Shown piece after piece: positions 1 to 63,685 of a stretch of 63,685 nucleotides of DNA. The notes under the pieces were generated by a model. It was not told the origin of the DNA, did not search any database, and worked only from the letters and a program-made list of their open reading frames with translations. This DNA is from a virus. The number at the start of each line of letters is the position of its first letter. Within the stretch, counting starts at the first letter, position 1. The position numbers and the translations under genes are program-made. The stretch lies in the IMG/VR virus record IMGVR_UViG_3300047360_000121, positions 1-63,685 of that record, one strand, 5' to 3'.

Positions 1-315
1 GTTTTTGTATGGGCACGATCCCCGACGACCTCGGCGGCATCTTCGACATGCTGAAGGAAGCCGCGCTGACCATGCAGCAGGGCGGCGGCATCGGCTACGA
101 CTTCTCGACCATCCGGCCCAAGGGTGCCCCGGTGAAGGGCGTGGACTCCGACGCCAGCGGCCCGTTGTCCTTCATGGACGTTTGGGACGCCATGTGCCGC
201 ACCATCATGTCTGCCGGGTCCCGGCGCGGCGCGATGATGGCGACCATGCGGGACGATCACCCCGACATCATGGACTTCATCACGGCCAAGAAAGACCCGA
301 ACCGGCTGCGCATGT
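1..315. repeat. Terminal overlap, left copy (matches 63371-63685)
   Basis: Bases 1-315 align without gaps to 63371-63685. Bases 189-315 are identical over 127 bases. Bases 11-188 carry ten substitutions (26, 59, 62, 105-108, 110, 182, 188) and bases 1-10 carry five more. Most changes are synonymous or conservative in the nrdJ frame, so both copies look like functional alleles. This is best read as a circular assembly closed across strain variation. Confidence 0.9.
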
Positions 316-2474
316 TCAACGTCTCGGTCCTCGTGTCCGATGCACTCATGGAAGCCGTGAAGAACGACGGCGACTGGATTCTGAAGCACGAGGTCGCCCC
401 GGCGGGCGAGACGGAGCGGTGCGAGGACGGGCGCTGGGTCCACGCCACGATCAAGGCGCGTGACCTGTGGAACGCGATCATGGAGTCCACCTACGCGCAG
501 GCCGAGCCGGGCGTGATCTTCATTGACCGGGTGAACGCCGACCACAATCTGAACTACCTCGAAACGATCGCGACGACGAACCCGTGCGGCGAAAAGCCGA
601 TGGGGCCGTATGCCTCGTGCCTGCTCGGCTCGCTGAACCTCGCGCGCCTCGTCAACCGGCCCTTCACGAAGGAAGCCGACTTCGACATGCCGGTGCTGCG
701 CCGCGCCGTCCGAACCGCGATCCGCATGATGGACAACGTGATCGAGGTCGGTGGCTTCCCGCTCGAAGCGCAGGCGCAGAAGGCGCGCGACGATCGGCAG
801 CTTGGCCTCGGCGTGACCGGCCTCGCCGACGCGCTCATCATGCTCGGCATCACCTACGGCTCGGAAGACGCGCAGCGCATGACCGAGATCATCATGGGCG
901 CGATCTGCGATGAAGCCTATGCCGCTTCGATCCAACTGGCGCAGGAGAAGGGGCCGTTCCCGACCTTCGACGCCGACAAGTTCTTCGGCACGAAGGAGAA
1001 CCCGACCTTCGCCGGGCGCGCGCTGCCCGAGAAGACGCGGGAGCGGATTCGCAAGCACGGCATCCGTAACGCCCTGCTGATCTCGATCGCGCCGACCGGG
1101 ACGATCTCGCTGTTCTCGGGCAACGTGTCCTCGGGCATCGAGCCGGTCTTCGCCATGGCCTACACTCGCAAGGTGCTTCAGCCGGACGGCAGCAAGACCG
1201 AGGAGCGCGTCGTGGACTACGCCGTGCGCGAATACGAGAAGCGGTTTGGCCGCGCCGAGCCGCTGCCCGACTACTTCGTCACCGCGCAGGACCTCTCGCC
1301 GCGCGACCATCTCGTCATGCAGGCGGCGGCGCAGAAGTTCGTGGACTCCTCGATCTCGAAGACGGTGAACCTGCCCGCCGACATCTCCTTCGAGGATTTC
1401 AAGGCGGTGTATCGGGAAGCCTACGACATGGGCTGCAAGGGCTGCACGACCTACCGTCCGAACGAGATCACCGGGTCGGTCCTGTCCGCTGATCCCGAGC
1501 CGGAAGACGCCGCCGACCGCACCCGCCAGTGGTCCGACGACGGCGAGTTTTTCAATGAGGTGCTGCGCGTGGTGCGCCTTATCAAGAGTGTGCTCGGCGA
1601 TCGCGATGCCAAGGCCAAGGTGCAGGCGATGCTCGACAAGCACCACGCCGGGAAGATCATGCAGGTCGCCAAGGACAAGCGCGCCGACCTGCTGGACGAT
1701 CTGAACGCGATCCTCGACGCCGGGCCGGAGCCGCTGGTCGTGCCGTCCGCTGACGTGCATGTCGTCGGGCCGGAAGGCGACACGCTGCTGCACTTCGACG
1801 CCGTGGACGCCCATATCGAGGAGCACGACGGCCACCGCTCGGTCGTCGCCGTGGTCAGCGATCTCGAAGGGCTGGGTCGGCACTACCAGACCCGCGAGAC
1901 GGACACCCCCGCCGCGCGCGACGCTGCGCTGCCGGGCATGACCTACAAGGTGAAGTTCGGGGCCGACGAACACGCGCTCTACGTGACCGTGAACGACATC
2001 ATGGAGGGTGGTCGCCGTCGCCCCTTCGAGGTCTTCATCAACTCGAAGTCCATGGAGCACTACGCATGGACGGTCGGCCTGACCCGGATGATCTCGGCGG
2101 TGTTCCGTCGCCCGCATGACAGCCGGTTCGTGGTCGAGGAACTGAAGTCGGTGTTCGATCCGAAGGGCGGCGCGTGGATGAACGGCAAGTTCGTTCCGAG
2201 CGTTCTGGCGGCGATCGGCGGCGTGATCGAGGACCACATGAAGCACATCGGGTATTGGGATGGCGAGGCCCCGGTGCGCAGTTCGGTGGAGGTGGCCGAC
2301 GCCTTCGCCACGGTCGCGGACGAACTTCAGGACATGATGAACGTCGAGGCCGAAACCCGTTCGGTGGACGATCCCGGCGCGGTCGGCCCGATGTGCCCGA
2401 AGTGCTTCGAGCCGATGAAAGTCGAGTCCGGCTGCTCGACGTGCATTTCCTGCGGTCACAGCAAATGTGGTTGA
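1..2474 (+). CDS. nrdJ: Class II (B12-dependent) ribonucleotide reductase, 3' part
   Basis: This is the C-terminal part of an adenosylcobalamin-dependent ribonucleotide reductase, which makes deoxynucleotides from ribonucleotides without oxygen or a second radical subunit. The open frame runs in from base 1, so the apparent ATG at 9 is internal. The 5' part lies at 63109-63685, and joining the two across the terminal overlap gives one frame of about 911 residues. Visible family motifs are NPCGE (Cys at about residue 283 of the joined protein), the APTGTIS stretch, and a cysteine-rich C-terminus with CPKC and CISCGHSKC that would shuttle reducing equivalents. It is the last gene of the plus-strand unit that also carries the HD nucleotidase, and a hairpin terminator follows at 2502. 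The family assignment is secure. Confidence 0.95.
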   Translation, partial: FCMGTIPDDLGGIFDMLKEAALTMQQGGGIGYDFSTIRPKGAPVKGVDSDASGPLSFMDVWDAMCRTIMSAGSRRGAMMATMRDDHPDIMDFITAKKDPNRLRMFNVSVLVSDALMEAVKNDGDWILKHEVAPAGETERCEDGRWVHATIKARDLWNAIMESTYAQAEPGVIFIDRVNADHNLNYLETIATTNPCGEKPMGPYASCLLGSLNLARLVNRPFTKEADFDMPVLRRAVRTAIRMMDNVIEVGGFPLEAQAQKARDDRQLGLGVTGLADALIMLGITYGSEDAQRMTEIIMGAICDEAYAASIQLAQEKGPFPTFDADKFFGTKENPTFAGRALPEKTRERIRKHGIRNALLISIAPTGTISLFSGNVSSGIEPVFAMAYTRKVLQPDGSKTEERVVDYAVREYEKRFGRAEPLPDYFVTAQDLSPRDHLVMQAAAQKFVDSSISKTVNLPADISFEDFKAVYREAYDMGCKGCTTYRPNEITGSVLSADPEPEDAADRTRQWSDDGEFFNEVLRVVRLIKSVLGDRDAKAKVQAMLDKHHAGKIMQVAKDKRADLLDDLNAILDAGPEPLVVPSADVHVVGPEGDTLLHFDAVDAHIEEHDGHRSVVAVVSDLEGLGRHYQTRETDTPAARDAALPGMTYKVKFGADEHALYVTVNDIMEGGRRRPFEVFINSKSMEHYAWTVGLTRMISAVFRRPHDSRFVVEELKSVFDPKGGAWMNGKFVPSVLAAIGGVIEDHMKHIGYWDGEAPVRSSVEVADAFATVADELQDMMNVEAETRSVDDPGAVGPMCPKCFEPMKVESGCSTCISCGHSKCG

Positions 2475-2501
2475 CCTGAACTGCAACTAGACTCCATTGG
2501 T

Positions 2502-2530
2502 AGGGCGGGCTTATAGTCCGCCCTAACCTT
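2502..2530 (+). terminator. Rho-independent terminator after nrdJ
   Basis: A 7-bp perfect stem, AGGGCGG (2502-2508) with CCGCCCT (2518-2524), has a 9-base loop and is followed by AACCTTTT. It lies 28 bases after the nrdJ stop and ahead of the 2551 gene. It would separate the nucleotide-metabolism unit from the following structural genes. Confidence 0.75.
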
Positions 2531-2550
2531 TTGCATGGAGCATCCCCAAA

Positions 2551-3006
2551 ATGGCCGCTGGACAATTCACCCTCTTTGACAGCTTCATCCCCAACGTCGG
2601 GGAAGGGCTGATCGACCTCGACAACGACACCTTCAAGCTGGCGATCCTCGGCTCGGGCTACGCTCCGTCTGCCGGGCACAACGTCCTCGCCGACGTTTCG
2701 GGCAACGAGATCGCCGCCGGGAACGGCTACACCGCTGGCGGCGCGACCCTCCCGTCCGTCTCTTGGACCTACGTGGGCAACCGCGCCACCTTCGACTCCG
2801 GCGACGCCGTGTTCACCGCTGCCGGTGGCGCGCTGACCGGGCACTACGCCGTGATCTACGACGACACCGCCGCAGGCAAGCCGCTCGTCGGCTACTACCT
2901 TCTCGATGAAGGCGACCTCGACGTGTCCGTGAACGACGGCGGCTCGATCACCTGCGGCCCGAACGGTGCCTCGGGCTGGTTCGAGTTGGAGTCGAACGCC
3001 GCCTGA
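2551..3006 (+). CDS. Unknown phage protein, possible virion component
   Basis: This 151-residue protein has no family I can name. It is rich in Gly, Ala, Asp, Val and Thr, has no membrane segment or signal peptide, and reads like an all-beta structural domain (short hydrophobic strands separated by glycine and aspartate turns, one Cys near the C-terminus). The start ATG sits at a clear boundary 27 bases after the nrdJ terminator. It is followed by a short gene and then by the large glycosidase/phosphatase protein at 3283, so a role in the virion or in adsorption is a reasonable guess from context only. Confidence 0.75.
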   Translation: MAAGQFTLFDSFIPNVGEGLIDLDNDTFKLAILGSGYAPSAGHNVLADVSGNEIAAGNGYTAGGATLPSVSWTYVGNRATFDSGDAVFTAAGGALTGHYAVIYDDTAAGKPLVGYYLLDEGDLDVSVNDGGSITCGPNGASGWFELESNAA

Positions 3007-3043
3007 TCTGGGCTACCCTGAACTCTAAACATGGGAGCCTGTC

Positions 3044-3286
3044 ATGGCTGTGACTGCAACAGACTCGTGGGAAGACTACACCACGCCCGAACCGGAATAC
3101 TGGCAGGTCAAATCCGGCACGTTGGCGATCACCGCCGCTGCGAATCCCGGTGACAACGACGGCATCGTCCTCGCTGCCGACGACAAGGACTCGGCGTCCA
3201 CCATCCGCATCGCGGGCGGTAAGGCGGTGAAGTTCAGAAGCGTCAGCAAGAAGCCTGCCACCTTCGTTCGGGAGCCTATCGCGTGA
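3044..3286 (+). CDS. Short unknown protein upstream of the 1259-residue enzyme
   Basis: This 80-residue protein starts at ATG 3044 behind GGGAG and ends in a GTGA overlap with the start of the next gene, so the two are probably translationally coupled. The first 60 residues look like a small acidic beta domain (WEDYTTPEPEYW, then hydrophobic strands), and the end is basic. No family is recognised. It might be a small structural partner or a leader for the large downstream protein. Frame and coupling support it as a real gene. Confidence 0.6.
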   Translation: MAVTATDSWEDYTTPEPEYWQVKSGTLAITAAANPGDNDGIVLAADDKDSASTIRIAGGKAVKFRSVSKKPATFVREPIA

Positions 3287-6200
3287 AAGAGATCATCGGA
3301 CTCGGGCCGACCTTCGGATTCGGTGGACCCGTGGACCTCGCCGACGCGCTGCCGGGGGTTGCCCGCCCCCGGCGCGCGGACGCCAAGGTCCGCACCTTCG
3401 CCCCTAAAGCTATTCTCGCGCAGGTATTGGACCTGCGCCCCGCCAACCCGGCGCGGGCTACCGTGCGCACCATGCGCCCGATCGCCGGCAGCGTTGCCCG
3501 GCTCGATCTGAGGCCCGTGGGCGCGCATGTCGCCCTCTCGGGGGCTGCCCCTGCCGTGAGCGTCATCGTGCGCGTCCAGAGCCGCCCCGCTGCGGCCCGT
3601 ATGGTCGCCCGAGGCTTCCTGCCCGATGTCGGCCTGAGCGCGGCAGTCGAGGCCCGCCCGCAGACCGCACGCGTCACCGCCCGAGGCACCGCGCCGAAGG
3701 TGGCCTTGGCCCGGTCCATCATCGCCCGCCCGGTCGCCGCGATCGCCCGCTCGCGCGGCCACGACGCGGTGCTCAACATCTCGGACGCCGCGACCTTCCG
3801 GCCCACGATGGCCCGGCTCACCGCCACCACCTTTGTCCCGGTCGCCGATCTCTTGCAGGTCGTCACCGCCCGCCCGACGCCCGCCACGGCGCAGGCGCGG
3901 ACCTTCCCGTCGCGCGCTGTCCTCGTGCAGCCGGACGTGCCGATCGCCATTCCGAACGCCACGCTGGCGACCGGCCTCACCGACTTGGAGGACTATTCCG
4001 CCGAACTGCCCTTCCGCAACATCATGCACCAGTCCCGCCCGTGGATCGCCGACTGGTCCGAAGGCAACGACACCGTGCGCGCCGGGGGCCACCTCGACGC
4101 GAACGACTGGCCTGTCTCGATCCCGCTGTCCGGCCAGCTTCGCGCGATCTGGGCCTTCAGCGCCGACCCGTACATGGACGGCACGAGTTGGGTCGTCCGC
4201 TGGGAGGGCAACGGCTCGATCGCCCTCGGCGGCAGCGTCCAGAACGTCACCGTGGACGAGGCGAACCGCACCGCCAGCTTCCGGCTTTCGGAAGGCGTGA
4301 ACGATTCGACCTTCTGGCTGGACGTGGTTGCGACCGACCCGGCCCCGAACAACATTCGGAATATCGAGGTGGTCCGCGAGGACTGGCTTCCCGGATACGA
4401 CGCCGGGGAAATCTTCAACCCCGACTTCCTCGCCTTCGTGGAGACGATGGGCTTCGTGCGGTTCATGGACTGGCAATGCACGAACGGCTCACCCCAAGCG
4501 GTCTGGGCCGATCGTGCCGTGCGCGGCAAGCAGACCTACGGCGACTCCGAAACCGACCGGCGCGGCGTCCCGCTCGAAGACTGCATCGCCTTGTGCAACC
4601 GGGCGCAGGTGCCGGGCTGGTTCTGCATCCCGCATCAAGCGGATGACAACTACGTCACGCAGATGTCGCGCCTGATCCGCGACAACCTCGACTCGCGCCT
4701 GTCCTGCTACATCGAGTATTCCAACGAGGTCTGGAACGGCTCGTTCGATCAGCACGACTATGCCGCCGCGCAGGCTGCCGCCGACTGGCCCGACCGGGCA
4801 GCCGAGTCCGGCTACACCCTCGCCTTGAATTGGGCGGGCAAGCGCATGTCGCAGGTCTTTCAGATCGTCAATTCGGTCTTCGCCGCCACGCCGAACCGGG
4901 TGCGCACCGTGCTCGCCGGGCAGACCGGCAACCCCGGCTGGTCGGCAGAACAAATCGCGGTCGCGCCCATGTGGCTTGAGGAGGAGCCGAGCGCCTACTC
5001 GAAGCCCGCCGAGAACGCCGACCACTTCGCCGTCACGAGTTACTTCGGCAGCGGCCTCGCCGACGACCCGACCTTCGCCGCCGAGGTGGAAGCCGCGTAC
5101 CCGGCCACTTCCGACGACGTGATCCAGTCCTACCTGACCGACCCGGCCTCAGGCCTGCCGAGCCTGCCGTCGTGGCGTAGCTTCATCATCGAAGCCAGCA
5201 CCGAGGCGTCGAAGCACGGCCTGTCCCTGCTGATCTACGAGGGCGGCGCGCATATCGTGATGAACAACGTCTATTCGGACACGCTCGAAGCGGCGCTGCT
5301 TCAGCACCACAAGAGCGCGTATCAGGCCGAGAACTACGAATACCTGTGGAACGTCTGGCGCAACGAAGTGAACTCGGGCGGGCCGTTCGCGGGCTATCTC
5401 GGGATCGCCTCGTGGAACGGCTTCGGCTTCTGGTCGCTGCTGGAATACCCGACCCAGACTCCCTACCCCTTCGCCGCGAGGCTCTTTGAACTCTCCGCGT
5501 CCGAAGCCCCGTGGTGGGTGGAGACGAACAGCATCTTCGCCCGCCCGGCCCCGGCCTCGACCAACGTGCGCACCTTCCCGGCCCGCACCGTGACGCCTTC
5601 GACCGGCGCACCCGGTTGGTCGGTGACGGCCTCCGGCTTGTCGGCGGTGATCGAGGACATGCCTGCCGAACCGACCCGGCCCACGGGCACGGCCACGGAA
5701 ACCGATGGTGTGCTGCAAATCGACTTCACGGAGCCGGTTCGTTCGACCGACTGGACCGTGGAGCCGCGCAGCGAATCCGTGTCCATCTCGGCCATGCCCT
5801 TCATGACCGACGTGCCTTCGGCTACCCCCGAAGACGGCGCGGCCAGCGTCGCGTTTGTCGAGGTGGTCCTGCCGGAAGTCCTGTTGCAGCATATGCAGCT
5901 TGGCGCGGCCACGGACACGAGCGCCACCGTGGCGGTCAGAGGGGAGAGCGAGGCCGAGTACGTCCGGCTGCGCTACGGCACGGACCCGACCTTGACGGAA
6001 GCATCGCTGACCTCGCCGGTCGCGCCGGACCCGACCACGTTCATCGCCAAGCCGGAACTGCCGGGGCTGACGCCGGGCGTCACGACCTACTATCAGGCGG
6101 TCATCAACGGGCGGAATCAGGGGCCGATCGCGCAATACACGCCGGTCGCCGAGAAGCAGGCTGCGAACTTCAAGGTCGCCTTCAGTTCGTGCGGTGAGCC

Positions 6201-7062
6201 GGAACTCGGCAGCGGCGTCCTGAACAGCGTGTTCAACCGCATCGCCGCGCACGACCCGGACGTTTGGTTGTCGCTGGGCGACACGCCGTACATCGACTCG
6301 ACTTCGAGCGACCGGGGCGTCCTCCGTGCAGCCTACAACGACTTCTACGCCGGGCCGGGCTTCGCTTCGCTGCTGACCAAGACGGCTCACGCCTACGTCT
6401 GGGACGATCACGACTACGGGGCCAACGGTGCCGACTTCAGTTCCCCGTCGCGCGAAGCCTCGCAGCAGGTCTATCGCGAGTATCAGCCGCACTACCCGCT
6501 GCCGGATACCGAAGCGATCTACCACAGCTTCATCCGGGGTCGCGTGAAGTTCATCATGCTCGACGGTCGTTCCGACCGGCAGGGCAACACCTTCCTGAAC
6601 TCGGCGCAGATGTCGTGGCTTTTCGACCAACTCGATACGGTCGCTGACGACCCCGGCCTCATCGGCGCGGTCATCACGAGCGTCGTCCCGTGGGTGTCGT
6701 CCGGCGACAGCGACACATGGGCCGGTGCCCCCGTGCAGCGCCAGAACATCGTGGATTACGTCAACGCGCTCGGCTTGCAGAACAACGTGATGATGATCGC
6801 AGGCGATGCGCACATGGTCGCGTTCGATGACGGCACGAACAACCAGTGGGGCGGTTGGCCCATGTTCCACGCCGCGCCGCTGAACCGCTCCAACTCGACC
6901 AAGGGCGGGCCGTACACCCACGGGCCGTTCGCCAACTCGCGCGGCCAGTACGGTGTTCTGGACGTGACGGACGATGGCACGGACGTTACGATCACTTGCT
7001 CGGGCTACGACGGGTCGGACACGCTTCTCGTGTCGCAGCCCGTGATCTTCCGCAGCCTCTAA
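3283..7062 (+). CDS. Large fusion: repeat region, glycoside-hydrolase-like barrel, PhoD-like phosphatase
   Basis: This 1259-residue protein starts at GTG 3283, overlapping the previous stop. Residues about 20-235 hold roughly eight degenerate repeats of 22-25 residues, each with an Arg-Pro and a VRTF-like core. Residues about 240-755 resemble a cellulase-type TIM barrel, with Glu482 in SNEVWN and Glu653 in IYEGG as the likely acid/base and nucleophile. One more repeat follows near 757, then a fibronectin-like segment (about 868-958). Residues about 964-1259 carry a PhoD-type metallophosphoesterase with FSSCGEPE, LGDTPYID, WDDHDYGAN and GDAH. There is no signal peptide. In a phage genome it is most likely a virion-attached enzyme that degrades surface glycans or phosphate polymers. 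The domain calls are firm and the biological role is inferred. Confidence 0.85.
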   Translation: MKEIIGLGPTFGFGGPVDLADALPGVARPRRADAKVRTFAPKAILAQVLDLRPANPARATVRTMRPIAGSVARLDLRPVGAHVALSGAAPAVSVIVRVQSRPAAARMVARGFLPDVGLSAAVEARPQTARVTARGTAPKVALARSIIARPVAAIARSRGHDAVLNISDAATFRPTMARLTATTFVPVADLLQVVTARPTPATAQARTFPSRAVLVQPDVPIAIPNATLATGLTDLEDYSAELPFRNIMHQSRPWIADWSEGNDTVRAGGHLDANDWPVSIPLSGQLRAIWAFSADPYMDGTSWVVRWEGNGSIALGGSVQNVTVDEANRTASFRLSEGVNDSTFWLDVVATDPAPNNIRNIEVVREDWLPGYDAGEIFNPDFLAFVETMGFVRFMDWQCTNGSPQAVWADRAVRGKQTYGDSETDRRGVPLEDCIALCNRAQVPGWFCIPHQADDNYVTQMSRLIRDNLDSRLSCYIEYSNEVWNGSFDQHDYAAAQAAADWPDRAAESGYTLALNWAGKRMSQVFQIVNSVFAATPNRVRTVLAGQTGNPGWSAEQIAVAPMWLEEEPSAYSKPAENADHFAVTSYFGSGLADDPTFAAEVEAAYPATSDDVIQSYLTDPASGLPSLPSWRSFIIEASTEASKHGLSLLIYEGGAHIVMNNVYSDTLEAALLQHHKSAYQAENYEYLWNVWRNEVNSGGPFAGYLGIASWNGFGFWSLLEYPTQTPYPFAARLFELSASEAPWWVETNSIFARPAPASTNVRTFPARTVTPSTGAPGWSVTASGLSAVIEDMPAEPTRPTGTATETDGVLQIDFTEPVRSTDWTVEPRSESVSISAMPFMTDVPSATPEDGAASVAFVEVVLPEVLLQHMQLGAATDTSATVAVRGESEAEYVRLRYGTDPTLTEASLTSPVAPDPTTFIAKPELPGLTPGVTTYYQAVINGRNQGPIAQYTPVAEKQAANFKVAFSSCGEPELGSGVLNSVFNRIAAHDPDVWLSLGDTPYIDSTSSDRGVLRAAYNDFYAGPGFASLLTKTAHAYVWDDHDYGANGADFSSPSREASQQVYREYQPHYPLPDTEAIYHSFIRGRVKFIMLDGRSDRQGNTFLNSAQMSWLFDQLDTVADDPGLIGAVITSVVPWVSSGDSDTWAGAPVQRQNIVDYVNALGLQNNVMMIAGDAHMVAFDDGTNNQWGGWPMFHAAPLNRSNSTKGGPYTHGPFANSRGQYGVLDVTDDGTDVTITCSGYDGSDTLLVSQPVIFRSL

Positions 7063-7087
7063 CGACAACACTTGAACAGGAGCCACC

Positions 7088-7951
7088 ATGGCCTTCGTCA
7101 TCGCAATCCCTTCCGCCGACATCGGCGACATCAACGACGTGACGACTTGGGACCTCACCCAAGCGATCAAGGGCAACGTACCGGACAGCGGCGGCACGTT
7201 GCCCGGTCTGGCGAACGACACGCCGTACCGGCTGGCCCGCCTGTCCGAGTTGTCGAACGAGGTCACGCCGAGCCTTGCGAGCGCCGCGCCGTTCGGGCAA
7301 CTCGTGCAGTCGGCTTTCGCGGAAACGGGGCAGGAAGCCGCCTCCGAGGTCAGCCCGCAGTTCTCGGCAGCCCCCACGCCGGGCAACCTGCTCGTGATCG
7401 TCGGCTCGAAGGACAAGGATCAGCAGGAGATCACCCCGCCTGCGGGCTTCACGATCCACACCAACGTCGCGCCCGGCGACGGGGCCTGCGCCTTCGTCGC
7501 GTACAAGATCGCGGACGGCAGCGAAACCGGGCCGCTCACGATCACGACGCTTTCCAGCCAGTACGGTTCGTTCGCCGCACTTGAAATCTCGGGCGTCTTC
7601 TCCACGAACCCGTTCAACGCGCAGAGCGTGGATCACGACACTAGCATTACGCGCAACACCGCATCGGTGCCGCCCCTGACTACCACGGCCCCGGAGTCGC
7701 TGCTGATCGGCTACGCCACGAACGACTCGGCTCGGAACCAACCCTTCACCATCACGAGTTCCAACCCGGTGCCCGACGAGGCGATTCTGCCGACGCACGG
7801 CGACGGCTCGACTTCGACCGTGGACGCGGGCAACCCGGCACTGGCCGTCATGCTGGCGGTCGTCGGCCCCGGCACCTACGACTTCGCCGTCTCGCACACG
7901 GAGACGGACCAGACCATGATCGGGCTGATCGAGGTTGTCCCGGCAGCCTGA
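7088..7951 (+). CDS. Unknown phage protein, likely structural
   Basis: This 287-residue protein starts at ATG 7088 after an AGGAGCC ribosome-binding site, 25 bases behind the large enzyme. It has no recognised family. The N-terminal 60 residues contain two DIGDI/NDVTTWDL-like strands, and the rest is Ala, Thr, Ser and Gly rich with alternating hydrophobic strands (LLVIVGSKD, ALAVMLAVVGPG), typical of beta-sandwich virion or lectin-like proteins. It is the last gene before the promoter at 7972, so it probably belongs with the 2.5-7.9 kb block. Confidence 0.75.
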   Translation: MAFVIAIPSADIGDINDVTTWDLTQAIKGNVPDSGGTLPGLANDTPYRLARLSELSNEVTPSLASAAPFGQLVQSAFAETGQEAASEVSPQFSAAPTPGNLLVIVGSKDKDQQEITPPAGFTIHTNVAPGDGACAFVAYKIADGSETGPLTITTLSSQYGSFAALEISGVFSTNPFNAQSVDHDTSITRNTASVPPLTTTAPESLLIGYATNDSARNQPFTITSSNPVPDEAILPTHGDGSTSTVDAGNPALAVMLAVVGPGTYDFAVSHTETDQTMIGLIEVVPAA

Positions 7952-7971
7952 CGATTTTCTCGGGTAGGGGG

Positions 7972-8010
7972 TTGATCGCCAACCGAAGGTAGGCTATCTC
8001 CTTGGTCACG
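7972..8010 (+). promoter_or_regulatory. Repeated phage promoter, copy 1
   Basis: TTGATC (7972-7977) is separated by exactly 17 bases from TATCTC (7995-8000). The spacer starts GCCAACCGAAGGTAGG and is shared almost base for base with the elements at 12566 and 60862. With the 60862 copy it also shares TTGGTCACG just after the -10 box. GGTTG upstream and CAACC downstream form a short inverted repeat over the -35 box, a plausible operator. It faces the DUF932 gene at 8063. Confidence 0.75.
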
Positions 8011-8031
8011 GGGCGGCAGAGTGTCGCCCCG
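8009..8031 (+). promoter_or_regulatory. Hairpin at the 5' end of the 8063 transcript
   Basis: CGGGGCG (8009-8015) pairs with CGCCCCG (8025-8031) around a 9-base loop. It lies at the expected transcription start of the 7972 promoter and 32 bases before the start codon at 8063, so it may stabilise the 5' end of the message. Confidence 0.45.
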
Positions 8032-8062
8032 AGGCAAACCCCTAACCCAAGGACCTAAGCCA

Positions 8063-9226
8063 ATGACTACCCTGACTCAGTGCTCGAACCAGTGGATGAA
8101 GCGCCCGAACGACGAGCGGTTCACCTCTCTCCCCGAACTCCATGAGCGCGTGAAGCGCCAGCGCGACAACTCGATCCAGTCGGTCGTGTCCTCGCGCAAG
8201 ATCGAAGTCCAGCCCCACCCGGCAGACCCGCGCCGGGGCATCACGATCGCTGGCGACCACGGCTTCGCCGACCCGACGCACTTCTCGTTCGGCCAGCTTG
8301 CCTCGCTCGCTGGTGCCCCGGCGGGCTACCTGCGCTCGCTGCCCGCGCCGATCGCTTCTGACGCGATCAACTACGGCCTCCGCTTCAACCGTGATGCGCA
8401 GGACGTGGGCATCCTGCGGACGAAGGAGAACGTGCGCCTCGATCAGCAGCCGGGCATGGAGATGCCGCCGCTGACCGGCCCCGGCGACATGGTGGAGCAC
8501 GTCGAACTCCGCGCCGCCACTGGCCCGCGCTACGGGCGCATCTGGAACGAGGAGATCACGTCGGCGCTGATCCAGAAGTTCGGCGACGGGCGCACCGGCC
8601 AGTTCCGCGTTCCCGGTGAGTTCGGCAAGCAGGTTCCGATCACGAAGGACAACACGACGATCTATGGATCGGATCGCGACATCTTCGTCTTCCTCGCCGA
8701 CGAGGAGAACCGGATGGAGGTGGCGAACCGTCGGGATGGCAAGCCCGGCAGCCTCGCCCGTGGGTTCTTCGTCTGGAACTCCGAGGTCGGCAGCCAGTCG
8801 ATCGGGGCCGCGTTCTTCCTGTTCGATTACGTCTGCATGAACCGGATCGTCTGGGGCGTGAAGGACTACCGCGAGATCAGGCTGCGGCACACCGCCAGCG
8901 CGCCCGATCGCTGGTTGGAGGAGGTGACTCCGGTGCTCATGGAATACTCCAACGCCAGCGCCGCGCCGATCGAACAGACCATCCGTGAGGCCCAGCAGAA
9001 GCGCGTGGACGACGACCTCGACGCCTTCCTTATGAAGCGGTTCAACCGCTCCGAGACGGTTGCGATCAAGGCCGCTCACGAGCGCGAAGAAGGTCGCCCG
9101 ATCGAGACGGTCTGGGATGCCGTGACGGCTACCACGGCCCACGCCAAGACGATCCCGCATCAGGACAACCGGGTCGCCATGGAGCGCGCGGGCGGCAAAA
9201 TCCTCGACCTCGTGGACGCCTCGTGA
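8063..9226 (+). CDS. DUF932-type protein (TIGR03299-like)
   Basis: This 387-residue soluble protein belongs by its overall pattern to the DUF932 group found on phages and plasmids, whose biochemical role is not established. Visible family features are the FGQLASLAGAPAGYLRSLP stretch near the N-terminus, a middle region with GRIWNEEITSAL, the strands around SDRDIFVFLADE, and FFVWNSEVGSQSIG. ATG 8063 is chosen because AAGGACC lies just upstream; an in-frame GTG at 8021 falls inside the leader hairpin. It is the first gene behind the 7972 promoter, which suggests early and abundant expression. A GTGA overlap couples it to a tiny membrane peptide. Confidence 0.8.
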   Translation: MTTLTQCSNQWMKRPNDERFTSLPELHERVKRQRDNSIQSVVSSRKIEVQPHPADPRRGITIAGDHGFADPTHFSFGQLASLAGAPAGYLRSLPAPIASDAINYGLRFNRDAQDVGILRTKENVRLDQQPGMEMPPLTGPGDMVEHVELRAATGPRYGRIWNEEITSALIQKFGDGRTGQFRVPGEFGKQVPITKDNTTIYGSDRDIFVFLADEENRMEVANRRDGKPGSLARGFFVWNSEVGSQSIGAAFFLFDYVCMNRIVWGVKDYREIRLRHTASAPDRWLEEVTPVLMEYSNASAAPIEQTIREAQQKRVDDDLDAFLMKRFNRSETVAIKAAHEREEGRPIETVWDAVTATTAHAKTIPHQDNRVAMERAGGKILDLVDAS

Positions 9227-9294
9227 TCTGGATCGCTATCGGCGTAGTCGTGGTGGCCTTCATCCTGCTCGCCACGGACACCGACCTCCGCTGA
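9223..9294 (+). CDS. Tiny membrane peptide (23 residues)
   Basis: A GTG start at 9223 overlaps the DUF932 stop as GTGA. The peptide is a single hydrophobic helix (IWIAIGVVVVAFILLA) followed by a charged TDTDLR tail, and a perfect hairpin follows seven bases later. Coupling and a clean transmembrane pattern support it, but so short a frame could be fortuitous. Confidence 0.45.
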   Translation: MIWIAIGVVVVAFILLATDTDLR

Positions 9295-9300
9295 AACCTT

Positions 9301-9326
9301 CGCCCGGCAAAACCTCTTGCCGGGCG
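9301..9326 (+). terminator. Perfect hairpin, probable terminator or attenuator
   Basis: CGCCCGGCAA (9301-9310), loop AACCTC, TTGCCGGGCG (9317-9326): a 10-bp perfect stem followed by ATTCT rather than a long T run. It sits between the 9223 peptide and the 9375 gene and would end or damp the transcript of the DUF932 unit. Confidence 0.6.
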
Positions 9327-9374
9327 ATTCTCCGCACCGTAGGGTGCCACTTCCACCTGACGAAAGACCCTGAC

Positions 9375-9677
9375 ATGCCCACCGCCCTTACGATCGACCC
9401 GCCGCCGATCTGCGATGACCCGCATTGCCTCGACTGCCGGACTCGGGTGCTCTACGCCGTCGCCTCGGCGCTTGAACAGCGCGGCCCGACGCCCACGGTA
9501 TCGACGCACGAGGGCGCGGCGTTCACGCTGGCCCACGTCTTCGCCGATGTCGTGGTGACGTCGGGCGTCTCGGACAAGGAAGCCGTCGAGCTTCTGAACG
9601 CCGCGCTGCGCCGCGTCCACGGGATGAACGAAGGGGCGGATTTCCGCCCCGGCGTCCCGAACAACCAGATCCACTGA
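9375..9677 (+). CDS. Unknown small protein
   Basis: This 100-residue soluble protein starts at ATG 9375 with GAAAGACCC upstream. The N-terminus has a CDDPHCLDC cysteine/histidine cluster that could bind a metal. The remainder looks alpha-helical (VLYAVASALEQ, DKEAVELLNAALRRVHGM). No family is recognised. It lies 24 bases before the Dam-type methyltransferase and is likely in the same transcript. Confidence 0.7.
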   Translation: MPTALTIDPPPICDDPHCLDCRTRVLYAVASALEQRGPTPTVSTHEGAAFTLAHVFADVVVTSGVSDKEAVELLNAALRRVHGMNEGADFRPGVPNNQIH

Positions 9678-9701
9678 AACTCACTTCCGGTAGGGGCACC
9701 T

Positions 9702-10115
9702 ATGGCAAGCTATGAAAAGCAAGGCGAAAGCGACGAGTGGTATACGCCACGCTACATCTTTGACGCACTTGCCGCGCGTTTCGATCTCGACGTAGCCTGC
9801 CCGCCCGAGGGGCCGCGCTACGTCCCAGCGTCGGCCTACTTCCATGAGCGCGCTTTAGAGCAGCCGTGGCGGGGTTTCGTCTGGATGAACCCGCCGTTCG
9901 GGCATCAGTCTACCAAGCGGCTTTGGCTGCGGAAGTTCTTCGACCACGGCAACGGCATCGCCCTTTTGCCCGACCGAACGTCCGCGCCTTGGTGGCAGGA
10001 GTTCGCCCCGTTGGCCGACGCAATCCAGTTCGTCGCGCCCAAGGTGAAGTTCGAGAGGCCAGATGGCTCGATTGGTGGGCAGATTTTCCAACCCCTGCGG
10101 TGCAATGCCGCGTGA
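9702..10115 (+). CDS. DNA N6-adenine methyltransferase, phage Dam-like (PF05869 type)
   Basis: This 137-residue protein looks like the small phage Dam family. It begins with the family hallmark DEWYTPRYIFDAL and a LDVACPPEG stretch, followed by the catalytic NPPF motif (VWMNPPFG, about residue 65) and a LLPDRTSAPWW strand. It would methylate adenine in DNA, protecting phage DNA from host nucleases or marking strands. The C-terminus after GSIGGQ is shorter than usual and ends in a Cys/Asn/Ala tail. A late frameshift is possible but not proven. Two further methyltransferases lie downstream. Confidence 0.8.
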   Translation: MASYEKQGESDEWYTPRYIFDALAARFDLDVACPPEGPRYVPASAYFHERALEQPWRGFVWMNPPFGHQSTKRLWLRKFFDHGNGIALLPDRTSAPWWQEFAPLADAIQFVAPKVKFERPDGSIGGQIFQPLRCNAA

Positions 10116-10139
10116 TCTGTTAAACCCCGGAGGCTCTAA

Positions 10140-10955
10140 ATGATTGAAGTTCGCACGGGCGATTGCATCGACCTCATGCGCGCTATGCCCGATCAGTCGG
10201 TGCATACCTGCGTGACATCGCCACCATACTACTGGCAGCGCGACTATGGCGTTGATGGTCAAATCGGCCACGAGCCGACGCCCGCGGAATTTGTTGCTAA
10301 ACTGGTCGATGTCTTCCGCGAGGTTCGCCGTGTCCTGCATGAGCGCGGCACAGTCTGGCTGAACATTGGCGACAGCTACTACAACGGCAACGGCCAGCCG
10401 AAAGGCAGCGACCCGCGCAGCCCCTCGCGCAACTGGATCAGGAAGAAGGCCCGCCCGCTTGATGTGGCTGGCCTGCCGTTCCCGAAGAAATCGCTCCTCG
10501 GGATGCCTTGGCGCGTTGCGCTGGCGATGCAGGACGATGGCTGGACGCTGCGGCAGGAAATCATCTGGTGCCGCGAAACGGCTTTCCCTGAGCCTTCGGT
10601 GAAGGACAGGCCGCACCGGCAACACGAAACCATCTTTCTGTTCTCTAAGGCGCGTTGGTATGACTTTGACCGCACGGCGCTCCCCGAGGAAAGCGTCTGG
10701 CATATCCCGCATGAGCGGGGAAAGCTAAAGCACAACGCGGCGTTCCCGTGCGAGTTGGCCGAGCGGTGCATTCTGGCCGGTTCGCCTGCTGGTGGCACTG
10801 TGCTGGACCCGTTTGGCGGAGCAGGGACCACCGGCCTAGTCGCGGCGAAGCATGGCCGCAGCGCGATCCTGTGCGAACTGAACCCACAATATGCCGAGGA
10901 GGCCCGCGAGCGGGTTGAGCGGCATCAAGACCTGTTCTCTATAACTGCGCAATGA
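10140..10955 (+). CDS. Site-specific DNA methyltransferase (N4-cytosine or N6-adenine)
   Basis: This 271-residue protein is a PF01555-type methyltransferase. Motif IV TSPPYYW is near residue 29 and the SAM-binding motif I DPFGGAGTTG is near 223, so motif IV precedes motif I as in the beta class. The SPPY form is common in N4-cytosine enzymes, but target base and site cannot be read from sequence. The start is supported by CGGAGG nine bases upstream. No restriction enzyme is adjacent, so it is an orphan enzyme, probably for evading host restriction. Its codon use looks slightly less GC-biased than its neighbours, which suggests recent acquisition. Confidence 0.88.
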   Translation: MIEVRTGDCIDLMRAMPDQSVHTCVTSPPYYWQRDYGVDGQIGHEPTPAEFVAKLVDVFREVRRVLHERGTVWLNIGDSYYNGNGQPKGSDPRSPSRNWIRKKARPLDVAGLPFPKKSLLGMPWRVALAMQDDGWTLRQEIIWCRETAFPEPSVKDRPHRQHETIFLFSKARWYDFDRTALPEESVWHIPHERGKLKHNAAFPCELAERCILAGSPAGGTVLDPFGGAGTTGLVAAKHGRSAILCELNPQYAEEARERVERHQDLFSITAQ

Positions 10956-10994
10956 GTGTCCATTTAACCCCATTTTTCTAGAGGAGAAAATCCA

Positions 10995-11240
10995 ATGCTC
11001 AAGAAGAAGAAGAAGACCCCCCTCACCGCCCACGAGCGCGAGAAGGCCGCGTGGGACGCCCGCAAGACGGCCTACCACCACCTGAAGAACCGCGCGTCGA
11101 TTCCCGGTATTCCGGGCCGCACCGGCGCGCACGTCAACAAGCCGTGGTTCATTCAGTTGGCGTCCGGCTATGAGCGCGCCGCTGACCCCGAGCCGATGAC
11201 CCGGCAAGTGCGCCGCCAGAACGAGCGTCGCGCCGTCTGA
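10995..11240 (+). CDS. Small basic protein with poly-Lys start
   Basis: This 81-residue protein begins MLKKKKKTP and ends with an Arg-rich stretch (RQVRRQNERRAV), so it is strongly basic and may bind nucleic acid. The start follows a strong AGAGGAGA ribosome-binding site. No family is recognised. It lies between a methyltransferase and ThyX. Confidence 0.7.
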   Translation: MLKKKKKTPLTAHEREKAAWDARKTAYHHLKNRASIPGIPGRTGAHVNKPWFIQLASGYERAADPEPMTRQVRRQNERRAV

Positions 11241-11248
11241 ACACTACC

Positions 11249-11266
11249 GCCGGGCTTCGGCCCGGC
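11249..11266 (+). terminator. TTCG-capped intercistronic hairpin
   Basis: GCCGGGC, TTCG, GCCCGGC form a compact 7-bp stem with the very stable UUCG loop. There is no T run, so it is more likely an RNA stability or processing element, or a weak terminator, between the 10995 gene and thyX. Confidence 0.5.
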
Positions 11267-11286
11267 CCCTGACAACGGAGACGACC

Positions 11287-12210
11287 ATGGAAAAGCAAAT
11301 CGCTGAACGCCTGAATCGACCCCACGCACCGGCCCTTGATCGCATCCTCGGTGATGTTCGCGCCGTCGAGGGGCAGCCCCACAGCCATGTCCGGCTGATC
11401 GACTACATGGGCGACGAGGACGCGATCGTGCAGGCGGCTCGCGTCAGCTACGGCGCAGGCACGAAGACCTACCGGGAAGACCGGGGCCTGATCCGCTACC
11501 TCATGCGCAACCGGCACACCACGCCCTTCGAGATGTGCGAGATCAAGCTGCATCTGAAGCTGCCCATGGCGATCGGTGAGCAACTGCTGCGCCACCGCAC
11601 CGCCTCGCCGAACAAGGTGTCGGGCCGGTATTCGATGATGCCCGACGAGTTTTTCATCCCCGCGCCCGAGTTCATCGGTGTGCAGTCGGTGGACAACAAG
11701 CAGGGCCGATCCGAACCGCTTGACCCGCATCTGGCGATCGAGGTGCGGAACCTTATGAACGCCCACGCCCGGCAGTCCTACGAACTCTATGAGCGGCTGG
11801 CTCGCGACCCGGAGGACGGCGGCGAGTATGGACTCGCGCGGGAACTGGCGCGGTTCAATCTGCCCGCCAACCTCTACACCGAACTCTACTGGAAGATCGA
11901 CCTGCACAACCTTCTGCACTTCCTGAACCTTCGGATGGACAGCCACGCCCAGCACGAGATTCGAGCGGTGGCCGAAACGATCGCCGACATTCTCATCATG
12001 TGGGTGCCGAACGTCTGGCAGGCTTTCGAGGACTACGTGCTGGACGCGCACACCTTCAGCCGGAACGAGATGAATCTGATCGAGAAGCTGATCGAGCGTT
12101 CCAGTTTCAGGGCGCTTTACCAGTGGCAACGTGATCCCGAGTTCGACAGGTTGTCCGCGCGCGAGAAGCGCGACTTCCTGAAAACCCTTGGCTTCGAGGA
12201 CGAAGAATGA
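11287..12210 (+). CDS. thyX: Flavin-dependent thymidylate synthase ThyX
   Basis: ThyX makes dTMP from dUMP using FAD, NADPH and methylene-tetrahydrofolate. The 307-residue protein carries the diagnostic motif in the form RHRTASPNKVSGRYS (about residues 102-116), preceded by RNRHTTPFEMCEIKLHL, and the C-terminal helix region with LRMDSHAQHEIR. The length fits alphaproteobacterial and phage ThyX. Start ATG 11287 follows GGAGACGACC. The stop overlaps the next start as ATGA. With nrdJ and the HD nucleotidase it forms the phage dNTP supply. Confidence 0.95.
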   Translation: MEKQIAERLNRPHAPALDRILGDVRAVEGQPHSHVRLIDYMGDEDAIVQAARVSYGAGTKTYREDRGLIRYLMRNRHTTPFEMCEIKLHLKLPMAIGEQLLRHRTASPNKVSGRYSMMPDEFFIPAPEFIGVQSVDNKQGRSEPLDPHLAIEVRNLMNAHARQSYELYERLARDPEDGGEYGLARELARFNLPANLYTELYWKIDLHNLLHFLNLRMDSHAQHEIRAVAETIADILIMWVPNVWQAFEDYVLDAHTFSRNEMNLIEKLIERSSFRALYQWQRDPEFDRLSAREKRDFLKTLGFEDEE

Positions 12211-12542
12211 AGACGCACCCCACCTTTCCGGGTCTTCCGGTGGCTGACGCTGCCCGGCCCGACACGTCCGGCCTGAACCCGGCGCGCGAGGATGGCAGGC
12301 CGCTGTTCTTCGACACGTCGCCGACCGACCTGCTTCAGTGCTTCACCTGTCTTCGGCACGGGATCACGCAGCAGTACCGGGGCGGCGAGGTCTATATGAA
12401 CGACCGGGCGAACTCCCCGCTGAAGGACGGCGCAACCTATACGGTCTGCCACGGGCATCTGCCGGACAACGCCGTGATCTATCACCCGAGACGGAACACC
12501 TGCCGAACGAAAGACGGCACCGAGGAATGGTCCGAGGGCTGA
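12207..12542 (+). CDS. Unknown small Cys/His-containing protein
   Basis: This 111-residue protein is coupled to thyX by an ATGA overlap. It has CFTCLRHG and, later, CHGH and CRTKDG, which could make a zinc site, and a proline-rich first third. No family is recognised. It is the last gene before the second copy of the repeated promoter, which begins 23 bases after its stop. Confidence 0.7.
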   Translation: MKTHPTFPGLPVADAARPDTSGLNPAREDGRPLFFDTSPTDLLQCFTCLRHGITQQYRGGEVYMNDRANSPLKDGATYTVCHGHLPDNAVIYHPRRNTCRTKDGTEEWSEG

Positions 12543-12565
12543 ACGAGATATGGGCCTTTGGTTGG

Positions 12566-12594
12566 TTGACTGCCAACCGAAGGTTGCCTATCCT
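12566..12594 (+). promoter_or_regulatory. Repeated phage promoter, copy 2
   Basis: TTGACT (12566-12571), 17-base spacer GCCAACCGAAGGTTGCC, then TATCCT (12589-12594). The spacer matches the copies at 7972 and 60862. GGTTG/CAACC inverted halves flank the -35 box. Expected transcription starts near 12601, so the downstream gene must start at or after 12607. Confidence 0.78.
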
Positions 12595-12618
12595 ACACGA
12601 ACCGACATGGAGACTATT

Positions 12619-13035
12619 GTGACCGCAATCCCTGACCCGAAGAAGGCTCAAGTTGGAGGTTCCCACTATAAGGGCCTCCTGATCGAACCGTTGGAACTGA
12701 CCTACGCCAACCAGTATGACGGCCTCATCTTCACGATCCTGAAGTACGTCATGCGCCACCACCTCAAAGGCGGCGCGGTCGATCTGGATAAGGCTGCCCA
12801 CGCCTGTCACTACCGGGCTGCCATGATCCGCGAGCACGGCTTCTCGCCGCGCGCGCTGAACGTGTTTCCGCCTGAGCGCGTGATCTTCGCCAACAAGATG
12901 AAGCACCTCGAAGGTCGAATCTTGGCCGATGTTCATGCGTGGTCGCGGTTGGACATGCCCATGTCGAGCGATGATTCGGCGGCGATGATCGCCGCTTCGA
13001 TCATCGGTCTTCGCGACACCCGGTATCCCCGGTGA
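12619..13035 (+). CDS. DUF3310-type protein (phage SaV/nucleotide-kinase-like annotation)
   Basis: This 138-residue protein has the DUF3310 hallmark VGGSHYKGLLIEPLEL, followed by the helix with LKYVMRHHLKGGAVDLDKAAH. These small phage proteins are often labelled nucleotide kinases, but the function is not proven. The GTG at 12619 is preferred because TGGAG lies seven bases upstream and the promoter's transcription start is near 12601. An ATG at 12607 is possible. It is the first gene of the 12.6-16.6 kb unit. Confidence 0.75.
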   Translation: MTAIPDPKKAQVGGSHYKGLLIEPLELTYANQYDGLIFTILKYVMRHHLKGGAVDLDKAAHACHYRAAMIREHGFSPRALNVFPPERVIFANKMKHLEGRILADVHAWSRLDMPMSSDDSAAMIAASIIGLRDTRYPR

Positions 13036-13064
13036 GCGATTTAACCAGTGAGGAGAGTCCCGCC

Positions 13065-13697
13065 ATGACCATCATCCCCGCAACACCCGGCACGACGCTG
13101 ATCCGGCATGAGCACGTCCCGCACGACGAGGTGCCCGTGATCGGCTGGAACGTGACCGCGCAGGGAACCCGCCCCGTGACGGCGCACATGATTCCGCTCG
13201 TGCTCGTCTGGGGCGACATCATCGAGTTCCCCGACGAGACGGTGCTCGATCTGGCCGCGAACGAGGTCTATGCCTCGCGCTCGGCTTGGCTCACCGAAAC
13301 CGACCACGCGACGCACGGCAAGCCGATCACCGGGCAGCACGTCAGCGCCCGGCCCGCTTCGGCAGTCACCGCGCCGCGCCCCGCGTCCAAGCGCACCGGG
13401 AAAGCGGTCGGCCCGTTCGACGTGGCGTTCAGCGGCAAGACCTACCAACGCTGGTCGAACTGGTGGATCGCAGCGGACGACGGCGATTTCGTCTTTGAAC
13501 TCCCGCCGAACACCGCCTCGCCGTCGAACGAGTTCGTGACTCGCGTGAACCGCGAGGTCGTCGCTGACAAGATCGCGCACGGTGCGGTGAAACTGACCTA
13601 CGACATGGTGCGCGGCACGGTGCCGCTGCCCGGTGAAACGAAACCCCAAGAGGCCGAAGACGACGACGATGACGACGACGGCCTCGACATCATCTGA
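13065..13697 (+). CDS. Unknown protein with acidic C-terminal tail (..GLDII)
   Basis: This 210-residue protein starts at ATG 13065 behind a strong AGGAGAG site; an in-frame GTG at 13032 overlaps the previous stop and is the alternative. There are two globular parts: residues about 1-85 (VIGWNVTAQG, DIIEFPDETVLDLAANEVYAS) and about 115-185 (FDVAFSGKTYQRWSNWWI). A basic Pro/Ala linker joins them. The last 17 residues are a run of Asp ending GLDII, the tail shared with many other proteins of this phage. Function unknown. Confidence 0.78.
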   Translation: MTIIPATPGTTLIRHEHVPHDEVPVIGWNVTAQGTRPVTAHMIPLVLVWGDIIEFPDETVLDLAANEVYASRSAWLTETDHATHGKPITGQHVSARPASAVTAPRPASKRTGKAVGPFDVAFSGKTYQRWSNWWIAADDGDFVFELPPNTASPSNEFVTRVNREVVADKIAHGAVKLTYDMVRGTVPLPGETKPQEAEDDDDDDDGLDII

Positions 13698-13711
13698 ACG
13701 AAGGACTGGAC

Positions 13712-14068
13712 ATGCCGAAAGACTCCCAAGTGGCCCTGCCGAACTCCCAGAGCGCGGGTGACGAACTCAGGCAGTTCGTTGAGCGCGTCGAGCATATCGA
13801 GGCGGAACAGGCCGACCTCGCTGAACAGAAAAAGGAGGTCATGCAAGAACTGAAGGGCCGTGGATACGACACGAAGATGGTCCGAAAGCTGATCGCCGAG
13901 CGCAAGCGCGACCCGGATGATGTGGCCGAGGAGATCGCCGTGATGGAGATGTATCGGGAAGCCCTCGGCATGTCCACGTCGCTCCGCAACACCGCCAACA
14001 CGGGCTATGACCCCGATGTTGACGAGGACGAGGACGACGATTCCGACGCTGAAGGCGGTATGGTCTAA
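13712..14068 (+). CDS. GapR-like (DUF2312) nucleoid protein with acidic tail
   Basis: This 118-residue protein matches the DUF2312/GapR family: ELRQFVERVEHIEAEQADL, a coiled-coil helix, then KGRGYDTKMVRKLIAERKRDP and MYREALGM. In alphaproteobacteria GapR is a small DNA-binding protein that embraces overtwisted DNA near forks and transcription ends. The host protein stops soon after the LGM region, whereas this one adds about 28 residues of Asp/Glu ending AEGGMV. The start follows GAAGGACTGGAC. It sits among other acidic-tailed genes and shares one base with the next start. The family call is strong; whether it acts on phage or host DNA is open. Confidence 0.88.
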   Translation: MPKDSQVALPNSQSAGDELRQFVERVEHIEAEQADLAEQKKEVMQELKGRGYDTKMVRKLIAERKRDPDDVAEEIAVMEMYREALGMSTSLRNTANTGYDPDVDEDEDDDSDAEGGMV

Positions 14069-14322
14069 TGGCCCGCAACGCTCTCCTGACCGAGATTGCC
14101 GAGCGGCTTGAGCGCACCGGCGGCGCGGGGTTCTCCTGCTTCTGGATCGAAGGCGAGTGGCGCGTGACGCCGCGCACCGCGACCGGATGGGGGAACTTCG
14201 CCACGGGGGCCACGATCAGCGAAGCGATCGAGAACGCTTTCGCGCCGCGCGCGGTGGACTATAACGCCCCGGTCGTGATCCACGATGATGACCCGGATGA
14301 CGACGGACTGGACCTCGTATGA
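14068..14322 (+). CDS. Small unknown protein with acidic tail (..GLDLV)
   Basis: This 84-residue protein overlaps the GapR stop by one base and the next gene by ATGA. The N-terminal 65 residues look like a small alpha/beta domain (LLTEIAERLERTGG, SCFWIEGEWRVTPRT, ISEAIENAF). The end is a DDDPDDD run followed by GLDLV, nearly the same as the tail of the 13065 product. Function unknown. Confidence 0.75.
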   Translation: MARNALLTEIAERLERTGGAGFSCFWIEGEWRVTPRTATGWGNFATGATISEAIENAFAPRAVDYNAPVVIHDDDPDDDGLDLV

Positions 14323-14939
14323 CCGACACCCACTTCACCGAAGGCCCGCTCGCCGGGCTGCGCCGGAACCACTATGGCGCGATCCTCGTGGACCCGCCGT
14401 GGTCGTTCCTGACGCGCTCGGACAAGGGCAAGGACCGCTCTCCCGAACAGCACTACGACTGCATGACGCTGGACGAGATCAAGGCGCTGCCGGTGAAGGA
14501 ACTGGCCGCGAAGAACTGCGCCCTGTTCATGTGGGTGATCGACACGCACCTGCCCATGGCCCTCGACGTGATCGAGGCGTGGGGCTTCACCTACAAGACG
14601 CGGGCCTTCTGCTGGGCCAAGCAGAACCGCAAGAGCGAAGGCTTCTTCGTCGGCATGGGCTACTGGACTCGGGCCAACCCCGAGGACTGCCTGTTCGCCA
14701 CGGTCGGCGCACCGAAGCGACAGGCGCGCGACGTGCGCCGCCTGATCGTCAGCCCGGTTCGCGAGCACTCCCGCAAGCCGGACGAGACGCTTGAGCGCGT
14801 CGAGCGGCTGGTGCCCGGCCCGTATTGCGAACTGTTCAGCCGGACGCCGCGCCCCGGCTGGGATCAGATGGGCAACCAGAAAGACCGCTTCCTCGCGCGC
14901 GGCGAAGAACTGGACGACGACGCGCTCGCGCTCGTCTGA
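14319..14939 (+). CDS. MT-A70 family DNA N6-adenine methyltransferase
   Basis: This 206-residue protein has the MT-A70 signature DPPW (VDPPWSF, about residue 27), followed by HYDCMTLDEIKALPV, ALFMWVIDTHL and the C-terminal region EHSRKPDETLERVERLV, as in phage MT-A70 enzymes that methylate adenine in DNA. It is the third methyltransferase in 5 kb. It carries a short acidic end, ELDDD followed by ALALV, of the shared tail type. It starts in an ATGA overlap with the preceding gene. Confidence 0.9.
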   Translation: MTDTHFTEGPLAGLRRNHYGAILVDPPWSFLTRSDKGKDRSPEQHYDCMTLDEIKALPVKELAAKNCALFMWVIDTHLPMALDVIEAWGFTYKTRAFCWAKQNRKSEGFFVGMGYWTRANPEDCLFATVGAPKRQARDVRRLIVSPVREHSRKPDETLERVERLVPGPYCELFSRTPRPGWDQMGNQKDRFLARGEELDDDALALV

Positions 14940-14956
14940 ACGGAAGGACTCCTGAC

Positions 14957-15115
14957 ATGCCGAAACGACAATTCATGCTGAAGAACTACCCCCGATGCCC
15001 GAAGTGTGGGGCGACCTCGGGCGACGCATGGGGCCAATGCGAGGGTTCCTGCCCGCTCCCGTTTTCCCCGAACTTCAAGCAGGCCGAAGCCGACAAATAC
15101 GAGGGCCTGAAATGA
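14957..15115 (+). CDS. Small zinc-ribbon protein
   Basis: This 52-residue protein starts at ATG 14957 behind GGAAGGACTCCTGAC, a leader repeated before several genes. CPKCG at residues 14-18 and two later Cys (CEGSC) suggest a small zinc ribbon. The stop overlaps the next start as ATGA. Function unknown; it could be a nucleic-acid or protein adaptor. Confidence 0.65.
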   Translation: MPKRQFMLKNYPRCPKCGATSGDAWGQCEGSCPLPFSPNFKQAEADKYEGLK

Positions 15116-15336
15116 CCTGCGCAACCTGTAAATATGCTGCGCCGGATTCCACGGCCCACACGGGTCTGGTCTGCACGATCCAGTTGCCGCGCAACCTGAT
15201 CCACTCCTTCGCGCACCTGTTGGCGAACTTCGAGCCGTGGGATGACCTGCCGCCTGCTCCCGTCCGCCCGCAAGACGGCTGTGACTTGCACGAGGAGGAA
15301 GACTTCGACCCGATCGACACCGGAGACGTGGTATGA
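15112..15336 (+). CDS. Small Cys-rich protein with acidic tail (..TGDVV)
   Basis: This 74-residue protein begins with CATC (residues 3-6) and has two more Cys (CTIQ and GCDLH), so a zinc site is likely. The last 16 residues (EEEDFDPIDTGDVV) are of the shared acidic-aliphatic tail type. It is coupled by ATGA overlaps on both sides. No family is recognised. Confidence 0.68.
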   Translation: MTCATCKYAAPDSTAHTGLVCTIQLPRNLIHSFAHLLANFEPWDDLPPAPVRPQDGCDLHEEEDFDPIDTGDVV

Positions 15337-15530
15337 ACCGGCGACCCAAACTGCCGCACCTCGCGCGCCTCTATGACGAGGGTGCCGAGGCTGCGGCGAC
15401 TGGGGCCGAGTGCCCGTACAAAGGCGACGGCCACGGCAACCTGACACGCCGTCATATCTGGCGGCAGGGCAACGAAGACACTATCCGAGAAGCGGACGAT
15501 CTCGAATCCGACATCGCCGCTCTCATCTGA
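15333..15530 (+). CDS. RMF/CrpP-like small protein
   Basis: This 65-residue protein has a DEGAEAAATGAECPYKGDG stretch, then RRHIWRQGNED. This resembles the ribosome modulation factor / CrpP superfamily pattern (helix with EG..A..G, then CPY, then W..G). Members bind ribosomes or have other small-protein roles. It ends SDIAALI after acidic residues, a weaker version of the shared tail. It starts in an ATGA overlap. The family call is moderate. Confidence 0.6.
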   Translation: MNRRPKLPHLARLYDEGAEAAATGAECPYKGDGHGNLTRRHIWRQGNEDTIREADDLESDIAALI

Positions 15531-15547
15531 CACGAAGGACTCCTGAC

Positions 15548-15913
15548 ATGCGAACCTCCATGCTCGAAACCGAGCCGCTGGCCCCCGGCACCTGCGAATG
15601 GTGCGGCAAGGACTGCGAACTTGAAGACGCCGCCTGCTCTCTCTCCTGCGAGGCCCAGCTTGTGCGCCTCGAAGCGGCGCAGGGGCGGCTCGTGATCCGC
15701 ACGATGAAGAAGTGGCGCAAGCACCGTGGCCGCAAGGGCACCCCCGGCGAGGGGGCGATTTCCGAGGTCGCGACCCTCGTGGACGGCTTCAACAAGCAGG
15801 ACCGCCTGCGCCGCGAGAAGCTGTCCGCGCGCCGCCGCCGGGTGCAGGCCGAGATCGACGCCAAGCGGGCCGAGCGCGCCGCGAAGAAACGTAAAACGAA
15901 AGAGGACTCCTGA
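15548..15913 (+). CDS. Zinc-finger protein with long basic helix
   Basis: This 121-residue protein has a CEWCGKDC...CSLSC zinc-binding N-terminus (residues 16-35), followed by a long, strongly basic helical region rich in Arg and Lys (about residues 50-120). Nucleic-acid binding is likely. It starts at ATG 15548 behind the repeated leader GAAGGACTCCTGAC. No named family. Confidence 0.68.
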   Translation: MRTSMLETEPLAPGTCEWCGKDCELEDAACSLSCEAQLVRLEAAQGRLVIRTMKKWRKHRGRKGTPGEGAISEVATLVDGFNKQDRLRREKLSARRRRVQAEIDAKRAERAAKKRKTKEDS

Positions 15914-15914
15914 C

Positions 15915-16424
15915 ATGAACCTGTTTTACGCCGACCTCACCATGCCGAAGGGCTGGTTCCTCCATAGCCTCCACCATCAGCACGTCCGCGACCACTATCA
16001 GCGGTCGTGGTCCGAAGCCCGCTCCGAGCAAGACGGCATCGAGCCTTGGAAGGTCGTCCTGTGCCGCCTGCGCGACGGCCACAAGGTCGAGGAGCAAGGG
16101 CCGACGCTTGAGCGCGCCCTCGTCTTGGCGAAGACGCAAGCCATTGCCGAGGACCACATTGCCAAGGGCTGCGTTGTTCCGGCGGATGAGTTCGCAACCC
16201 CGAACGGTACGCTGGAATGGGTGGACGGCAACGGAATCCGCCACAAGCGGAACGTGCGGATCGTGGACGACGCGACTTTCGAGGAGGGCGACCCGCTGGA
16301 CGCGGTGCCGCACTTCGCCCACCGGGCGACCCCTGCACCGCTGACCGGGGCGATCCAGCCCTACCGCCCGAAGCCGTTCCCGCTGCGGCTTTCGGATATT
16401 GACGACGGAGAGAGTGACCAATGA
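15915..16424 (+). CDS. Unknown protein
   Basis: This 169-residue soluble protein starts at ATG 15915 behind AGAGGACTCCTGAC. The N-terminal half is His/Trp rich (HSLHHQHVRDHYQRSW) and the second half has strands (LEWVDGNGIRHKRNVRIVDDATF). A proline-rich end closes with an acidic stretch, but it ends SDQ and so lacks the shared tail. No family is recognised. It overlaps the next gene by ATGA. Confidence 0.7.
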   Translation: MNLFYADLTMPKGWFLHSLHHQHVRDHYQRSWSEARSEQDGIEPWKVVLCRLRDGHKVEEQGPTLERALVLAKTQAIAEDHIAKGCVVPADEFATPNGTLEWVDGNGIRHKRNVRIVDDATFEEGDPLDAVPHFAHRATPAPLTGAIQPYRPKPFPLRLSDIDDGESDQ

Positions 16425-16615
16425 TCGAACGCGACCACGAGGCGGGCGTCCTGCGGATCGTCTGCGACGAGTGCGGCGAGATGCACCATGCCGAGGAACC
16501 GCTCGAAGACGGTGCCCCGGCATACTCCCGGCTCGTCACGACCGCCAAGGTGGACGGCTGGCGGGTCCGGCCTGAAGATGGCGGGTGGACCCACACCTGC
16601 CGGGATTGCAGGTAG
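16421..16615 (+). CDS. Small zinc-ribbon protein
   Basis: This 64-residue protein has CDECG (residues 15-19) and a C-terminal CRDC pair, which together would hold one zinc. It is the last gene of the plus-strand unit; its stop codon lies inside a 22-bp perfect palindrome that precedes the convergent terminator. Function unknown. Confidence 0.65.
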   Translation: MIERDHEAGVLRIVCDECGEMHHAEEPLEDGAPAYSRLVTTAKVDGWRVRPEDGGWTHTCRDCR

Positions 16616-16632
16616 CGCCGCGCGGCGCTACC
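16611..16632. repeat. 22-bp perfect palindrome
   Basis: GGTAGCGCCGC followed directly by its reverse complement GCGGCGCTACC forms a perfect palindrome that includes the stop codon of the 16421 gene. It could act as a terminator stem or a protein-binding site. It lies 20 bases before the bidirectional terminator. Confidence 0.6.
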
Positions 16633-16652
16633 ATACCCCCACCAGAGACTCC

Positions 16653-16682
16653 AAGGCCCCGGCGTTGCACCGCTGGGGCCTT
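16653..16682. terminator. Bidirectional terminator between convergent operons
   Basis: AAGGCCCC (16653-16660) pairs with GGGGCCTT (16675-16682), extended inwards by GCG/CGC. On the plus strand it is followed by CTTCT; on the minus strand, outward TT ends follow. It separates the plus-strand early genes from the 3' end of the minus-strand lysis genes. Confidence 0.75.
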
Positions 16683-16685
16683 CTT

Positions 16686-17162
16686 CTATTCGACGGTGAA
16701 CAGATTCGAGGTGGCCGAGGTTTCCTTCTCGGGCCAGCCGGGACGCTTCATGGTGTAGGTCGCACGGATGCGGTAGCGCCCCGGCGGCACGTCGCAGTCC
16801 CGCCCCATGAACCACGACCACGACACCTCATCGTTCTCGATCGTGTCGTCCGTGGTGTAGGGCACCACGCCGAAGCCCGAGCACTCGTGCTGGAACAGCC
16901 CGCCGGGCTTCACGCGCTGCACCTCGGCGATCCAGAAGCCCACGAAGTCCTCCTTGATCGTCCGGTCGTAGATCATGCGCGGGTCGGCCCCGGCCTCGTG
17001 GTCCGGCACGTAGATTTCGTTCACCACGAACCAGTCCGAGGCCGGGACCGTGGATCGGCTGCGATCCCCGATCGCCTCGGAAAGCTGCACCACGGCAAAG
17101 ACGATGACGAGGGACGCCGCAATCTCGCCGATCCGGCGGCGTCCAAACTCGATCTTGCTCAT
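16686..17162 (-). CDS. Membrane-anchored protein in the lysis cluster
   Basis: This 158-residue protein has an N-terminal basic stretch, one transmembrane helix (ASLVIVFAVVQL, about residues 15-32) and a 120-residue outside domain with beta strands (RYRIRATYTM) and two Cys. ATG 17162 overlaps the stop of the upstream gene as ATGA. Position at the end of the lysis cluster suggests a spanin-like or envelope function, but it has no recognised spanin motif. Confidence 0.65.
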   Translation of the reverse strand: MSKIEFGRRRIGEIAASLVIVFAVVQLSEAIGDRSRSTVPASDWFVVNEIYVPDHEAGADPRMIYDRTIKEDFVGFWIAEVQRVKPGGLFQHECSGFGVVPYTTDDTIENDEVSWSWFMGRDCDVPPGRYRIRATYTMKRPGWPEKETSATSNLFTVE

Positions 17163-17449
17163 TGGGCACCCCCTGCCGCGATGGACCCGATCTTCTCGAT
17201 CAGCCACCCTTCGGTGGCCCAATAGATCGCCAGCAGCGCCCCGACGAGGAGCGCCACGTTCTTCATGCTGCGCAGCAGCTTCAGCACCGATTCCCACTGG
17301 CTGTAGAACTCAACCGCCCTGATCGCCGTGAGCGCGTCGTCCGCGTCCAGTGCGATCAGGTGGTTGGTTTCGGTGAGGCGACGGATATGATCGAGGGTTT
17401 CCTTCTCCCGATCACCCAGCCGCGACGAGTCCCCTCGGCCCCAAAACAT
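17159..17449 (-). CDS. Small membrane protein, possible lysis accessory
   Basis: This 96-residue protein has a charged helical N-terminus (LGDREKETLDHIRRLTETNH) and one hydrophobic helix near the C-terminus (NVALLVGALLAIYWATEGWLI). It lies between the holin-like gene and the 16686 gene. It could be a second holin, an antiholin or a spanin component; the sequence does not decide. Confidence 0.65.
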   Translation of the reverse strand: MFWGRGDSSRLGDREKETLDHIRRLTETNHLIALDADDALTAIRAVEFYSQWESVLKLLRSMKNVALLVGALLAIYWATEGWLIEKIGSIAAGGAQ

Positions 17450-17467
17450 TGCGTCGCCTCCGCTCGT

Positions 17468-17851
17468 TCAGTCTGCGGCGACCCGGTTCGCGAGCACCCG
17501 CATTTCGTTCAGTTTGGCCTTGGCGATCGCCGGGGCCGCTTGTTCCGCGCCCTTCAGTTTCTTGAAGGTCTTGGGGTTGTTCGCGCGGGCGATGTCCACA
17601 GCCTGCGCCAGCGCCTCCTGTTCGGACAGCAGGCCGTTCAGCACCTTGTCGAACACATACTCGACGCCGGTTCGGACGCCCTTGTGCAGCGTCAGCATGT
17701 CCTTCTCCTCGATCTTCACGCCGATCAGGTTCATGCCCTTGGCGAAAAGAACCACGGCTTGCCCGGCAAGGAAGGTCGCCAGCAGGCCGATGATGAGGGG
17801 CAGCGCGTCGTCCAGCAGGAGGACGATCAGGTCCATCAATATATCTTGCAT
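17468..17851 (-). CDS. Putative holin (LLH-like)
   Basis: This 127-residue protein begins with one long hydrophobic segment (LMDLIVLLLDDALPLIIGLLATFLAG), followed by a helical cytoplasmic part with LHKGVRTGVEYVFDKVLNGLLSE and a basic end. This layout matches phage LL-H-type holins, which open the inner membrane for the endolysin. ATG 17851 follows GAGGAGAAC. It sits directly after the endolysin gene in the direction of transcription. Confidence 0.65.
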   Translation of the reverse strand: MQDILMDLIVLLLDDALPLIIGLLATFLAGQAVVLFAKGMNLIGVKIEEKDMLTLHKGVRTGVEYVFDKVLNGLLSEQEALAQAVDIARANNPKTFKKLKGAEQAAPAIAKAKLNEMRVLANRVAAD

Positions 17852-17862
17852 TTCGGTTCTCC

Positions 17863-18543
17863 TCAGAACTCGTTGGTGGACAGAGCCGCGCCGCTGCGGT
17901 CCATGATGATCTGCTTGCGCGGCTGCGCGAAGTTCCGAGGCCACCGAGACGAGTGCAAGCGGTTCTTGGCGATCCACGTCTTCGTGACAGCGTTGGACTG
18001 GTTGCCCCCTACCACATAGAAGGAATTGGCACTTTCGCCAAGGTAGAACGCAGCGTGGCCGGTCCAGCTTTTAGGGTTGCCCCGGTGGAAGGTGAGCACC
18101 GCGCCAAGCTGCGGCTCGCAGGCGATCCCGAACTTCTTCCAGTTCTTCGCCCCGAGCGGGTTTTCGGGCAGCGCGATCTCGGAGTCCCACTTCCGGTAGC
18201 AGGTCGCGATGAACGCCCCGCACCACGGGATTTCGCGCGGGTCGATCCACTGGACCGAACGGTCGAACCAGTTCTTCAGTTGGTTCGTGTCGCGCTGCTC
18301 GTGCAGGCCGTGGACGCGCAGGGCTTCGGCGAGCCACGGGAGATCGGACTCCTGCGATGCAGCGGTCAGCGCCTCGTAGGTGAGCGGCCCGACATAATCG
18401 CGAGCACGGAAGCCGATCGACTTCTTGAACTGAATGACGGCCCGGCTGGTGTTCGGGCCAAAGATGCCGTCAACGAGGAGCGGGCCGAAGCCGAGCGCGT
18501 TCAGCCGGTCCTGAATGACACGGACGGGATAGGTAGTGGACAT
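17863..18543 (-). CDS. Endolysin: peptidoglycan-binding domain plus TIGR02594-type peptidase
   Basis: This 226-residue protein has an N-terminal peptidoglycan-binding domain (about residues 5-60: IQDRLNALGFGP, VDGIFGPNTSRAVIQFKK) and a C-terminal CHAP/NlpC-like peptidase of the TIGR02594 type. The likely catalytic residues are Cys in IPWCGAF and His in GHAAFYLG. It would cut peptide bonds in host peptidoglycan. No signal peptide is seen, so it needs a holin, and one follows. ATG 18543 is preferred over 18558 because GGAG is correctly placed for it. Confidence 0.88.
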   Translation of the reverse strand: MSTTYPVRVIQDRLNALGFGPLLVDGIFGPNTSRAVIQFKKSIGFRARDYVGPLTYEALTAASQESDLPWLAEALRVHGLHEQRDTNQLKNWFDRSVQWIDPREIPWCGAFIATCYRKWDSEIALPENPLGAKNWKKFGIACEPQLGAVLTFHRGNPKSWTGHAAFYLGESANSFYVVGGNQSNAVTKTWIAKNRLHSSRWPRNFAQPRKQIIMDRSGAALSTNEF

Positions 18544-18603
18544 AGGGATGGACTCCATCAGGTTTCACCCGACAGTAGCCCATCCCGCAGTTCAGGGAAA
18601 CCG

Positions 18604-19314
18604 TCAGGCGATTTCCAGAACGCGCCGCAGCGTCTCCATGTTCGCCGAGTTGACCGACAGGTCCGAGCGGTGCAGCGACAGCGCCCGAATGTCGAGGTAG
18701 CCCGAGCCGGTGCCTGCGCGCCCGTTGCCGAGGAAGAACCCCGGCAGGTTGGCCGTCGATCGCGACACGCTGCTGAACGGCGAACCGTCGATCGACAGCT
18801 TCATCTGCCCGCCGCCCTGCGCGATGATCGCGGTGTGCCAGTTGTTCTCGTCGGCCACGTCGATCGAGATGTCAATGTCGGAGTCCATGCGGAAGAAGTG
18901 ATCCGCGTTGGCGAAGCGCGACATGAGGCGGTAGGTCGGCGACGACAGGTCGTAGCCGAACAGCACTTGCGCGTCGGTCTGGTAGTTCTTCTGGTGGAAG
19001 CGGACGCCGATCGTGTAGCTGCTAGGCGTCCCGATGGTCAGCCCGGCGAGTTCCATGGCCTGTTCGCCGTCGAAGTCCACGACGAGCACCCCGTCGCGCG
19101 TGTTGCGCATGGGCTGCCGGGCGGCTGCCCCCTGCCGGAAGATCGCGTTGCGACCGGGGATGGAGGGCCATTCCTCGATCCGGCCAGCCGGAGCATCGTC
19201 GGCGATGAAGAAGCCCTCGTAGCCCGGCAGAGAGGCGATCAGGGACGACACCGTTTGGACCGGGCCAAGGTTGCCGACGCCGGGCGGTTGAGCGAAGTCG
19301 AATGTGATGGGCAT
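18604..19314 (-). CDS. LamG/lectin-like virion protein, probable receptor binding
   Basis: This 236-residue protein has the beta-sandwich pattern of concanavalin/LamG domains in residues about 60-215 (SYTIGVRFHQK, MKLSIDGSPF, GYLDIRALSLH). The first 50 residues look like an attachment segment. It lies directly after the esterase tail fibre and before the endolysin, a usual place for receptor-binding or glycan-binding proteins. Role inferred from fold pattern and position. Confidence 0.7.
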   Translation of the reverse strand: MPITFDFAQPPGVGNLGPVQTVSSLIASLPGYEGFFIADDAPAGRIEEWPSIPGRNAIFRQGAAARQPMRNTRDGVLVVDFDGEQAMELAGLTIGTPSSYTIGVRFHQKNYQTDAQVLFGYDLSSPTYRLMSRFANADHFFRMDSDIDISIDVADENNWHTAIIAQGGGQMKLSIDGSPFSSVSRSTANLPGFFLGNGRAGTGSGYLDIRALSLHRSDLSVNSANMETLRRVLEIA

Positions 19315-19323
19315 GGTTGATCC

Positions 19324-21231
19324 TTACTGCGGAGTCATGAACAGGGGCGGGAACTTCACCTCGAAACTCGGCACCCAGCGGTAGAGCGTGACATTCTGCC
19401 ACTTCGTTTTCCAGCTATAGTTCGTCCGCACCAGACCGCGATGCGCCACGTAGCCGTCGTTGATCGACCGCACGTCCTGCTCCTGAAGCGCGTACCGGAT
19501 GCGCGAAGGCGGGCCGTCCAGCCGGATCGTCACGCGGTTGCCCGAGACGGTCGGGTTCTCGATGATGTTCGCCCCGAACGACTCGAAGCCGAGGTTCGGC
19601 ACCGCGCCGCCGGGGTAGCGCGATCCGGCCTCGGTGCGCAGCGCCTCGCCGGGCCGCGTGTCGAGGAAGATCAGGGCGACCCACTCGCCCGTGTCCATGT
19701 CCTCGTACATGCGCCAGTCGAGCGGCCCGAGCGTCGTCCAAGGCCGTCCGGCGTCCTCCTCGGCCATGGCGCGGGCGATCATCTCGCCGAACAGCATGGT
19801 CGTCTCGCCGTCAGGATGGACGTTGTTGTCGGTGATCTGAAACGGGTAGAGCGGCCCTGCCAGAACCGCGTGGCCCTCCTGCGCCAGCCGCAACTGGTCG
19901 TGCTTCACGTCCCACGTCTCGCCGCTGCTCGACGTGTCCGCGTCGCCGCTGGACTGCGTGAGGATGAGCCGCTGGTCGCCGAAGATGCCGCGCCCGTTCA
20001 GGTGCGACCGGAAGGACGTCATGTAGGACAGCACCGCGTTGTAGTAGGACGGGCTGTAGTCGTTCTTGGCGCTCGTGCCGTGGACGAGGACGTGCCACGG
20101 CACCCGGTAGCCGACTCCGATCCGGTCGAGGGCTTCCTTCGCCTTGTCGTACCAATAGACGAGGTTGTCCCACACCGTCGTCTCGCCCCTGCCGGTGCCC
20201 GTTCGGTCGTCAATGTCCTCGATCGCCACGCCGTTGTAGCCGTGGCAGACCGTCACCACGGAAGCCAGCAGCGTCCCGGCCTTCCGGCGGTGGTGGTTCA
20301 GCGCGCCGCAAGCCCCCAGCGCCGCCGTGGCGATCGGCCCCGCGCCGCCGCCATAGCCCAGCCGGAAGGGGGCCAAGCCGGTGCCCGAGCCGCGCTGGCT
20401 CGATGCCGTCTCGTCATATCGCCGGGACAGCCAGCCGCGCGCCGTGACTTCGTTCGCGAGGTCCATGATGCCGTCCACCACGAACACGTCGTCCTCGTCG
20501 GTCATGGTCGGGATTTTCGACCGATCGGTGAAGTGGTTGCCCACGGAAAGGGACTGGCCGTTGACCGTGATGAGGTCCACCGTGACGTTCGCATCCGAGG
20601 CTGTGCCGCGCAGCAGCGTCCGGTTGGACGCGGCGACCCGCTCCTCGACCTGCCCGCGCCCCGTGAGGAAACCCACGCTCGCGCGCTCCCGGTCATCGAG
20701 CCGCTGGTAGATCGAACCCGGCGCGTCGTCGCTGCTGGCCCCGAGCCGCAGCAGCAGTTCCTCGGACGGCACGAAGTCCAGCCCGGTACGGCGCATGGAC
20801 ATGACCACGTTGCCATCGGCGTCGAGGAACATGGCGTGGCCGTCGATCGTCGCCAGCGTGTCGCCGATCGAGCCGGACAGCCGGGCCGCGACAGCCTCGC
20901 TCGGGATGAAGTCAAGGCCGCTGGGGGTCGCGCGCAACAGCACGTTGCCCGTGGAGTCCAGCAGCAGCGCGTAGCCGTCGAACTCGGCCACGCCGTCCCG
21001 AATGTCTTCGAGTCCCTGTTCGGCCCGGTCGGCTGCGGCCACGGCTGCGTCGGCTGCGGACTGAAGCGCCTCGATCATCTCCGCGTCAGCGAGGCCGAGG
21101 ATTTCCGCCAGTTGGGACAGGGACAGCCTGACCGTCTCGTTCGTGGTCAGGTCCACCACGGCAACGAGGGATGCCGGGTCCACCGTGGACCGGGCCGGAA
21201 GGTTCGTAATTCTGACCGTAGGTTCAGGCAT
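19324..21231 (-). CDS. Tail fibre with SGNH/GDSL-type esterase domain
   Basis: This 635-residue protein starts with a 70-residue attachment and coiled-coil region, then two tandem copies of a 46-residue unit (GNVLLRATPSGLDFIPSE and GNVVMSMRRTGLDFVPSE). Residues about 215-500 look like an SGNH carbohydrate esterase: NGQSLSVG supplies the nucleophile Ser, and DNNVHPDGETTMLFGE the catalytic Asp/His block. A C-terminal beta domain follows. Such fibres bind and deacetylate surface polysaccharide. It lies between the tail-tip hub and the LamG protein. Confidence 0.8.
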   Translation of the reverse strand: MPEPTVRITNLPARSTVDPASLVAVVDLTTNETVRLSLSQLAEILGLADAEMIEALQSAADAAVAAADRAEQGLEDIRDGVAEFDGYALLLDSTGNVLLRATPSGLDFIPSEAVAARLSGSIGDTLATIDGHAMFLDADGNVVMSMRRTGLDFVPSEELLLRLGASSDDAPGSIYQRLDDRERASVGFLTGRGQVEERVAASNRTLLRGTASDANVTVDLITVNGQSLSVGNHFTDRSKIPTMTDEDDVFVVDGIMDLANEVTARGWLSRRYDETASSQRGSGTGLAPFRLGYGGGAGPIATAALGACGALNHHRRKAGTLLASVVTVCHGYNGVAIEDIDDRTGTGRGETTVWDNLVYWYDKAKEALDRIGVGYRVPWHVLVHGTSAKNDYSPSYYNAVLSYMTSFRSHLNGRGIFGDQRLILTQSSGDADTSSSGETWDVKHDQLRLAQEGHAVLAGPLYPFQITDNNVHPDGETTMLFGEMIARAMAEEDAGRPWTTLGPLDWRMYEDMDTGEWVALIFLDTRPGEALRTEAGSRYPGGAVPNLGFESFGANIIENPTVSGNRVTIRLDGPPSRIRYALQEQDVRSINDGYVAHRGLVRTNYSWKTKWQNVTLYRWVPSFEVKFPPLFMTPQ

Positions 21232-21254
21232 GACCCGGTTGCTCCTTCAGGTGA

Positions 21255-23603
21255 TTAGGCGATTGTTACCACGCGCTGAACTTCCATGAAAGAGTCCAGC
21301 CCGTCCCGTTCAGCCCAAACCCGAACGGTGTAGGTGCCAGCCGGGTAGCCGGTCATGTCGAGGTCAACGTAGGTCGAGGTCAGTTCTTTCTGGTTGAACT
21401 GGAACGCGCCGGACGAGTCGTCAACCCGTACCGTGATGGTGGTTCCGGGTTCCAGAGAGACGGACCCCTCGTGCCAGCCGAGGATCACGTTGTCCTCGGT
21501 CAGCCGGTTCCGGTTGCTCCACGAGACGCGGAAGTTTCGCGGGACGGCGATCGGGCTGTTCGCGCCGCCCTGCGCCGACCCCTCGATCCGCACGTTGGCC
21601 GGGCGCAGCGGCGCTTCGGCGCGGGCGGTGACGTTCGGCGTTCGGCTGACCCGATCACGGCGCGGCAGCGTCCCGTTGAAGGTCATGGTCTGAAGATCGT
21701 AGGTCGGCGACTCGCCCTGCGCGCGCTCGTGCGGGTCATGCAGCCGGGTCCCTTCGGGCACGAGCCAGACAACCGTGCCCGCGACGTGCGGGACCGGCAC
21801 GGTATCCATGACGCCCCGGCGCAGGCGCAGGCCGTTCGTGTTCATGTCCTCGATCAGCGCGATCTCGGCGTTCGCCGGTTGGTCGCCGATGAACAGGAAG
21901 TCGCCGATTTGCGGCGTCGCCCCGTAGCCGATCAGGTCGATCGAGACGTTCACGCTGGTTCCTTCGGCAGACAGCGACTCGGCCATGGTGCCCCGGCGGC
22001 TGACGCCGATCTCGGCGACCTGCCCGTACTTGTTGTTCCCGACCCGGTTCACCCAATTACTGCTGACCTTGAACGCATATGCCCCGGTCTGCTGCGCGGC
22101 AGCCAGAAGGCCGACGTATTCCTCGCCGTCCCGGTGCCCCCGGATGCCCGCCTTGGCGATCATGTAGTAGGGCAGGACGAACGGGTTGACGTGCGACGGG
22201 GGCAGCGGCTTGTAGCTGGCAGGCGTTCCCGAGGCACCGGAGAGTTCCTGTCCGATCACGGCTACCTGCGCGAGCACGTCTTCGAGCAAGGTGAGCGTCT
22301 GCGCCCGCCCAGCGGGGTTGCCCGTCTTGACCCGCATGACACGCGCCACGATGTCGTCTGCGCCCTCCTCGGGGAACTGGACCCGCACCACGTCGCCGGG
22401 CTTGCGGCGCTCGGACGAGGGCGGCAGGTCGAGTTCCATGGTGCGGGTCGGCGCGGTCTTCGTGAGCACGTCCCGGCTGGCCGCATCCCACGCGAGATCG
22501 ACCCGGTTGAAGAAGGTGTAGCTGTGCTTCTCGGTGATCCGCTCGCCGAGGTCGGCGATGCTGGCGAGGTCCTGAACCTGCACGGATTCCTTCTCGTAGG
22601 TTTCCGGGTTCGTCCACTCGACCATGACCTCGTTGACCACCTCGGACATGTCCTTGACCGACAGTTCGGTCAGGCGCGAGTTCTCGGCGGTGAACACCGG
22701 CAGCGTGGCCTCGTCATAGTCGGGCCGGACCAGTTTGATCGAGATCAGCCCCGTCTCCGGGTCGGGGAACATCATCGCGCGGATATGGTCGGCCACCATC
22801 TGCGCGAACTTCTCGCCGGTCATCGGCTTCGTCCAGAGAAAGCTGCCGCCCAGCAGTTCGTCGTAGGCAGCCTGCGCCGCCGCCTTCCATGCGAAGAAGT
22901 CGAAGGCGAAGTAGGGGATGCCGCAGCCCCATTCGTCGTTCGTCAGCGCCTCGAAAAGCACATGCACGAGATTGGAGTCCGGCTTGCCGAGGATCGTCGT
23001 CAGATCGTCGCCGTTCTCATACCGCGCCCGATCGGCGGCAGTCCGGTAGATCAGCGACCGCTCGGCGAAGAACTGGTCCGAGGCCCGCGTGACCTCGACC
23101 CAGAAGGTCTTCAGGTAGGGGTTGTTCGACCCGACGATGAAGGCAGGCTCGGCGCTGTCATTCGCCGCCCATTCGCCGTACTCGCCCTCCTCGGGCTTCT
23201 CACCGTCCCGGTAGTGCAGATGTTCCGACCCGGCGTTGTAGTAGCCCGGCTCACCGGGGGATTGCTTCGTCAGGCCGATGCAGCAGATGTTGCGGTAGCC
23301 CGGCACGTCGTCCGGCGCGCGGTTGTAGAGCATGTCCGCGATCGGGGTCGGGAGAAGCTGTTCACGGCCACCCGGCATGAACCAGACCGCACCCTGCGCG
23401 CCGCCCTCGTGGTTCTGACCGCCGAACAGGTCCGGCTCATAGATGTTGAAGGACTTGCCCTCGTCCACGAGCGTTCCGAACAGGCGCTTCTCGCCGAACC
23501 ACACCTCGCGCAGCAGCGTCACCGGACCCCAGCAGACCCCGAGGAGCATGTTCAGGTGGTAGTTCGTGACGCGAATCGAACCCTCGGTGCTTCTCCCGCC
23601 CAT
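21255..23603 (-). CDS. Tail tip / central hub protein (host-specificity J-like)
   Basis: This 782-residue protein sits at the lambda J position, last of the tail-tip genes and before the fibres. The N-terminal part (LHYRDGEKPEEGEYG, TFWVEVTRASDQFF, WGCGIPYFAFD) resembles tail hub proteins. The middle contains LTELSVKDMSEVVNEVMVEW and DVVRVQFPEE, and the last 100 residues an Ig/FnIII-like domain. It should form the tip complex that contacts the host surface. It is coupled to the upstream 65-residue gene by overlap. The J-like assignment is by position and general pattern, not by a unique motif. Confidence 0.78.
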   Translation of the reverse strand: MGGRSTEGSIRVTNYHLNMLLGVCWGPVTLLREVWFGEKRLFGTLVDEGKSFNIYEPDLFGGQNHEGGAQGAVWFMPGGREQLLPTPIADMLYNRAPDDVPGYRNICCIGLTKQSPGEPGYYNAGSEHLHYRDGEKPEEGEYGEWAANDSAEPAFIVGSNNPYLKTFWVEVTRASDQFFAERSLIYRTAADRARYENGDDLTTILGKPDSNLVHVLFEALTNDEWGCGIPYFAFDFFAWKAAAQAAYDELLGGSFLWTKPMTGEKFAQMVADHIRAMMFPDPETGLISIKLVRPDYDEATLPVFTAENSRLTELSVKDMSEVVNEVMVEWTNPETYEKESVQVQDLASIADLGERITEKHSYTFFNRVDLAWDAASRDVLTKTAPTRTMELDLPPSSERRKPGDVVRVQFPEEGADDIVARVMRVKTGNPAGRAQTLTLLEDVLAQVAVIGQELSGASGTPASYKPLPPSHVNPFVLPYYMIAKAGIRGHRDGEEYVGLLAAAQQTGAYAFKVSSNWVNRVGNNKYGQVAEIGVSRRGTMAESLSAEGTSVNVSIDLIGYGATPQIGDFLFIGDQPANAEIALIEDMNTNGLRLRRGVMDTVPVPHVAGTVVWLVPEGTRLHDPHERAQGESPTYDLQTMTFNGTLPRRDRVSRTPNVTARAEAPLRPANVRIEGSAQGGANSPIAVPRNFRVSWSNRNRLTEDNVILGWHEGSVSLEPGTTITVRVDDSSGAFQFNQKELTSTYVDLDMTGYPAGTYTVRVWAERDGLDSFMEVQRVVTIA

Positions 23604-23800
23604 CAGTCGGTCCTTTCTTCAGCGTTCGCGATAGCCCTCGCGAGGTAGGCGTCCGGCAGATGCGACCGCGCCTCGTCAAGAGGCATACCTTCGTCGCAGA
23701 ACTTCCTGAAGTCCAGCCCGCGTTCGTTGAAGCCAGCCCTGACGCCGAGCGCGCAAAGGCCCGCCCGCCGGAAATCGTTGATGGTCAGGCGGTCGCTCAT
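23603..23800 (-). CDS. Small tail-assembly protein
   Basis: This 65-residue protein overlaps both neighbours (ATGA at 23797-23800, one shared base at 23603). It is helical, with RRAGLCALGVRAGFNERGLDFRKF. Proteins of this size occur just before the hub gene in many siphoviruses and probably help assemble the tail tip. No family name. Confidence 0.7.
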   Translation of the reverse strand: MSDRLTINDFRRAGLCALGVRAGFNERGLDFRKFCDEGMPLDEARSHLPDAYLARAIANAEERTD

Positions 23801-24033
23801 TGTTCAACCTCAAACTCGCGCTTCGACAGGTCCGAGTAGCCGAGCGTGTTCAGACCCTTCACGCGCATCGTCCCGAACACGACCGGGATCGGCATGGACG
23901 GATCGGCCTCGGGCGCGTCGAGGTCCTTCGTCTCAGGCGGTTCCTGCTGCGGCGGCTTTGGCATGATGAGGTAGCTGACATAGCTGACAGCCACCGAGAT
24001 CACGAACATGGCGAACCAAGATACGGGGTCCAT
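23797..24033 (-). CDS. Small membrane-associated tail-tip protein
   Basis: This 78-residue protein has an N-terminal hydrophobic helix (WFAMFVISVAVSYVSYLI), a proline/acid-rich linker, then SMPIPVVFGTMRVKGLNTLG. The PVVFGT segment resembles the start of hub proteins of tail tips. It lies between the DUF2163 protein and the 65-residue gene. It probably helps deliver or anchor the tip. Confidence 0.7.
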   Translation of the reverse strand: MDPVSWFAMFVISVAVSYVSYLIMPKPPQQEPPETKDLDAPEADPSMPIPVVFGTMRVKGLNTLGYSDLSKREFEVEQ

Positions 24034-24042
24034 GATGCACTC

Positions 24043-25509
24043 CTAGTAGAAGTTGGACGTGGTGCGGAACGGGTTCGTCGTGGGGATTTTGTCGCACCCG
24101 CCGTAGTTCACGATGTTGGGCTGCCCGGTCTTGGCCGAGACGTGATGGTTCCGGCAGAAGGCGGCGGTGTGGGCGCAGCCCAGCGTCACGTAGATGCGGC
24201 CCGAGGCGTGGGCCTCGCCCACTGGCCCGTCGAGCAACAGCGCCCCGGCCTTCGCTTCGATGATGTTCCGGTAGGTCGTGTTGCCGTTGTGGGTCCAGTG
24301 GACGGTGCCGCCCGCGTAGCGCCCCGGATTCGGCCCGAGGAGGTCGTTCGGGATCGCCAGCACCTTCCCGGCCCGGTCCCAATTCGCAAGCGTGGGCTGG
24401 AAGTTCGTGGTCGCCGCGTTGGCGCTCGCCCCGCATTGCGAGCCGTAGAGGGTGTGCGGGCACCCGTACTGGTAGTTGCGCCGCAGCCCGGTTCGCTTGA
24501 ACGCGCTCGACATCGGGCGGGCCAAGAGTTCCACCGTGTTGCCCATGACCTTTCTCTTGGCCGACATGACACGGCCCGTCCAGATCGGCTTGAACTCCTG
24601 CTCGGGATCGTCGGCCTGCCCCTCGAAGACGGTCAACTGCATGGGCCGCTGAACGCGCTTGGTCCGGTAATACTCGGCCAACCCGCAGGACTTCGGCACG
24701 GTGATCTTGATCTCGTTCTTCTCCTCGGGCGAGCCGTTCGTCTTGATGTCGTCCATGCTGATCGCCAGCGACTCATAGGCGAACGCTGCGCGCTGCACGG
24801 CGCTGACGCGCCGCCACGCCTGCGTCGAAAGCCCGCTCTCGATCGCGTCGATCGGGAAGTGCGGCGTGTTGTGCAGGAAGCGCAGGTTGCGCGAGTCCCG
24901 GCTGCCGACGACAAGCGGGTAGATGTCGGTCGAGATGAAGCCGACCTCCTCGGACCCCTTGTGGTTCACGAGCGGCGCGACGAGTTCCAGCGCCCACGGC
25001 AGCCGCGACTCGTCGCACTCGCCGCTGGACAGGAAAATCCAGTTGCGGAAGGCGGCGGCGTCGCCTGCGTCAGCGAACCACGAGCGCGCGTGGCCGACCG
25101 CCTGCGCGTAGTTCGCGATCGCGGTCGTGGTGGACAGGCCCTCGGTCCACGAGATGCAGTCGTTGATGCCGCTCACCCCGGCGTCGAACCGGACGATGTG
25201 CCCCTCGGTCGAGGAGAACTGCGAGACGACGACATCGTAGGTCGTGCCGTTGGCCTGCACGTCGTCCCGCATCTTCTCAAGCGCGTAGATGACGGCTGCC
25301 TTCGCGTGGTCGAAGCGGTTGCGCTGCGCCATGGCAACCGAGCGGTCGAGGCTGAAATAGACGCGGTGCCGCCCGCCCGAGGTCGCAGGCACCGACACCG
25401 GGGAGTCCGTATAGGCGAAGTAGTCGTTCCGGTCAGGGCCGTAGCGGAACTCGTACCGCCGGACTGCGAGGCCCCGATCACGGGACTGCGCGTAGGGTTC
25501 AGAAGCCAT
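24043..25509 (-). CDS. DUF2163-type tail-tip protein with inserted von Willebrand A-like domain
   Basis: This 488-residue protein has DUF2163 (BR0599-type) features, known from Rhodobacterales gene transfer agents and siphovirus tail tips. They are split into an N-terminal piece (YEFRYGPDRNDYFAYTDS, residues 19-36) and the rest from about residue 240 (AYESLAISMDDIKTN, YGCPHTLYGSQCG, CAHTAAFCRNHH). Residues about 46-225 fit a von Willebrand A fold: FSLDRSVAM as a MIDAS-like DxSxA, then YDVVVSQFSS, GLSTTTAIANY and WIFLSSGECDE. The insertion could give the tip an adhesion module. The DUF2163 part is firm; the VWA part is good by pattern. Confidence 0.8.
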   Translation of the reverse strand: MASEPYAQSRDRGLAVRRYEFRYGPDRNDYFAYTDSPVSVPATSGGRHRVYFSLDRSVAMAQRNRFDHAKAAVIYALEKMRDDVQANGTTYDVVVSQFSSTEGHIVRFDAGVSGINDCISWTEGLSTTTAIANYAQAVGHARSWFADAGDAAAFRNWIFLSSGECDESRLPWALELVAPLVNHKGSEEVGFISTDIYPLVVGSRDSRNLRFLHNTPHFPIDAIESGLSTQAWRRVSAVQRAAFAYESLAISMDDIKTNGSPEEKNEIKITVPKSCGLAEYYRTKRVQRPMQLTVFEGQADDPEQEFKPIWTGRVMSAKRKVMGNTVELLARPMSSAFKRTGLRRNYQYGCPHTLYGSQCGASANAATTNFQPTLANWDRAGKVLAIPNDLLGPNPGRYAGGTVHWTHNGNTTYRNIIEAKAGALLLDGPVGEAHASGRIYVTLGCAHTAAFCRNHHVSAKTGQPNIVNYGGCDKIPTTNPFRTTSNFY

Positions 25510-26818
25510 TGCCGCCGCCTTCTTGCGTTGTCAGGTGCTCGGGGTTGCCCGAACTCTCAGTGATGAGGCCCATGTCGTTTTCGGTCATCAGCAGGGCGAC
25601 CTCGCCCGTCACGTAGTCGATCGACCGGGCCTTCATCTCGATCTGTGCCACGGTATCGGTCAGCCACTCGACTTCCAAGGCGTCATCTGCGAACCGGGCC
25701 TGATAGAGCGCCCGAACCGCCAGAATGTCCCGCATCAGCAGTTCCTCGGGGATCGGGGCCTGAAGCTGCGCGACGGTGTGGCCGTTCTGGCGGTACACGC
25801 CGGTCAGCGCGCGGAAGTATTGCTTCCGGTCCCGCGTCTCGATCAAGAGGAACTGCGGCGACAGGTTGAACTCGGCCTCGATCGCGAGGTCTTCGCCGAC
25901 GAGCGGAATCTCGGAAGCGTTCTTCGCGATCCCGTTGTTCGGTCGCAGTTCGGACGCCACCGCCGGGTAGAAGAACGTCCGCGCCCGCCCACGCTGCTGC
26001 ACGAAGAACGAGACCATCCGGCGGGCCTCGTCCAGCGTCTTCGCGGTGTGCGGGGTCGTCCAGTAGCGCACCGTGGGCACGGCCTTCCAGAAGTAGGACA
26101 CCGGCCCCGTCTCGGCACGGAACTCCTCGCGCTGCTGATCGTAGCGCGTCTCGACGGCATCGGCCCAATTCACCCGGAAGTCGAACCGATCGAGGGCGCT
26201 GAACCGGGCGAACTCGTGCTCGCTCGGCACGTAGGGCACCGAGCCGCGCGGGGTCGGGTGCAGGGTGATCTCGCAGGTGCCGACACGGGAAGTCGGGAAC
26301 TCGATGTCAAGCTGCGAGGACACGCGGCCCCGAGCGGCGAAGGTGATCTTCGTGCCGGGCGGCGTATCCGCCGTGCGTTCGGGCGGGCCGGGGAAAACCA
26401 AGTCCTCCGCGCCGCCGTCAACCCGCTCCACCCAGAAGCCGTTCGGCCCGAGGCGGTCCACCCGGTAGAAGCGGTCGTCAATCATCACGAGTTCGTCCAC
26501 GTCGAGCCATGCCGGTCGCACGTCCTCGGTGAGCCGCACGAAGTCGTGCCCCAGATTCCAGAAGCCCGTGGTCCGGCAATGCACGGTCGGCACCGGGAAG
26601 ATGATCTCCTCCTCCCGAAAGCCGGTCATCAGCGACGCCAGCTTGCGGTGATCGTCCCGGCGGAAGACGGTCGTGAAGCTGATCTCCCAGATCGGGGCGA
26701 TCCGGCGGGCCTCGCGGACCTCCCGACCTGACCCCGAACTGAAGATGTCGGTCTTGAAGCTGAAGCGTTCAGTGACCGCCTCGCGCCAGTTGACCTTGAA
26801 GTTCGCGAAGACCGCCAC
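25499..26818 (-). CDS. Distal tail / minor tail protein with internal duplication
   Basis: This 439-residue protein follows the tape measure, where distal tail proteins usually lie. It contains two related halves: FKVNWREAVTERFSFKTD (residues 5-22) and FRVNWADAVETRYDQQREEF (about 214-233), each followed by RIAPIWEISF- or WKAVPTVRYW-type strands and a helix. It probably forms the ring joining tail tube and tip. It overlaps the next gene by 11 bases. No stronger family call is made. Confidence 0.72.
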   Translation of the reverse strand: MAVFANFKVNWREAVTERFSFKTDIFSSGSGREVREARRIAPIWEISFTTVFRRDDHRKLASLMTGFREEEIIFPVPTVHCRTTGFWNLGHDFVRLTEDVRPAWLDVDELVMIDDRFYRVDRLGPNGFWVERVDGGAEDLVFPGPPERTADTPPGTKITFAARGRVSSQLDIEFPTSRVGTCEITLHPTPRGSVPYVPSEHEFARFSALDRFDFRVNWADAVETRYDQQREEFRAETGPVSYFWKAVPTVRYWTTPHTAKTLDEARRMVSFFVQQRGRARTFFYPAVASELRPNNGIAKNASEIPLVGEDLAIEAEFNLSPQFLLIETRDRKQYFRALTGVYRQNGHTVAQLQAPIPEELLMRDILAVRALYQARFADDALEVEWLTDTVAQIEMKARSIDYVTGEVALLMTENDMGLITESSGNPEHLTTQEGGGNGF

Positions 26819-26821
26819 GGC

Positions 26822-29800
26822 TTATCCTTCCATCGCCGCACGGAACTCGGAACTGTTCGCGCGGACGTGGTTCAGGATAGCCTTTCCGCCGCCGCCCGAC
26901 AACGAGGCTTCGAGGAAGGACTCGAAGTCGAAGTAGTTATAGACCTTCGCGTCGCCCGCCGCCTTGCCGCCGCCGGACTTCTTGCCCCCCTGATTCGACC
27001 AGTGGCGCGGGTCCTCTTGCGTCAGAATCTCCTCGTTCTGCTTGGCGATGATCGGCACCTCGCCCGGCTTCAGGCCGGGGATGCCGCCCTCGTGGTAGCG
27101 CAGCGCCCCGGCGAACATAGCCGGGTTCACGCGCCGGGTGCTGTTGCCCGAGCCGACCCGCTTCGATCCGACGTTGCCCCCGGTGTGGCCGGTGCCGACA
27201 GGGACGCCGATCGCCGTCCCGAACGACGTTCCGCCGATCATCCCCATCAGCGCGTTCAGGATCAACTGCTTCAGGATCATCTGCGAAAGCTGAAGCAGGA
27301 AGTCGGCGGCGAACTGAAGGAAGCTGTTCTTCAGCGCCTTCATCTCGTCCTCGCCGTTCGCGACCTGCTGCGCGAAGTTGCCGAACGCATTGGACAGCCC
27401 GCCCACAAGCAGGTCGGCAACGCCGGTCCAGTCCAGCTTGGCCTTCTGCCCGGCGAGGTCGAACCGCTCGGCCTCGATCCGTGCTGTCTGAAGCTGGGCC
27501 AGCGCAGTCGCACCCTCTTGCCCGCCCACGGCTTCCCACATGGCTTTCGCGTTGTCGATCGCTTGGATCAGCGTGTCGTTGACCTGCTCGATCTCGCCCT
27601 TCAGCCGCGCCGCACCCTCGCCGTCGCCTTGCTTCAGTGCGGCTTGGAACTGCTGTTCAAGCGCCGTCCGCTGGGCGACCAACTGGTTGACCACCTCCTG
27701 CGTTTTCGCGGCCTTCTTCTTGGCGTTGTCCTCGGCCTCGGTCGCGTTGGCGAGGTCATACTGCTTGCCGATCAGGATCGACAGCTTGTTGATCTCGGCG
27801 TCGGTGATGTTCGGGTCCGCTGCGCGGGCATCCCGAATACCGGCCTCGATCGCGGCCTGCCGCTTCAGCCCGTCGTTGATAAGCTGCTGCTGGCGCACCG
27901 CGAACTCGGCGTCGGACAAGGTGCTGCTGGTCGCCTCGCGCGCCGCCTGCGCGTCCTCCGCGAGTTTCTGCGACTCGCGCTCGGCGTCGTTCAGGCGCTC
28001 CTGCTCCTCCTTCAGATCGTAGAGCGCACCGGCCTGTTCACGGACCCGAGCGAGGTCGTCTTCCGTGGCGTTCGGGTTGCGCTCCTGCTCGTCACGGATC
28101 GCTTCGAGGATTTCGGCCTCGCGCTCGCGGCCCTCGTTGATGAGGCGCTGCTGGTCGATCTCGAATTGCCGGTCGGCGGCAGCCGCCCGCGAGTCCGCGC
28201 CCTGTTCAAGCCGCTCGCTCGGGTCGAAGTCGCTCGGCGCATCGGGGATCGTGATGTTCGCGAACCGCTCCCGGTCGGCGTCGATATTCATATCGAACCG
28301 CTTGGTGCCGGGACCGCTGCCCGCGACGGCGCGGCGCACGTCGGCCACCGCGTCGCCGGTCTGCGTCATGCGATCGGCGAGGTAGGCCGCAGCCACGTCC
28401 ACCGCCACCTTCATGTCGCGGATAAGGAGGTCGGGGTCGTTCACGATGTCATGGCCGGTCTGGGCCGCGTACCGCTCGTAGTTCGACCGCCCGGTCAACT
28501 GAATGAAACCGCGCCCGTAGAACTTGCCGCCGTCGCCCGGCTGGGTGTTCCCGAGGCCGCGCCCGGCAGCCGTCCCGGCCCCGTACATTGCCTCGAAGAA
28601 CTTCGACGCGCCGCCCGCCACGAGCGCCCGCAGTTCGGCGTCCGACATGCCCTTGGCCGCCCCGAAGATTTCCCGCGCCCGGCCCGGCGAGTAGTTCGGG
28701 CTTTCGCTGACCGTGAAGTCGAAGTTCGACTCGCCGCCCGCTACGGCGAAGGCCGCGCGCACGTATTCGTCCGACATGCCCGCCGCCTTCAGAGACGCCG
28801 CGAACTTCGCTTGGAAGTCGTCGCCGAAGGCCGACAGCATCCCGCCGATGCCGCCGACAGCCGAGTTGAACGCGCCGCCGATGGTGGACAGGCCGGTGCT
28901 GATCTTCTCGCCCAGCCCGCCCGCGAGGCTGCCGATCGTCGTGAACTTCTCGATCACCGAGTCGGCGTCGGTCAGGAGGTCCGCGAACAGGCCGACGAAG
29001 GACGTTCCGTCGAACGTGTTCTTCATCCCGCGCCATGTCGAGATCAGGTCCTCGACCTTGATGTTGGCCGCGATGATCTCGCCGGTCAGCGATGCGACCT
29101 CGCCAACCTGCGCGGCGAAGGCGTCGGACTTTTCGAGGTCATCGAGATAGTCGGAAAGCTGCGGCAGCGCCGTCCGCACGAGATCGCGGAAGCCGTCTTT
29201 CAGGTCGTCCGCGTCCTCGCGCAGCTTCTTCGCCGCCTCGCCCGCGTCCTCCGCATCCTCGCGGAAAATCTCAAGGCCCCTGCCGGTGTCTTCCGCCGCG
29301 TTGCCGAGTTCATCGAACCCCTCTTGGGCCGTCTCGGTGTCCTTGCTCGCGGCCTTCACGGCAGATGCCGCCTGCTCCTGATTCTCCTTCATGGCGACGA
29401 GCGAACGTGCCAGCTTCAGGATGAACCCGCCGTACTGGACCGCCTCGTGGCTGCCGTCCGACTGCGCCTTGATCGTCTCGTCCAGCTTGGCGATGTATTC
29501 TGCCGCGTCGATCGAGCCGCTGTTGAACTCCTCGTTCACGCCCGCAATCGCGTCGCGGAACTCCTGCGGCACGTCGAAGATTTCCGCCCCTGCGGCGAGG
29601 TTGAACCCGAAGAAGTTCGTGAGGAAGTTGTCGTTGCCCTGCGCAGCAAGTGCCATCCGGTCTTCGAGTTCGGCCACGGCGTCCGTGATCCGCTGAAGGT
29701 TGGCGTTCGCTTCGGCAGCGGTCAGGTCTTCGAGCCGGTCCTTCCAGCCCTCGACCGAGCCGCCCACCGCGTCATAGGCGTTCTTCACCCGGTCCACGAT

Positions 29801-32422
29801 GTCCTTGTGGTCCGCGAGCGCGTCATTCATGTCGGTGGCGGCGGTGAGCCAGTGCGCCCCGAGGGCACCGACCCCGGCAAGCAGGATGCCGATCCCGGTC
29901 GAGGCGGCAAGCGCCCGCAGCCCGGCGGTCAGGCCGCGCACCGCGCCGGTCGCGCGCGTCGCGCCGGTCGCCATGGCGTTCGCCCCGGCAGCCGCAGCGC
30001 GCGTGTCAGCCGCCGTCTTGCGGGCGCTGTCACCGAGGTTCTTCACGCCGCGCCCGAGGGCCATGACGATGTTGAAGGACTTCAGGCCGAGCGCCGCGCC
30101 GATCACCGTGGCGACGAGGGTGAAGTTGTCCGCGACGAGGCTGACCGTATCCGCGAGCACCGCGAAGCCCGCCGACATCTTCTGCACGAAGGAAATGAAC
30201 TCGCCGCTCTTGAGGAGGTCGGTGAGGTTGTTCAGGGCTTCGCTGAAGGCTTCGATGAACCCGCCCTCGGCGAAGACGATCATCGCTTGGAAGGCGGCGT
30301 TCCTGAACCGGCCCAGCGAGGCGGTCACGCCCTTCAGCGAGTCCTCAAGCCCCTCGCCGAACTGCTTGTCCAACTGGTCGGCGAACGGGGCCAGCGAATC
30401 CGCCGTGACCTTGCCCTGCTCCATGAGGTTCTGAAGTTCGCCCACGCCGATGCCGAGCGCGTCGGCCATGGTCTTCACGGCTCGGGGAAGACGATCCCCG
30501 AGTTGTTCCTGCAATTCTTCGAGGCTCAGTTTTTCTTTGTTGACAATTTGCGTCAACGCTTTGAAAATGCCCGACAATTCCTCGTTCGGGATGCGCGCCA
30601 CACGCGCCGCCTCGGCCACCGACAGGAAGATTTTCCGGGTGCGCTCGCCTTCAAGGTTCGAGTCGCGCGTGGCGATCGCGAACTTCGTGTATTCGTCGGC
30701 CAGCACACCGAGTTCGATCCCGAGCCGGTCGGCGGTGCGCCGCAGGAAGTCCATCTCCTGCGCGGCCTGCTGCTGATCGCCGCCGGTCGCAACCCCGAGC
30801 CGGGACTGCGCCGCTTCGAGTTTCTGGTAGGCCCCGACGACGTTGTTCAGCACCTCCACGACCGTATAGAGACCGCCATAGGCGGCGATCATGGAGAGGA
30901 CTTCGCCCCGGAGACGCTGGGTGTAGCTAAGGGCTTGGCGCGACCCGCCGTAGAGGTCGTTGTAGGCCGCGCGCAGGCTCGACACCTTCGGCGCGGCGGC
31001 GCGGGCCTCGTCGCCCAGCCGCTCGATGTTGTCGGCTTCCCGGCGAGTCGCCCCGTTGTCCATCTCGTCGTGCAGCGAACGGATCGCCTGCCGTGCGGTG
31101 AAGCCGTCATTGGCGACCGACTGCATGGTCCGGCCAAGCTGTTCCTGCGCGCTGGCGAAGCTGCGCTGCGCCTGCACGATGGATTGCAGGTCGCCGCTTT
31201 GCTCCCGGTAGGCGGCAGACATGCGCCCGAGGGCTTCCTCCTGCGCCATGAGGCGGTACTGCGACTGCTCGGCAGCCTGCGCCGCCAAGGCGAGTTCTTT
31301 CGACATCTCGCGCGTCGGGACGCCCACCGCGCCGATCTCGTGCTTCAGCGCCGAGACGGCGACTTCGAGGTCATCGAACTCCTCGCGCGCCTGACGCGCC
31401 GCGATTCCCTGCTCGACAAGCTGCTGCTCGATCGACCCGAGGGCTTCGCTGTTCAGCCCGGCGAGCGCGGCCTCGGCCCGGTCGGATGCCGTGGCGATCT
31501 CGTCCAGCGCCTCTTTCGCCGCCTCAAGGCCCGCCGCCTGCCGGGCAGCGTTGTCCGAGGTGGACTTCAGCGCCGTCTCAAGCGTCCGCTGATCCTTCGC
31601 CGAAGCCTTGGCCGCGACGCCGAGCGACTCGTAGTTCGCCTTGATCTTTTCAAGCGCGGCAACCTGCCGCTCCTCGTTCGCTGCCGCCTGCTCCGTCCGT
31701 GCCGAGAAGTCGAGCACCGCAGCCTCGGCTTTGCCGATCGCCGCGCCAATCCCGGCGTACTCCTGTTCCAGTTCGGTCAGCTTCGCCTTCGCGCGGGCGA
31801 CCGAGCGCGTGGACCGCTCGAAAGCCTCGACGGTGCTCTTGGCGGGCTTTTCGGCCTTCTGCATCTTGGCCGCAAGCTTGTCGTACCCTGCCGAGGCTTT
31901 CGCCAGCGCGGCAGACTGCTTCTGGATTTCATCAGGCAGTTCCGACTGCCGCTTGACAAGCTTCTCCTGCTCGGTCGTCGCTTTCTTCGTCTCGGCGGTG
32001 AGCGAACGCAGTTCGGCCTTGGCCGTTTTCACGGCGTCCTTCTGGCGCTTCTGCGCGGCAGCCGCGCCGTCCAGCTTGGAGGCGAACTTGTCGGCCTCGT
32101 AGGTCGCGCGCGACAGGTTGCCGGTTACACGCTGCACGGCGACCCCGGACTCGGCGCTCTCCTTTTCGAGCCGGGAGATCGCCGCAGAAACCTTGTCCAT
32201 CTCCTGCTGGAACTTCGAGCCGACGTTCAGCGACCCGAGGCTGCTTTCGACCTTCTTGGCCGCTTCGGTGATGGTGGAGAGGGCGGCTTTCGTTTCCTTC
32301 GACTGGCCCCGCAGACCGGCCTGCGAATCCACGAAGTCGTCAAGCGCGGCCCCGATCTTTTCGACTGCTTTGGAGGCGTCATCTTTGGCTCGGATGACGA
32401 GGTTTACATCTTTACGCGCCAT
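26822..32422 (-). CDS. Tail tape measure protein with GH19-type muramidase domain
   Basis: This 1866-residue protein sets tail length. Residues 1-500 are coiled coil. Residues about 517-697 match the tape-measure N-terminal domain (SRLGVATGGDQQQAAQEMDF, ELQEQLGDRLPRAVKTMADA). Two hydrophobic segments lie near 770 and 840 (STGIGILLAGVGALGAHWL). Residues about 1190-1390 contain a GH19/lysozyme-like domain with GGESNFDF and GDGGKFYGRGFIQLTGRSNY. Coiled coil resumes after that, and the end is glycine-rich. The enzyme domain would open peptidoglycan as the tape leaves the tail. It is the largest gene, right after the frameshifted chaperones, as expected. Confidence 0.93.
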   Translation of the reverse strand: MARKDVNLVIRAKDDASKAVEKIGAALDDFVDSQAGLRGQSKETKAALSTITEAAKKVESSLGSLNVGSKFQQEMDKVSAAISRLEKESAESGVAVQRVTGNLSRATYEADKFASKLDGAAAAQKRQKDAVKTAKAELRSLTAETKKATTEQEKLVKRQSELPDEIQKQSAALAKASAGYDKLAAKMQKAEKPAKSTVEAFERSTRSVARAKAKLTELEQEYAGIGAAIGKAEAAVLDFSARTEQAAANEERQVAALEKIKANYESLGVAAKASAKDQRTLETALKSTSDNAARQAAGLEAAKEALDEIATASDRAEAALAGLNSEALGSIEQQLVEQGIAARQAREEFDDLEVAVSALKHEIGAVGVPTREMSKELALAAQAAEQSQYRLMAQEEALGRMSAAYREQSGDLQSIVQAQRSFASAQEQLGRTMQSVANDGFTARQAIRSLHDEMDNGATRREADNIERLGDEARAAAPKVSSLRAAYNDLYGGSRQALSYTQRLRGEVLSMIAAYGGLYTVVEVLNNVVGAYQKLEAAQSRLGVATGGDQQQAAQEMDFLRRTADRLGIELGVLADEYTKFAIATRDSNLEGERTRKIFLSVAEAARVARIPNEELSGIFKALTQIVNKEKLSLEELQEQLGDRLPRAVKTMADALGIGVGELQNLMEQGKVTADSLAPFADQLDKQFGEGLEDSLKGVTASLGRFRNAAFQAMIVFAEGGFIEAFSEALNNLTDLLKSGEFISFVQKMSAGFAVLADTVSLVADNFTLVATVIGAALGLKSFNIVMALGRGVKNLGDSARKTAADTRAAAAGANAMATGATRATGAVRGLTAGLRALAASTGIGILLAGVGALGAHWLTAATDMNDALADHKDIVDRVKNAYDAVGGSVEGWKDRLEDLTAAEANANLQRITDAVAELEDRMALAAQGNDNFLTNFFGFNLAAGAEIFDVPQEFRDAIAGVNEEFNSGSIDAAEYIAKLDETIKAQSDGSHEAVQYGGFILKLARSLVAMKENQEQAASAVKAASKDTETAQEGFDELGNAAEDTGRGLEIFREDAEDAGEAAKKLREDADDLKDGFRDLVRTALPQLSDYLDDLEKSDAFAAQVGEVASLTGEIIAANIKVEDLISTWRGMKNTFDGTSFVGLFADLLTDADSVIEKFTTIGSLAGGLGEKISTGLSTIGGAFNSAVGGIGGMLSAFGDDFQAKFAASLKAAGMSDEYVRAAFAVAGGESNFDFTVSESPNYSPGRAREIFGAAKGMSDAELRALVAGGASKFFEAMYGAGTAAGRGLGNTQPGDGGKFYGRGFIQLTGRSNYERYAAQTGHDIVNDPDLLIRDMKVAVDVAAAYLADRMTQTGDAVADVRRAVAGSGPGTKRFDMNIDADRERFANITIPDAPSDFDPSERLEQGADSRAAAADRQFEIDQQRLINEGREREAEILEAIRDEQERNPNATEDDLARVREQAGALYDLKEEQERLNDAERESQKLAEDAQAAREATSSTLSDAEFAVRQQQLINDGLKRQAAIEAGIRDARAADPNITDAEINKLSILIGKQYDLANATEAEDNAKKKAAKTQEVVNQLVAQRTALEQQFQAALKQGDGEGAARLKGEIEQVNDTLIQAIDNAKAMWEAVGGQEGATALAQLQTARIEAERFDLAGQKAKLDWTGVADLLVGGLSNAFGNFAQQVANGEDEMKALKNSFLQFAADFLLQLSQMILKQLILNALMGMIGGTSFGTAIGVPVGTGHTGGNVGSKRVGSGNSTRRVNPAMFAGALRYHEGGIPGLKPGEVPIIAKQNEEILTQEDPRHWSNQGGKKSGGGKAAGDAKVYNYFDFESFLEASLSGGGGKAILNHVRANSSEFRAAMEG

Positions 32423-32438
32423 TCAGGACGCCCCCTTT

Positions 32439-33160
32439 TCAGTTTTGGTCGAACAGCCCCTCAACAGGTTCAGTCTCGAAGTGAAGCTGCTTCTGCATCT
32501 TACCGAACTGCTTACCGGCTTTGGCTGACACTACGCTAGACGCGGCCATTTGCACAAGCTGCGCCTCGGTCAGTATGCGGGCGTTCTCACGTTCGGTCAC
32601 GATGTTGGCCTCATCGAACACCCTGCCGATCGTGTAGTCCATCGCCCCGGTGTGACCGTGGGCAAGGATCAGGCTCACCGCTCGTCGGATGCCCCAATAC
32701 CATTCTGCGAAGGAAACTTCACTCCCACCAGAGTCCCAGAGATCATCAGATACGTTTCTCTCAGGGACTCCATCAGCTTTTTTACGGAAGCCTCGCTGCG
32801 GAACGTCTCTTGAATGATGACGTTCAGCATACCGAGTTGGTCTTCGAGGGGCATCTCGGACGCGGCCTCGCGGCCCTCGGGGGTATAGTCGTCGTTCCCC
32901 AGCGCGATCAGGCTGCCGACCATATCGGGGGCGTCGGCCAGCGCGGCGAGGAGGGCGGTCTTCACGTCGTCCTCGGTCAGCGTCTTGGCGCGGGCCTTCG
33001 GCATCAACGTCTGGAAGGCGTGGGCCATGTTCGGGCCGTAGTGCGTCACCAGCATCATCAGGTCGCCAGCGGTCAGGCCGCGCAACTCGACCCGGTGCGT
33101 CTTCTCGCCCGCCTCGATGTCGTAGTGCGCGCGAGGGCGGCGAATGTCGCGGATTTTCAT
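32439..33160 (-). CDS. Tail assembly chaperone GT fusion (via -1 frameshift)
   Basis: The T part (stop at 32439) has no good start of its own: the only candidate is a GTG overlapping the G stop. Its frame is open upstream through a protein-like stretch (SFAEWYWGIRRA) as far as the slippery site at 32777-32783. A -1 slip there joins 128 residues of G to 112 residues of T, giving about 240 residues. In lambda-like phages the rare GT product coats the tape measure and recruits tail tube. Independent translation of a short T from the GTG is the alternative. Confidence 0.8.
32675..33160 (-). CDS. Tail assembly chaperone G
   Basis: This 161-residue protein lies between the tail tube and tape measure genes, the conserved place of G. 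It has VELRGLTAGDLMMLVTHYGP and a helical core, and ends KFPSQNGIGASDER. Near its end it contains the codons GTA AAA AAG, which form the slippery heptamer used to make GT. It is made in excess over GT and works as a chaperone for the tape measure protein. Confidence 0.82.
   Translation of the reverse strand: MKIRDIRRPRAHYDIEAGEKTHRVELRGLTAGDLMMLVTHYGPNMAHAFQTLMPKARAKTLTEDDVKTALLAALADAPDMVGSLIALGNDDYTPEGREAASEMPLEDQLGMLNVIIQETFRSEASVKKLMESLRETYLMISGTLVGVKFPSQNGIGASDER
32777..32783 (-). promoter_or_regulatory. Programmed -1 ribosomal frameshift site A AAA AAG
   Basis: Read on the minus strand, the six A residues at 32783-32778 and the G at 32777 sit in the zero frame as GTA AAA AAG. This gives the canonical X XXY YYZ heptamer A AAA AAG, the most slippery form known in bacteria. 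After a -1 slip the next codon is GCT and the frame stays open for 112 residues to the stop at 32439. Confidence 0.85.
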
Positions 33161-33176
33161 GGGGCTTTCCTTTGGA

Positions 33177-33197
33177 GGTGTCAGGTGTCAGGTGTCA
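33177..33197. repeat. Three tandem 7-bp repeats (GGTGTCA)
   Basis: GGTGTCA occurs three times in a row in the 69-base gap between the G chaperone start and the tail tube stop. It is short and may simply be slippage, or a binding site. Confidence 0.6.
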
Positions 33198-33229
33198 GGA
33201 GGCGTTTCGGCGACCGGGGCCGCTTCAGA

Positions 33230-34009
33230 TCAAGAGAAGACGGGCGTGCCGTCGCGGTAGATCGCCTCGCCAGCGTTCGGCTTCAGCACTTCGAGCGACA
33301 GCGGAATCTGCTGCCAGTCGTCGCCCTTCAGCGCGTAGTCGCCGTTCGGCGTGATCTTCACGGAGGGCATGAGGAACACGGCGTCGTCGCCCTTCGGGTT
33401 CTTGGTCACGTACATCATCGCGCCCTCGACCGGCTGCGAACCGGAGATCACGCGCGAGCGGGTGGACGCACGAACGCCGAACGACAGGGTGACATCGGAA
33501 CCTTCGGTGGCGGCGGTGGACCCCTCCATGAAGGTGATGATGCCATTCGCGGCGTCGAGTTCGTAGTCGGTGCCGAGCACGAGTTCCTGCGAGTTCACGG
33601 TCGCCGAGAACTGGTCAGGGTCCACGCCGAAGTAGCCCGCCGGGTTGTTCTCGGTCGCGCCGAGTTTGTAGCCGTAGCCCGCATGGATCGACTCGATCGT
33701 GTCGGTGACGGACGCGACCGAGGGCTGCGTGATCTGTTCGGACGAGCCGAAGAAGAACAGCGCGACGTTCTCGGGGTCGATGTTGTCGGTGGTCAGCGAG
33801 CCGGTACGGTTCACTTCGAGCGGAACCGAGTCGTCCTTCTCGCGGATGCCTTCGTCCGAGGAGTAGTGGTCGAGTTCTTCGGACTCGATGTTCAGGCTGA
33901 ACTCGGGCGTGTTGCCGATGTACCGATAACCATCGGGGATCGAGGTTCCGTCCTTGAAGCGGGCGAAGTAAACCTTGCCCCGGCCCAGCGTGTAGTTTTT
34001 CGTCGCCAT
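33230..34009 (-). CDS. Major tail tube protein
   Basis: This 259-residue protein has the size, position and composition of a siphovirus tail tube protein (gpV-like). It starts MATKNYTLGRGKVYFARFKDG and has FSLNIESEELDHYSS followed by strands including NVALFFFGSSEQIT and MMYVTKNPKGDDAVFLMPSVKI. ATG 34009 follows AAAGGGTGCC; longer starts to 34072 overlap poorly. It should be abundant in the virion. Confidence 0.87.
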   Translation of the reverse strand: MATKNYTLGRGKVYFARFKDGTSIPDGYRYIGNTPEFSLNIESEELDHYSSDEGIREKDDSVPLEVNRTGSLTTDNIDPENVALFFFGSSEQITQPSVASVTDTIESIHAGYGYKLGATENNPAGYFGVDPDQFSATVNSQELVLGTDYELDAANGIITFMEGSTAATEGSDVTLSFGVRASTRSRVISGSQPVEGAMMYVTKNPKGDDAVFLMPSVKITPNGDYALKGDDWQQIPLSLEVLKPNAGEAIYRDGTPVFS

Positions 34010-34037
34010 GTGGCACCCTTTCTCTAGTGTGCTCCGT

Positions 34038-34544
34038 TCACTGACCGAAAGGGTCAGCCAAGTCTTCGACAAACTCTAGCGTCAAGTTCAGCCAGAAGTA
34101 AGCCTTATCCGAGATTTCATCCGGGGGCCGGACTACCCCTGCCCCGATATACAAGTCCGTGACGATCCGGCCAAGCCCCAGAATACCGTTCTCCGGTTCG
34201 TTCCAGTGGACCTTAGCGCGCTCTTTGGCGAGCACCATCTTCGTTTCAGCGAGGAGCCGCTGCGCCGGGTCAGTCGGGTTCTGCCGGTCGTCTTCCACGA
34301 AGCCCTGAATGACAAGCTGCTGGCTGATCTTCTGTTCGGTGCCAGCGCCCGGCTGCCGGGGCGGCTCGTCGGGGATCGGGGCTTCGAGGATCGAGATCAT
34401 GGGCACTTCGGTTTCCTCACCGAAGATGCCGCGCCCGCGATGGACGTGGCCCCGCATGTCGTGGCCGAAGCCATTCTCGGGCGTGATGGTTTCAAGCAGC
34501 GCGGTCAGCCGCTTGTGGAGGATCAGTCGAGTCGGTTCAGGCAT
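34038..34544 (-). CDS. Tail terminator-like protein (gpU position)
   Basis: This 168-residue protein lies between the gpZ-like gene and the tail tube. Features include an N-terminal helix (LILHKRLTALLETIT), PMISILEAPIPDEPP, an acidic FVEDDRQNPTDPAQRLLAETK helix and a closing strand pair (FWLNLTLEFVEDL). This resembles tail-end (U-like) proteins that stop tube growth and join tail to head. It overlaps the upstream gene by eight bases. Confidence 0.72.
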   Translation of the reverse strand: MPEPTRLILHKRLTALLETITPENGFGHDMRGHVHRGRGIFGEETEVPMISILEAPIPDEPPRQPGAGTEQKISQQLVIQGFVEDDRQNPTDPAQRLLAETKMVLAKERAKVHWNEPENGILGLGRIVTDLYIGAGVVRPPDEISDKAYFWLNLTLEFVEDLADPFGQ

Positions 34545-35157
34545 TGTCCACCTTCAGCAGTCTCAGGAACTCGCGGCGCAGGTCGTCTTCGAGTTCGGGA
34601 ATGATGTCGCGCTTCACGCCCTTGCCGCTGTTGGCCTCGAAGACCTGCGACACGGACGGGCCGTAGAGGAGGTAGAGGTTGCCCGCAACCTGCTTGGCCG
34701 AATACTTGCCGGTGATGCGTTCGCCGCGCCGCAGCCGGATCGCCAGCCCCATGTTCCGAGCCGTGTCCACCGCGCCGGACCCGGCGGGCAGGGGCAGCAG
34801 GAAGGCCCGGTTCATGCGGGTGGTCTTGCCCTTCTGGACCTGCAAGCCGACACCGGCCCGGCCCACCCGTCCGCTCGTGACGAACCGGGCGAGCGAGGTC
34901 GGTCGGCCTCGGGCGGTGATCTTCGTTTCGAGCGACCCGGCGTCGGCCCGCGCACCGACGAACAGGCGGTCCTTGGACGGGCTGACGTAGCTGGCGGGCA
35001 GGTTCACCTCGGCGGTGATGCGCCGGGCGATCTCGGCGCGGGCGTCTCGCGCGATCCGGTTGATCGCCATGGCCGCTTTGCGGCGGCGCGTGGCGTCGTC
35101 CAGACCTTCGAGGAGGTCCACGTCGAGGCCGTCCACGAAGTAGGCGAAGTCAGCCAC
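34537..35157 (-). CDS. Minor tail protein Z-like / HK97 gp10-like
   Basis: This 206-residue protein fits the prophage minor tail protein Z family: an N-terminal LDDATRRRKAAMAINRIARDARAEIARRI helix, KDRLFVGARADAGSLETKI, LARFVTS, and a C-terminal YLLYGPSVSQVFEANSG. It is thought to act in head-tail joining or tail completion. It overlaps both neighbours by eight bases, which indicates a tightly packed operon. Confidence 0.8.
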   Translation of the reverse strand: MADFAYFVDGLDVDLLEGLDDATRRRKAAMAINRIARDARAEIARRITAEVNLPASYVSPSKDRLFVGARADAGSLETKITARGRPTSLARFVTSGRVGRAGVGLQVQKGKTTRMNRAFLLPLPAGSGAVDTARNMGLAIRLRRGERITGKYSAKQVAGNLYLLYGPSVSQVFEANSGKGVKRDIIPELEDDLRREFLRLLKVDNA

Positions 35158-35545
35158 CGATCAGCACCCCGTTCGGGTCCAGCTTGCCGTCGAGGTCCTT
35201 CTGCGCCGCGCGCACGACTTCGGCGGTGATCGTCAGGCCGTCCGGCGGCGAGACGTTGTTCACGAAGTATCCCTCCTCGGCGCTCAGGATCACGAGGCTG
35301 TTGCGCACCGGGTTGGGCAGTTCGGGACGCCAGAAAACGACCTCCTCGGCCCGGTCCTGCGTCTCGGCATAGGACAGGTTCGTGCCTGCGAGATCGCCCG
35401 CCTTGGCGACATTCGAGTGGTAGCGGACCTTGACGACCGATCGCGGCGAGTCCGGCAGATGCGGCTCGGGATAATAGGAGGCCGCGCGCCCCATGAAGTC
35501 GTGGAGCGCGCGGCGGGATTGAGCCTTGATTTGCTCAATCGACAT
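35150..35545 (-). CDS. Head-tail connector (FII-like position)
   Basis: This 131-residue protein starts MSIEQIKAQSRRALHDFMG and contains SVVKVRYHSNVAKAGDLAGT and NSLVILSAEEGYFV strands. It sits between the FI-like and Z-like genes, matching lambda FII, which makes the head side of the tail joint. The family call rests on position and size. Confidence 0.68.
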   Translation of the reverse strand: MSIEQIKAQSRRALHDFMGRAASYYPEPHLPDSPRSVVKVRYHSNVAKAGDLAGTNLSYAETQDRAEEVVFWRPELPNPVRNSLVILSAEEGYFVNNVSPPDGLTITAEVVRAAQKDLDGKLDPNGVLIGG

Positions 35546-35548
35546 GAC

Positions 35549-36127
35549 TCAGACCATGCCGTCCGTGTCGTCACCTTCGGCGTCGTCGGCCTTGGCGGCT
35601 TCACGCTTCTCGGCGATGCGCTTCTTCAGCCCGGCTTCCTTCAGGTTGCCGTTGGGGGCCTCGCCGAACACCTCCTCGTATTCGGCGCGCAGGCGGTCGA
35701 GGTCGGACAGCGCGGGCTGTTCGACATCGGCGGCGTTGCCTTCTTTGCGCTCGGCCTCGTCCACCTTCGCATCGGGCGAGGTCTGACCTTCGCCGACGTT
35801 GGCCTCGTCCACCTTGGACTCGACGGTTTCGGCGGGCTTGGCCGGTTCCGCCCCGGCGACCGGGCGCACGGTGTTCGTTTCGGGCGTGGTGACATCGTAC
35901 AGCCGCGAGCCGCGCAGGATTTCATCGTCGGCCTCGACCGGGCGCGCGGCCCGCATTTCGATGAACTCGGCTTCCTGCTCCTCGGACTGCGCCTTGAACT
36001 GCGCACCGTTGGGGATGGTCTTCGTCTTGGGCCGCACCGGGGCAAGACCCTTGGCCGGATCACCGGCCTTGCCGGGGGTCACGGTCATGTGGATTTCGGT
36101 GAGGGCGATCAGTTGCTTCAGGGCCAT
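35549..36127 (-). CDS. FI-like head protein with acidic C-terminal tail
   Basis: This 192-residue protein follows the capsid gene. The first third is basic and proline rich, the middle is acidic and low complexity (VESKVDEANVGEG), and residues about 138-175 look like a small helical SAP/HeH-type fold (LDRLRAEYEEVFGEAPNGNL). It ends DDTDGMV, the shared acidic-aliphatic tail. In lambda, FI helps DNA packaging; by position this is a counterpart. Confidence 0.65.
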   Translation of the reverse strand: MALKQLIALTEIHMTVTPGKAGDPAKGLAPVRPKTKTIPNGAQFKAQSEEQEAEFIEMRAARPVEADDEILRGSRLYDVTTPETNTVRPVAGAEPAKPAETVESKVDEANVGEGQTSPDAKVDEAERKEGNAADVEQPALSDLDRLRAEYEEVFGEAPNGNLKEAGLKKRIAEKREAAKADDAEGDDTDGMV

Positions 36128-36166
36128 GGTGGCGCTCCTGTGTGTTCGGGGGTCAGAAGGGACGAA

Positions 36167-36186
36167 GGGCGGGCCGAAGCCCGCCC
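36167..36186 (-). terminator. Hairpin after the capsid gene
   Basis: GGGCGGGC, CGAA, GCCCGCCC form an 8-bp stem with a tetraloop, 15 bases after the capsid stop on the minus strand. It has no clear T run and may be a partial terminator or RNA end that favours capsid mRNA. Confidence 0.6.
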
Positions 36187-36200
36187 CCTGTCACGCCGGA

Positions 36201-37271
36201 TCAGGCGTCGTTGGTCACGCGAGCGCGAAGGCTGGCGTTCGGGTTCACCGGGACCATCAGCGGGGCCGACTGCGACATGATGAAGGTCGCGCTCGGGTCC
36301 TGCTCGGGCCACATCTTCGGGAAGATTTCGAGCGGCTGGAAGCCAGCGCCCACGTCCTGAATCGCGCCGAAGCAGCGGATGCCGTTGATGGACGGGCCGG
36401 TGAGCACGACATCGCGGGGGTCCATGAACTCGACCATCGTGCCGTCCTCGGACTGGTAGTAGTCCGAATAGACGTAGATGTCGGTGGTGCCGCTCACGCG
36501 ACCGACCCACTCCACGTCAAGCCCTTCGGTGACGCCGAGGTTCATCTCAAGCCCGTTGAACGCGCCGGGCTTGTAGTCGGTCTTCATCGCCTCGCGCAGT
36601 TCGGAGTCGTTGCGCATGATGTCCCACGCATCGGCACCCACGGTCAGGCGGTTGGTCGGCCCGCCGAACTTGGCTTTGCGGGTGCGCGACTTCCACGACT
36701 CGATGTCCTTGATGATCGAGACGCCCGGCTGGCCCCAGCGCGCCGCGCCGGTCAGGGAGATGGTGTGCGAGGGGTCGCGCTTGAAGTCCACGACCGTCTC
36801 CGGGTAGCCCTCGCCCACGAGGGTCACGCGGCCATGCTGCACGGCCTCGGACGCAAGCCACTCCCAGCGGCGCATGATGCCCCGGCGGTGCTCGGCCAGA
36901 ATGTCGGCCACCAGCAGGTTGTAGCGCGCTTGGGGCGACTTCGCAGGCTGGGCGTTCAGTTCGCCGTGGCCCGCCACCTTCTTGATGACGCGGCTGGCGC
37001 TCACGGCATCCTTGGGCTTCACGTAGGCGGGCTTGACCTGCACCCGCTCCTCGGCAGCCGAATACATCGGCTTACCCTGCGTGGTCGGAACGACCAGCGG
37101 GGCCAGCTTGCGCTGCGAGGTCAGCTTCGAGAAGTCCACGAACTCCTCATCGAAGTTGATCTGCTGCGGAAAGCAGAGCGACAGCCAGTAGTCGGACGGC
37201 GGCGTCGAAACGTCGGTGTCGTACATCGCACCAAGCAGAGCGCGAGTGCTGTAGATCGAATTATCGGGCAT
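36201..37271 (-). CDS. Major capsid protein (lambda gpE type)
   Basis: This 356-residue protein is the phage major capsid protein of the gpE family: IYSTRALLGAMYDTDVSTPP near the start, ERVQVKPAYVKPKDAV, RYNLLVADILAEHRRGIMRR, PSHTISLTGAARWGQ and a C-terminal LMVPVNPNASLRARV. Size and position between decoration protein and FI-like gene fit. AAGGAAAACTGAA precedes the start, and a hairpin follows the gene. It forms the icosahedral shell. Confidence 0.92.
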   Translation of the reverse strand: MPDNSIYSTRALLGAMYDTDVSTPPSDYWLSLCFPQQINFDEEFVDFSKLTSQRKLAPLVVPTTQGKPMYSAAEERVQVKPAYVKPKDAVSASRVIKKVAGHGELNAQPAKSPQARYNLLVADILAEHRRGIMRRWEWLASEAVQHGRVTLVGEGYPETVVDFKRDPSHTISLTGAARWGQPGVSIIKDIESWKSRTRKAKFGGPTNRLTVGADAWDIMRNDSELREAMKTDYKPGAFNGLEMNLGVTEGLDVEWVGRVSGTTDIYVYSDYYQSEDGTMVEFMDPRDVVLTGPSINGIRCFGAIQDVGAGFQPLEIFPKMWPEQDPSATFIMSQSAPLMVPVNPNASLRARVTNDA

Positions 37272-37316
37272 TTCAGTTTTCCTTGCTTGCCTGCCGGGCG
37301 ATGGGCGGTCTGGCCG

Positions 37317-37739
37317 TTAGGCCAGCACACCGTCGCTGTTGTAGGGGTTGGTCCCGAGGATGATGTTCACCGGGGCCGGGCGACCGTCGAACGCGGCTTT
37401 CTTCTGCGCGTCGGTGACGTAGCTGGCATCGAAGACCAGCGCCTCGTAGTCGTAGTGACCGGCGACGATCACGTCCACGGTGAGCGACTGGCCCGCCGGG
37501 ATGCTCAGGGGCATCGGAAGGATGCCGATCGCGTTGTTGCCGGTGCGGGTCGCGAGGCCCGAAGTCGAGACGACCGAGTAGAGCGGCAGGTCGAGGTCCG
37601 AACCGCCAGCGGTGATCGTGTAGCTTTTCACGGCCAGCGGCGGGGTATCCTGAAGACGGAACTCCTTCGCGTTGCCCCAAGTCTCGGACGAGAACTCGGC
37701 GATGCCGGGCTTCCCACGGGGGATGGTATTGTCGGGCAT
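37317..37739 (-). CDS. Head decoration protein (lambda gpD type)
   Basis: This 140-residue protein matches the gpD family: GIAEFSSETWGNAKEFRLQD, the SYTITAGGSDLDLPLYSVVS strand region, AIGILPMPLSIPAGQSLTVDV and DYEALVFDAS. Trimers of gpD lock onto the expanded capsid. It lies directly before the capsid gene, behind AGGAGGGGC. Confidence 0.88.
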   Translation of the reverse strand: MPDNTIPRGKPGIAEFSSETWGNAKEFRLQDTPPLAVKSYTITAGGSDLDLPLYSVVSTSGLATRTGNNAIGILPMPLSIPAGQSLTVDVIVAGHYDYEALVFDASYVTDAQKKAAFDGRPAPVNIILGTNPYNSDGVLA

Positions 37740-37776
37740 GTGCCCCTCCTGTTTTCAGTTTCGCCGAGCGGCGGGG

Positions 37777-38205
37777 TTACTTCTTGATGCCGCGATAGCC
37801 GCGCATCGCGCCGACGATGCTGGCCGTGGCCTTGTCGTCGTCATCGAGATCGTCCTCCTCGTCGTCGTCCGAGGTGAGCGTCGCGCCGACCTTCGGGTTG
37901 CCCGAGGCGTCCATCGTGGAGTCGAACGGGGTCTTGCCCTTGGCAGCCGGGGCTTCGGTGGTCTTCGCCTCGGCCTTCTCCTCGGGAAGATCGCTCAGGA
38001 AGGCCACGGCGTCCTCGGCAGACATGCCGGTCTTCATGGCGGTGGACAGGGCGGCGACCGGGCGGGCCTTGCCTTCGTCCGAATTGAGGATCGCCGAGAT
38101 GCGCTGACGCTCGGCAGTCGCCGCAGCGGCGGTCGCTTCGGCGGTGGCTTCGGCGCGGGCCGTGGCGACCGCGCTATCCAGTTGCTCTTGGGTGTAGTCG
38201 GCCAT
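37777..38205 (-). CDS. Nested scaffold protein (lambda Nu3-like)
   Basis: An internal in-frame ATG at 38205, with AAGGACG well placed upstream, would give the C-terminal 142 residues of the protease gene alone (MADYTQEQLDSAVATARAEA onward). Lambda makes its scaffold Nu3 in this way from inside gene C. The region is helical, alanine and glutamate rich, and acidic at the end, as scaffolds are. Inferred from the start site and the known lambda arrangement. Confidence 0.65.
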   Translation of the reverse strand: MADYTQEQLDSAVATARAEATAEATAAAATAERQRISAILNSDEGKARPVAALSTAMKTGMSAEDAVAFLSDLPEEKAEAKTTEAPAAKGKTPFDSTMDASGNPKVGATLTSDDDEEDDLDDDDKATASIVGAMRGYRGIKK

Positions 38206-39096
38206 AGCCAATTCGTCCTTTTCAGTGGTGGTCGTCTCTCCCGAGAACGCGACCAGTTCCTCGTTCAGTGCTCCGATCCGATCGGCGAAACCGTTCGCCA
38301 CCGAGTCCGTCGCATCGAAGGTCAGCGCCTCAGTATCCCGAACCGCTTTTTCGTCCATATCCCGGTTGCGCGCAACCGACGAAGTGAAGACCCCATAGAT
38401 ACGGTCGATTCTGTCCTGAATACGGGCTTTCACCGAATCAGGCAACTTCTGATAGGGGTTGCCGTCAACCTTGTGGTCGCCAGCGTAGATGAACGTCACC
38501 TTGATCCCCTGTTTGGCGAGGGCTTCCGAAACGTCCATGTGCGAAGTGACGACGCCGACCGAACCAGTTCCGCCCGAGCGGCTGACAACGAGTTCGGATG
38601 CGGACGACGCCAGCGCATAGGCTGCCGAGTAAGCGTGATCGGACGCGAACGCACGGATCGGTTTTTCGCCACGGGCTGCATGAACCTTATCTGCCAACTC
38701 GAAGCAGCCTGCCACCTCACCGCCGGGGCTGTCCACTACCAAAGCGACCCGCTGAACATTGGAATCGGCCATGCCCCGAATGAGGGCCTGCTCGATGTAG
38801 TCGTAGCCCGTGGCCCAGCGACCGAACGAGAAGCTGAACTTGTTCAGGAGAACCCCCTGAACGGGGATCAGCAGCGTCCCGTTCTGGACGTTGTAGGGCC
38901 GGAAGGCGTGGCCCGAGCCGTCGCCGTAGGGGTCCCAGAAGCTACCCGAGGCCATGGGCGCGGACAGCAGCTTGGCCCCGTCCTCGCTTTCGGTCAGCAT
39001 CTTCAGGCTGGCGTTGACCATGCCGACCTGTTCCGCGTCGATCAGGAGGGCGTTCGCGCTGAACGCTTCCATAAAGGCGTTATCACTCGTCGTCAT
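37777..39096 (-). CDS. Head maturation protease (S49 / lambda gpC type) with scaffold end
   Basis: This 439-residue protein has an S49 peptidase core: RVALVVDSPGGEVAG, the catalytic Ser in YSAAYALAS, GGTGSVGVV and the catalytic Lys in YAGDHKVDGNPYQ (about residues 105-225). After about residue 297 it becomes a low-complexity Ala/Glu scaffold region and an acidic stretch, ending YRGIKK. It would cleave portal and scaffold during head maturation. ATG 39096 lies inside the portal's 3' end; an upstream start at 39135 is less likely. Confidence 0.9.
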   Translation of the reverse strand: MTTSDNAFMEAFSANALLIDAEQVGMVNASLKMLTESEDGAKLLSAPMASGSFWDPYGDGSGHAFRPYNVQNGTLLIPVQGVLLNKFSFSFGRWATGYDYIEQALIRGMADSNVQRVALVVDSPGGEVAGCFELADKVHAARGEKPIRAFASDHAYSAAYALASSASELVVSRSGGTGSVGVVTSHMDVSEALAKQGIKVTFIYAGDHKVDGNPYQKLPDSVKARIQDRIDRIYGVFTSSVARNRDMDEKAVRDTEALTFDATDSVANGFADRIGALNEELVAFSGETTTTEKDELAMADYTQEQLDSAVATARAEATAEATAAAATAERQRISAILNSDEGKARPVAALSTAMKTGMSAEDAVAFLSDLPEEKAEAKTTEAPAAKGKTPFDSTMDASGNPKVGATLTSDDDEEDDLDDDDKATASIVGAMRGYRGIKK

Positions 39097-40753
39097 CGCT
39101 ATCCGTCCCGTCCTGTTCCTGCTGGCGCGGCGCACCGCTGGCGGCGTTCACGCTGTTGTCTTCCATGAGCACGATCCCTCGGGCCTCGCGCTCTTTCGTC
39201 TCGCGCTCAAGCTGGGGGTACACCTTGCGCCAGTCCTTGCCCAGCCGGGCGAGTTCGTCCTCGTGGGTGGACAGGCCGTACTTGATCCGAAGGACCGCCG
39301 CCTGCGTCTCCTTCAGTTCGTCAATCTGATCGCGGCCCGCGCCGATCCAGTCGCACTTCGCGAGCGCGTCGAACATCAGGTTCAGGTGGCCGTCCGTGTA
39401 GAGTTTCGCCGCCTCGGACGCGCGGAAGGTTTCGAGCCGGTCCTTGTTCACGGCTTCCTCAAGCCACAGCCGGAAGACGTGGTTGGCGAAAGCATCCGCC
39501 GTGTTCTTCTTCTTCGACTGCATGTGCTTGCGCGTCCCGGCCATGGCAGCCTTGGCGCTCGAATAGTTCGTGTTGGAATAGTCCCGCGTCAGTTCCTCGT
39601 AGGAGACGCCCAGAGACGCCGCGATGTAGCGCAGCAGCGACTTCTCGAAGTCCTGACCGACGCCGCCCGGCGTCCCGGCAGGCCGCATTTGCAGCTTCGT
39701 GCCGGGGAACAGGTGGGGCACCTTCACACCGTCGATCATCAGGTTCTTGGCCGAGCCGACATACTGGCTGATCGCGCCGAGGTATTGCGTCGCGAAGTCC
39801 ACGACACCGCCCGCCGCGCTGCCGCGCCCCGCGCCAAGCTGTTCGTACACCGCCTGCGACGGCAATTCGGACTCGATCGAGGCCGCGTACATCGCGTTGA
39901 CCACGGCGTTCTGAAGCGTCACGTCGCGGAACTTCCGGGTGATCGCGATCTCCTTCAGACCGGCGACGATGCTGCTGACAGCGCGCGTCTGGCCGACCCG
40001 GTTCTGCTCGTGCAGGAAGATCACCTGTTGGCGACCCCACGGCTTTCGGAAGGGCACCTCCTTCCAGAAGTTCTCGCCGCGCCACGCCATGCCGTAATCC
40101 ATCGGGTGATCGACCCGGATATAGGCGCTGCGGCGGCGACCGAAGCGATCGAACCGGATGCCCTTACGGACGTTCCGGTCGTTCAGCAACTCGTAGGGCG
40201 TGGACAGGCGGTCGGCGTCGATCATCTGAATCGCGGTGCCGAACTCACGCCCGCCGCCGCGAAGCCATTCGACCGTCGCCAGAACCTCGCCGCCCATGGT
40301 GTTGACGCCGACCGCGAGCCGGATCATCGCCGTGAAGTCGTTCTGTTCGGAAGCGTCCACCCAATTCATCGGGCTTTCGGCCCAGAGTGTGAACTTCTCC
40401 TCGACCTCCTTCTGGAAATTTTCGGCCCACGCCTCGGTCTTGCCGAGCACCGACCAGATCGGTTTCGAGTTCAGCAGGTAGGAGGAGCCGACGATCGAGT
40501 CCTTGTGCAACTCAAAGCCGTTCTGCACATAGGCGTCGTTCCGGCCCACGTCGCGGGTCCGGCCATCGAGCGTGTCCTTCTCGGGCAGCAGGTCGAGGTC
40601 GGCAGACTGCACGGGCGGGTTCCACCCGGCAATCTGATTGTCGAACCGCGCCGCGCCGTCATAGGCCCCGCCGAACGCCGCCGGGTCCGAAACGCCAGAC
40701 CCCACGAGGGCGTCGATTTCGCGCTGTTCGTCTTGCGTGAGGTCTTTAGCCAT
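39083..40753 (-). CDS. Portal protein (lambda gpB type)
   Basis: This 556-residue protein has the lambda portal pattern: GGAYDGAARFDNQIAGW near the start, RNDAYVQNGFELHKDSIVG, WAESPMNWVDASEQNDF, DADRLSTPYELLNDRNVRKG, FEKSLLRYIAASLGVSYEEL and SSAKAAMAGTRKHMQSKK. It forms the dodecameric ring through which DNA enters. It ends with a short acidic run (DSDDDE) lacking the aliphatic end. Confidence 0.93.
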   Translation of the reverse strand: MAKDLTQDEQREIDALVGSGVSDPAAFGGAYDGAARFDNQIAGWNPPVQSADLDLLPEKDTLDGRTRDVGRNDAYVQNGFELHKDSIVGSSYLLNSKPIWSVLGKTEAWAENFQKEVEEKFTLWAESPMNWVDASEQNDFTAMIRLAVGVNTMGGEVLATVEWLRGGGREFGTAIQMIDADRLSTPYELLNDRNVRKGIRFDRFGRRRSAYIRVDHPMDYGMAWRGENFWKEVPFRKPWGRQQVIFLHEQNRVGQTRAVSSIVAGLKEIAITRKFRDVTLQNAVVNAMYAASIESELPSQAVYEQLGAGRGSAAGGVVDFATQYLGAISQYVGSAKNLMIDGVKVPHLFPGTKLQMRPAGTPGGVGQDFEKSLLRYIAASLGVSYEELTRDYSNTNYSSAKAAMAGTRKHMQSKKKNTADAFANHVFRLWLEEAVNKDRLETFRASEAAKLYTDGHLNLMFDALAKCDWIGAGRDQIDELKETQAAVLRIKYGLSTHEDELARLGKDWRKVYPQLERETKEREARGIVLMEDNSVNAASGAPRQQEQDGTDSDDDE

Positions 40754-40990
40754 TCAGAGCATCCACGGGGTCATCGGTCCAGAGATGCCCGTGGGCTTCC
40801 CGAGTTGGACCTTCAGGTTCATCACATAGCCGCGCAGGCGGTCCATGCTCGTCATGGCGAACTCGACACGCTCGCCGTTCTGGTCAACGAAGACCCGCGC
40901 CTTGTTCCCGATCGCCAGTTGATGCAGGGCATCCTCGGCTTCGGTGAGCCGGGCTTCGAGGATTACGCGCTGTTCATCGGTCAGGGTCAT
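40754..40990 (-). CDS. Head-tail joining protein gpW
   Basis: This 78-residue protein has the gpW arrangement: an N-terminal helix (RVILEARLTEAEDALHQLAIG), a central strand hairpin (ARVFVDQNGERVEFAM) and a second helix (MDRLRGYVMNLKVQLG). gpW plugs the portal after packaging. It lies between terminase and portal exactly as in lambda and overlaps the terminase gene by ATGA. Confidence 0.88.
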   Translation of the reverse strand: MTLTDEQRVILEARLTEAEDALHQLAIGNKARVFVDQNGERVEFAMTSMDRLRGYVMNLKVQLGKPTGISGPMTPWML

Positions 40991-43125
40991 GCCAGATTAC
41001 TCGCCAGTTTGGACAGACTATGCCCCGGTTTCGGTTCAGCGTCGAACGCTTTTTCCTGCACCGACGGATCGAAGACCAAATCGTTCTGGTCCCACTCCTC
41101 GGCCCAAGACGGCGGGTTGGACGGGTCCATGTATTCCAGACCGATCGCAGGCGTCAACGTAGCGGCGACACAATAGACCAGCAAGTCCCAGCTTTCGTTT
41201 CGGTAGTTCCGGGGGTTCAGCCAGCCCTTCACGGGGTCCTTCACCTCGACGGTCAGTTCGATGTAGAAGTTATCGTTCAGCCACTTCGGGAAGCAGAACC
41301 GACCGCCGGGATCGAGACGGTCGAGTTTCTTGTCCACCATGTCCTTCACGGTGTTCGGGTTGATGAACAGCACGGGGATTTCGCCCCGCGCCCCGGCGTT
41401 CCGGTCCTTCCGCTGCGAGTCCGGGTAGCTGATCGCGACGCGCGGCGCTTCCTTCTGCGAGGCACCCTTCAGCAACATGAAGCGCCCGGCCATGCCTGGG
41501 TCCCATTCATAGGTTCCCTCGTCCCGGTTGGTCTGGGATTCTTCGTCCTCGGGGCCATAGCGCAGCCACCGCACGAAGTTGTATGCGTTCGCGGTCACGC
41601 CCTCGCGGCCACCGGAGTCGCAAATCACCTGCTTCACGCCCATCATGCGGCCCGAGCCGTCCGACAGCGGGTAAGCCTTCGCCAGCACCTCGTCGGCCAG
41701 CAGCTTCCAGTCCTCGGGGTACGCGCCGGGGTTCACCCACAGGCGCTCGCCGTCGTCGTCCTTCCGCTTGGACTTCTTGATCTCGAAGCGGTCGATCACG
41801 TAGATGTCGCCGTTCAGCGCGACGCCCTGTACCTGAACCACGAAGCGGTTCTTCTGCACGTCAATCGTCGCGATCAGGAAGCGCACCGCCGCCGGGACTT
41901 CGCGGAAGCCGAGATCGCGGGCGCGGGCCTTGATCGCCTCGGGCACCCGGTCGCTGGCGAGGCTCTTGGGCGTGTAGGCGTCACCCTGATCGGTGTTCAC
42001 GGTCGTCTTCAGCGTCTCCTCAGAGCCGGTGTTCTCGTAGTCCTTAATCGCCGACAGGTAATTGAACACGAGCGTCTTCCAGTCGGAGAACGCGGCGGCG
42101 ACGCCCTTCAACCAGAACGAGGCGATCGAGGAGCGCATCGGCGTCCCGGTGATCGAGCCGTCCTTCGCCCATGTCATGCCGTCCTGAATCCAGCGCCCGT
42201 TCCGGTTCATCTCGTGCTTGCCGGGCATCCCGTCCATCGGGTCGTGGTGGTAGTCGATCCCGCAATGCGGGCAGCGCAGCGTCGCCATCTCGGCAGCCGC
42301 CATCATGTCGTCGGTTTTGGGCCAGACTAGCAGGCTGAAGTCCGGCTCAAACTTGCCGTGGCACTCAACACAATCCCAGTACCAGCGCCGCCGGTCGCCC
42401 CGGTTGTAGAGCGCGAGGACGCCACGGGTGGGCGGGGCTTCATGCTTCGTGGCGCGGACCCATTTCGGGTTCTCGACGGCGTAGCCGGGCGAGGACTCAG
42501 CCGCGCACATGCCGTGACTGCGGAAGGAGGTCGCGCGCTTTCGGGCGAGGTCGAAGGGGTTGCCCTCGCCGTCCACGTCTTCCGGCATCCGGTCGTAGTC
42601 GGTCAGCAGCAGGCGGGGGATCGGCTTGCCGGACAGTTCGTTGATCGTCGGCCACGACAGGGTGAGCATCATCCCCGACTTGTAGTGCTTGTCGAAGGTG
42701 TTGTCGGCACTCTTGGACGGGGCCAGCATCGCGCCGACTTCTGGGCTGTGCCGGTGCATCCGGTCCACCCGGCGCATCGAGAAGTCGCGCGCCGTGGTCT
42801 GCGAGGTCTGCACGAGCATCATGTCGGCGGGGTCGCACATGACGGAATAAGTCTGCCAATTCAAGAACATCTCAGTTTTCCCGGCCTGAGCCGGGCCACT
42901 GAAAACCATGCCCGTGAAGTCCCGAGATTGCAGGGTGTTCATCGGCTCGATCAGGTATGGCGTGATGTCGTTCTTCAGCGGCCCGACGTAAGCGCCGGGG
43001 TTGTTCAGCTTGCGGTATCGCTCGGCAGCCTCGGCCACGGTCAGGCGCTCAGGCGGGCGCGCGCTCTTGGCCGCGTCCACGACCAGCGACTCGATCGTCT
43101 CATTGAACAGGTGCCGGGCGTTCAT
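40987..43125 (-). CDS. terL: Terminase large subunit (GpA type)
   Basis: This 712-residue protein is a lambda GpA-like packaging ATPase and nuclease. Walker A is GPAQAGKTE (about residue 80) and a Walker B-like strand is LLLTDYDRMPEDVDG. A zinc-binding pair, CVECHGKFE and CPHCGIDYHHD, follows, and the nuclease half contains FLIATIDVQKNRFVVQVQG. Length is normal for the family. GpA terminases usually cut at cos sites, which implies unit-length cohesive ends, although no cos site was identified here. Confidence 0.94.
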   Translation of the reverse strand: MNARHLFNETIESLVVDAAKSARPPERLTVAEAAERYRKLNNPGAYVGPLKNDITPYLIEPMNTLQSRDFTGMVFSGPAQAGKTEMFLNWQTYSVMCDPADMMLVQTSQTTARDFSMRRVDRMHRHSPEVGAMLAPSKSADNTFDKHYKSGMMLTLSWPTINELSGKPIPRLLLTDYDRMPEDVDGEGNPFDLARKRATSFRSHGMCAAESSPGYAVENPKWVRATKHEAPPTRGVLALYNRGDRRRWYWDCVECHGKFEPDFSLLVWPKTDDMMAAAEMATLRCPHCGIDYHHDPMDGMPGKHEMNRNGRWIQDGMTWAKDGSITGTPMRSSIASFWLKGVAAAFSDWKTLVFNYLSAIKDYENTGSEETLKTTVNTDQGDAYTPKSLASDRVPEAIKARARDLGFREVPAAVRFLIATIDVQKNRFVVQVQGVALNGDIYVIDRFEIKKSKRKDDDGERLWVNPGAYPEDWKLLADEVLAKAYPLSDGSGRMMGVKQVICDSGGREGVTANAYNFVRWLRYGPEDEESQTNRDEGTYEWDPGMAGRFMLLKGASQKEAPRVAISYPDSQRKDRNAGARGEIPVLFINPNTVKDMVDKKLDRLDPGGRFCFPKWLNDNFYIELTVEVKDPVKGWLNPRNYRNESWDLLVYCVAATLTPAIGLEYMDPSNPPSWAEEWDQNDLVFDPSVQEKAFDAEPKPGHSLSKLASNLA

Positions 43126-43820
43126 ACCATGTCCTCGATCTCGGCGTCTTCGGCGTCTTCGTCCGCGTCGTCGGCCATGATGGTTTCGATGCGCTCGGAG
43201 TCGCCGAACCGTTGCTCAAGTTCGGCCAACTGCGGCCCGGTCATGTTCTCGTTCATCTGCTTCACGAGGGCGTCGAAAATCGCACCCTGAAGCGCATCCG
43301 ACATTTCGATGATGATCCGGCGCTGATCCTCGGAAAGCTGGACCTGCCGCTCGACGGTATCGGCCCAAAGCTGGACGGTGAACTTGATCGTCTGGAAGGT
43401 GCTGCCGAGCACTTCCCTGATCTGGTCCGTGCGCCACAGGTCGCCCGCGTTCTCCTCCCACTTCTGCCGCTTCAGCATGGCGTCCCACACCGACTGCTGA
43501 AGCGCCGGGGGCAGGTCGCCCTTCTTCAGCGCCTTCATGTATTCCTTCGTGCTGAAGGCCGGGGCCACGAGGAAACCCGCCGCCGTGCGCAGGTCGTAGA
43601 GGTGGACCTTCATCTTCGTGCCGCGCGTCTTCGTCGCCTTGATCGGGCAGCCGCGCAGCCGGTAGCGCACGGTCGGCTCGGGCATCTTGAACGCCGTGGA
43701 CAGCCACGCCGTCGTCACGCCCTTGGCGGTCAGATCGCCGTCTGCGGCGAGCCGGTGATCCACGCCCTGCTGGCGGGACTGCCGGTGCAGGTCCAGCCGC
43801 TTTTCGATGCTCTTAGCCAT
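43122..43820 (-). CDS. terS: Terminase small subunit (DUF1441/Nu1-like) with acidic tail
   Basis: This 232-residue protein lies just before the large subunit with an ATGA overlap. The N-terminal 60 residues contain a helix-turn-helix-like DNA-recognition part (GVTTAWLSTAFKMPEPTVRYRL), and the middle is helical for oligomerisation (RQVQLSEDQRRIIIEMSDAL). It would select the packaging site. It ends AEDAEIEDMV after an acidic run, the shared tail of this phage. Confidence 0.82.
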   Translation of the reverse strand: MAKSIEKRLDLHRQSRQQGVDHRLAADGDLTAKGVTTAWLSTAFKMPEPTVRYRLRGCPIKATKTRGTKMKVHLYDLRTAAGFLVAPAFSTKEYMKALKKGDLPPALQQSVWDAMLKRQKWEENAGDLWRTDQIREVLGSTFQTIKFTVQLWADTVERQVQLSEDQRRIIIEMSDALQGAIFDALVKQMNENMTGPQLAELEQRFGDSERIETIMADDADEDAEDAEIEDMV

Positions 43821-45315
43821 GCGCGGCCCTCTCCAACTGCACCATGACAGCTTCCTTCAATCGGTCTTCGGTCGCCTTCCGGTTCCGCAGGACCGGCAGG
43901 ATCAGTTCGTCGGCGGTGCCCTCCGCGATGATTCGGTGCAGGAACACCCGGTCGCGCGTCTGCCCCGATCGGTGCAGCCGCTTGAGGAACTGCATGTAGA
44001 GTTCATGACTCCACGTCAGCCCGTACCAAACCGAGATGTTGGACCCGGCCTGAAAGTTCAGCCCGTGGCCCGCACTGGCGGGGTGCAGCAACAGCATCCG
44101 AATCCGCCCGGCGTTCCAGTCGCGCATATCGCTCGCGCTATCACCGAAAACCCGGACGTAGGGAAACCGCTTCTTGATCGCATCTTTATCGAACTTGAAC
44201 GAGTAGGCAACCAGCATTGGCGCACCCGCACTCTCCTGAACGATGGATTCCAGCGCGTCCAGCTTCTCGGTGTGGACCGGCACCGCGTCGCCGTCCTCGG
44301 TATAGAGCGAGCCGTTGGCGAACTGAAGCAGCTTGCCGGTGAGCACACCGTTGTTCACGGCCTCGATCGTCTCAGGTTCGTCCCGGTTGTTCACGAGGTC
44401 GATCGCCATCTCGCGCTCAAACTCGCGGTATCGCTTCATCACGGCCCGGTCGAGCCGGACCTTATGGTCGATCTCGACCAGCGGCGGCAGCTTCAGGTAG
44501 TCCTGTTCGCGCAGCGCGAAGAACCGATCCTTGATCCGGCTCATGATCTCATCCTCGGAATGGGCCAGAGGTTCGATCGTATGGGCGTACTGGTTCTCCA
44601 CGAACCACCGCTGCTTGTAGGCCGTGATCGACGTGCCGAGGCGTTCCCCCTTGTCCACGGCGTACATCGGCCCCCAGAGGTCGATCAGGCCGTTCGGGGC
44701 CGGGGTGCCGGACAGGCCGACGAACCGTACCGTCTTCGTGCGCACCCGGTCGATCACACCGAGTTCGGTCAGGCGCGGCGCGGGCATGGTGCCGTCTGCG
44801 CGGGGCTTCGGCTTCGAGCGTTTCCGGCCCGCCTTCAGGCGGCTCACCTCGTCGTAGATGATCGTGTCGAAGGGCCAGCGCCGCAGGCCGATGTATTTGA
44901 TGAGCCAGCCGAGGTTTTCCCGGTTGACGATCGTGATCTTGCACGGCCCGAAGCGCAGCGCGGCCTTCCGCTCGGCCTCAGTGCCGGTGACGATCCGGTA
45001 GCGCAGATGCCGCGAGAAAGACCACTTCGCGATCTCCTCGGGCCATGTGTTCTCGGTCACGCGCAGCGGCGCGATGATGAGGACGTGCTTGGCCTCGCCG
45101 GTAGCGATCAGGTCGGACACGGCCTTCAGCACCGCCCCGGTCTTCCCGAGGCCCATCTCAGCGCCCAGCAGGACGCCCGGCAGGCTCTTGATCGCGTCCA
45201 CCATCCAGTTCTGGTAGGGGCGCAGGTTCTCAGCGTCGAGGATCGTCTTCGGCGGGCCGTGGATCAGTTCGATCGCCTCGATGTCGGTCAGGTGCTTCGG
45301 GAGAACGGTCTTCAC
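43813..45315 (-). CDS. SNF2-type DNA helicase/translocase
   Basis: This 500-residue superfamily 2 protein has Walker A GAEMGLGKTGA (about residue 51), a DEXX-type box IIYDEVSRLK, motif III LSGTPAPNG, and motif VI QFLKRLHRSGQTRDRV. Phage proteins of this group remodel or unwind DNA during replication and recombination. It follows the VRR-NUC gene with overlap, and the two may act as a helicase-nuclease pair. Confidence 0.92.
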   Translation of the reverse strand: MKTVLPKHLTDIEAIELIHGPPKTILDAENLRPYQNWMVDAIKSLPGVLLGAEMGLGKTGAVLKAVSDLIATGEAKHVLIIAPLRVTENTWPEEIAKWSFSRHLRYRIVTGTEAERKAALRFGPCKITIVNRENLGWLIKYIGLRRWPFDTIIYDEVSRLKAGRKRSKPKPRADGTMPAPRLTELGVIDRVRTKTVRFVGLSGTPAPNGLIDLWGPMYAVDKGERLGTSITAYKQRWFVENQYAHTIEPLAHSEDEIMSRIKDRFFALREQDYLKLPPLVEIDHKVRLDRAVMKRYREFEREMAIDLVNNRDEPETIEAVNNGVLTGKLLQFANGSLYTEDGDAVPVHTEKLDALESIVQESAGAPMLVAYSFKFDKDAIKKRFPYVRVFGDSASDMRDWNAGRIRMLLLHPASAGHGLNFQAGSNISVWYGLTWSHELYMQFLKRLHRSGQTRDRVFLHRIIAEGTADELILPVLRNRKATEDRLKEAVMVQLERAAHG

Positions 45316-45635
45316 ACAATGTCCTTCCAGTCGTCGTCCAGCGGTGGCCCGCCGTTGTGCCCCGGCAGCAGCCAGAGGATGCGCAGGGCGTCCGTGGCAG
45401 TATCGCAGACATGCACCTCAATGCCAGCCTTCCGCATCCTCTCATGCTCAACGGTCTGGCCCCGGCGAGGCGACTCACCGGGGCGCTTGAACTCGATGAA
45501 GACCGTTCCGCGATCAGCGCGGGCGAACAGCCGGTCGGGTGCGTGGCGGCGACCCGGCCATTGGACCTTCCGCACGTAGTAGCCCGCCATCTCGGCGCGG
45601 CGAACGACCGGCATCTCGACGGCAGACTCCCGCAT
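45312..45635 (-). CDS. VRR-NUC domain nuclease
   Basis: This 107-residue protein is a small VRR-NUC (PDDEXK) nuclease: GYYVRKVQWPGRRHAPDRLFA supplies the Asp, and GTVFIEFKRPGESP the E.K pair. Phage versions cut branched DNA or Holliday junctions. It ends LDDDWKDIV, a short form of the shared tail. It overlaps the helicase gene by four bases. Confidence 0.87.
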   Translation of the reverse strand: MRESAVEMPVVRRAEMAGYYVRKVQWPGRRHAPDRLFARADRGTVFIEFKRPGESPRRGQTVEHERMRKAGIEVHVCDTATDALRILWLLPGHNGGPPLDDDWKDIV

Positions 45636-45922
45636 TACTTCGGGCCGCCGCTGCCTCGGATCGTGAGCGTTTTAGTGCTCGCGGCTTCGGGGTCGGCGTT
45701 TTCGAGGTTCACTTCGGTTTCCCGCGCTTTCGGTTCAGCGCCGCCGGTCACGAACCGCCCGTCGAAGAACTCGGAACAGGGCCGGACCCAGACCGTGTTG
45801 CCGATCAGCGTCTTGTAGATCACCACGGGGGTCATGTCGCTCTCGCGGATGCCGAAATGAATGATGCGGTAGTGCCTGCCGGTCTTCTGGTGGGTGTAGA
45901 TCAGGTCGGTGAAGTGGGCCAT
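45635..45922 (-). CDS. DUF1653-like small protein
   Basis: This 95-residue protein begins FTDLIYTHQKTGRHYRIIHF and has VVIYKTLIGNTVWVRPCSEFFDGRF, the pattern of DUF1653 (Tyr-His-Lys then VYKTL and VRP..F). The function of the family is unknown. The C-terminal 30 residues are low complexity. It lies between the polymerase and VRR-NUC genes. Confidence 0.7.
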   Translation of the reverse strand: MAHFTDLIYTHQKTGRHYRIIHFGIRESDMTPVVIYKTLIGNTVWVRPCSEFFDGRFVTGGAEPKARETEVNLENADPEAASTKTLTIRGSGGPK

Positions 45923-45925
45923 GTG

Positions 45926-48001
45926 TCAGTCCTTGATGAAGTGGGTGGTGATGTGCCCGGCGGAACCGAGCGGCAGGCCGGGTGCCCAGACAGGCACCTC
46001 CTCCATGCATTGAATGAGGACCGGCAGCTTGGCCGCAGCGTCCTCCTCGCGAATGAGCGGGGTGATCTGATCGTGGACGTGGAGTCGAATGTCCAGACCT
46101 TCCTTCTTCGCCAGCTTCATGCCGTGAACCAGCAGGTCGCGGCTGATCGCTTGGTCGGCGTTCTCCACGATCTTGCCCGGCGTGGTGTGGGTCCGCACCC
46201 ATTGCTTCTTGTCGTTCAGGCCCTCGTAGGTGAGCGACTGGCGCATCTCGCCCCACGGCGTCTCGCGCTCCTCCAATTTCGGGCGCAGGTAGTGCAGTGG
46301 GCGTCCCGAGGGCAGGATCATACGCATGAAGGGGCCTTTGATGTCGAACCGGACGTAGCCCTCCTCCTGCGGCTTGCCGGTCCTGACGCACCGCTTGGCG
46401 GCTTTCTCAAGGGCGTACCAGTAGGACTTCACCTCCTTGAACTCGCGACGGAAGGTGTCGATCGAGTGCTGCGCGTCCTCCTGCGTGAACTGCTTGACGC
46501 CCATGCCCCACGCATAGCCCAGCAGGCCGGTCGCCTCGATCTCGCCCGTCTGGTGGTTCACCCGCTGCTGCCCCGCGCCCATGCCGTAGCCCGCGCCGAG
46601 CGTTCCGGGTTTGCCGATCGACCGCTTCGCGCCGTTCCCGAGCACCTTGTATTCGTGCCAGAGGTCTTCGTAGGGCTGATCGTAGAGGTAGGCCGCGAAG
46701 GCGAGATAGGGGTCGCGCTTCAGCTTGAACACGTCGAGGATTTTGTCGCAGTTGGCGAGCCAGCCGAGCACCCTGTTCTCGATCGCGTTCAGGTCGGCGT
46801 CCAGAAAGGTGAAGCCTTCGGGGGCCTGCGCCGCCGGGCGCAACGCCGAGGCGAGCACGTCGAAGGGGTTGCCGTGAACCATGCGCAGGGCTTCGAGATC
46901 GAGGTGTTCGATCGCCCGCGCGATTTGCGGCTGCATCGGCTCAAACCGCTTCTCGGGCCGGGGAAGGTTCTGCGGCTGGAAGATGCGCCCAGCGTATCGC
47001 CCTGTGCGGGCCGCGCCGTTCATCTGAAGCACGTTCCGCAGCAGGCCGTCGTCGTCGGTCGCCCGGTCGAGGGCGTAGTATTTCTTGATCGAGGTGCGCG
47101 AGGTTTCGGCGCGCAGTTCCAGCACCCGGTAGAGGTCGCGCTCCTCCTCGGGATGCGCCGCGCCGTCCATGATGCGGTTCCCGATGTCCGCGAGCGCCTG
47201 CGTGATGTGGCCCTTCTTCATGTCCTCGTAGGGGTAGCCCTGTTCGCGCAGCCACGGGAGAAGCTGCTTCACCGAGTTCGGGTTCGCGAGGCCGGTGATG
47301 TCGGCCATCTCGTCCAGCGCCTCGGCGAGCGCCTGTTCGTAGATGCGCAGCGCGTTCGTCACCATGGCCCGGTTGATCGGAAGCCCGGCCCGGTTGATCT
47401 CCTGATCGAGAAACCAGAGGTCCCATTCGTCGGCGCTCATGTCGAACTTGCGCAGGCGGCGGTAGATCGCGCGCTCGGATTCCACGTCCGATCGGTTATA
47501 GGCGAGGTAGTCGCACCAGTCGTCGGGGTCGTCATACCAGAACACCCGCGTCGCGGGGTTGTTCTTCGACGGCTTTCGGGGGAACGAGAACTTCCGCATC
47601 AGGGCCTTGCCCCGGCGGTCCTTCTGCTGATCCATCGGCAGGCCGATGACCTCACCGGCCTTGCCCAGCGACCCCGGCAGCGAGCAATGCAGCGCCAGAA
47701 CCATCGTGTCGCGCCACTGGCGAATGTCCACCGGCAGCCCGAGGGTGTGCTCGATGATCTGCATCTCAAAGGGCGCGTTCCATGCCCACTTGATGACCTC
47801 GGGATCGACCAGCGCCTCGGACAGTTCAGCCGTCAGCGGCTCACCCTCGGCGTGGGCAAGCTGCTGGATCGGCGCGTCGTTGAAGGCGAAGGCGGTCATC
47901 AACGCCTCGGTCGAGGTGTGCCGCGCATAGACGGACGACCCGGTGTCCTTCAGGTTCATCTCGGAAAACGTCTCGAAGTCGATATGCAGGCGGTCGGGCA
48001 T
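45926..48001 (-). CDS. DNA polymerase I family (PolA) with 3'-5' exonuclease
   Basis: This 691-residue family A polymerase replicates the phage genome. The exonuclease part has IDFETFSE, WNAPFEMQI and YNRSDVESE (residues 7-190). Polymerase motif A is DADLNAIENRV. Motif B is AKRSIGKPGTLGAGYG, in which the position equivalent to E. coli 762 is Leu. Motif C is VHDQ rather than the usual VHDE. No 5'-3' exonuclease domain is present, as is normal for phages. It is one base from the 48001 gene. Confidence 0.94.
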   Translation of the reverse strand: MPDRLHIDFETFSEMNLKDTGSSVYARHTSTEALMTAFAFNDAPIQQLAHAEGEPLTAELSEALVDPEVIKWAWNAPFEMQIIEHTLGLPVDIRQWRDTMVLALHCSLPGSLGKAGEVIGLPMDQQKDRRGKALMRKFSFPRKPSKNNPATRVFWYDDPDDWCDYLAYNRSDVESERAIYRRLRKFDMSADEWDLWFLDQEINRAGLPINRAMVTNALRIYEQALAEALDEMADITGLANPNSVKQLLPWLREQGYPYEDMKKGHITQALADIGNRIMDGAAHPEEERDLYRVLELRAETSRTSIKKYYALDRATDDDGLLRNVLQMNGAARTGRYAGRIFQPQNLPRPEKRFEPMQPQIARAIEHLDLEALRMVHGNPFDVLASALRPAAQAPEGFTFLDADLNAIENRVLGWLANCDKILDVFKLKRDPYLAFAAYLYDQPYEDLWHEYKVLGNGAKRSIGKPGTLGAGYGMGAGQQRVNHQTGEIEATGLLGYAWGMGVKQFTQEDAQHSIDTFRREFKEVKSYWYALEKAAKRCVRTGKPQEEGYVRFDIKGPFMRMILPSGRPLHYLRPKLEERETPWGEMRQSLTYEGLNDKKQWVRTHTTPGKIVENADQAISRDLLVHGMKLAKKEGLDIRLHVHDQITPLIREEDAAAKLPVLIQCMEEVPVWAPGLPLGSAGHITTHFIKD

Positions 48002-48303
48002 CAGGCGTCTCTCAGCAGGGCGGCGATCGCCTCATTGTATTCACGCTCGGCGGCGCGCTCGGCCTCGTCACGGGCAACGCGCAGGGCGAACGCTGCGGCG
48101 CAGAAACGCTCGGCTTCCTCTCGGGTGTCGAACGCGGCCATGACGCGGGCGATCATCACGGCCTTCACGCGGCTGCGGCCCCCGCCAGTCAGCACTTGGA
48201 CGCGGCGCGGCGTGACACCCACGACCTCGATCGGGTGCGGGTTCGCATACTGCGGAAGGAGGGGGTGGCGCAGGACGGCCCACTGGCCGGTCTTGGGGAT
48301 CAT
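48001..48303 (-). CDS. Unknown small protein
   Basis: This 100-residue protein starts at ATG 48303 behind AGAGGACTCCTGAC, the repeated leader. The N-terminal half has strands (IEVVGVTPRRVQVLTGG, KAVMIARVMAAF), and the second half is one long helix rich in Ala, Glu and Arg. No family name. It lies between the ssDNA-binding protein and the polymerase. Confidence 0.7.
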   Translation of the reverse strand: MIPKTGQWAVLRHPLLPQYANPHPIEVVGVTPRRVQVLTGGGRSRVKAVMIARVMAAFDTREEAERFCAAAFALRVARDEAERAAEREYNEAIAALLRDA

Positions 48304-48326
48304 GTCAGGAGTCCTCTCGTGGTGGC

Positions 48327-48350
48327 GGGGGCTGCCCGTGAACAGCCCCC
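48327..48350 (-). terminator. Intercistronic hairpin
   Basis: GGGGGCTG and CAGCCCCC form an 8-bp stem around an 8-base loop, between the ssDNA-binding protein gene and the 48303 start. There is no T run. It probably helps set relative expression of the abundant upstream product. Confidence 0.5.
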
Positions 48351-48359
48351 TATGATGTA

Positions 48360-49043
48360 TCAGATCATGTCGTCGTCATCATCCTCCTCGTCATCGCTGA
48401 AGTCGCCGCCGATCGACCCCTCGGTCCCGGCCATATCGTCATCGAACTCCTCGTCAACGTCGATCGAGGTGCCGCCGAACGGCTCACCGTCGCGGAAGAA
48501 CTGGACCGCCTTGACCTGCGCGTTCAGGCGCTTGCCGTGCTTGTTGTCCTGCGCCCAGATCACGAGCACCGCGTTCACGTAGCAACCCGAGTAGGGGGCG
48601 TTCTTGCCGCCGCCCTCGGCCTCGATCCACTTGCCGTTGCCGTCCTTGCGGTTAGTAATGACGGACGGGCGCTCGTTCAGTTGGGCGTTGGCCGAAGCGT
48701 AGTGGTTCCCGGCGTAACCGTCCCAATTCTCCTGATCGCCGTCGCGGAAGAACTTCCGGTCGTCCTTGATCTTGGGCCACTTGTCGGGATCGTCGCCCCA
48801 CTTTTTCGCCTTGGCCTCGTCGCCCGCCGCCTTGATCGCCTTCAGGATGGGCATCTTCTTGCCCTTGAAGACGCCCTGCATCTCCTTCGCGTCTTCCTTG
48901 GGAATCAGGAAGTTCGCGCCCCACGTCTCGCGGATCGTGCCGTCGTCGTTCTCGGAACGATTCGGCTCGTACAGCTTCTCGAAGGAGAGGCGCACGTTGA
49001 GCAGGGTGACTTTGCCGATGATGTCTGCTTTGGCCTTCGCCAT
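48360..49043 (-). CDS. Single-stranded DNA-binding protein (DUF2815 type)
   Basis: This 227-residue protein matches DUF2815, the phage ssDNA-binding proteins encoded next to PolA-type polymerases: KVTLLNVRLSFEKLYEP at the start, ANFLIPKEDAKEM, and YSGCYVNAVLVIWAQDN followed by GKRLNAQVKAVQFFRDGE. It coats ssDNA at forks. The last 25 residues are strongly acidic and end DDDDDMI. This parallels the acidic tip of bacterial SSB that recruits partners and is the model for the tails on other proteins here. Confidence 0.88.
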   Translation of the reverse strand: MAKAKADIIGKVTLLNVRLSFEKLYEPNRSENDDGTIRETWGANFLIPKEDAKEMQGVFKGKKMPILKAIKAAGDEAKAKKWGDDPDKWPKIKDDRKFFRDGDQENWDGYAGNHYASANAQLNERPSVITNRKDGNGKWIEAEGGGKNAPYSGCYVNAVLVIWAQDNKHGKRLNAQVKAVQFFRDGEPFGGTSIDVDEEFDDDMAGTEGSIGGDFSDDEEDDDDDMI

Positions 49044-49052
49044 GGTAGTCTC

Positions 49053-50333
49053 CTAGATTACGTCGTCTTCGTCAGGTGCGTCCGGCAGGTCCGACAGGGC
49101 ATCCCGTATCGGCTCACCCGGATCAGTTTCAGGGACGAGGATCGGCCTCGCTTCCCCCATCTGCACATACCGGGCGTAGACTTCCCGGTACTGCTTCTTC
49201 CCGACCAGCTTCTCAAGCTGCGGCGGGGAGATCAGAGCGCGCGGCAGGTATGCCTCGTCACCCAGATTCTTCTTCAGGATCACCTCGGCGCGCACGGGGT
49301 CGGTGAAGGCGCGCTTGCCGCGCCGTCCGGCGACCATCTTCATGCCGGGCACCTCGCGGCCCATCTCGGCGTCCTTGTAGGCTTCCTCCTGAAGCTGCTT
49401 CAGGTACTTCTCGATGGTGCCCTTGGACAAGAGCACCTGCGACCGCTGTTCGGGCGTCATGGCCCGGCGCAGCGTGGGTTCCTCGCCGACCATGAACTCG
49501 GTTTCGAGGTCATCGAACTCCAAGCCCATGAGGTCGGTCAACCAGCGGGCGCGGGCCTCGCAGGTATTGTAGCGCGCCGCCGGGCAGAAGTTGCATTGCT
49601 TCTCGCCGGGCACGAAGGGCGCATCGGGGTCTTCGGTCAGCGCGGCGTCCTCGCGAATGCGACGGCCCTCGCGCAACAGGTGCCCCATGGTCGTCACCCA
49701 CGTTCCGCCACCGCCGGGCGCGCGGGGTTGCTCGATCATCACCTGAACCTTGATGTCCTCGGCCCAAGAGGCGTTCCGGTCGGGGTCGATCCCCCGGCGA
49801 CGCGCTTCCTCGGCGAACATATCGCGGGCGATGTCGGACCACGTTCCGAGCGCATAGAGGATCGCTTGATCGTTCTCCTCGGGATGGACCGGGACGCCCT
49901 GCCCGTATTTCCAGTCGAAGACGGTGATCGTCCAGTTCGCGGGGTCGAGCAGCGCGGCGTCGGTCGTGCCGAACTCGCCTTCGCCGACCCATTCGGCAAG
50001 GCTCACGCGCTTCTCGACAAGAAGGGTGGTGGTGTCCGTCTCCATGGCCCACAGCAGGTCCAGACCGGCCAGCATGTTGTCGGCCATCTCGTGATCGAAC
50101 TCAAGCCAGCCGAAGCCCTCGACCTCCATCCCGTCACCGACGAAGCCGTGCGGCTCAAGCCCCATTTCGAGGCAGTCGGCGGCGAAGTCGTGGAAGACGG
50201 TGCCATAGGCAGCTTCGATGCCAGCGGTATTCGGGTGGCCTGCCGACGCCCGAACCGAAGCCGGGCATTTCCGCCAGCGGTGGGCCGTGGAAGGCCCACG
50301 CTTCGAGTGCGCAATCTCGTCGGTGTCGGACAT
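49053..50333 (-). CDS. RecB/Cas4-like PDDEXK nuclease (DUF2800)
   Basis: This 426-residue protein fits DUF2800, a PDDEXK exonuclease group in phage replication modules: a start with STAHRWRKCPASVRAS, then GTVFHDFAADCLE, the active-site block GTTDAALL...VFDWKYGQG (Asp and D.K), and NDQAILYALG. A cysteine cluster (CNFCPAARYNTC) may hold an iron-sulphur cluster or zinc. It likely processes DNA ends for recombination. It ends APDEDDVI, the shared tail. ATG 50333 is chosen at the protein-like boundary; the ribosome-binding site is weak (GGAAC). Confidence 0.85.
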   Translation of the reverse strand: MSDTDEIAHSKRGPSTAHRWRKCPASVRASAGHPNTAGIEAAYGTVFHDFAADCLEMGLEPHGFVGDGMEVEGFGWLEFDHEMADNMLAGLDLLWAMETDTTTLLVEKRVSLAEWVGEGEFGTTDAALLDPANWTITVFDWKYGQGVPVHPEENDQAILYALGTWSDIARDMFAEEARRRGIDPDRNASWAEDIKVQVMIEQPRAPGGGGTWVTTMGHLLREGRRIREDAALTEDPDAPFVPGEKQCNFCPAARYNTCEARARWLTDLMGLEFDDLETEFMVGEEPTLRRAMTPEQRSQVLLSKGTIEKYLKQLQEEAYKDAEMGREVPGMKMVAGRRGKRAFTDPVRAEVILKKNLGDEAYLPRALISPPQLEKLVGKKQYREVYARYVQMGEARPILVPETDPGEPIRDALSDLPDAPDEDDVI

Positions 50334-50364
50334 GAGGTTCAGTTCCGTGTCAGGGAGAAGGGAA

Positions 50365-50397
50365 CCCCCGGCGGAAGGGAGGAGAATCCGCCGGGGG
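50365..50397 (-). terminator. 11-bp intercistronic hairpin
   Basis: CCCCCGGCGGA (50365-50375) pairs perfectly with TCCGCCGGGGG (50387-50397) in the gap between the 50404 gene and the DUF2800 nuclease. It is a strong RNA hairpin without a long T run; partial terminator or processing site. Confidence 0.6.
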
Positions 50398-50403
50398 CTG
50401 GGC

Positions 50404-50595
50404 TTAACGAGCCGTATAGACCGAGCAGCCCCGCCGACGCTCGATCTTCGGGTCGTCCACCTTGTCGGCGAAACCCATGTTCCGCAGTTTGGCCCCAACG
50501 ACGTGCGGAAGCAAGACCTCCGCGCCGCCAGCAGCGCGAAGGCTGTTCAGCGCGGTCTTTTGGGTGTGGGTCAGTTGGTCTTCGAGATTACCCAT
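50404..50595 (-). CDS. Small possible DNA-binding protein
   Basis: This 63-residue protein is basic and helical (LTHTQKTALNSLRAAGG), then AKLRNMGFADKVDDPKIERRRG. It could be a small winged-helix or HTH fragment. No family is recognised. It lies between the 50664 coiled-coil gene and the nuclease in the same transcript. Confidence 0.65.
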   Translation of the reverse strand: MGNLEDQLTHTQKTALNSLRAAGGAEVLLPHVVGAKLRNMGFADKVDDPKIERRRGCSVYTAR

Positions 50596-50663
50596 TGTTC
50601 ACTCTTTCGTTATGGGTTCAGTTGACCTCGGGGAAGGCTCCCCGAGGCTAGTTCAGAGATAGT

Positions 50664-51197
50664 TCAGACGACATCACCGTCATCGTCGCCATCGTCATCC
50701 GAGTCGGCCATGAACTCGGGGGTCCGGCCCTCCTCGAAGTCCTCGACGTAGCCGAGGGCTTCCGCCAGCTTGTCGCCGGGGATCGCGGTGAAGCGGGCGA
50801 CATCGTAGTGCTCGATGATCTTGCCGATGTTCGCCTTGCGCTCGGCGCGCTCGGCCTTGTCGCCGGTCTTCAGGTAGGTGGTGACGCGCTCGGCAGCCTC
50901 GGCCACGGAGATTTCGTCGCCGTCGCCTTCGCTCTCCTCGGCAGCGGCCTTCTCGGCAGCAGCCTTGTCGGCGGCGGCTTTCTCCTTCGCGGCCTTGGCC
51001 TTAGCAGCCTTCTCGGCCTTGGCGGCTTTCTCGGCGTCGGCGTCCGAGGTGTCGGCGGCGGCAGCCTTGGTCGAGGTGGTCTTCGCGGACGCCGCGCCAG
51101 CGGCCATCTTGTCGATCGCGGCGGTGTGTGCCTCGGTGGCCTCGGCATTGCGCAGGAGGGCGGCGGTCAGGTCAGCGATCATCTTGTCCATGGACAT
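50664..51197 (-). CDS. Ala/Lys-rich helical protein with acidic tail, first gene of the minus block
   Basis: This 177-residue protein has an N-terminal short domain (MIADLTAALLRNAEATEAH), a 60-residue Ala/Lys/Glu low-complexity helix, and then a small globular part (AERVTTYLKTGDKAERAERKANIGKIIEHYDV). The low-complexity part resembles linkers of histone H1-like proteins. It ends DDDGDDDGDVV, a full shared tail. ATG 51197 follows GAAAGGACC. As first gene behind the divergent promoter region it should be made early. Confidence 0.75.
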   Translation of the reverse strand: MSMDKMIADLTAALLRNAEATEAHTAAIDKMAAGAASAKTTSTKAAAADTSDADAEKAAKAEKAAKAKAAKEKAAADKAAAEKAAAEESEGDGDEISVAEAAERVTTYLKTGDKAERAERKANIGKIIEHYDVARFTAIPGDKLAEALGYVEDFEEGRTPEFMADSDDDGDDDGDVV

Positions 51198-51259
51198 GAT
51201 AGGTCCTTTCAGAATCGTTCGTTGCGGTAGGCGTTCTATGTGCCATGACGACGACGGGG

Positions 51260-51288
51260 TTGTCAACGTCTGGTTGGCTACATATAAA
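51260..51288 (+). promoter_or_regulatory. Consensus-like promoter for the 51322 gene
   Basis: TTGTCA (51260-51265), exactly 17 bases, then TATAAA (51283-51288). It is the best sigma-70-like promoter in the window and lies between divergent genes. The spacer contains GGTTGGC, the reverse complement of the GCCAACC found in the spacers of the other three promoters, so one regulator may read all four. Confidence 0.78.
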
Positions 51289-51321
51289 GGTCTGGCGACA
51301 CATGCAAGAGGGAAACTGAAA

Positions 51322-51597
51322 ATGCCGATCTATGCCACCCCTGAAGACGCGCAGGACGACCTGTCCAAGCTGCTTCTGAAGACGGTTCCTGAAAACAAGC
51401 ACGGGAGGAAGACGATCACCCGCCTTGCGGAACTCTATCCGCTCAAGCGATACTCGATCCAGAAGTGGATCGCCCAGCAGCGCGTTCCCGCGTCTAGGGT
51501 TGACCGACTGGTAGCGATCGGGCGAATTGGAGTCCCCGAGGGCGAACCGGGCCGCGTGAGCCGGAAGGACTTCGAGCCGTTCGTTTACAACTACTGA
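51322..51597 (+). CDS. Small HTH-like DNA-binding protein, candidate regulator
   Basis: This 91-residue protein starts at ATG 51322 behind AGAGGGAAACTGAAA. It has TITRLAELYPLKRYSIQKWIAQQRVPASRVDRLVAIGRI, a helix-turn-helix pattern like Cro/XRE or YdaS regulators (second helix YSIQKWI). It sits at the divergent 51.2 kb promoter region, just upstream of the replication helicase. It is a plausible transcription switch. Fold by pattern only. Confidence 0.72.
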   Translation: MPIYATPEDAQDDLSKLLLKTVPENKHGRKTITRLAELYPLKRYSIQKWIAQQRVPASRVDRLVAIGRIGVPEGEPGRVSRKDFEPFVYNY

Positions 51598-51665
51598 ACT
51601 GACTCGCTACGGTGGCAACCGCTGCGGTCATAGCAGCCGCCGCAACCATCCTGACTGGAATCTAC

Positions 51666-54395
51666 ATGAAGACGAGCAGAATCAACGGCGCGAAGATGGT
51701 CCGTTTCTCCCAAGGAGACGGATCGAACTTCGGCAAAGTGCGCGACAAGACTGAAACGCTGGACGACTTCTATTCGCTGTTCCACGACGCGATGAACACC
51801 GGAGAGACGTTCCGGCAGTTCAACAAGATGTCGGACCTTCAGCAGCGTGACAAGAAGGCAATGCGCGGATTCTGGTTCCGCGCCCACACGGGGGGCAAGC
51901 GGCGGAACCGATCATCGGCGCTGCCGTCCGACTTCATCACCCTCGATTTCGACTATGTGACGGTCGAGTTCTTCAAGGCCGTATATAAGAACACCCTCGG
52001 CATCCCCTTCGAGTACGCCGTCCACACCTCGCGGCGGCACACACCGGACGACCCGCGCTTCCGGGTCATCATCCCGGTCAGCGTCGGCGTGGATAACGAC
52101 GCCTACCCGGCGGTGAGCCGCATCTTGGCCTCGCAGTTCGACCCGACCATGAAGCTGCCTGACCCGGTGTCCTTCCGGTCGGCGCAGATGATGTTCCTGC
52201 CGACGCGGTGCTCGGACGGCAAATACCATTTCGTCGTCCACGAGGGTGAACTCGCCGATCCGAACGAGGTGCTGGACACCTTCGAGATGACGGTCGGCGA
52301 CTGGCGCGACATCACGCTCCTGCCGAAAGCGCCCGACGAGAAGCTGCGCCAGACCGCCGAGAAGGCCGAAGACCCGACCGAGAAGGTCGGCCCGGTCGGC
52401 AACTTCTGCCGCGCCTACAGCGTCGAGGACGCGATCGACAAGTTCCTGCCCGATGTCTATGCCCCGGTGGACCTGCCGAGCGCCAAGCCGCGCTACTCGT
52501 ACCTCGGGGGCACCACGGTCAACGGGGCCGAGGTGCAGGACGACGGCCTGTTCCTCTATTCCCACCACGGGTCCGACCCGTGCTCGGACATGCTCGTCAA
52601 CGCCTTCGATCTCGTGCGCATCCACAAGTTCGCCGACGAGGACAAGGGCTTCGACGCCGAGGGCAAGAAGGCGAACGAATACCCCTCCTACAAGGCCATG
52701 GTCGAGTTCATCAAGGACGACGACGCCTATCGCAAACAGGTTGTCGCGTCGAACTACGACACGAACGAGATGTTCGATGACCTGTGGGATGAGGATGAGA
52801 TCGAGATCGAGGACGACGAGATCGACTCCATGGTGGGAACGGTGCCTGAACCCGTCGATCGCGACGAGGACGATGAGGACGACGAGGACGACCCGAGCGA
52901 ACTGGTGGGCGACGTGCCGGCGAAAGAGTTGGGCCGGGCGATCCTGAAGCCGCTCAAGCCGAAGAAGCGGCCCAAGCCCGAGGAGGGCTGGGTGGCGACG
53001 CTGGAAGCCGACCGGGCGGGCAAGGTGATCCCCAATATCGCCAACATCACGCGCATTCTGACCTGCGACCCGCGCTTCCGCGACAGCATCGCGTTCAACG
53101 AGTTCCACGCCCGCGCCGTCTGCCGCGTCCCGTTGCGCACGAAGCTGGACTGGATCACGCCGCCGCCGATCGCCGACAAGGAGAACGGCGACCCGTGGCA
53201 GGATTACCACGAGAACAACGTGCGCGTGGTGCTCGAAAGCGAGGCCGGGACCGGCAAGAAGGGCTGGGGCATGAAGGTGTCCGACCGCGACCTCACCGGG
53301 GCCGTGGACCTCGCCGCGCGCATGAACAGCTTCCACCCGGTCAGGGACCGGCTTGAGTCCTTCGATTGGGACAAGAACACCCGGCTCGATCGGCTCTTTA
53401 TCGACTACCTCGGCTGCCCCGACACGCCCTACTACCGTGAGGCCGCGCGCAAGTTCCTGATCGCCGCCGTGGCGCGGGTCTATGAGCCGGGGCACAAGTT
53501 CGACTACGTGCCGACGCTGTGGGGCGCGCAGGGCAAGCGCAAGTCCACCTTCATCAACGTGCTCGCGCTCGGCTGGGCCGGGGAACTGAAGGCCAACTTC
53601 TCGGACGAAAAGGCCATGGTGGAGCAGATGATGGGCTGCCTCATCATGGAACTGCCGGAACTCTCCGCTGTGGGCCGCTCGGCGGTCGAGGACATGAAAG
53701 CCTTCATCTCGGGCACCGAGACGAACGTGCGCCTCGCCTACCGGCGCAACGCTCAGGTCTTCAAGCGCCAGTGCGTCTTCATGGGGTCCACGAACAACAA
53801 GGACTTCCTGCGGGACCAGACCGGCAACCGGCGCTTTTGGCCGATCGAGGTCGTCGTGGACAGCATTGAAACCGACCGGCTCGCGCGAGCCATGCCGCAG
53901 ATTTGGGCCGAGGCCGTGGCCGCATACCGGGCCATGCGCGCCGTCCAGCCGCACGGGATGCTCCCGCTGCACCTTACGTCGTTTGAGGCCCAGCAGGAGG
54001 CCGAGGAACTGCAAGCCGGTAGCCTGCGCGAGAACGACGCCGACATGGTGGCCGCGATCCTCGCCGATAAACTGAACTCGAAGGTCCGCGTCGGCGACGA
54101 CTTTGACGAGGCCCAAGGCGGCGCGACCTACGAGTGGCCGAAGCGTGTCTTCGCCCACAAGATCGCGACCGAATGGCTCGACGGCGTGAAGGTCACGGGG
54201 CAGATGTCGCAGGTCGTCGCGGAAGCCCTCAACAAGCTGGGCTGGGTCAAGTCGGGGGCGCGCGAGCGGGTCACTATCAACGGTGAGCGGACGAAGAACC
54301 CGGTGCGCTCCTACGTTCCGGGGCCGGACCAAATCGCAGTTTGGGAACAACTGGACGAGGCGGAAAAGAGCAACGTGGTCGAGTTCAGGAAGTAG
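51666..54395 (+). CDS. Primase/VapE-type replicative helicase with unusual Walker A
   Basis: This is about 909 residues from ATG 51666; a GTG at 51612 would add 18 hydrophobic residues and is less likely. The N-terminal 200 residues look like a primase-type domain (YAVHTSRRHTPDDPRFRVII). A long acidic stretch follows (about 375-415). The C-terminal half is a virulence-associated E-type SF3-like helicase: Walker A region GAQGKRKST (about residue 619), Walker B CLIMELPELSA, sensor FMGSTN, arginine finger DQTGNRRFW. It probably starts and drives phage replication. The usual Gly before Lys in Walker A is Arg. A strong terminator follows. Confidence 0.88.
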   Translation: MKTSRINGAKMVRFSQGDGSNFGKVRDKTETLDDFYSLFHDAMNTGETFRQFNKMSDLQQRDKKAMRGFWFRAHTGGKRRNRSSALPSDFITLDFDYVTVEFFKAVYKNTLGIPFEYAVHTSRRHTPDDPRFRVIIPVSVGVDNDAYPAVSRILASQFDPTMKLPDPVSFRSAQMMFLPTRCSDGKYHFVVHEGELADPNEVLDTFEMTVGDWRDITLLPKAPDEKLRQTAEKAEDPTEKVGPVGNFCRAYSVEDAIDKFLPDVYAPVDLPSAKPRYSYLGGTTVNGAEVQDDGLFLYSHHGSDPCSDMLVNAFDLVRIHKFADEDKGFDAEGKKANEYPSYKAMVEFIKDDDAYRKQVVASNYDTNEMFDDLWDEDEIEIEDDEIDSMVGTVPEPVDRDEDDEDDEDDPSELVGDVPAKELGRAILKPLKPKKRPKPEEGWVATLEADRAGKVIPNIANITRILTCDPRFRDSIAFNEFHARAVCRVPLRTKLDWITPPPIADKENGDPWQDYHENNVRVVLESEAGTGKKGWGMKVSDRDLTGAVDLAARMNSFHPVRDRLESFDWDKNTRLDRLFIDYLGCPDTPYYREAARKFLIAAVARVYEPGHKFDYVPTLWGAQGKRKSTFINVLALGWAGELKANFSDEKAMVEQMMGCLIMELPELSAVGRSAVEDMKAFISGTETNVRLAYRRNAQVFKRQCVFMGSTNNKDFLRDQTGNRRFWPIEVVVDSIETDRLARAMPQIWAEAVAAYRAMRAVQPHGMLPLHLTSFEAQQEAEELQAGSLRENDADMVAAILADKLNSKVRVGDDFDEAQGGATYEWPKRVFAHKIATEWLDGVKVTGQMSQVVAEALNKLGWVKSGARERVTINGERTKNPVRSYVPGPDQIAVWEQLDEAEKSNVVEFRK

Positions 54396-54398
54396 AAC

Positions 54399-54817
54399 CC
54401 GGCACAGATCGAAGCGAGGAGCAACGGCGACCCGTGTGGGTCGCCGTTGTCGTTTTTGCCCCCTGAACTTTTCAGTTTGGTTCAGTCCGTGGTTCAGCGC
54501 GAGCATGACCGAAAATCTCGAAAAATGGCTCGAATCTGTGCCGGGGTGGCACAGACCCCGGCACACCCCGGCACAGCCTTATGAATAAGGGTTTTGAGGC
54601 CCTTTCGAGCCGGAAGCTGTGCCGGTGTGCCGGGCATTTCCAACTTAGCAAGCCGCGCACCGCTCCCGACGATAGTTCACCCGTTAAACTATCTATTTTC
54701 CCCTCCTCTTGTTTAAGTTCCATTACCCCGACACACCCGACACACCCGGCACAAAGGTAGCAGAAACAAGGGGTTAGGCTGTGCCGGGGTAAAACGACCC
54801 GGCACACCCCCGGCACA
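54399..54817. repeat. Iteron-like array of CCGGCACA (10 copies, both orientations)
   Basis: The 8-mer CCGGCACA occurs at 54399, 54558, 54568, 54746, 54799 and 54810, and its complement TGTGCCGG at 54537, 54618, 54626 and 54780. Several pairs are 8-11 bases apart. The array lies directly after the primase/helicase gene in a non-coding stretch, as replication iterons often do. The same stretch is also dense in CTGAA/TTCAG. Confidence 0.75.
54422..54457 (+). terminator. Strong rho-independent terminator
   Basis: CAACGGCGACCC (54422-54433), loop GTGT, GGGTCGCCGTTG (54438-54449): a 12-bp perfect stem followed by TCGTTTTT. It ends the 51.3-54.4 kb unit and insulates the repeat-rich region beyond. 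Confidence 0.9.
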
Positions 54818-55137
54818 GACTGAACTGCGCTCACTGAACTGTTTCAGTCGTTTGGGCCAAGCCCCCGCCGGATCGAGTTCAGGATTTCAGGAGGGGCCAG
54901 TTCAGGGGGTCGCCCCGCGCCCGCCGGATCGTCGCCGAGGCCGGAATATCGGCTTTCCCGAGATCACGATCGCCCACCACTGAACGACTAAACTGAAAAA
55001 ATATCCGATAAACGCTCAGAGTTTAGAAAAACTTCGGACATCCGCGCTCAGCGCCACCCCCCGGACGGTCCCACGACCCCCGGAGGACCCGAGCGACCAA
55101 ACTTCGTTCGGTCGTTTAGTAGTTTAGTATAGTGATG

Positions 55138-55230
55138 CACGCATATACATATATCCATATATCTTGGTATCCGAATGTATTGATACTTGCATATGCTAGT
55201 ATCCGCATATCTTGATACGTGGATATGTAA
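55138..55230. other. AT-rich phased ATAT segment (possible unwinding element)
   Basis: In a GC-rich genome this stretch is built from ATAT, TATCC and TTGATAC steps spaced about ten bases apart. It has repeated ATATCTTG (55159, 55207), GTATCCG (two copies), TTGATAC (two copies) and the palindrome GCATATGC. It resembles a DNA unwinding or bent-DNA element. No credible protein is encoded. Confidence 0.55.
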
Positions 55231-55452
55231 GACCTAGTGCCGCGATGCAGCGCCGATCTACGCCGCAGCGCGGCGGCTGACTGGTGGCACCTCATGCCCT
55301 GCCGCGTGTCGCCCTTCAGCCCGTCGCGCCGCGTTCCGTTGGATTCGCTAATGCTGCCGCACGGGCTTGCGCCGGGCCGGATTGCCCCATGCCGATCGGG
55401 CCGGACGCTTGCCGCCAGAACCGGGCACGGCAGCCCGTGCAAATATAAGCCG

Positions 55453-55481
55453 TTGTCTTGTGTTAAATTGCACCTTACCTA
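55453..55481 (+). promoter_or_regulatory. Possible promoter for the 55556 gene
   Basis: TTGTCT (55453-55458), 17 bases, TACCTA (55476-55481). It lies 75 bases before the only nearby plus-strand gene. The -10 box is weak, and there is no spacer motif like the other promoters. Confidence 0.35.
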
Positions 55482-55555
55482 GTAGAGCACGGGCCGCGCC
55501 TATGGGCGGGCCGCTTTCCGGGCCGCACGGCTCTACTGACACGAGGACTCAACCT

Positions 55556-55864
55556 ATGACCAAACCTGTTTCCATCCGGGGGACTCGCTACCCTTCCGCC
55601 ACGGCTGCCGCGCGCGCCCTTGGCGTCACGCCGCAGACCGTTTGCAATGCGCGCAAGATCGGCACGTTGGACAACGTAGGGCAGGGCAGGGAAGCCCTTG
55701 CCGCCCATACACGAGGAACGGGCCGCGCTAACAAGCCGGTGACGTTGGGTGGGGTAGAGCACGAGTCGCACAAGGCGGCAGCGGCAGCCCTTGGAGTCCA
55801 TCCTTCCGACATAGGGGGATACCTGCGGACGCTTGCCGCCCTAGGGCGCGCGGCAGGGAAGTAG
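55556..55864 (+). CDS. Two NUMOD-like DNA-binding repeats without a nuclease
   Basis: This 102-residue protein starts at ATG 55556 behind ACGAGGAC. It has two copies of one helix-turn-helix-type unit: YPSATAAARALGVTPQTVCN (residues 12-31) and EHESHKAAAAALGVHPSDIG. The units resemble the NUMOD repeats that follow GIY-YIG or HNH domains in homing endonucleases, but no nuclease domain is present. It may be a small DNA-binding protein or the remnant of a homing enzyme. It is followed by the duplicated palindrome. Confidence 0.7.
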   Translation: MTKPVSIRGTRYPSATAAARALGVTPQTVCNARKIGTLDNVGQGREALAAHTRGTGRANKPVTLGGVEHESHKAAAAALGVHPSDIGGYLRTLAALGRAAGK

Positions 55865-55876
55865 GGGCCTCTATCC

Positions 55877-55986
55877 CCCCGGACATGCGAAGGGCCGCCC
55901 TAGGGCGGCCCTCTATCGTTCTGGCGGGGTAGCAGGCCCCGGACATGCGAAGGGCCGCCCTAGGGCGGCCCTCTATCGTTCTGGCG
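55877..55986. repeat. Tandem 60-bp duplication with 22-bp palindromes
   Basis: The 50-base block 55877-55926 recurs at 55937-55986, exactly 60 bases on. Each copy contains AGGGCCGCCCTAGGGCGGCC(CT), a perfect 22-bp palindrome, flanked by the same sequence on both sides. It separates the plus-strand NUMOD-like gene from the convergent minus-strand cassette, so it probably acts as a doubled bidirectional terminator, although T runs are lacking. Confidence 0.85.
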
Positions 55987-56181
55987 CTAAAGCCTGTCGT
56001 CTGGTCCGGGCCGCGCCCAAGTCACGAGGATATAGAAGGCCCCGCCGATCAATAACCAATGTGCGCCGCGCCATGCCGCCACGAGGCCGCAGGCGGCAAG
56101 CCCTAGGCGCGCGGCCCACGTTAGCAGGTGAAATAGCGCGACATGCCGCGCCATGCGCTTTTGACGGTCTAGGGCGTTCAC
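55987..56181 (-). CDS. Small membrane protein
   Basis: This 64-residue protein has two hydrophobic helices (VALFHLLTWAARLGLAACGLVAA and WLLIGGAFYILVTWA) and a basic N-terminus. The GTG start at 56181 overlaps the upstream stop as GTGA, so it is coupled. It is the last gene of the minus-strand cassette, ending next to the duplicated palindrome. Function unknown; it could act at the membrane in exclusion or lysis control. Confidence 0.65.
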   Translation of the reverse strand: MNALDRQKRMARHVALFHLLTWAARLGLAACGLVAAWRGAHWLLIGGAFYILVTWARPGPDDRL

Positions 56182-56441
56182 GACAGGACTCCATTCACAA
56201 TGCGGGAAAGCGCGGCGTCTAGGGATAGGGCATAGGCCAGCCCTTCGCACGGTTCGCCCATATCGCGAAAGTTTGCGCGCGTCTGGCGGATTGCCCTTTC
56301 AGTAGCGTTGAACCGGCCCGATACGGGAAAGAGCGCGGATTCATCTTGGGCGCGAAAGGCCCGATTTATTGCGACCGTATTAGTGCGGCCCTGAAACGGT
56401 TCGGCCCGATCGGCGATTTGTTCAGCCGTGAGTCGTTCCAT
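56178..56441 (-). CDS. Unknown small protein
   Basis: This 87-residue soluble, helical protein (LTAEQIADRAEPFQG, AINRAFRAQDESALF, ERAIRQTRANFRDMG) has no family I recognise. It shares one base with the 56441 gene and overlaps the next gene by GTGA. Part of the small-gene cassette with lower GC. Confidence 0.68.
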   Translation of the reverse strand: MERLTAEQIADRAEPFQGRTNTVAINRAFRAQDESALFPVSGRFNATERAIRQTRANFRDMGEPCEGLAYALSLDAALSRIVNGVLS

Positions 56442-57076
56442 TATTCTTCCCCCGCCATTTCGTCTGCCAATTCGTGCGCCGTTTCTTCAATGTAATCCCC
56501 CGCATTGGATTCAATCCCCCATAGGGACTCGGACTTGCCGCAGCATTGGCAATCCCCCGCGCGGCGCACAATGACTCCGATATACTGCCATTGGTCGGCG
56601 CACCACTGGCGCAGGTTTTCATAGTCCGCACGGGCTGCCGCTGCCGCGTACTGGCGCGGTGTCATGGTCGCCCTATAGGCCGCATAGACCGCCGAGATTG
56701 CCCGGTTCACGTCGTCGGGGTCCGTCGCCTTGTACGGGCCGGATTCAGCCGTGCCGCCGCGCTTTTCATAGGGGGCCTTCCCGTCGTCGTCCGTTGTGAC
56801 CTTCAACGGCGCGGGAAGCGTTCCCCAGCCGTCACGCCGGGCAATGCGGCAGGCTTCCGCATAATCGTAAAAGCGTTTCCGCCCATTCCGTCCGTCGTCA
56901 TTTAGGATCAACTCACCGGGCAACTTGTCACGGCTTTCCCATTCCGTCACCGGCCCGTGTCCGTCTGTTTCCTCCCATGGTGCGCCGTGGTCATAGTCCG
57001 GTTTGATAGTCGCGACGAAGGACTCGCCATTGTGAACAAAATCAAAAGTTTCACCGGGGAAATATTCTTTAGCCAT
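56441..57076 (-). CDS. Unknown cassette protein, 211 residues
   Basis: The largest of the cassette genes apart from 58563. It begins with a beta-like part (FDFVHNGESFVATIKPDYDHG), has RNGRKRFYDYAEACRIARRDGWG and a helical middle (AISAVYAAYRATMTPRQYAAAAARADYE). Near the end is a CQCCG cysteine cluster, likely metal binding. No family name. Its start codon and ribosome-binding site (GAGAAAGGC) lie inside the 83-base repeat that also precedes the 57726 gene. Confidence 0.72.
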   Translation of the reverse strand: MAKEYFPGETFDFVHNGESFVATIKPDYDHGAPWEETDGHGPVTEWESRDKLPGELILNDDGRNGRKRFYDYAEACRIARRDGWGTLPAPLKVTTDDDGKAPYEKRGGTAESGPYKATDPDDVNRAISAVYAAYRATMTPRQYAAAAARADYENLRQWCADQWQYIGVIVRRAGDCQCCGKSESLWGIESNAGDYIEETAHELADEMAGEE

Positions 57077-57155
57077 TGGTTTAGCCTTTCTCTTTTCATG
57101 CGGGATTGCATGGGAATGGCGCGACGGCTTGCGCCGCGCCGAACCGATTCAATCC
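57073..57155 (-). repeat. 83-base repeated leader, copy A
   Basis: Matches 58166-58247 with one substitution and one single-base gap. On the minus strand it runs from the stop codon of the upstream gene through a hairpin with a GCAA tetraloop (CGGC/GCCG stem) to the ribosome-binding site and start codon of the 56441 gene. A shared RNA control element is likely. Confidence 0.85.
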
Positions 57156-57418
57156 TCTATCGTGGAAACGATTGCCTCCCATGCGCCGGGCTTTCCGATA
57201 TAGGCGGTTCCCGCGTTCCCATAATTGGCGCAGTAAACGCGCCGCCATTTGTCATGTAGTTTGACCATATAGGGCAAAGGCATTGCGCTGCCGTATCCCG
57301 TCACGGTCTGCCCTTTACGCGGGGCCGGTTGGAACCGGGCTTCCGTCTCGATTGTCTCGAAAGGCCCGCCGGGCTTTCCAAGGGCTGCACCGCCGAATTG
57401 AAGATACGCTTTAGCCAT
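57149..57418 (-). CDS. Unknown small cassette protein
   Basis: This 89-residue protein looks like a small beta-barrel (AYLQFGGAALGKPGGPF, MPLPYMVKLHDKWRRVY). No family is recognised. It starts one base after the stop of the 57420 gene and its stop codon lies in repeat copy A. Lower GC and relaxed codon use match the cassette. Confidence 0.65.
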   Translation of the reverse strand: MAKAYLQFGGAALGKPGGPFETIETEARFQPAPRKGQTVTGYGSAMPLPYMVKLHDKWRRVYCANYGNAGTAYIGKPGAWEAIVSTIED

Positions 57419-57419
57419 T

Positions 57420-57710
57420 TTAGGACTCCTCGTGGTATGTGATGAAAAGAACGGTCGCCATTCCGTATGGGCGAAACTCTACCATATCGCCAAAGTCATG
57501 CCGCGTTCCCCTAACGCCAGTTAGGCCCATCTCTGCCTTAGCCTTTTTCATCAACTCGCGCATGTATGTTTTATTCGCTGCCGTGTAATTGCTGCCGCCG
57601 TCATAACCAAAATGAGTCAATTCGGGCATTGCGATAACGGCGCGTTTCACCCAGCTATAATTGGCCTCACCCGCGAAAGTGTCAGTGTATTCTACGTCGT
57701 GCTTGTGCAT
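57420..57710 (-). CDS. Unknown small cassette protein
   Basis: This 96-residue protein contains SWVKRAVIAMPELTHFGYDG, a helix (TYMRELMKKAKAEMGL) and strands at the end (GMATVLFITYHEES). No family is recognised. It starts at ATG 57710 behind GGAAAGGGC, a variant of the same ribosome-binding site used elsewhere in the cassette. Confidence 0.65.
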   Translation of the reverse strand: MHKHDVEYTDTFAGEANYSWVKRAVIAMPELTHFGYDGGSNYTAANKTYMRELMKKAKAEMGLTGVRGTRHDFGDMVEFRPYGMATVLFITYHEES

Positions 57711-57725
57711 TGGTTCGCCCTTTCC

Positions 57726-58169
57726 TTAAAACGTGCCATGCGAGAAAACTTGCACCTTGCCGCGCGCGCCCAAGGCCCGCGCCGTGGCGGTAAGGGCTTC
57801 ACGCATCGCGCCGTCGCCCATGCCGCCTATGTGTTGCGACAACTCGACTCCGGCGCTTTCCAACGCTTCCGCAAGGGCCGCGCTTGCCTTGTGATAGCCT
57901 CCCCCGCCAGCGTTGCCGCTGCCGCTGGAAAAGTGCCCATCTGCGCCGTGAATCCACACTGACACATAGACAACGGACGCTTGCGCCGATCGGCCCATAT
58001 AGGCGCGCGCCGTTACCATCTCGCGCAACTGCCCTTTCACGATTGCCACGACAGACGCCGCGCCGATCATTTCTTTGCTGCCGCCATAATTCTTGCCATT
58101 CTCGAATCCGGTTTCGCCATACTTGCCCGGTTCAGCGCGACGGATGATTTTAGCTTTAATCGTTTCCAT
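57726..58169 (-). CDS. Unknown cassette protein, 147 residues
   Basis: Starts with strands (IKAKIIRRAEPGKYGETG) and ends with a glycine-rich loop (SSGSGNAGGGGYHKAS) and a helix (ALAEALESAGVEL). No family is recognised. Its start codon lies inside repeat copy B (58166-58247), which also carries its ribosome-binding site. Confidence 0.68.
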   Translation of the reverse strand: METIKAKIIRRAEPGKYGETGFENGKNYGGSKEMIGAASVVAIVKGQLREMVTARAYMGRSAQASVVYVSVWIHGADGHFSSGSGNAGGGGYHKASAALAEALESAGVELSQHIGGMGDGAMREALTATARALGARGKVQVFSHGTF

Positions 58170-58247
58170 TGGTTTAGCCTTTCTCTTTCATGCGGGATTG
58201 CATGGGAATGGCGCGACGGCTTGCGCCGCGCCCAACCGATTCAATCC
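58166..58247 (-). repeat. 83-base repeated leader, copy B
   Basis: Near-identical to 57073-57155. It begins at the stop of the 58241 gene and ends at the start codon of the 57726 gene, so both copies join the end of one small gene to the start of another. Confidence 0.85.
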
Positions 58248-58459
58248 AAGCAAGCGGCCTTAAACCGTTCTGCATTAAAATTAGGATTAGTGTCCGCAAG
58301 CTCTTTTGCGAAGTGATCGGCAATCTGCCGCAACTCATTAGACGTTGCATCTGGGTAAGTTTTGATGATTGCCGCAATGGTCGCAAAATGGCGGTGCTGC
58401 ATTGCCGCTTTGCCAGTGCGGGAATCTTTACGTGCGGCGGATTCTTTAGTTAGTGCCAT
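58241..58459 (-). CDS. Unknown small helical protein
   Basis: This 72-residue protein is basic at the start (ALTKESAARKDSRTG) and then helical (HFATIAAIIKTYPDATSNEL, IADHFAKELADTN). It may bind DNA or protein. No family is recognised. Its stop codon lies in repeat copy B. Confidence 0.65.
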   Translation of the reverse strand: MALTKESAARKDSRTGKAAMQHRHFATIAAIIKTYPDATSNELRQIADHFAKELADTNPNFNAERFKAACLD

Positions 58460-58473
58460 GGAATTGACTCCTA

Positions 58474-58566
58474 TTAGAGAAAGAGGGGGGAAAGGGTAAT
58501 TGCGCTAATGATTAGGACAACGGCGGAATCCACGAGGATTCCACGGATAAAGCCGGGCCGCTTCAT
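58474..58566 (-). CDS. Tiny membrane peptide (30 residues)
   Basis: An ATG at 58566 overlaps the stop of the 58563 gene as ATGA. The peptide is KRPGFIRGI followed by one hydrophobic helix (VVLIISAITLSPLFL), the normal layout of a small inner-membrane peptide. Coupling and pattern support it; length makes it uncertain. Confidence 0.5.
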   Translation of the reverse strand: MKRPGFIRGILVDSAVVLIISAITLSPLFL

Positions 58567-59306
58567 TGTGTGGCCTTTACGGGCCGGACATTGTAAAAGC
58601 CGCGTTCAAGGTCCCGCGTTCCGTCTTGATACTCCTCTATCATTGCCGCAACTCGTGCGGCGTCGCGATATGTGAACGTCACGGCTTCCGCCTTATCTTC
58701 CGTCCACGAGGTCAATTCAGGGCTTTTGCCAAGGGCATAGACGTAGCTATTACCATCCGCATTGCGGCCTGTGATAACGTGAGTCCGTTCCGTGCGGCCT
58801 TCAGACTCCGCAAGGCTTTTGGCGTCGTCCGCTGCCGCTTCAACGGCGCAGGCCCACGAGGCGGCAATTTCCGCCAGCGGACGCTTCAGGTAGGGAGTCG
58901 CGTCATAGTCGCGGCTGCCGCCGTTGAAAGCCGGAATCGCGTCGTGAAAGGTTGTCTCGATAGCGCCGGGCTTCAGCCCATAGGCCGCGCCGGCGCGGCG
59001 CACTAGAACGGCGGAAACAGATTTGAGCGTGGCGCGGCCCACGAGGGAAAGCCGGTTCTGCGCCATATCTTCCGCGATTGCTTCCGCCAGAAACAGGGCT
59101 TCGCGCGGACATTCCGCATAAGTCGCACGTTCCGGGCTGCCGATCGGATAGACCTCAAAACCGGACGGCGCGTCACGGTCGCGCCGGATCATGACGCCAA
59201 GGTCCCGCGCCGCTTCAATCGCGGCCTTTTGCGTCGTGGCGGGGTAGAGGCGCGAGACGGCGGCAGACTTGGCGAACAAGGAGTCAGCGTAAGCGTTGCG
59301 TGTCAT
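58563..59306 (-). CDS. Unknown cassette protein, 247 residues
   Basis: First gene of the minus-strand cassette. ATG 59306 is preferred (ribosome-binding site GAAAGGCTAC) over an upstream start. The N-terminal half is helical (AAIEAARDLGVMIRRDR, ECPREALFLAEAIAEDM), and the rest has THVITGRNADGNSYVYALG and a closing helix (DAARVAAMIEEYQDG). No family name. It sits beside the 59.3-60.1 kb non-coding region, from which the cassette is presumably transcribed. Confidence 0.72.
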   Translation of the reverse strand: MTRNAYADSLFAKSAAVSRLYPATTQKAAIEAARDLGVMIRRDRDAPSGFEVYPIGSPERATYAECPREALFLAEAIAEDMAQNRLSLVGRATLKSVSAVLVRRAGAAYGLKPGAIETTFHDAIPAFNGGSRDYDATPYLKRPLAEIAASWACAVEAAADDAKSLAESEGRTERTHVITGRNADGNSYVYALGKSPELTSWTEDKAEAVTFTYRDAARVAAMIEEYQDGTRDLERGFYNVRPVKATQ

Positions 59307-59740
59307 GGTGTAGCCTTTCGAGTTTCCCACGGCGCGGCCCCAGCGGCCCGCCGTTGGACCAGACTTAGGTTGCCTTCCTGCGGTTGGCAATACCTCCCCC
59401 CTAAAAAGTTAGGGCCTGATAAAATCCTGCCCGGACAGGCCGCGCCGATCGGAACAAGGAATCCGCGCGGAAGCAATATCCGCGCGCGGGCGCGCGCCCG
59501 CGTTCCTATAGTTGGCCGATCAGATTCCGCCACAATTCCGCCCCATTCCGTTCCCGCCGCGTTCCCCGTGAACAAGGGCCGAACGGAATGTGACGAATAG
59601 GTCAGAACGCGGCCCCTCGTGCCGCGCTGCGGCGCATAGGTCAGCACGCGCGCCATTCATGCCGCATTGCAGCACGTTGCTCCGCTGCACCGCAGCGCGT
59701 TGCGCCGCAGCGCCGCGTTAGCGGTAACGCCGCAGCGCGG

Positions 59741-59769
59741 CTTATCACGCTGCATCGCAGCGTGATAAG
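59741..59769. repeat. 13-bp perfect inverted repeat
   Basis: CTTATCACGCTGC, loop ATC, GCAGCGTGATAAG. A 13-bp perfect stem within a cluster of GCAGCG repeats; the loop is only three bases, so it may be a protein-binding palindrome or cruciform rather than a terminator. Confidence 0.8.
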
Positions 59770-59866
59770 GCGATTCCACCAAGGCCGACCGCCGCCTCGA
59801 CCTCGACTCCACCCCCCTGCCGCCCCCTGCCGGGGCCTCTACCGATGCGCGCGCGAGGGGTCCGAC

Positions 59867-59927
59867 CTTACTTCGGGAACCCAGCCCGTCCCAATTTTTC
59901 TTACTTCGGAAAGCCAGCCCGTTCCAA
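59867..59927. repeat. Two 28-base direct repeats, 33 bases apart
   Basis: Copies at 59867-59894 and 59900-59927 share 25 of 28 bases, starting CTTACTTCGG and ending CCAA. They lie in the non-coding region upstream of the 60180 gene. Iteron-like spacing of about three helical turns. Confidence 0.8.
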
Positions 59928-60179
59928 AAATCCAGCCGCCGAGATTTTCCTGCGAGATCAGCCTCGGACTTCAATTTTTCCGGCTCGCCCCGACCGGCGA
60001 ACCCTCGCTTTCCGGCCACGGCCCGGTCTTTCGCTGCGGAACATCGGAACATGCCAGCTTGTTTGATCTACAACTGCTCGCTATCACTCGAAGATGCACG
60101 AGCCGCAATGACGCGGCCCGGTAAGCCGTCGAGGTCGATCCGGCGATCTCGCTGGGTCACAGCCACCGGAGACGAGGAC

Positions 60180-60686
60180 ATGCGCCTTCCGATGCAAGCT
60201 GCTATCGCCCACACCTTCGCCCTCACCATGGCCGTTGCCGTCGTAGCCTTGCCTGCGCCGAAAGACCTGCTGGCCTCGATCGGCCCGTCCGACAGCGGCC
60301 CGGCACTCACCGAGGCCGACAGCCTGCCGGACACGCTCGAAGACCTCGCTGCGCCGCCGGACACCCCGGACTACGGCCCGGCGATCTCCCCTGACCACGC
60401 GCGCGCCGCGCTCACCGGCTGCGCCAGCTACCTCGACCGCGCGCTCAACCCGAGCATCGAGCCGTGCCGGACGGTGATCGAACAGGTGCAGACCGTCTTC
60501 GCCGCGCCGCCCGACCTCGGGCCGATGCCGCGCAGCTACGTGCCGGGCGACCACCTGACCGAAGCCATGATCCTCGCGAACGCCCAGCTTTGCCGTGCCC
60601 AATGGCGGGCCGCAGATGGCACGAGCGGGTTCGATCTGGCCTCTTGCATTTCCGATGCGACCGCCCTTGCAATGAGTTTCGACTGA
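60180..60686 (+). CDS. Secreted or envelope protein with signal peptide
   Basis: This 168-residue protein starts at ATG 60180 behind GGAGACGAGG. It has an N-terminal hydrophobic helix (AAIAHTFALTMAVAVVALPA) typical of a signal sequence, an acidic, proline-rich linker, and a helical domain with four Cys (CASYL, CRTVIEQV, CRAQW, CISD) that could form disulphides in the periplasm. No family name. Possibly a superinfection-exclusion or lysis accessory factor; this is a guess. Confidence 0.68.
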   Translation: MRLPMQAAIAHTFALTMAVAVVALPAPKDLLASIGPSDSGPALTEADSLPDTLEDLAAPPDTPDYGPAISPDHARAALTGCASYLDRALNPSIEPCRTVIEQVQTVFAAPPDLGPMPRSYVPGDHLTEAMILANAQLCRAQWRAADGTSGFDLASCISDATALAMSFD

Positions 60687-60745
60687 GGCTACCTTCCGAA
60701 TCGTCAGGAGAGCGTTGCGGCTGGCCCATGGGCTTGTCTTCGACG

Positions 60746-60782
60746 GAAAAGGGCGGGTCCGCAAAACGGATTCGCCCTTTTC
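60746..60782 (+). terminator. Terminator after the 60180 gene
   Basis: GAAAAGGGCG (60746-60755) pairs with CGCCCTTTTC (60773-60782), with an inner TCCG/CGGA pair. The downstream arm supplies CCCTTTTCATTT. It isolates the next promoter region. Confidence 0.75.
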
Positions 60783-60802
60783 ATTTGACGGATCCCAAAA
60801 AA

Positions 60803-60853
60803 CGAATCTTGAGCGACCGTTTCTCGAATCCCGAGCGACCGGCATCGAGCGAC
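60803..60853. repeat. GAGCGACCG direct repeats upstream of promoter copy 3
   Basis: CGAATCTTGAGCGACCG (60803-60819) and CGAATCCCGAGCGACCG (60825-60841) are 22 bases apart, and a third partial copy, CATCGAGCGAC, ends at 60853, nine bases before the -35 box at 60862. They are well placed to bind an activator. Confidence 0.75.
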
Positions 60854-60861
60854 TTTTCTAC

Positions 60862-60899
60862 TTGATTGCCAACCGGAGGTAGCCTATGTGTTGGTCACG
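60862..60899 (+). promoter_or_regulatory. Repeated phage promoter, copy 3
   Basis: TTGATT (60862-60867), 17-base spacer GCCAACCGGAGGTAGCC, TATGTG (60885-60890), then TTGGTCACG as in copy 1. It drives the operon from 60927 through nrdJ. Direct repeats lie just upstream. Confidence 0.78.
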
Positions 60900-60926
60900 A
60901 CGAAACGACCAACCAACGGAGGCAAC

Positions 60927-61163
60927 ATGCCCAAGCGTTTTTCCGAGCCGCAGACACACTCGATCCTGACCTGCCGTCATATCGGCGGCGCGACCGTCCG
61001 TGTGAACATAATCCAGTGCGCCTGCTGTGACGCCTCGATCGAGAAGCCGACCCCGAACGGCAAGGCATATCCGATGATCGCGTGGCAGAAGTTCGCGACC
61101 CGGCGTGGCTGGGGCGTCAACCCGCGCAAGGAGCAATTCTTCTGCCCGGAGCACAAGCAATGA
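60927..61163 (+). CDS. Small zinc-binding protein
   Basis: This 78-residue protein starts at ATG 60927 behind ACGGAGGC; a longer start at 60888 overlaps the promoter. Cysteines in LTCRHIGG, CACCDASIE and FFCPEHK suggest a zinc-ribbon fold. First gene of the unit ending with nrdJ. Function unknown. Confidence 0.7.
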   Translation: MPKRFSEPQTHSILTCRHIGGATVRVNIIQCACCDASIEKPTPNGKAYPMIAWQKFATRRGWGVNPRKEQFFCPEHKQ

Positions 61164-61285
61164 CCAACCCGTTCGTCCTGCTGCTGATCCTTCTCGTCTT
61201 CTGGAATGTCGATAGCGCCTATCGGGAGGAGATCAAGCGCGTCCGCGCAGAAACCCTTGTCGAGTGTCAATCCGAGGAGGACTGA
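61160..61285 (+). CDS. Small membrane protein (41 residues)
   Basis: Starts at ATG 61160 in an ATGA overlap. It has a hydrophobic helix (NPFVLLLILLVFWNV) followed by a charged helix (YREEIKRVRAETLVE). This layout is like small holins or membrane anchors; function unknown. Confidence 0.6.
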   Translation: MTNPFVLLLILLVFWNVDSAYREEIKRVRAETLVECQSEED

Positions 61286-61288
61286 ACC

Positions 61289-61564
61289 ATGCCCACCCCG
61301 ACGCAAAGCAAACTCCTTGACCGCTTCGCCGCCGCGACGCGCGAGGCCGTCACGCTCGGGTCGCAGCCGCCCGAGCGACACGCCGAGATCATCAAGGCCG
61401 AGTCCGACACGCGCGCCGCGCTGGAAGCGGAACTCGACAGGGGCTTCCCGCTCACCGCAATCGACCGCTTGGACCTTCGGTATTTCCTGAAGAACGCGGC
61501 TGACTTTCCGACGATGAAGCGCGATGCCGATCGCTTCTATGACCTTTTCAGCCGGGAGGACTGA
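61289..61564 (+). CDS. Unknown small helical protein
   Basis: This 91-residue protein starts after GAGGACTGAACC. It has two long helices (KLLDRFAAATREAVTLG, ERHAEIIKAESDTRAALEAEL) and a charged end (FYDLFSRED). No family is recognised. It is one of four small genes between the promoter and the HD nucleotidase. Confidence 0.68.
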   Translation: MPTPTQSKLLDRFAAATREAVTLGSQPPERHAEIIKAESDTRAALEAELDRGFPLTAIDRLDLRYFLKNAADFPTMKRDADRFYDLFSRED

Positions 61565-61567
61565 ACC

Positions 61568-61783
61568 ATGCCGCGTAAGATGACCCCGAGGCCCGACGTG
61601 CCGCGCTGGGTGCGTGCCAAGATCACCGAGTTTGAGCGCGCCGTGCGCGAGGACGCATGGAAGGGCGCGCAGCACCCCGAAGACCACCGTGCGATCGAGG
61701 AGCACCTTGAGTCCGCCCGCTACGATCTGGAAGCGACGATCCAGACCGCCCTGACCAAAGCCCAGAAGGGGGAACTGAAATGA
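61568..61783 (+). CDS. Unknown small basic-acidic helical protein
   Basis: This 71-residue protein starts behind GGAGGACTGAACC. It is basic at the N-terminus (PRKMTPRPDVPRWVRAK) and helical at the end (LEATIQTALTKAQKG). It overlaps the next gene by ATGA. No family is recognised. Confidence 0.66.
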   Translation: MPRKMTPRPDVPRWVRAKITEFERAVREDAWKGAQHPEDHRAIEEHLESARYDLEATIQTALTKAQKGELK

Positions 61784-62256
61784 CCAACAAGCCGAAGACC
61801 GTGATCGGGTCGAACGCCCGCCTGTCCGTTTCCAAAACGCCGTTCGATCGGATGGCCGACCCCGGCCTGCATCCTGATTTCAGGACGGTTGACTTCGCCG
61901 ATGTCGAGCGCCGGGTCCTCAACTTCTGGCCGCGCCACGCCGTGCTCGACAGCCTGCCGCCTGCCATTCAGCAGCCTCGGTCCCGCGTTCAGCGCGCTTT
62001 CGATCGGATCGCGAAACAGGGTGGTTTCCGCTCGGACCCGAACACCGAGGCCATGTCGGATCACGCCTTCGCGCTCCTCCGGTTTGAGAAGGGCGTGATC
62101 GACGTTCGGCAGGCCATGCAGGATATGATCGCCAAGATGATCGAAGCCTCGGGCAGCCCGACCGGGCGCTTCTCCTCGCGCTATCCGCTGAAGATGTCCC
62201 GCGTGGATCGTGGCCGCATCTACCGCACGATGGCCGCGCCCTACGGCGAGTCCTGA
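61780..62256 (+). CDS. Unknown protein, 158 residues
   Basis: Soluble protein with VERRVLNFWPRHAVLDSLPPAI, a long helix (HAFALLRFEKGVIDVRQAMQDMIAKMI) and a basic end. No family is recognised. It is coupled by ATGA overlap to the 61568 gene. Confidence 0.68.
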   Translation: MTNKPKTVIGSNARLSVSKTPFDRMADPGLHPDFRTVDFADVERRVLNFWPRHAVLDSLPPAIQQPRSRVQRAFDRIAKQGGFRSDPNTEAMSDHAFALLRFEKGVIDVRQAMQDMIAKMIEASGSPTGRFSSRYPLKMSRVDRGRIYRTMAAPYGES

Positions 62257-62331
62257 ACTTCAGGGCTTCACCAAACCGCACGATCCGGTATGGTGAAGTC
62301 CGCGACTGAACCTCTCCTGAAAGGATTCCCC

Positions 62332-62460
62332 ATGGGCTACAACTACGGGCCGGACGAAGAGTCCGACAAGATCGCTGCCGGTCGCGGTATCATCATCGGC
62401 GTCGCTGCCGGGTGGGGCCTGATCGCCGTCGTAGCCTATGCCGTCAACATGATCTTCTGA
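62332..62460 (+). CDS. Small membrane protein (42 residues)
   Basis: Starts at ATG 62332 behind AAAGGATTCC. It is acidic at the N-terminus (YNYGPDEESDKIAAG) and then has one hydrophobic helix (IIIGVAAGWGLIAVVAYAVN). The next gene starts nine bases after its stop. It may be a membrane anchor or signal peptide-like regulator. Confidence 0.6.
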   Translation: MGYNYGPDEESDKIAAGRGIIIGVAAGWGLIAVVAYAVNMIF

Positions 62461-62468
62461 GGCGAACC

Positions 62469-63029
62469 ATGAACGCACCGTCACAATTCACCATGGGACT
62501 GACGATCGGCGACAAGCACATTGCCGACCTGCTGAACCCCCACCCGCACGAGATCGACCTCCTCGGAATCGACGCCAATCTGCGCCGCGTCCGCAGGTTC
62601 TCGGGCAACGCCGACGCCCTGACGATCAAAGCGCACCAGTGCCTTGCCCGACTGATCGCCGAGAAGGACGGTGCGCCCGTCCCGGTGGTCGAGTGGTCCG
62701 AGCATCACGACGATCACGAGGGCATCATCGGCGACATTCCCGGCCCGCTGAAGACGATCATCGCGTGGCACACTCCGGTCATCGGCGAGATCGAGGAAGC
62801 CCTCGACCAAGCGATCTGCGCGGCGCGGGGCCACCTCTATCCGACGCTCGAAACCCGGATGAAGACCTCCTACTACGACAAGGCTGCCGAGACGGTCGAA
62901 TGGGTCCACGTCCTCGGGCGCGACCCGGCACCGTGGAACAAGCCGACCCCGGCGTGGCTGTCTTGGGACATGGCCGAGGCCCTGATCGACGCCGCGCTTT
63001 GGCGGGCCGACCACACCATCCTGCACTGA
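62469..63029 (+). CDS. HD-domain 5'-deoxynucleotidase / phosphohydrolase
   Basis: This 186-residue protein matches the phage YfbR-type HD family: FTMGLTIGDKHIADLLNPHP, then RRVRRFSGNADALTIKAHQCL (the first metal His) and WSEHHDDHEGIIGDIPGPLK (the HD pair). These enzymes remove phosphate from dNMPs such as dCMP or dUMP, which feeds ThyX and controls pools. It lies just before nrdJ, which supports a nucleotide role. ATG 62469 sits nine bases after the previous stop. Confidence 0.85.
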   Translation: MNAPSQFTMGLTIGDKHIADLLNPHPHEIDLLGIDANLRRVRRFSGNADALTIKAHQCLARLIAEKDGAPVPVVEWSEHHDDHEGIIGDIPGPLKTIIAWHTPVIGEIEEALDQAICAARGHLYPTLETRMKTSYYDKAAETVEWVHVLGRDPAPWNKPTPAWLSWDMAEALIDAALWRADHTILH

Positions 63030-63040
63030 ACCCCTCCTGA

Positions 63041-63108
63041 AAACCATCGTAGCGCCGGACCTGAAACGGATTCCGGCCTACCGATTCCTGCGACCTGAAG
63101 GACAGACC
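63041..63108 (+). promoter_or_regulatory. Hairpin-containing nrdJ leader
   Basis: The 79-base gap before nrdJ holds an imperfect hairpin (GTAGCGCCGG near 63050 with CCGGCCTAC near 63074), three CTGAA motifs and an AAGGAC ribosome-binding site. It has no B12-box or nucleotide-regulator pattern that I recognise. Confidence 0.35.
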
Positions 63109-63685
63109 ATGAGCGACTTCGACACCCCGATCTCCGAGCAAATCTGGGACATGAAATACCGCCTCAAGAGCGGTAACAACGGTCCGATCGACGTGACCGT
63201 GGGCGATACTTGGCGGCGCATCGCCGGGGCGCTGGCTGACGGCGAGAACCTGACCCGGCGCGACTACTACCGGAAAGAGTTTCTGGCCGTGCTGGAAGAT
63301 GGGCACTTCGTCCCGGCTGGCCGGATCATCGCTGGCGCGGGCACCGGGCGGCGCGTGACCCTCTCCAACTGCTTCACCATGGGCACGATCCCCGATGACC
63401 TCGGCGGCATCTTCGACATGCTGAAGGAGGCGGCGCTGACCATGCAGCAGGGCGGCGGCATCGGCTACGACTTCAGCCCGATCCGGCCCAAGGGTGCCCC
63501 GGTGAAGGGCGTGGACTCCGACGCCAGCGGCCCGTTGTCCTTCATGGACGTATGGGATGCCATGTGCCGCACCATCATGTCTGCCGGGTCCCGGCGCGGC
63601 GCGATGATGGCGACCATGCGGGACGATCACCCCGACATCATGGACTTCATCACGGCCAAGAAAGACCCGAACCGGCTGCGCATGT
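63109..63685 (+). CDS. nrdJ: Class II ribonucleotide reductase, 5' part
   Basis: The N-terminal 192 residues of the reductase run off the end of the window and continue at position 316 after the overlap. ATG 63109 lies behind GAAGGACAG. The part contains SEQIWDMKYRLKSGN, an effector-region stretch, GRIIAGAGTGRRVTLSNCFTMG with the first redox Cys, and GGGIGYDFSPIRPKG. With 1-2474 it gives about 911 residues. Confidence 0.95.
   Translation, partial: MSDFDTPISEQIWDMKYRLKSGNNGPIDVTVGDTWRRIAGALADGENLTRRDYYRKEFLAVLEDGHFVPAGRIIAGAGTGRRVTLSNCFTMGTIPDDLGGIFDMLKEAALTMQQGGGIGYDFSPIRPKGAPVKGVDSDASGPLSFMDVWDAMCRTIMSAGSRRGAMMATMRDDHPDIMDFITAKKDPNRLRM
63371..63685. repeat. Terminal overlap, right copy (matches 1-315)
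   Basis: See 1-315. The 127 identical bases are 63559-63685. The substitutions upstream of this run indicate that two variants of the phage contributed to the two ends. Confidence 0.9.

Follow-up and report, generated by a model that had tools for sequence, protein, structure and literature searches.

The acidic C-terminal tails of the phage T7 single-strand DNA-binding protein (SSB) gp2.5 and primase-helicase gp4, which end in ..DGDF and ..NDTDF and served as our positive control, bind the gp5 polymerase (PMC12593628, PMC5686142), and in phage T4 the proteins gp43, gp55 and gp33 end in hydrophobic and acidic sequences that closely resemble each other, can be interchanged and are directed to one hub (PMC2988020), the clamp. 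In E. coli, the SSB C-terminus (SSB-Ct) binds the OB domain of the SSB itself (PMC11947617). Bacterial SSB-Ct (DDDIPF) combines an acidic stretch, a hydrophobic end and a free C-terminus; it is nearly invariant and sits on the SSB, the partners carrying the pockets. Finally, the ORF6 SSB of phage Enc34 (Casjensviridae, DUF2815) has an acidic disordered tail that enters the groove of a neighbouring molecule in the crystal, and a tip, ..DEDEV, that we took from a primer sequence; the accessible portion of this report (PMC5686142) mentions no other phage protein that has this tip.

The window analysed here is a whole virus record of 63.7 kb, for which Casjensviridae are the nearest named relatives. 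Like T7, this phage has unrelated replication proteins with an acidic run and the same terminal residue, presumably addressed to a common partner, and its SSB has the Gp2.5/Enc34 fold. In contrast to the two tailed T7 proteins, about twelve are found in the window, including the terminase small subunit (TerS), GapR, a methyltransferase and nucleases; moreover, the tip in this phage group is aliphatic and lineage-specific, and its sharing does not need a family-A polymerase. T4 differs in having three tailed proteins, a clamp as hub and a tagged polymerase, which was never tipped in our phage group (0/22); no sliding clamp was found among the families covered by the general family search. The bacterial SSB-Ct differs in that its tip is confined to the SSB, whereas here many putative partners are tipped and the tip varies. 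The literature search returned the precedents from T7, T4 and E. coli, whereas shared tips specific to a genome were not described in any paper found. Thus, the opinion of an earlier sequence-only reading that no phage tag of exactly this kind had been described was too broad as regards T7 and T4, but holds for how many proteins are tailed and for a tip that differs from phage to phage; within the literature searched, the principle of docking tails is known and these two aspects are new. We consider it probable (roughly three in four) that the tailed proteins share a docking tag of the SSB-Ct, T7 and T4-clamp type, with a lineage-specific tip and one common phage-encoded partner.

A tail was scored when a protein ended in [ILMV][ILV] with at least four D/E within the preceding 12 residues. 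This rule selected 12 of the 73 called proteins of the window, as compared to a mean of 0.225 (maximum 3) in 2,000 composition shuffles and 0.20 predicted from internal 14-mers of the same proteins, and the enrichment over composition on which the sequence-only reading had staked its proposal is therefore present. All 12 proteins have an acidic flexible C-terminal segment with a hydrophobic end, and the tips mostly read D-[IMVL]-[VI]. An Rfam search gave no match. That reading had described the tag as belonging to six neighbouring proteins, and all six C-termini that it quoted were found in place; six further tails, all on the minus strand, make this a genome-wide feature, and a local six-gene cluster was accordingly rejected.

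On the plus strand, gpA (13065-13697; 210 aa, no assigned family) ends in ..QEAEDDDDDDDGLDII, encoded at about 13647-13697, and its syntenic relatives in phages G009 and G010 carry the tips of their own phages (..DDFSDVV and ..VNVEDLV). It is followed by a GapR-like DNA-binding protein (13712-14068; 118 aa, PF10073 E=3e-26). Since the PF10073 match stops at residue 86 of 118 and most relatives terminate there, the remaining 32 acidic residues (13970-14068), ending in ..DAEGGMV, are an extension beyond the normal family end, just as had been proposed. The endings in relatives are ..DDDGDTVV (G009), ..GDGEGVV (G010) and ..EDDDDGEV (RHphX2_30), and more distant relatives are without the extension. 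The third protein, gpC (14068-14322; 84 aa, no assigned family), has the tail ..HDDDPDDDGLDLV (14281-14322); its positional relatives end in ..FDIADFV and ..FNVEDLI, and a 68-aa ORF of S-ESS1 in ..EIEDLL. In the MT-A70 DNA methyltransferase (14319-14939; 206 aa), matches to PF05063 (E=1e-27) and PHROG 359 extend up to residues 187 and 191, respectively, and the tail reads ..ELDDDALALV (14892-14939), with ..AEIEDLI, ..ETEIASVV and ..AEIEELV as the endings in S-ESS1, G009 and G010. The absence of the tails from close relatives, named beforehand as a reason to abandon the idea, was not observed: the order gpA-GapR-gpC-MT-A70 is kept in two related 65-kb phages, and all four tails match the tip of their own phage. 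Two small proteins complete the plus-strand set, namely a Cys-containing protein (15112-15336; 74 aa, tail ..HEEEDFDPIDTGDVV, 15289-15336) and a weakly RMF-like one (15333-15530; 65 aa, tail ..ADDLESDIAALI, 15480-15530). Of the product identities suggested earlier, GapR and MT-A70 were matched, whereas the supposed zinc protein ending at 15336, best read with the boundaries given here, had neither a family match nor relatives in this analysis, and the RMF match was below the Pfam cut-off (E=0.0004, 20.7 bits versus 27.9).

Among the minus-strand proteins, the product of 48360-49043 (227 aa; DUF2815, PF10991 E=9e-30, PHROG 112) is an acidic-tailed OB-fold SSB belonging to the T7/Enc34 type, and its tip was used as the reference tip of the window phage. 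Foldseek ranked the Enc34 SSB structures 5odj/5odl first (5odj E=4e-13), followed by T7 gp2.5. The AlphaFold model has a core pLDDT of about 95-98 and about 58 in the tail (..SDDEEDDDDDMI, 48360-48434), which is disordered and shows no docking in this monomer model. The adjacent DUF2800/PHROG 69 exonuclease (49053-50333; 426 aa) ends in ..DAPDEDDVI (49053-49088), and upstream of it lies the gene of a K/A-rich protein (50664-51197; 177 aa, tail ..DSDDDGDDDGDVV, 50664-50708) with no PHROG or Pfam match and a predicted all-helical fold without a PDB match. The remaining tails are found on TerS (43122-43820; 232 aa, PHROG 141 E=2e-34 up to residue 200, tail ..DADEDAEDAEIEDMV, 43122-43220), on a small VRR/Holliday-resolvase-like endonuclease (45312-45614; 100 aa, PHROG 93 E=4e-19 and PHROG 5702, tail ..DDDWKDIV, 45312-45365) and on the protein encoded directly after the major capsid gene (35549-36127; 192 aa, PHROG 590, tail ..EGDDTDGMV, 35549-35599). 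The VapE primase-helicase (51666-54395) has no C-terminal tip in the window phage; its linker contains the internal acidic motifs EDDEIDSMVG and DDEDDPSELVGD (52803-52908, plus strand), which may resemble the tip, a likeness seen at the level of sequence only.

In relatives, the equivalent gene classes are also tailed, and the last two to three residues are phage-specific yet common within a phage (e.g., DDEI, DLLG, GGL, SVV or DDLV); in the cultured Ruegeria phage DSS3-P1, for instance, the tip is DDLLG. The SSB tip matched the tips of the K/A-rich protein, exonuclease, VapE and TerS of the same genome (p about 5e-5, permutation), also when one genome per 45% SSB-core cluster was used, and it covaried with the tips of the exonuclease, K/A-rich protein, primase-helicase, TerS and post-capsid gene (p down to 1e-5). 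For the K/A-rich protein this was seen among 16 cases with acidic tails (p=5e-5), and in the majority of 25 phages the post-capsid ORF ends in the SSB tip (BLOSUM3 8.52 vs 0.98, p=1e-5). The SSB-exonuclease covariation was seen again in 46 new genomes (p=5e-5); for SSB and VapE, no such repetition was obtained beyond Casjensviridae (p=0.16). Carriage of the tag is incomplete by class (exonuclease 12/26, VapE 13/26, TerS 15/25 phages), and in other phages tagged proteins of no prior assignment include RdgC-like, RusA-like, ParB-like and methyltransferase proteins. With the tips of polymerase, portal, capsid and protease, the SSB tip covaries weakly or not at all: the TerL, portal, MCP and protease tips did not match the SSB tip of the same genome, and two control pairs each showed a small signal under a single stratification (portal p=0.006, polymerase p=0.004), with negative absolute similarity. 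Non-homologous proteins thus share tips that change together between phages, which favours the earlier proposal that a docking tag for a single hub has been added; the tip may be bound by a single putative partner.

Since the covariation is retained when both proteins are acidic, it concerns the tip itself, and it also remains within clades. If the tails did no more than mimic DNA by their acidity or slow the DNA binding of their own proteins electrostatically, with the likeness of the tips as a by-product, one could account for the finding that most tagged proteins bind DNA and that Enc34 SSB without its tail binds dsDNA (PMC5686142), but not for covariation of the last two to three residues between unrelated folds, nor for the shared tips (..GL) of phage Nazgul, which lack an acidic run, and the portal end is acidic yet without tip covariation; we regard this explanation as improbable. 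It is very improbable that the similarity is a by-product at the DNA level, arising from base composition, from overlaps between genes (GTATGA) or from the copying of tail cassettes. Some of the genes do overlap at the stop and GAC repeats are common; however, several tails are followed by spacers rather than overlaps, tips are missing from structural genes of the same genome, and the similarity of codons at shared tip residues does not exceed that predicted from codon usage (151/355 versus 163 expected). Codon identity at chance level indicates that the tips are not a copied DNA cassette and the independent codons that selection acts on the protein; together with the stop contexts, the codon test led us to reject the cassette or overlap artefact. 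Controlled proteolysis, also raised by the sequence-only reading, gained no support: the C-terminal position and hydrophobic final residues would suit a degron or anti-degron, but the restriction to DNA-handling proteins and the phage-specific tips fit docking better, leaving this role with hardly any likelihood.

As to the reader of the tag, the tips could mimic the host SSB C-terminus (DDDIPF), or compete for its host readers, and thereby hijack repair and replication enzymes. Some phage primase-helicases or SSBs do end in ..IPF or ..FPF (L109, L139, L146 and L108). However, Pro-Phe is missing from most tips, the terminal D-x-P-F was not found in the window and ..PF only in a few other phages. 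Moreover, phages whose hosts are related have different tips (Klebsiella DDLV, Proteus EDDI, Enc34 DEDEV; Rhodobacterales DLLG and DDIA), unlike the expectation for a host reader, which makes this improbable too. The phage DNA polymerase, gathering proteins at the fork through basic patches as on T7 gp5, has the direct T7 precedent in its favour, and many of these phages encode a family-A polymerase, in no case with a tip. On the other hand, PF00476 had no match in RcSalem, pCB2051A, AchV4 or RHphX2_30, and at least three of these genomes (the last three named) clearly share tips. Among 33 genomes, similarity of the non-SSB tips was independent of polymerase distance (rho -0.02, p=0.37) and tracked SSB-core distance (rho -0.31, p=0.001; the better predictor in 99% of bootstraps), a signal that is inflated by shared phylogeny and weak in the wider set of 75 genomes (rho -0.09). 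A polymerase reader is therefore disfavoured and we find it unlikely. Tentatively, the OB domain of the phage SSB is the most likely partner, at rather less than even odds, and tagged proteins would in this way be brought to SSB assemblies or to DNA covered by SSB; as alternatives, the tip may be read by the primase-helicase, by a different protein of the replisome or by several partners.

The shared docking tag would consist of a flexible acidic arm, a short hydrophobic tip and a free carboxylate, and may function like the SSB C-terminal tip. Within a phage, the SSB, exonuclease, primase-helicase, TerS, capsid-adjacent factor, methyltransferase, GapR and other DNA-handling proteins would present the same tip to one phage-encoded partner and so gather on replicating and packaging DNA, possibly, by analogy, through a condensate step. 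As the pocket of the partner evolves, all tips would change along with it, giving each phage lineage its own code. In its most specific form, which we hold to be slightly short of an even chance, one phage reader, probably the SSB OB domain, would sort more than ten replication, recombination, methylation, nucleoid and packaging proteins into one DNA factory, and the terminal two to three residues would form codes, specific to the lineage and orthogonal to one another, that are jointly re-tuned in many genes.

As the sequence of the tip is enough to predict membership, it becomes possible to test how proteins of phage replication, recombination and packaging come together. The tip marks genes of no assigned function as part of the DNA machinery and links packaging factors to the SSB, and the lineage-specific tips provide natural swaps of specificity with which the reader could be found. 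In conclusion, the data suggest that each virus may give the proteins that it uses in replication, recombination and packaging an address of its own, read by one partner.

Gene calling on the 63,685-base record, all of which the window covers, gave 73 genes, with Casjensviridae (Synechococcus virus S-ESS1, Ruegeria phages DSS3-P1 and V16, BcepNazgul and others) as nearest named relatives. The C-terminus of a called protein is set by the stop codon alone, and all six acidic-hydrophobic endings quoted by the sequence-only reading for neighbouring proteins at 13065-15530 (gpA, GapR, gpC, MT-A70, Cys-containing and RMF-like) were correct. The same type of ending was found on six further genes outside this region, namely SSB (48360-49043, minus strand; ..DDDDDMI), the DUF2800 exonuclease (..DEDDVI), an unassigned K/A-rich protein (50664-51197; ..DDGDVV), the terminase small subunit TerS (..EIEDMV), a small endonuclease (..DDWKDIV) and the protein encoded downstream of the major capsid gene (..DDTDGMV). 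Enrichment was evident, as 12 window proteins fitted a fixed rule compared to 0.225 for composition shuffles and 0.20 for internal 14-mers. The K/A-rich protein, encoded upstream of the exonuclease, is conserved and predicted to be helical but gave no family or fold match; most relatives have one, usually tagged. The window primase-helicase VapE (51666-54395) has no C-terminal tip and carries two internal tip-like acidic motifs at 52803-52908, in an inter-domain linker. Confidently called genes are sparse at 54600-60000, where the GC content drops to 0.56 between 57 and 59 kb.

The gene order gpA-GapR-gpC-MT-A70 is conserved in two related 65-kb phages, G009 and G010, the latter with one small additional gene between gpC and MT-A70. 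The tails, too, are kept in these close relatives, all four proteins matching their own phage: ..DVV, ..TVV, ..DFV and ..SVV in G009 (SSB ..SVV), and ..DLV, ..GVV, ..DLI and ..ELV in G010 (SSB ..SLV). In S-ESS1, MT-A70 ends ..EDLI, and small ORFs ending ..EDLL and ..EDLI flank a GapR without extension. No relatives of the Cys-containing and RMF-like proteins were found among the compared phages. GapR homologues of another phage group (L147, L149, L153, L154) end ..GLDLI or ..GLDLL without acidic extension, matching the SSB ends of that group (..EDLI, ..DDLL, ..EDVL). Operon spacers at 13698-13711, 14940-14956 and 15531-15547 share a near-identical spacer and ribosome-binding sequence (..GAAGGACT..GACATG).

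For a wider comparison, genes were called in 14 Casjensviridae-type phages besides the window, with BPP-1 and T7 as outgroups, and 160 IMG/VR loci were gathered with exonuclease and polymerase profiles; since family HMMs were searched against stop-to-stop frames, the tips (last two to three residues) are independent of start choice. The final residues of the SSB tail are particular to each phage and are shared by unrelated proteins of that phage. AhMtk13b has DDDEI on SSB, exonuclease and SNF2, and DEEI on TerS and VapE; DSS3-P1 has DLLG on SSB, exonuclease, VapE and the capsid-adjacent protein, and DILG on the K/A-rich protein; Nazgul has ..GL on SSB, exonuclease, VapE, TerS, SNF2 and the capsid-adjacent protein; and L168 has ..EEV or ..DEV on SSB, exonuclease, VapE and TerS. 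Own-phage tips were frequent on K/A-rich proteins (14/17), TerS (15/25), VapE (13/26) and exonuclease (12/26), and rare on polymerase (0/22), portal (1/25), MCP (2/25) and protease (1/25), against a background of 234/1909 for all proteins. In other phages, tagged proteins that had no assigned function gave matches to families of RdgC-like recombination exonucleases, RusA-like resolvases, ParB-like proteins and methyltransferases. The VapE of L109, L139, L146, L105, L088 and L115 and the SSB of L108 end ..PF (e.g., ..DHIPF, ..ENIPF, ..DEDFPF). The bacterial host SSB tip, DDDIPF, has the same end, and from sequence resemblance these phage proteins may possibly mimic it.

Tip similarity (summed BLOSUM62 score of the three C-terminal residues) was compared with permuted genomes, each 45% SSB-core cluster being represented by a single genome. 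SSB tips covaried with those of K/A-rich proteins (6.00 observed, -0.23 expected; n = 18), exonuclease (1.28, -1.74; n = 39), VapE (2.89, -1.29; n = 37) and TerS (4.52, 0.47; n = 25), each at p = 5e-5, whereas TerL, portal, MCP and protease showed zero effect and polymerase gave p = 0.06 with negative similarity. The effect persisted when both proteins were acidic (SSB-K/A, 10.31 vs. 1.44) and was absent for acidic portals. Permutation inside 45% clades only gave p = 0.0025 for K/A-rich, 0.0001 for VapE, 0.0019 for TerS and 0.03 for exonuclease; with 50% clades, only K/A-rich and TerS kept significance. The controls were imperfectly silent, because portal (p = 0.006) and polymerase (p = 0.004) each responded in one stratification, with negative absolute similarity. 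The ORF downstream of the capsid gene, spotted first in a list and afterwards tested by position, also matched SSB (8.52 observed, 0.98 expected; 25 phages, p = 1e-5). In a further set of loci, retrieved with polymerase profiles other than the first, with SSB cores at least 25% different from every earlier locus and appearing to lie mostly outside Casjensviridae, SSB-exonuclease covariation recurred (n = 46, p = 5e-5; acidic pairs, n = 14, p = 1.5e-4), while SSB-VapE covariation did not (p = 0.16).

The sharing is a matter of protein, not DNA: shared tip residues in unrelated genes of one phage use the same codon in 151/355 cases, compared to 163 expected from codon usage, and the window tails differ among themselves in codons and stop contexts. 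By analogy, we consider the tails to be probably docking tags, with a likelihood of roughly three in four. In T7, our positive control, gp2.5 ends ..DGDF and gp4 ends ..NDTDF, and both tails bind polymerase gp5 (PMC12593628, PMC5686142); in T4, gp43, gp55 and gp33 have interchangeable hydrophobic-acidic C-termini read by clamp gp45 (PMC2988020). In both, unrelated proteins with common acidic-hydrophobic C-termini meet one hub, as proposed here, and by this logic one reader per phage would bind the tags. Family-A polymerase is disfavoured as this reader, because, unlike in other Casjensviridae, a match to it is missing in RcSalem, pCB2051A, AchV4 and RHphX2_30 (W05, W06, W07, W13), three of which clearly share tips, and because the tips carried by proteins other than SSB do not track how far this polymerase has diverged. 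They do track divergence of the SSB core, with a modest correlation that is in part phylogenetic and that weakens in the wider set. A host protein is an unlikely reader, since tips differ among phages of related hosts. We tentatively suggest the SSB OB domain, for which there are direct precedents: the Enc34 SSB acidic tail enters the groove of a neighbour in the crystal (PMC5686142), and in E. coli the C-terminal peptide of SSB binds the OB domain of SSB itself and promotes condensation (PMC11947617).

A shared acidic-hydrophobic C-terminal docking tail is of a known kind. A literature search, with subscription titles mostly outside its reach, did not find the variant described here, in which about a dozen proteins, those of packaging and the nucleoid among them, carry a tip that is specific to the lineage and shifts on all of them together.

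Follow-up and report, generated by a model that had tools for sequence, protein, structure and literature searches.

The window analysed here (IMG/VR record IMGVR_UViG_3300047360_000121, positions 1 to 63,685) is the DNA of a Casjensviridae-type phage, and it raises the question of why a dozen of its genes encode proteins with the same kind of C-terminal end. In these 12 genes, which lie on both strands, the C-terminus was an acidic stretch followed by [MLVI][IV]-COOH (Table 1). A six-frame scan of the whole window for open reading frames of at least 30 codons retrieved exactly these 12 genes and the pattern in no further frame. In the called gene set, 11 tailed proteins were observed against 0.38 expected when internal positions of the window proteins served as the reference; the ending pattern and the per-phage endings behind this expectation were defined post hoc, when the data had already been seen, so such figures are descriptive, and the within-phage shuffles presented below are independent of them.

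Table 1. Tailed genes and selected untailed genes of the window
Product	Coordinates	Strand	C-terminus	Supporting match or remark
Protein without family match	13032..13697	+	..DDDDDDDGLDII (..DDDDGLDII)	
GapR-like DNA-binding protein	13712..14068	+	..DSDAEGGMV (added tail)	PF10073, E 3e-26
Protein without family match	14068..14322	+	..DDDPDDDGLDLV (..DDDGLDLV)	
MT-A70-type DNA methyltransferase	14319..14939	+	..ELDDDALALV	PF05063, E 1e-27; phrog_359
Small Cys-containing protein	14995..15336	+	..EEEDFDPIDTGDVV (..DPIDTGDVV)	Not called by codon model
RMF-like small protein	15333..15530	+	..ESDIAALI	PF04957, E 4e-4; 20.7 bits, below Pfam cut-off 27.9
Head/packaging gene	35549..36127	-	..GDDTDGMV	Directly after major capsid gene (lambda FI position)
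Terminase small subunit (TerS)	43122..43820	-	..DAEIEDMV	phrog_141, E 1.6e-34
SNF2-type helicase	43813..45315	-	Untailed	PF00176; candidate receptor
VRR-NUC-like nuclease	45312..45635	-	..LDDDWKDIV	Identity based on phrog_93 endonuclease match, E 2e-22
Family A DNA polymerase (PolA)	45926..48001	-	..FIKD (untailed)	PF00476; candidate receptor
gp2.5/Enc34-type ssDNA-binding protein (SSB)	48360..49043	-	..FSDDEEDDDDDMI (..DDDDDMI)	PF10991, E 9e-30; phrog_112
DUF2800 / PD-(D/E)XK-type exonuclease	49053..50498	-	..DAPDEDDVI	PF10926, E 6e-58; phrog_69 exonuclease
First gene of the module	50664..51266	-	..DDDGDDDGDVV	Ala/Lys-rich middle region; start probably ATG at 51197
VapE-type primase/helicase	51612..54395	+	..EFRK (untailed)	PF05272

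The original prediction had placed the tail on TerS, VRR-NUC, SSB, the DUF2800 protein, the first gene of the module and the head gene at 35549, and had named PolA, the SNF2 helicase, ThyX and RNR as lacking it. All of these tails were present and the four latter proteins end otherwise; however, the list of carriers was incomplete, as six consecutive plus-strand genes at 13032-15530 are all tailed as well. The tailed proteins are mainly DNA-handling ones, with roles in replication, recombination, methylation and packaging. The view that the tail marks a subset of the phage proteins was borne out. The "FI-like" label of the 35549 gene is putative and reflects where the gene lies, behind that of the major capsid protein.

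The archetype carrier is the SSB. In the window it contains the OB-fold DUF2815/PF10991 domain (family profile against PDB 5odj, E 5e-67) followed by the acidic C-terminal tail ..DFSDDEEDDDDDMI. In the relatives, which were collected from viral contigs via TerL, an acidic and hydrophobic end was found in 47 of 52 SSB loci, and the same protein classes were tailed: TerS in 42/51 loci, the DUF2800 protein in 30/45, the homologous gene at the FI position in 30/44 and the VapE-type primase, which has no tail in the window, in 9/13. Some of the relatives' reading frames begin upstream of the annotated starts, which leaves the C-termini unaffected. The 93 carriers included SSB (14), DUF2800 (9), primase (6), TerS (6), RdgC (5), helicase (3) and several methylases. 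The C-termini of the S-ESS1 homologues of the MT-A70 methyltransferase and the 50664 gene were ..AEIEDLI and ..DDGGDLM, respectively. On the other hand, VRR-NUC was tailed in only 5/48 loci and the tail was absent from the four phage GapR homologues compared; since both proteins are mostly untailed in relatives, the carriers acquired the tail separately. No PolA homologue was tailed (0/44), nor were the major capsid protein, the S49 protease or the 40754 head gene in any locus compared. The 34038 gene had acidic ends in 15/39 loci, in none of which the last two residues matched those of the phage. In some relatives the FI-position protein carries a HeH/LEM domain; a search for a solved structure matching this protein found none.

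The last residues of the tails varied from phage to phage and agreed within a phage. The tails end in ..DDEV in Chi (host Salmonella), ..DDDL in MA12 (Pectobacterium), DDI in pPM_01 (Proteus), DLV in YMC16 (Klebsiella), ..DDEI in AhMtk13b, ..GL in Nazgul, ..DLLG in DSS3-P1 and ..LI in Phobos. The agreement was imperfect, with mixed endings in pCB2051A, RHph, Suzuki and pPM_01. For five non-homologous families, including the FI-position gene, from 54 representatives, 75 of 206 comparisons of one gene with another in the same phage gave identical last two residues, against 10.0 +/- 2.9 expected (2000 shuffles, maximum 25). Before the FI-position gene was added, the figures were 40/107 and 4.8 +/- 2.0; this gene, which lies far from the replication module, shared the ending in 31/85 comparisons (4.0 +/- 1.8 expected). 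When all acidic C-termini were taken and families were not chosen, 90/378 were identical (14.1 +/- 3.6 expected).

The agreement might reflect shared ancestry only, each family retaining its own inherited ending, and related phages do have related endings, with raw correlations with protein distance of 0.35-0.60. The shuffles ignore phylogeny; however, after phages with TerS identity of at least 50% were collapsed, which leaves some shared ancestry, the signal was still strong (45/131, against 5.0 +/- 2.1 expected). Moreover, several genes change their ending jointly, as in the DSS3-P1-like phages with their added Gly. Because the families are non-homologous, identical endings are not given by ancestry alone, and we consider this explanation very unlikely. 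A common receptor, as supposed in the original prediction, would be the simplest cause of the agreement among non-homologous proteins.

The hydrophobic tip was a feature of the acidic C-termini in particular. Across 15 phages, namely that of the window and 14 related ones, 70 of 106 acidic C-termini had a hydrophobic last residue, against 160 of 668 for the other proteins (Fisher P 6e-17), and a hydrophobic residue followed 22% of the internal acidic stretches. These results bear on autoregulation without a shared receptor, in which the acidic arm would mimic DNA and screen the protein's own DNA-binding surface, the hydrophobic end being incidental. Most carriers handle DNA, and PMC5686142 reports that the Enc34 SSB without its acidic C-terminus binds double-stranded DNA and that in crystals the SSB tails occupy the groove of a neighbour. 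However, autoregulation predicts neither the enrichment of hydrophobic ends nor last two residues common to different genes of one phage, which makes it unlikely as the explanation of the tails; the acidic arm alone may act in this manner.

The E. coli SSB likewise recruits its partners through an acidic tip with a hydrophobic end, DDDIPF, and the phage tails could mimic this bacterial SSB C-terminus in the pockets of the host PriA, RecO, ExoI or clamp-loader chi. The form of the tail and its main carrier, an SSB, are in accordance with such a host receptor. However, the last residue of every window tail is I or V, with neither a terminal aromatic residue nor an Ile-Pro-Phe C-terminus among them; Ile-Pro-Phe ended none of the listed carriers in the relatives, and Phe enders were isolated (AchV4 ..ALF, pCB2051A ..PTF). 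In addition, the endings differ between phages of closely related enterobacterial hosts, each being internally consistent. Binding of the tails to a host SSB-partner pocket, suggested in the original prediction, is disfavoured by these two observations and appears quite improbable. The SSB-like character of the tip, claimed in the same place, holds in so far as an SSB tail is the archetype, though it is that of the phage's own gp2.5-type SSB and not of the E. coli DDDIPF type. A phage-encoded, co-evolving receptor is favoured by the differences in ending among phages whose hosts are related.

A tag for turnover of phage proteins, with ClpXP, Tsp or a phage protease as its reader, was also considered. 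Hydrophobic C-termini can act as degrons; the S49 head protease, present in nearly all loci, showed some co-divergence with the tail type. On the other hand, ssrA-type C-degrons do not resemble strongly acidic arms, a host protease leaves the phage-specific endings unexplained, and among the carriers is SSB, a protein presumably required in large amounts; the degron explanation is thus given very little weight.

At the DNA level, the tails could be a by-product of gene ends, namely of Shine-Dalgarno sequences, of translational coupling with the gene that follows or of a repeat spread by recombination. DNA rich in GAG/GAC is indeed purine-rich, and the ends of some tailed genes share 1-4 bases with the following gene. 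However, the gaps between a tailed gene and the next gene on the same strand ranged from -140 to 9117 bases, with no fixed spacing, and the codons were not conserved: PAAGL in Nazgul is encoded by CCG GCG GCC GGC CTC in one gene, a second gene having CCA GCA GCA GGT CTA, and the terminal valine in Chi by GTA, GTT or GTG. On these codons and spacings, we reject a ribosome-binding-site or repeat origin. Since synonymous codons differ and the spacing is unfit for ribosome-binding-site effects, the constraint acts on the protein. Identical tails are written in different codons, which makes a literal copying of the tip onto other genes as DNA unlikely.

Taken together, the tail is probably a phage-specific C-terminal docking peptide read by one predicted phage-encoded receptor that co-evolves with it. 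From the pattern of endings, we infer the receptor, its phage origin and a gathering function. The peptide would be short and linear, at a free C-terminus, with a flexible acidic arm and a phage-specific hydrophobic tip. Carried by the gp2.5-type SSB in nearly every relative, the same end would have been gained by unrelated DNA-transaction proteins (exonuclease, primase, TerS, FI-position head protein, RdgC and methylases) and, in the window, by GapR and VRR-NUC. The receptor would bind the carboxyl-terminal two to three residues, with basic residues attracting the acidic arm, and replication, recombination and packaging proteins would thereby be brought to one site on the phage DNA, where low-affinity exchange or competition among the tails may take place.

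The closest known system is phage T7, in which gp2.5 and gp4 end in ..DGDF and ..DTDF (..DDDF and ..STDF in P-SSP7), and the polymerase gp5 has basic patches to which the acidic tails of gp4 bind (PMC12593628, PMC5997990). As in the window phage, a flexible acidic C-terminus with a hydrophobic last residue is present on the SSB and a second protein, and T7 gp2.5 is of the same structural type as the window SSB (PMC5686142). Unlike T7, where the end is Phe and only two replication proteins carry it, the coded phages end in I, V, L, GL or LLG by phage and have up to 12 tailed proteins, among them exonuclease, terminase small subunit, head protein and methylases. The T7 tail is on the primase-helicase gp4; the window primase is untailed, although other window DNA proteins are tailed, as is the primase itself in 9/13 loci. 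In BPP-1, the ends are ..ADLV (SSB), ..EDLV (exonuclease), ..AGLV (TerS) and ..ADLI (methylase). By this analogy, the tail system is best read as a docking peptide of the T7 gp2.5/gp4 type that has spread to recombination and packaging, T7 being perhaps a minimal two-protein case.

Other known systems are more distant. The bacterial SSB C-terminus is also an acidic peptide with a hydrophobic tip, but it has a Pro-Phe end, which the phage tails lack, and it serves one tailed protein and many pockets, whereas many tailed proteins suggest one pocket in the phages. Sliding-clamp motifs need not be C-terminal and are not acidic-plus-hydrophobic ends; the window tails inspected contained no Q-x-x-(L)-F type beta-clamp motif, and none of the window genes was recognised as a clamp gene. 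These motifs resemble the tails in that one short peptide on many unrelated DNA proteins leads to one hub, the bacterial beta clamp or PCNA (PMC11139829). The Enc34 ORF6 / DUF2815 SSBs (PDB 5odj, 4klk, 4jg2) belong to the family of the window SSB and have an acidic disordered tail; the accessible text of the Enc34 work treats it as an SSB feature and does not mention a phage-specific ending on other proteins. In the open-access literature, we found no earlier report of a tail common to such proteins.

We propose more tentatively, with slightly less than an even chance, that the tips form a genome-wide C-terminal address code in Casjensviridae and in certain other phages whose SSB is of the gp2.5 type; in this code, a private two- to three-residue tip on an acidic arm, matched to one co-evolving phage receptor, marks all members of a replication-recombination-packaging assembly and links DNA synthesis to packaging. 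If true, the members of the DNA-handling assembly could be listed from sequence only, including the unassigned window genes 13032, 14068, 14995 and 50664. The code would also connect the terminase and one head protein with the replication and recombination proteins, which would bear on how packaging and replication are coupled. Since many genes change their tip simultaneously between relatives, the coded phages would represent a natural experiment in receptor-peptide co-evolution.

As for the identity of the receptor, the polymerase is, by the T7 precedent, the leading but tentative candidate; some other phage protein is rather less probable, and the SNF2 helicase and the SSB core groove, on a par with each other, slightly less so again. 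Alignment of the window PolA with T7 gp5 gave a probability of 60%, too weak for mapping a basic patch. In a partial Mantel analysis of 37 loci, the tail type showed no excess co-divergence with PolA (partial r -0.06) or the SSB core (-0.16). Several phages keep shared endings with a polymerase of another type (phrog_1252), and PolA as the only receptor is weakened because the code persists there; with the lack of partial Mantel signal, PolA as sole receptor was not established. The highest partial Mantel value was that of the SNF2 helicase (0.29), with the S49 protease control close to it (0.24). The helicase is itself tailed in a few relatives, namely Phobos, AhMtk13b, MA12 and Nazgul.

The gene content and order of the window (63,685 bases) were as in Casjensviridae phages, e.g., S-ESS1, DSS3-P1, Chi, and BcepNazgul. 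The codon-based gene call revealed 11 genes whose products end in [MLVI][IV] preceded by an acidic stretch. A scan of all ORFs of at least 30 codons returned the identical 11 genes and one extra ORF, giving 12 carriers of the tail, and no random ORF in the window matched the pattern. All six tailed genes listed in the original prediction were correct, and six further carriers were absent from that list.

Tailed genes and related features of the window
Feature	Positions	Strand
Six adjacent carriers	13032-15530	+
Carrier added by the ORF scan (one of the six)	14995-15336	
Short RMF-like carrier (one of the six)	15333-15530	
One head-gene carrier	35549-36127	
Portal protein	39083-40753	
Five carriers, replication/packaging module	43122-51266	-

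Among the window carriers, SSB (PF10991), DUF2800 exonuclease, TerS, a VRR-NUC-like nuclease, GapR, and an MT-A70 methylase were recognised; the others were without an informative family match. The match of the RMF-like (ribosome modulation factor) protein was weak, below the Pfam cut-off, and this protein was the odd one out beside the DNA-handling carriers. The tail-type end was absent from the window PolA, SNF2 helicase, primase, ThyX, RNR, TerL, portal, and capsid genes. The C-terminus of the portal protein (..GTDSDDDE) is acidic; this protein was excluded as a carrier because the hydrophobic tip is absent.

The relatives compared were 14 annotated phages, plus loci that a TerL profile retrieved from viral and bacterial contigs. 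Their tails were located on the same protein classes, and the last residues varied between phages and were concordant within one phage. The ending was DDEV in Chi (SSB, DUF2800, TerS, primase, RdgC, and others), DDEI or EEI in AhMtk13b (SSB, DUF2800, TerS, helicase, primase), DDDL, DDEL, or DEEL in MA12, GL in Nazgul (SSB, DUF2800, TerS, RusA), DLLG in DSS3-P1 (SSB, DUF2800, primase), LI in Phobos, and IKI or IEI in the Bartonella loci. The FI-position gene, i.e., the head gene directly after the major capsid gene (MCP), matched the ending of its phage (e.g., DDVL in L064, DDDI in L112, DLLG in DSS3-P1); in some relatives (L036, L025), a HeH/LEM domain precedes its tail. A terminal Gly (LLG, VG, IG) was added on several genes together in L004, L068, L071, L072, L074, L075, L080, and L100.

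The agreement was assessed with a shuffle test in which the phage was the unit, endings were permuted among phages inside each family, and phylogeny was ignored; the last two residues were identical in 40 of 107 between-family comparisons versus 4.8 ± 2.0 expected. For five families and 54 representatives, the values were 75/206 and 10.0 ± 2.9 (highest of 2000 shuffles, 25), and with TerS collapsed at 50% identity, 45/131 and 5.0 ± 2.1. When every strongly acidic C-terminus of 15 phages was taken, with families unselected, 90 of 378 agreed versus 14.1 ± 3.6. Since the families are non-homologous, shared ancestry by itself would be expected to give correlated partitions, not identical endings.

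The 93 carriers included 14 SSB, nine DUF2800, six primase, six TerS, five RdgC, and three helicase proteins, methylases (two MT-A70; Dam, C5, and N4/N6 one each), and two ParB-like matches. In SSB-bearing loci, tails were found on 90% of SSB, 82% of TerS, 69% of primase, 68% of FI-position, and 67% of DUF2800 proteins, on 10% each of helicase and VRR-NUC (the latter in 5/48 loci), and on none of the PolA (0/44), MCP, or S49 protease proteins. The 34038 gene is a useful negative control: it had acidic hydrophobic ends in 38% of these loci and never the last two residues of its own phage.

Synonymous codons varied for identical tails, most clearly in PAAGL of Nazgul, and the distance from the tailed gene to the next gene was unconstrained. 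The constraint therefore acts on the protein rather than through ribosome binding or DNA repeats. GapR homologues in four phages end at or just past the GapR domain, and the window GapR has an extra tail. This, together with the rarity of tailed VRR-NUC, indicates that the tails are modular and were probably gained separately.

A docking peptide for one discriminating receptor would have this appearance: a hydrophobic tip, free at the C-terminus and borne by a flexible acidic arm, that is common to many proteins and changes in concert. T7 provides a tested precedent: gp2.5 (..DGDF) and gp4 (..DTDF) have a common end, and gp4 tails bind polymerase basic patches (PMC12593628, PMC5997990). The window SSB belongs to the structural group of gp2.5 (PMC5686142) and matched 5odj. 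By analogy, the phage tails may work like those of T7 and the C-terminal peptide of bacterial SSB; however, they lack the Ile-Pro-Phe of the latter and differ from T7 in tip chemistry, carrier number, and the presence of packaging and methylation proteins among the carriers. No description of a shared tail system was found in the open-access literature searched, and there is a real chance of a broader address code. P-SSP7 and BPP-1 share ends as T7 does; in Bordetella phage BPP-1 (L178), a podovirus outside Casjensviridae, the ends are ADLV (SSB), EDLV (exonuclease), AGLV (TerS), and ADLI (methylase).

A host receptor is unlikely, since phages of related hosts have different endings. PolA was the sole core replication enzyme never tailed. 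In a distance-based test, which is insensitive to a small pocket, tail type did not co-diverge with PolA; the SNF2 helicase was highest (0.29) and the S49 protease control was similar (0.24). Eight loci had another polymerase (phrog_1252), and several of them still had a coherent ending. In L006, L007, L008, L063, L085, L101, L105, and L106, the family A polymerase (phrog_17) of Casjensviridae-type modules was swapped for another, which was phrog_1252 in the loci scanned and matched PolB weakly; in L085 and L101, it ends in ..KLDHLI, resembling the tails of the phage. Acinetobacter phage 4316 encodes a protein of 192 residues (L179:21062-21640) with the annotation DNA polymerase III beta subunit, which may be a phage clamp-like protein; its gene lies between those for the polymerase and VRR-NUC.

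Follow-up and report, generated by a model that had tools for sequence, protein, structure and literature searches.

A probable iteron-type replication origin directly downstream of the VapE-type primase-helicase gene of a tailed phage

In a virus record of 63,685 bases, which we analysed as a whole and refer to as the window, ten exact copies of the 8-bp word CCGGCACA lie clustered beside the gene for a VapE-type primase-helicase, and, as far as sequence comparison can tell, this cluster is very probably where copying of the phage DNA starts. A first-pass annotation made from the letters alone had proposed an origin with iterons at this place, and our comparison of related viruses lends support to that proposal because arrays occur at the same place in relatives, because array and protein tail change together, and because the protein is homologous to the self-loading helicase PriRep1. 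The positions of the features are given in Table 1.

Table 1. Features in and around the iteron array of the window
Feature	Position	Strand	Basis or remark
VapE-type primase-helicase, proposed replication initiator, 909 aa	51666..54395	+	PF05272 E 1.4e-70; phrog_256 DNA helicase E 2.8e-195
Codons of C-terminal winged helix (~residues 790-885), proposed iteron reader	54033..54320	+	AF2 model
Other replication genes: DNA polymerase, Gp2.5-like ssDNA-binding protein, exonuclease-family protein	45929..50498	-	PHROGs
First six words, all CCGGCACA	54399..54633		54399(+), 54537(-), 54558(+), 54568(+), 54618(-), 54626(-); exact word scan
Last six words	54728..54817		CCGACACA 54728(+), 54737(+); CCGGCACA 54746(+), 54780(-), 54799(+), 54810(+); exact word scan
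Terminator-like hairpin of VapE gene	54421..54450	+	Between first and second word; consensus match and T run
Core element CCTTATGAATAAGGGTTTT	54577..54595	+	3 mismatches from CCATATAAATAAGGGGTTT
94-bp segment between sixth and seventh word	54634..54727	.	52% AT vs 35.5% in record; candidate melting site
Most AT-rich stretch of record	55115..55235	.	66% AT, imperfect repeats; possible further origin part

A recount bore out the ten exact copies, in both orientations and within the 419 bases from 54399 to 54817, that had been annotated, with six on the plus and four on the minus strand. Searched on both strands, the whole record contains 12 exact copies of CCGGCACA, of which ten are inside the array, compared with a mean of 3.71 (sd 1.78, largest 9) in 100 dinucleotide shuffles. 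The annotation had named equal density of the 8-mer elsewhere as one observation that would speak against an origin, and the record holds no such rival: CCGGCACA is its densest 8-mer, the overlapping CCCGGCAC has nine copies, and no separate 8-mer of the record comes near ten copies per stretch of the length of the array. The next separate dense word, CGCCCTAG, has seven copies from 55837 and is part of a duplicated stretch (55837-55985), which carries CCGCCCTAGGGCGG palindromes and is the densest word cluster of the record after the array. The only two copies of CCGACACA in the record (54728 and 54737) are both in the array, which brings the iteron-like words to 12 in total. If they are counted, the words form two sets of six around 54634-54727, whereas exact words alone are divided by their largest gap into one and nine; the two-set split is thus a matter of how words are counted. 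The first copy of CCGGCACA follows directly 3' of the gene, the stop codon of which ends at 54395. The annotated position of the array, after the gene and its terminator, holds for nearly all words but not for the copy at 54399, which precedes the hairpin at 54421-54450. Separately, we note that GTTCAG/CTGAAC occurs nine times in 54383-54985, compared with 106 occurrences in the whole record, which places it 17th among 6-mers in local density, and is possibly a second type of site.

The segment between the sixth and seventh words is AT-richer than the record as a whole, and one of the 12 separate 60-bp windows of lowest GC content in the record is that at 54668. Further, the array contains a relative of CCATATAAATAAGGGGTTT, an element found among the iterons of phages with differing words and present in exact form in L004, L012, L021, L027, and L028. 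Allowing up to five mismatches, CCATATAAATAAGGGGTTT had 13 matches in 22.8 kb downstream of the gene versus one in 268.8 kb elsewhere (27 loci), an enrichment that is partly by construction because the consensus was derived from some of the same loci; a CCATATAAATAAGGGGTTT-like element was present in 10 of the 27 loci examined. Our guess is that this core element is a melting or priming site. The detrended cumulative GC skew, which the annotation had suggested as a check, has its maximum for the record at 54,634, inside the array. Bacterial origins are usually found at the minimum of the cumulative GC skew. The check is thus ambiguous, as the extreme falls where an origin was proposed but has the sign usual for a terminus.

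The record is that of a whole virus. Its last 307 bases (63379-63685) repeat bases 9-315 at 97%, as an imperfect overlap inside a ribonucleotide reductase gene that spans the record ends, and because of this terminal repeat and the gene across the ends, the genome is probably circularly permuted and complete. The structural genes include terminase, portal, and tape measure. DNA similarity to 45.0-63.7 kb was found in only 10 phage records, those of Synechococcus virus S-ESS1 and of Ruegeria phages, all Casjensviridae; S-ESS1 is also the best protein match.

The 909-amino acid product of the gene is homologous to PriRep1, which we take to be a SaPI-type self-loading helicase. When a 21-sequence profile of relatives was compared with the PDB by hmmsearch, 7PDS (PriRep1 with dsDNA) was returned with an E value of 5.2e-91 and was the sole PDB sequence at E ≤0.01. 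An AF2 model of the whole protein (pLDDT 80) matched 7PDS with VIA Z 32.0 over model residues 440-886 (409 aligned, rmsd 3.3), and residues 9-219 matched an AEP primase-polymerase (PrimPol) with a modest Z of 8.8. Modelled alone, the last 127 residues (783-909) adopt a winged helix fold (pLDDT 85.7), for which the best structural matches were 7PDS (Z 7.9) and then MarR-type winged helices and regulators (Z ~6). Judged from the model, these middling Z values indicate a common fold rather than a function. We infer that the winged helix reads the iterons from the joint change of tail and array in relatives and from shared NPV tails, both described below. As separate observations, many of the VapE relatives in alignment A2 have C termini reading DDLI, DDLL, or NDLL, perhaps a partner-binding peptide, and the VapE proteins of the Ruegeria phages V16 and DSS3-P1 have PSIDDLLGG repeated in an acidic linker.

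The window protein alone, used as the query, returned no confirmed relative in viral_contigs, but an alignment of four proteins did find relatives. One search saw 562 relatives, 80 of which were kept. We inspected 29 regions downstream of such genes, one from the window, six from named phages, and 22 from contigs. In 21 of them, some 7-mer was clustered more tightly than in all 60 shuffles, and four of these 21 are from near-identical Ruegeria phages. The words are private to the relatives, for example ATCGGAC in V16, GGAACAC in DSS3-P1, CGGTAGA in L011, and CGGTAAA in L012. In a larger set of 103 non-redundant relatives, obtained by reducing 147 loci at 90% identity, the 600 bp after the gene were significantly repeat-clustered in 68 (0 of 100 shuffles as clustered), whereas the same test was positive in 5 of 97 regions upstream, in 2 of 101 and 1 of 103 regions within the gene itself, and in 1 of 79 far downstream. 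Omitted before clustering were L005-L009 (other regions, or near copies of L004), L024, L026, L029 (contig shared with L059), L030 and L036 (S-ESS1 and V16 again), L040 (no stop), and, their contigs being already included, L031, L032, L034, L035, L038, L039, L042, L043, L046, and L050. The downstream test failed in 35 of the 103 clusters, in 29 of which more than 5 of 100 shuffles were as clustered. In L004, L015, and L020, the array is farther from the gene, and some other relatives have no array within the stretch searched. Eight loci with tails like GWKSYDGRLRFGKTYGTQRAFVR (L143, L145, L147-L149, L151, L166, and L168) have no 8-mer occurring more than three times in the 450 bp downstream, and relatives with such tails may have their origin elsewhere.

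The arrays share some traits across differing words. Where the commonest 7-mer occurred at least six times in 1 kb (75 clusters), it ended in ACA in 33, the top ending when either strand is read and ties are counted, with no shuffle control; in 55 of the 103 clusters, some single NNNNACA word occurred five times or more, 29 such words being represented (likewise with no shuffle control). The commonest close spacings in 64 arrays were 9 and 12 bases. The largest gap was AT-richer than the locus in 58 of the 64, which is a weak indication as intergenic DNA is often AT-rich, and just 32 of the 64 had at least two copies on either side of that gap. We also note that in L016, farther than 780 bp past the VapE gene, CCTGACCG is repeated 22 times head to tail and that, separately, the downstream word GGTTCCA occurs six times. 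The 22-copy word of L016 and a 10-copy word of L055 form head-to-tail tandem repeats beyond 600 bp and are perhaps not iterons; both were included in the survey of ACA endings and excluded from the 600-bp test, where L016 is represented by its six GGTTCCA copies.

Pairs of relatives, none of them close kin of the window phage, suggest what the arrays answer to. V16 and DSS3-P1 have many genes with almost the same product, being identical in 221 of 222 residues of TerS, 694 of 694 of TerL, and 410 of 411 of the integrase. Their VapE proteins share 347 of the first 350 residues but only 142 of 436 aligned over amino acids 493-940 of V16, so that the primase half is common while helicase, tail, and iterons differ; at the DNA level, homology ends inside the VapE gene and picks up again past the array. 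A finer exchange is seen in 22 Clostridioides-type loci with three tails and three iterons. These are the loci, out of 51 found with L058 as the query (one named match, Clostridioides phage phiCDKH02), that have one of three exact 26-residue tails; their selection was based on the tail and not on the iteron. Tail A was accompanied by TGTCAACA only in 8 of 9 loci, tail B by TGGTAACA only in 6 of 6, and tail C by TGTCTACA only in 7 of 7. The 22 loci represent 17 distinct protein-plus-array combinations and, compared with L118, show 0-33 differences outside the last 27 residues and 0, 10, or 12 within them. The exception to tail A, L121, has a hybrid array in the 450 bp after its VapE gene, four TGTCAACA and then three TGTCTACA, which arose either by recombination inside the array or as an artefact of assembly. 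Across 59 loci with distinct tails, tail identity correlated with iteron distance, given body identity, with a partial rank correlation of -0.178, compared with a null of mean -0.003, sd 0.047, and minimum -0.137 (300 permutations, with the tree ignored). The effect is modest. Residues 790-839 alone gave -0.071 (a bare coefficient, with no null run), and in the 55-75% bin of body identity tail identity was no different across iteron distances 0-3. Overall, these sequences suggest that related viruses swap iteron words along with the protein segment that apparently reads them.

The word of the window is also used elsewhere. A scan by DNA alone for two neighbouring CCGGCACA copies found at least 80 loci (at least 120 stretches), and among the matches listed were 13 dense arrays (at least four copies within 500 bp). 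Two of these 13, in L174 and L204, are directly 3' of a VapE relative, and in both the tail contains NPV, as do the tails of the window protein and of L010, the word of which is likewise CGGCACA. None of the 103 clusters other than those of the window and L010 has NPV in the last 90 residues, and we add that NPV was spotted only once all four tails were in view. In L174, the iterons are GC-rich in AT-rich surroundings. The other 11 of the 13 dense arrays listed (L242 and L244 being one contig) have no VapE relative by profile; the array of L213 overlaps an integrase ORF, and that of L245 has a D5_N ORF nearby. The seven CCGGCACA copies of L219 (1035-1285) directly follow a D5-type helicase gene (D5_N, DUF5906, Pox_D5) without NPV, which indicates that use of the word extends beyond VapE proteins and is possibly convergent.

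We considered three other roles for the array. As 18 of the 25 loci measured (L010-L037, including S-ESS1 and V16) stop no more than 1.2 kb past the VapE gene, and the records of S-ESS1, V16, and DSS3-P1 end in the intergenic region after it, a physical genome end may be near (or assemblies break at the arrays), and the repeats could be packaging sites bound by terminase, of cos or pac type. However, in V16 and DSS3-P1, which are relatives of the window phage, the repeats are not conserved despite the conserved terminase, and in the Clostridioides-type loci the word changes with the VapE tail. We regard a packaging site as very unlikely, and as the least probable of the three.

Alternatively, the words could serve, instead of an origin, as operators for transcriptional control by the VapE protein or by a small HTH regulator. 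Winged helices are also transcription-factor folds, and a Cro/CI-type gene precedes the primase in S-ESS1, but the array is 3' of the gene with nearly all of its words past the terminator, few relatives have significant clustering upstream of the gene, and no sigma-70-like promoter was found in 54300-56200, although this is a weak test outside enteric bacteria. We give this explanation a very small probability, and a marginally larger one to an incompatibility or accessory replication site for the same protein with initiation elsewhere. The sign of the GC skew is unfit for a simple origin, and P4 has a second iteron site, crr, apart from its ori. Against an accessory role, the word has no second cluster, and both AT-richer DNA and the shared core element are within the array.

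Overall, we consider it highly likely that 54399-54817 is an origin core at which the VapE protein binds CCGGCACA, loads a helicase, melts the DNA, and primes the phage polymerase. In the sequence of steps that we infer, the C-terminal winged helix of the primase-helicase would bind the CCGGCACA iterons, the protein would load one or more helicase rings at the array, AT-richer DNA in or beside the array would be opened, and the N-terminal AEP-like primase domain would make primers for the phage's own polymerase, with initiation at the array. This reading assigns a definite candidate origin to a phage from the Casjensviridae-like group and gives indications that tailed phages, too, use an origin layout that has been described as specific to phage-inducible islands. 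Tentatively, the VapE-type phages could form one large replicon family in which a short C-terminal wing reads an NNNNACA-like iteron and the wing and all iterons switch in concert around a constant core element, giving private origins that avoid cross-replication or theft by co-infecting phages and satellites. The tail-iteron pairs, some of which are 10-12 residues and one or two bases per copy apart, make the evolution of initiator specificity testable by small swaps, and through them the origins and compatibility of many unstudied phages could become predictable from sequence.

Several known systems invite comparison. The alpha protein of P4 is a fused primase-helicase with a P4-type primase domain and C-terminal DNA binding, and its 8-bp iterons, of the GGTGAACA type, end in ACA and form a second cluster, crr, away from ori. 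By this general description, the window resembles P4 in its fused primase-helicase and ACA-ending 8-bp iterons but differs in the type of primase and in having no second CCGGCACA cluster, the other two of the 12 copies being single. A search of a limited article collection gave, among the matches listed, none with the word "iteron". Streptococcus thermophilus phage Sfi21 has a phage-encoded resistance element, noncoding and origin-like, that acts against incoming phage through copy number (PMC6356513), and the array may be likened to it as noncoding, origin-like DNA belonging to the replication module of a phage. SCCmec Cch2 behaves like a SaPI Rep in vitro, the C-terminal domain of this helicase binding direct repeats 3' of the operon, at a putative origin (PMC7581432), as we propose for the window. 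That system, however, has three iterons, AAGTG, and its polymerase-type primase is separate, whereas the window has twelve words of 8 bp and an AEP-like domain fused to the helicase. Closest is the SaPI/PICI replicon, in which a self-loading helicase gene is followed immediately 3' by an origin (PMC7581432; PMC6092414), the iterons of which are recognised by the C-terminal domain of the Rep helicase. The window shares with it an initiator homologous to PriRep1, the closest solved structure, and repeats directly 3' of the gene. Origins of the SaPI/PICI type also have AT-rich DNA between two sets of iterons, an arrangement to which the window array corresponds when CCGACACA is counted but not by the 1 + 9 division of its exact words. 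A PICI is a satellite dependent on the structural genes of a helper, whereas the 63.7-kb record belongs to a tailed phage with its own terminase, portal, tape measure, and polymerase, and, also unlike SaPI/PICI, its core element is common to phages with different iterons. Because the homologous gene, its place, the iterons, and the AT-richer DNA are found together with the phage's own structural and replication genes, the array would work like a SaPI/PICI origin without being a PICI, and the best reading is a SaPI/PICI-like iteron origin serving a tailed phage.
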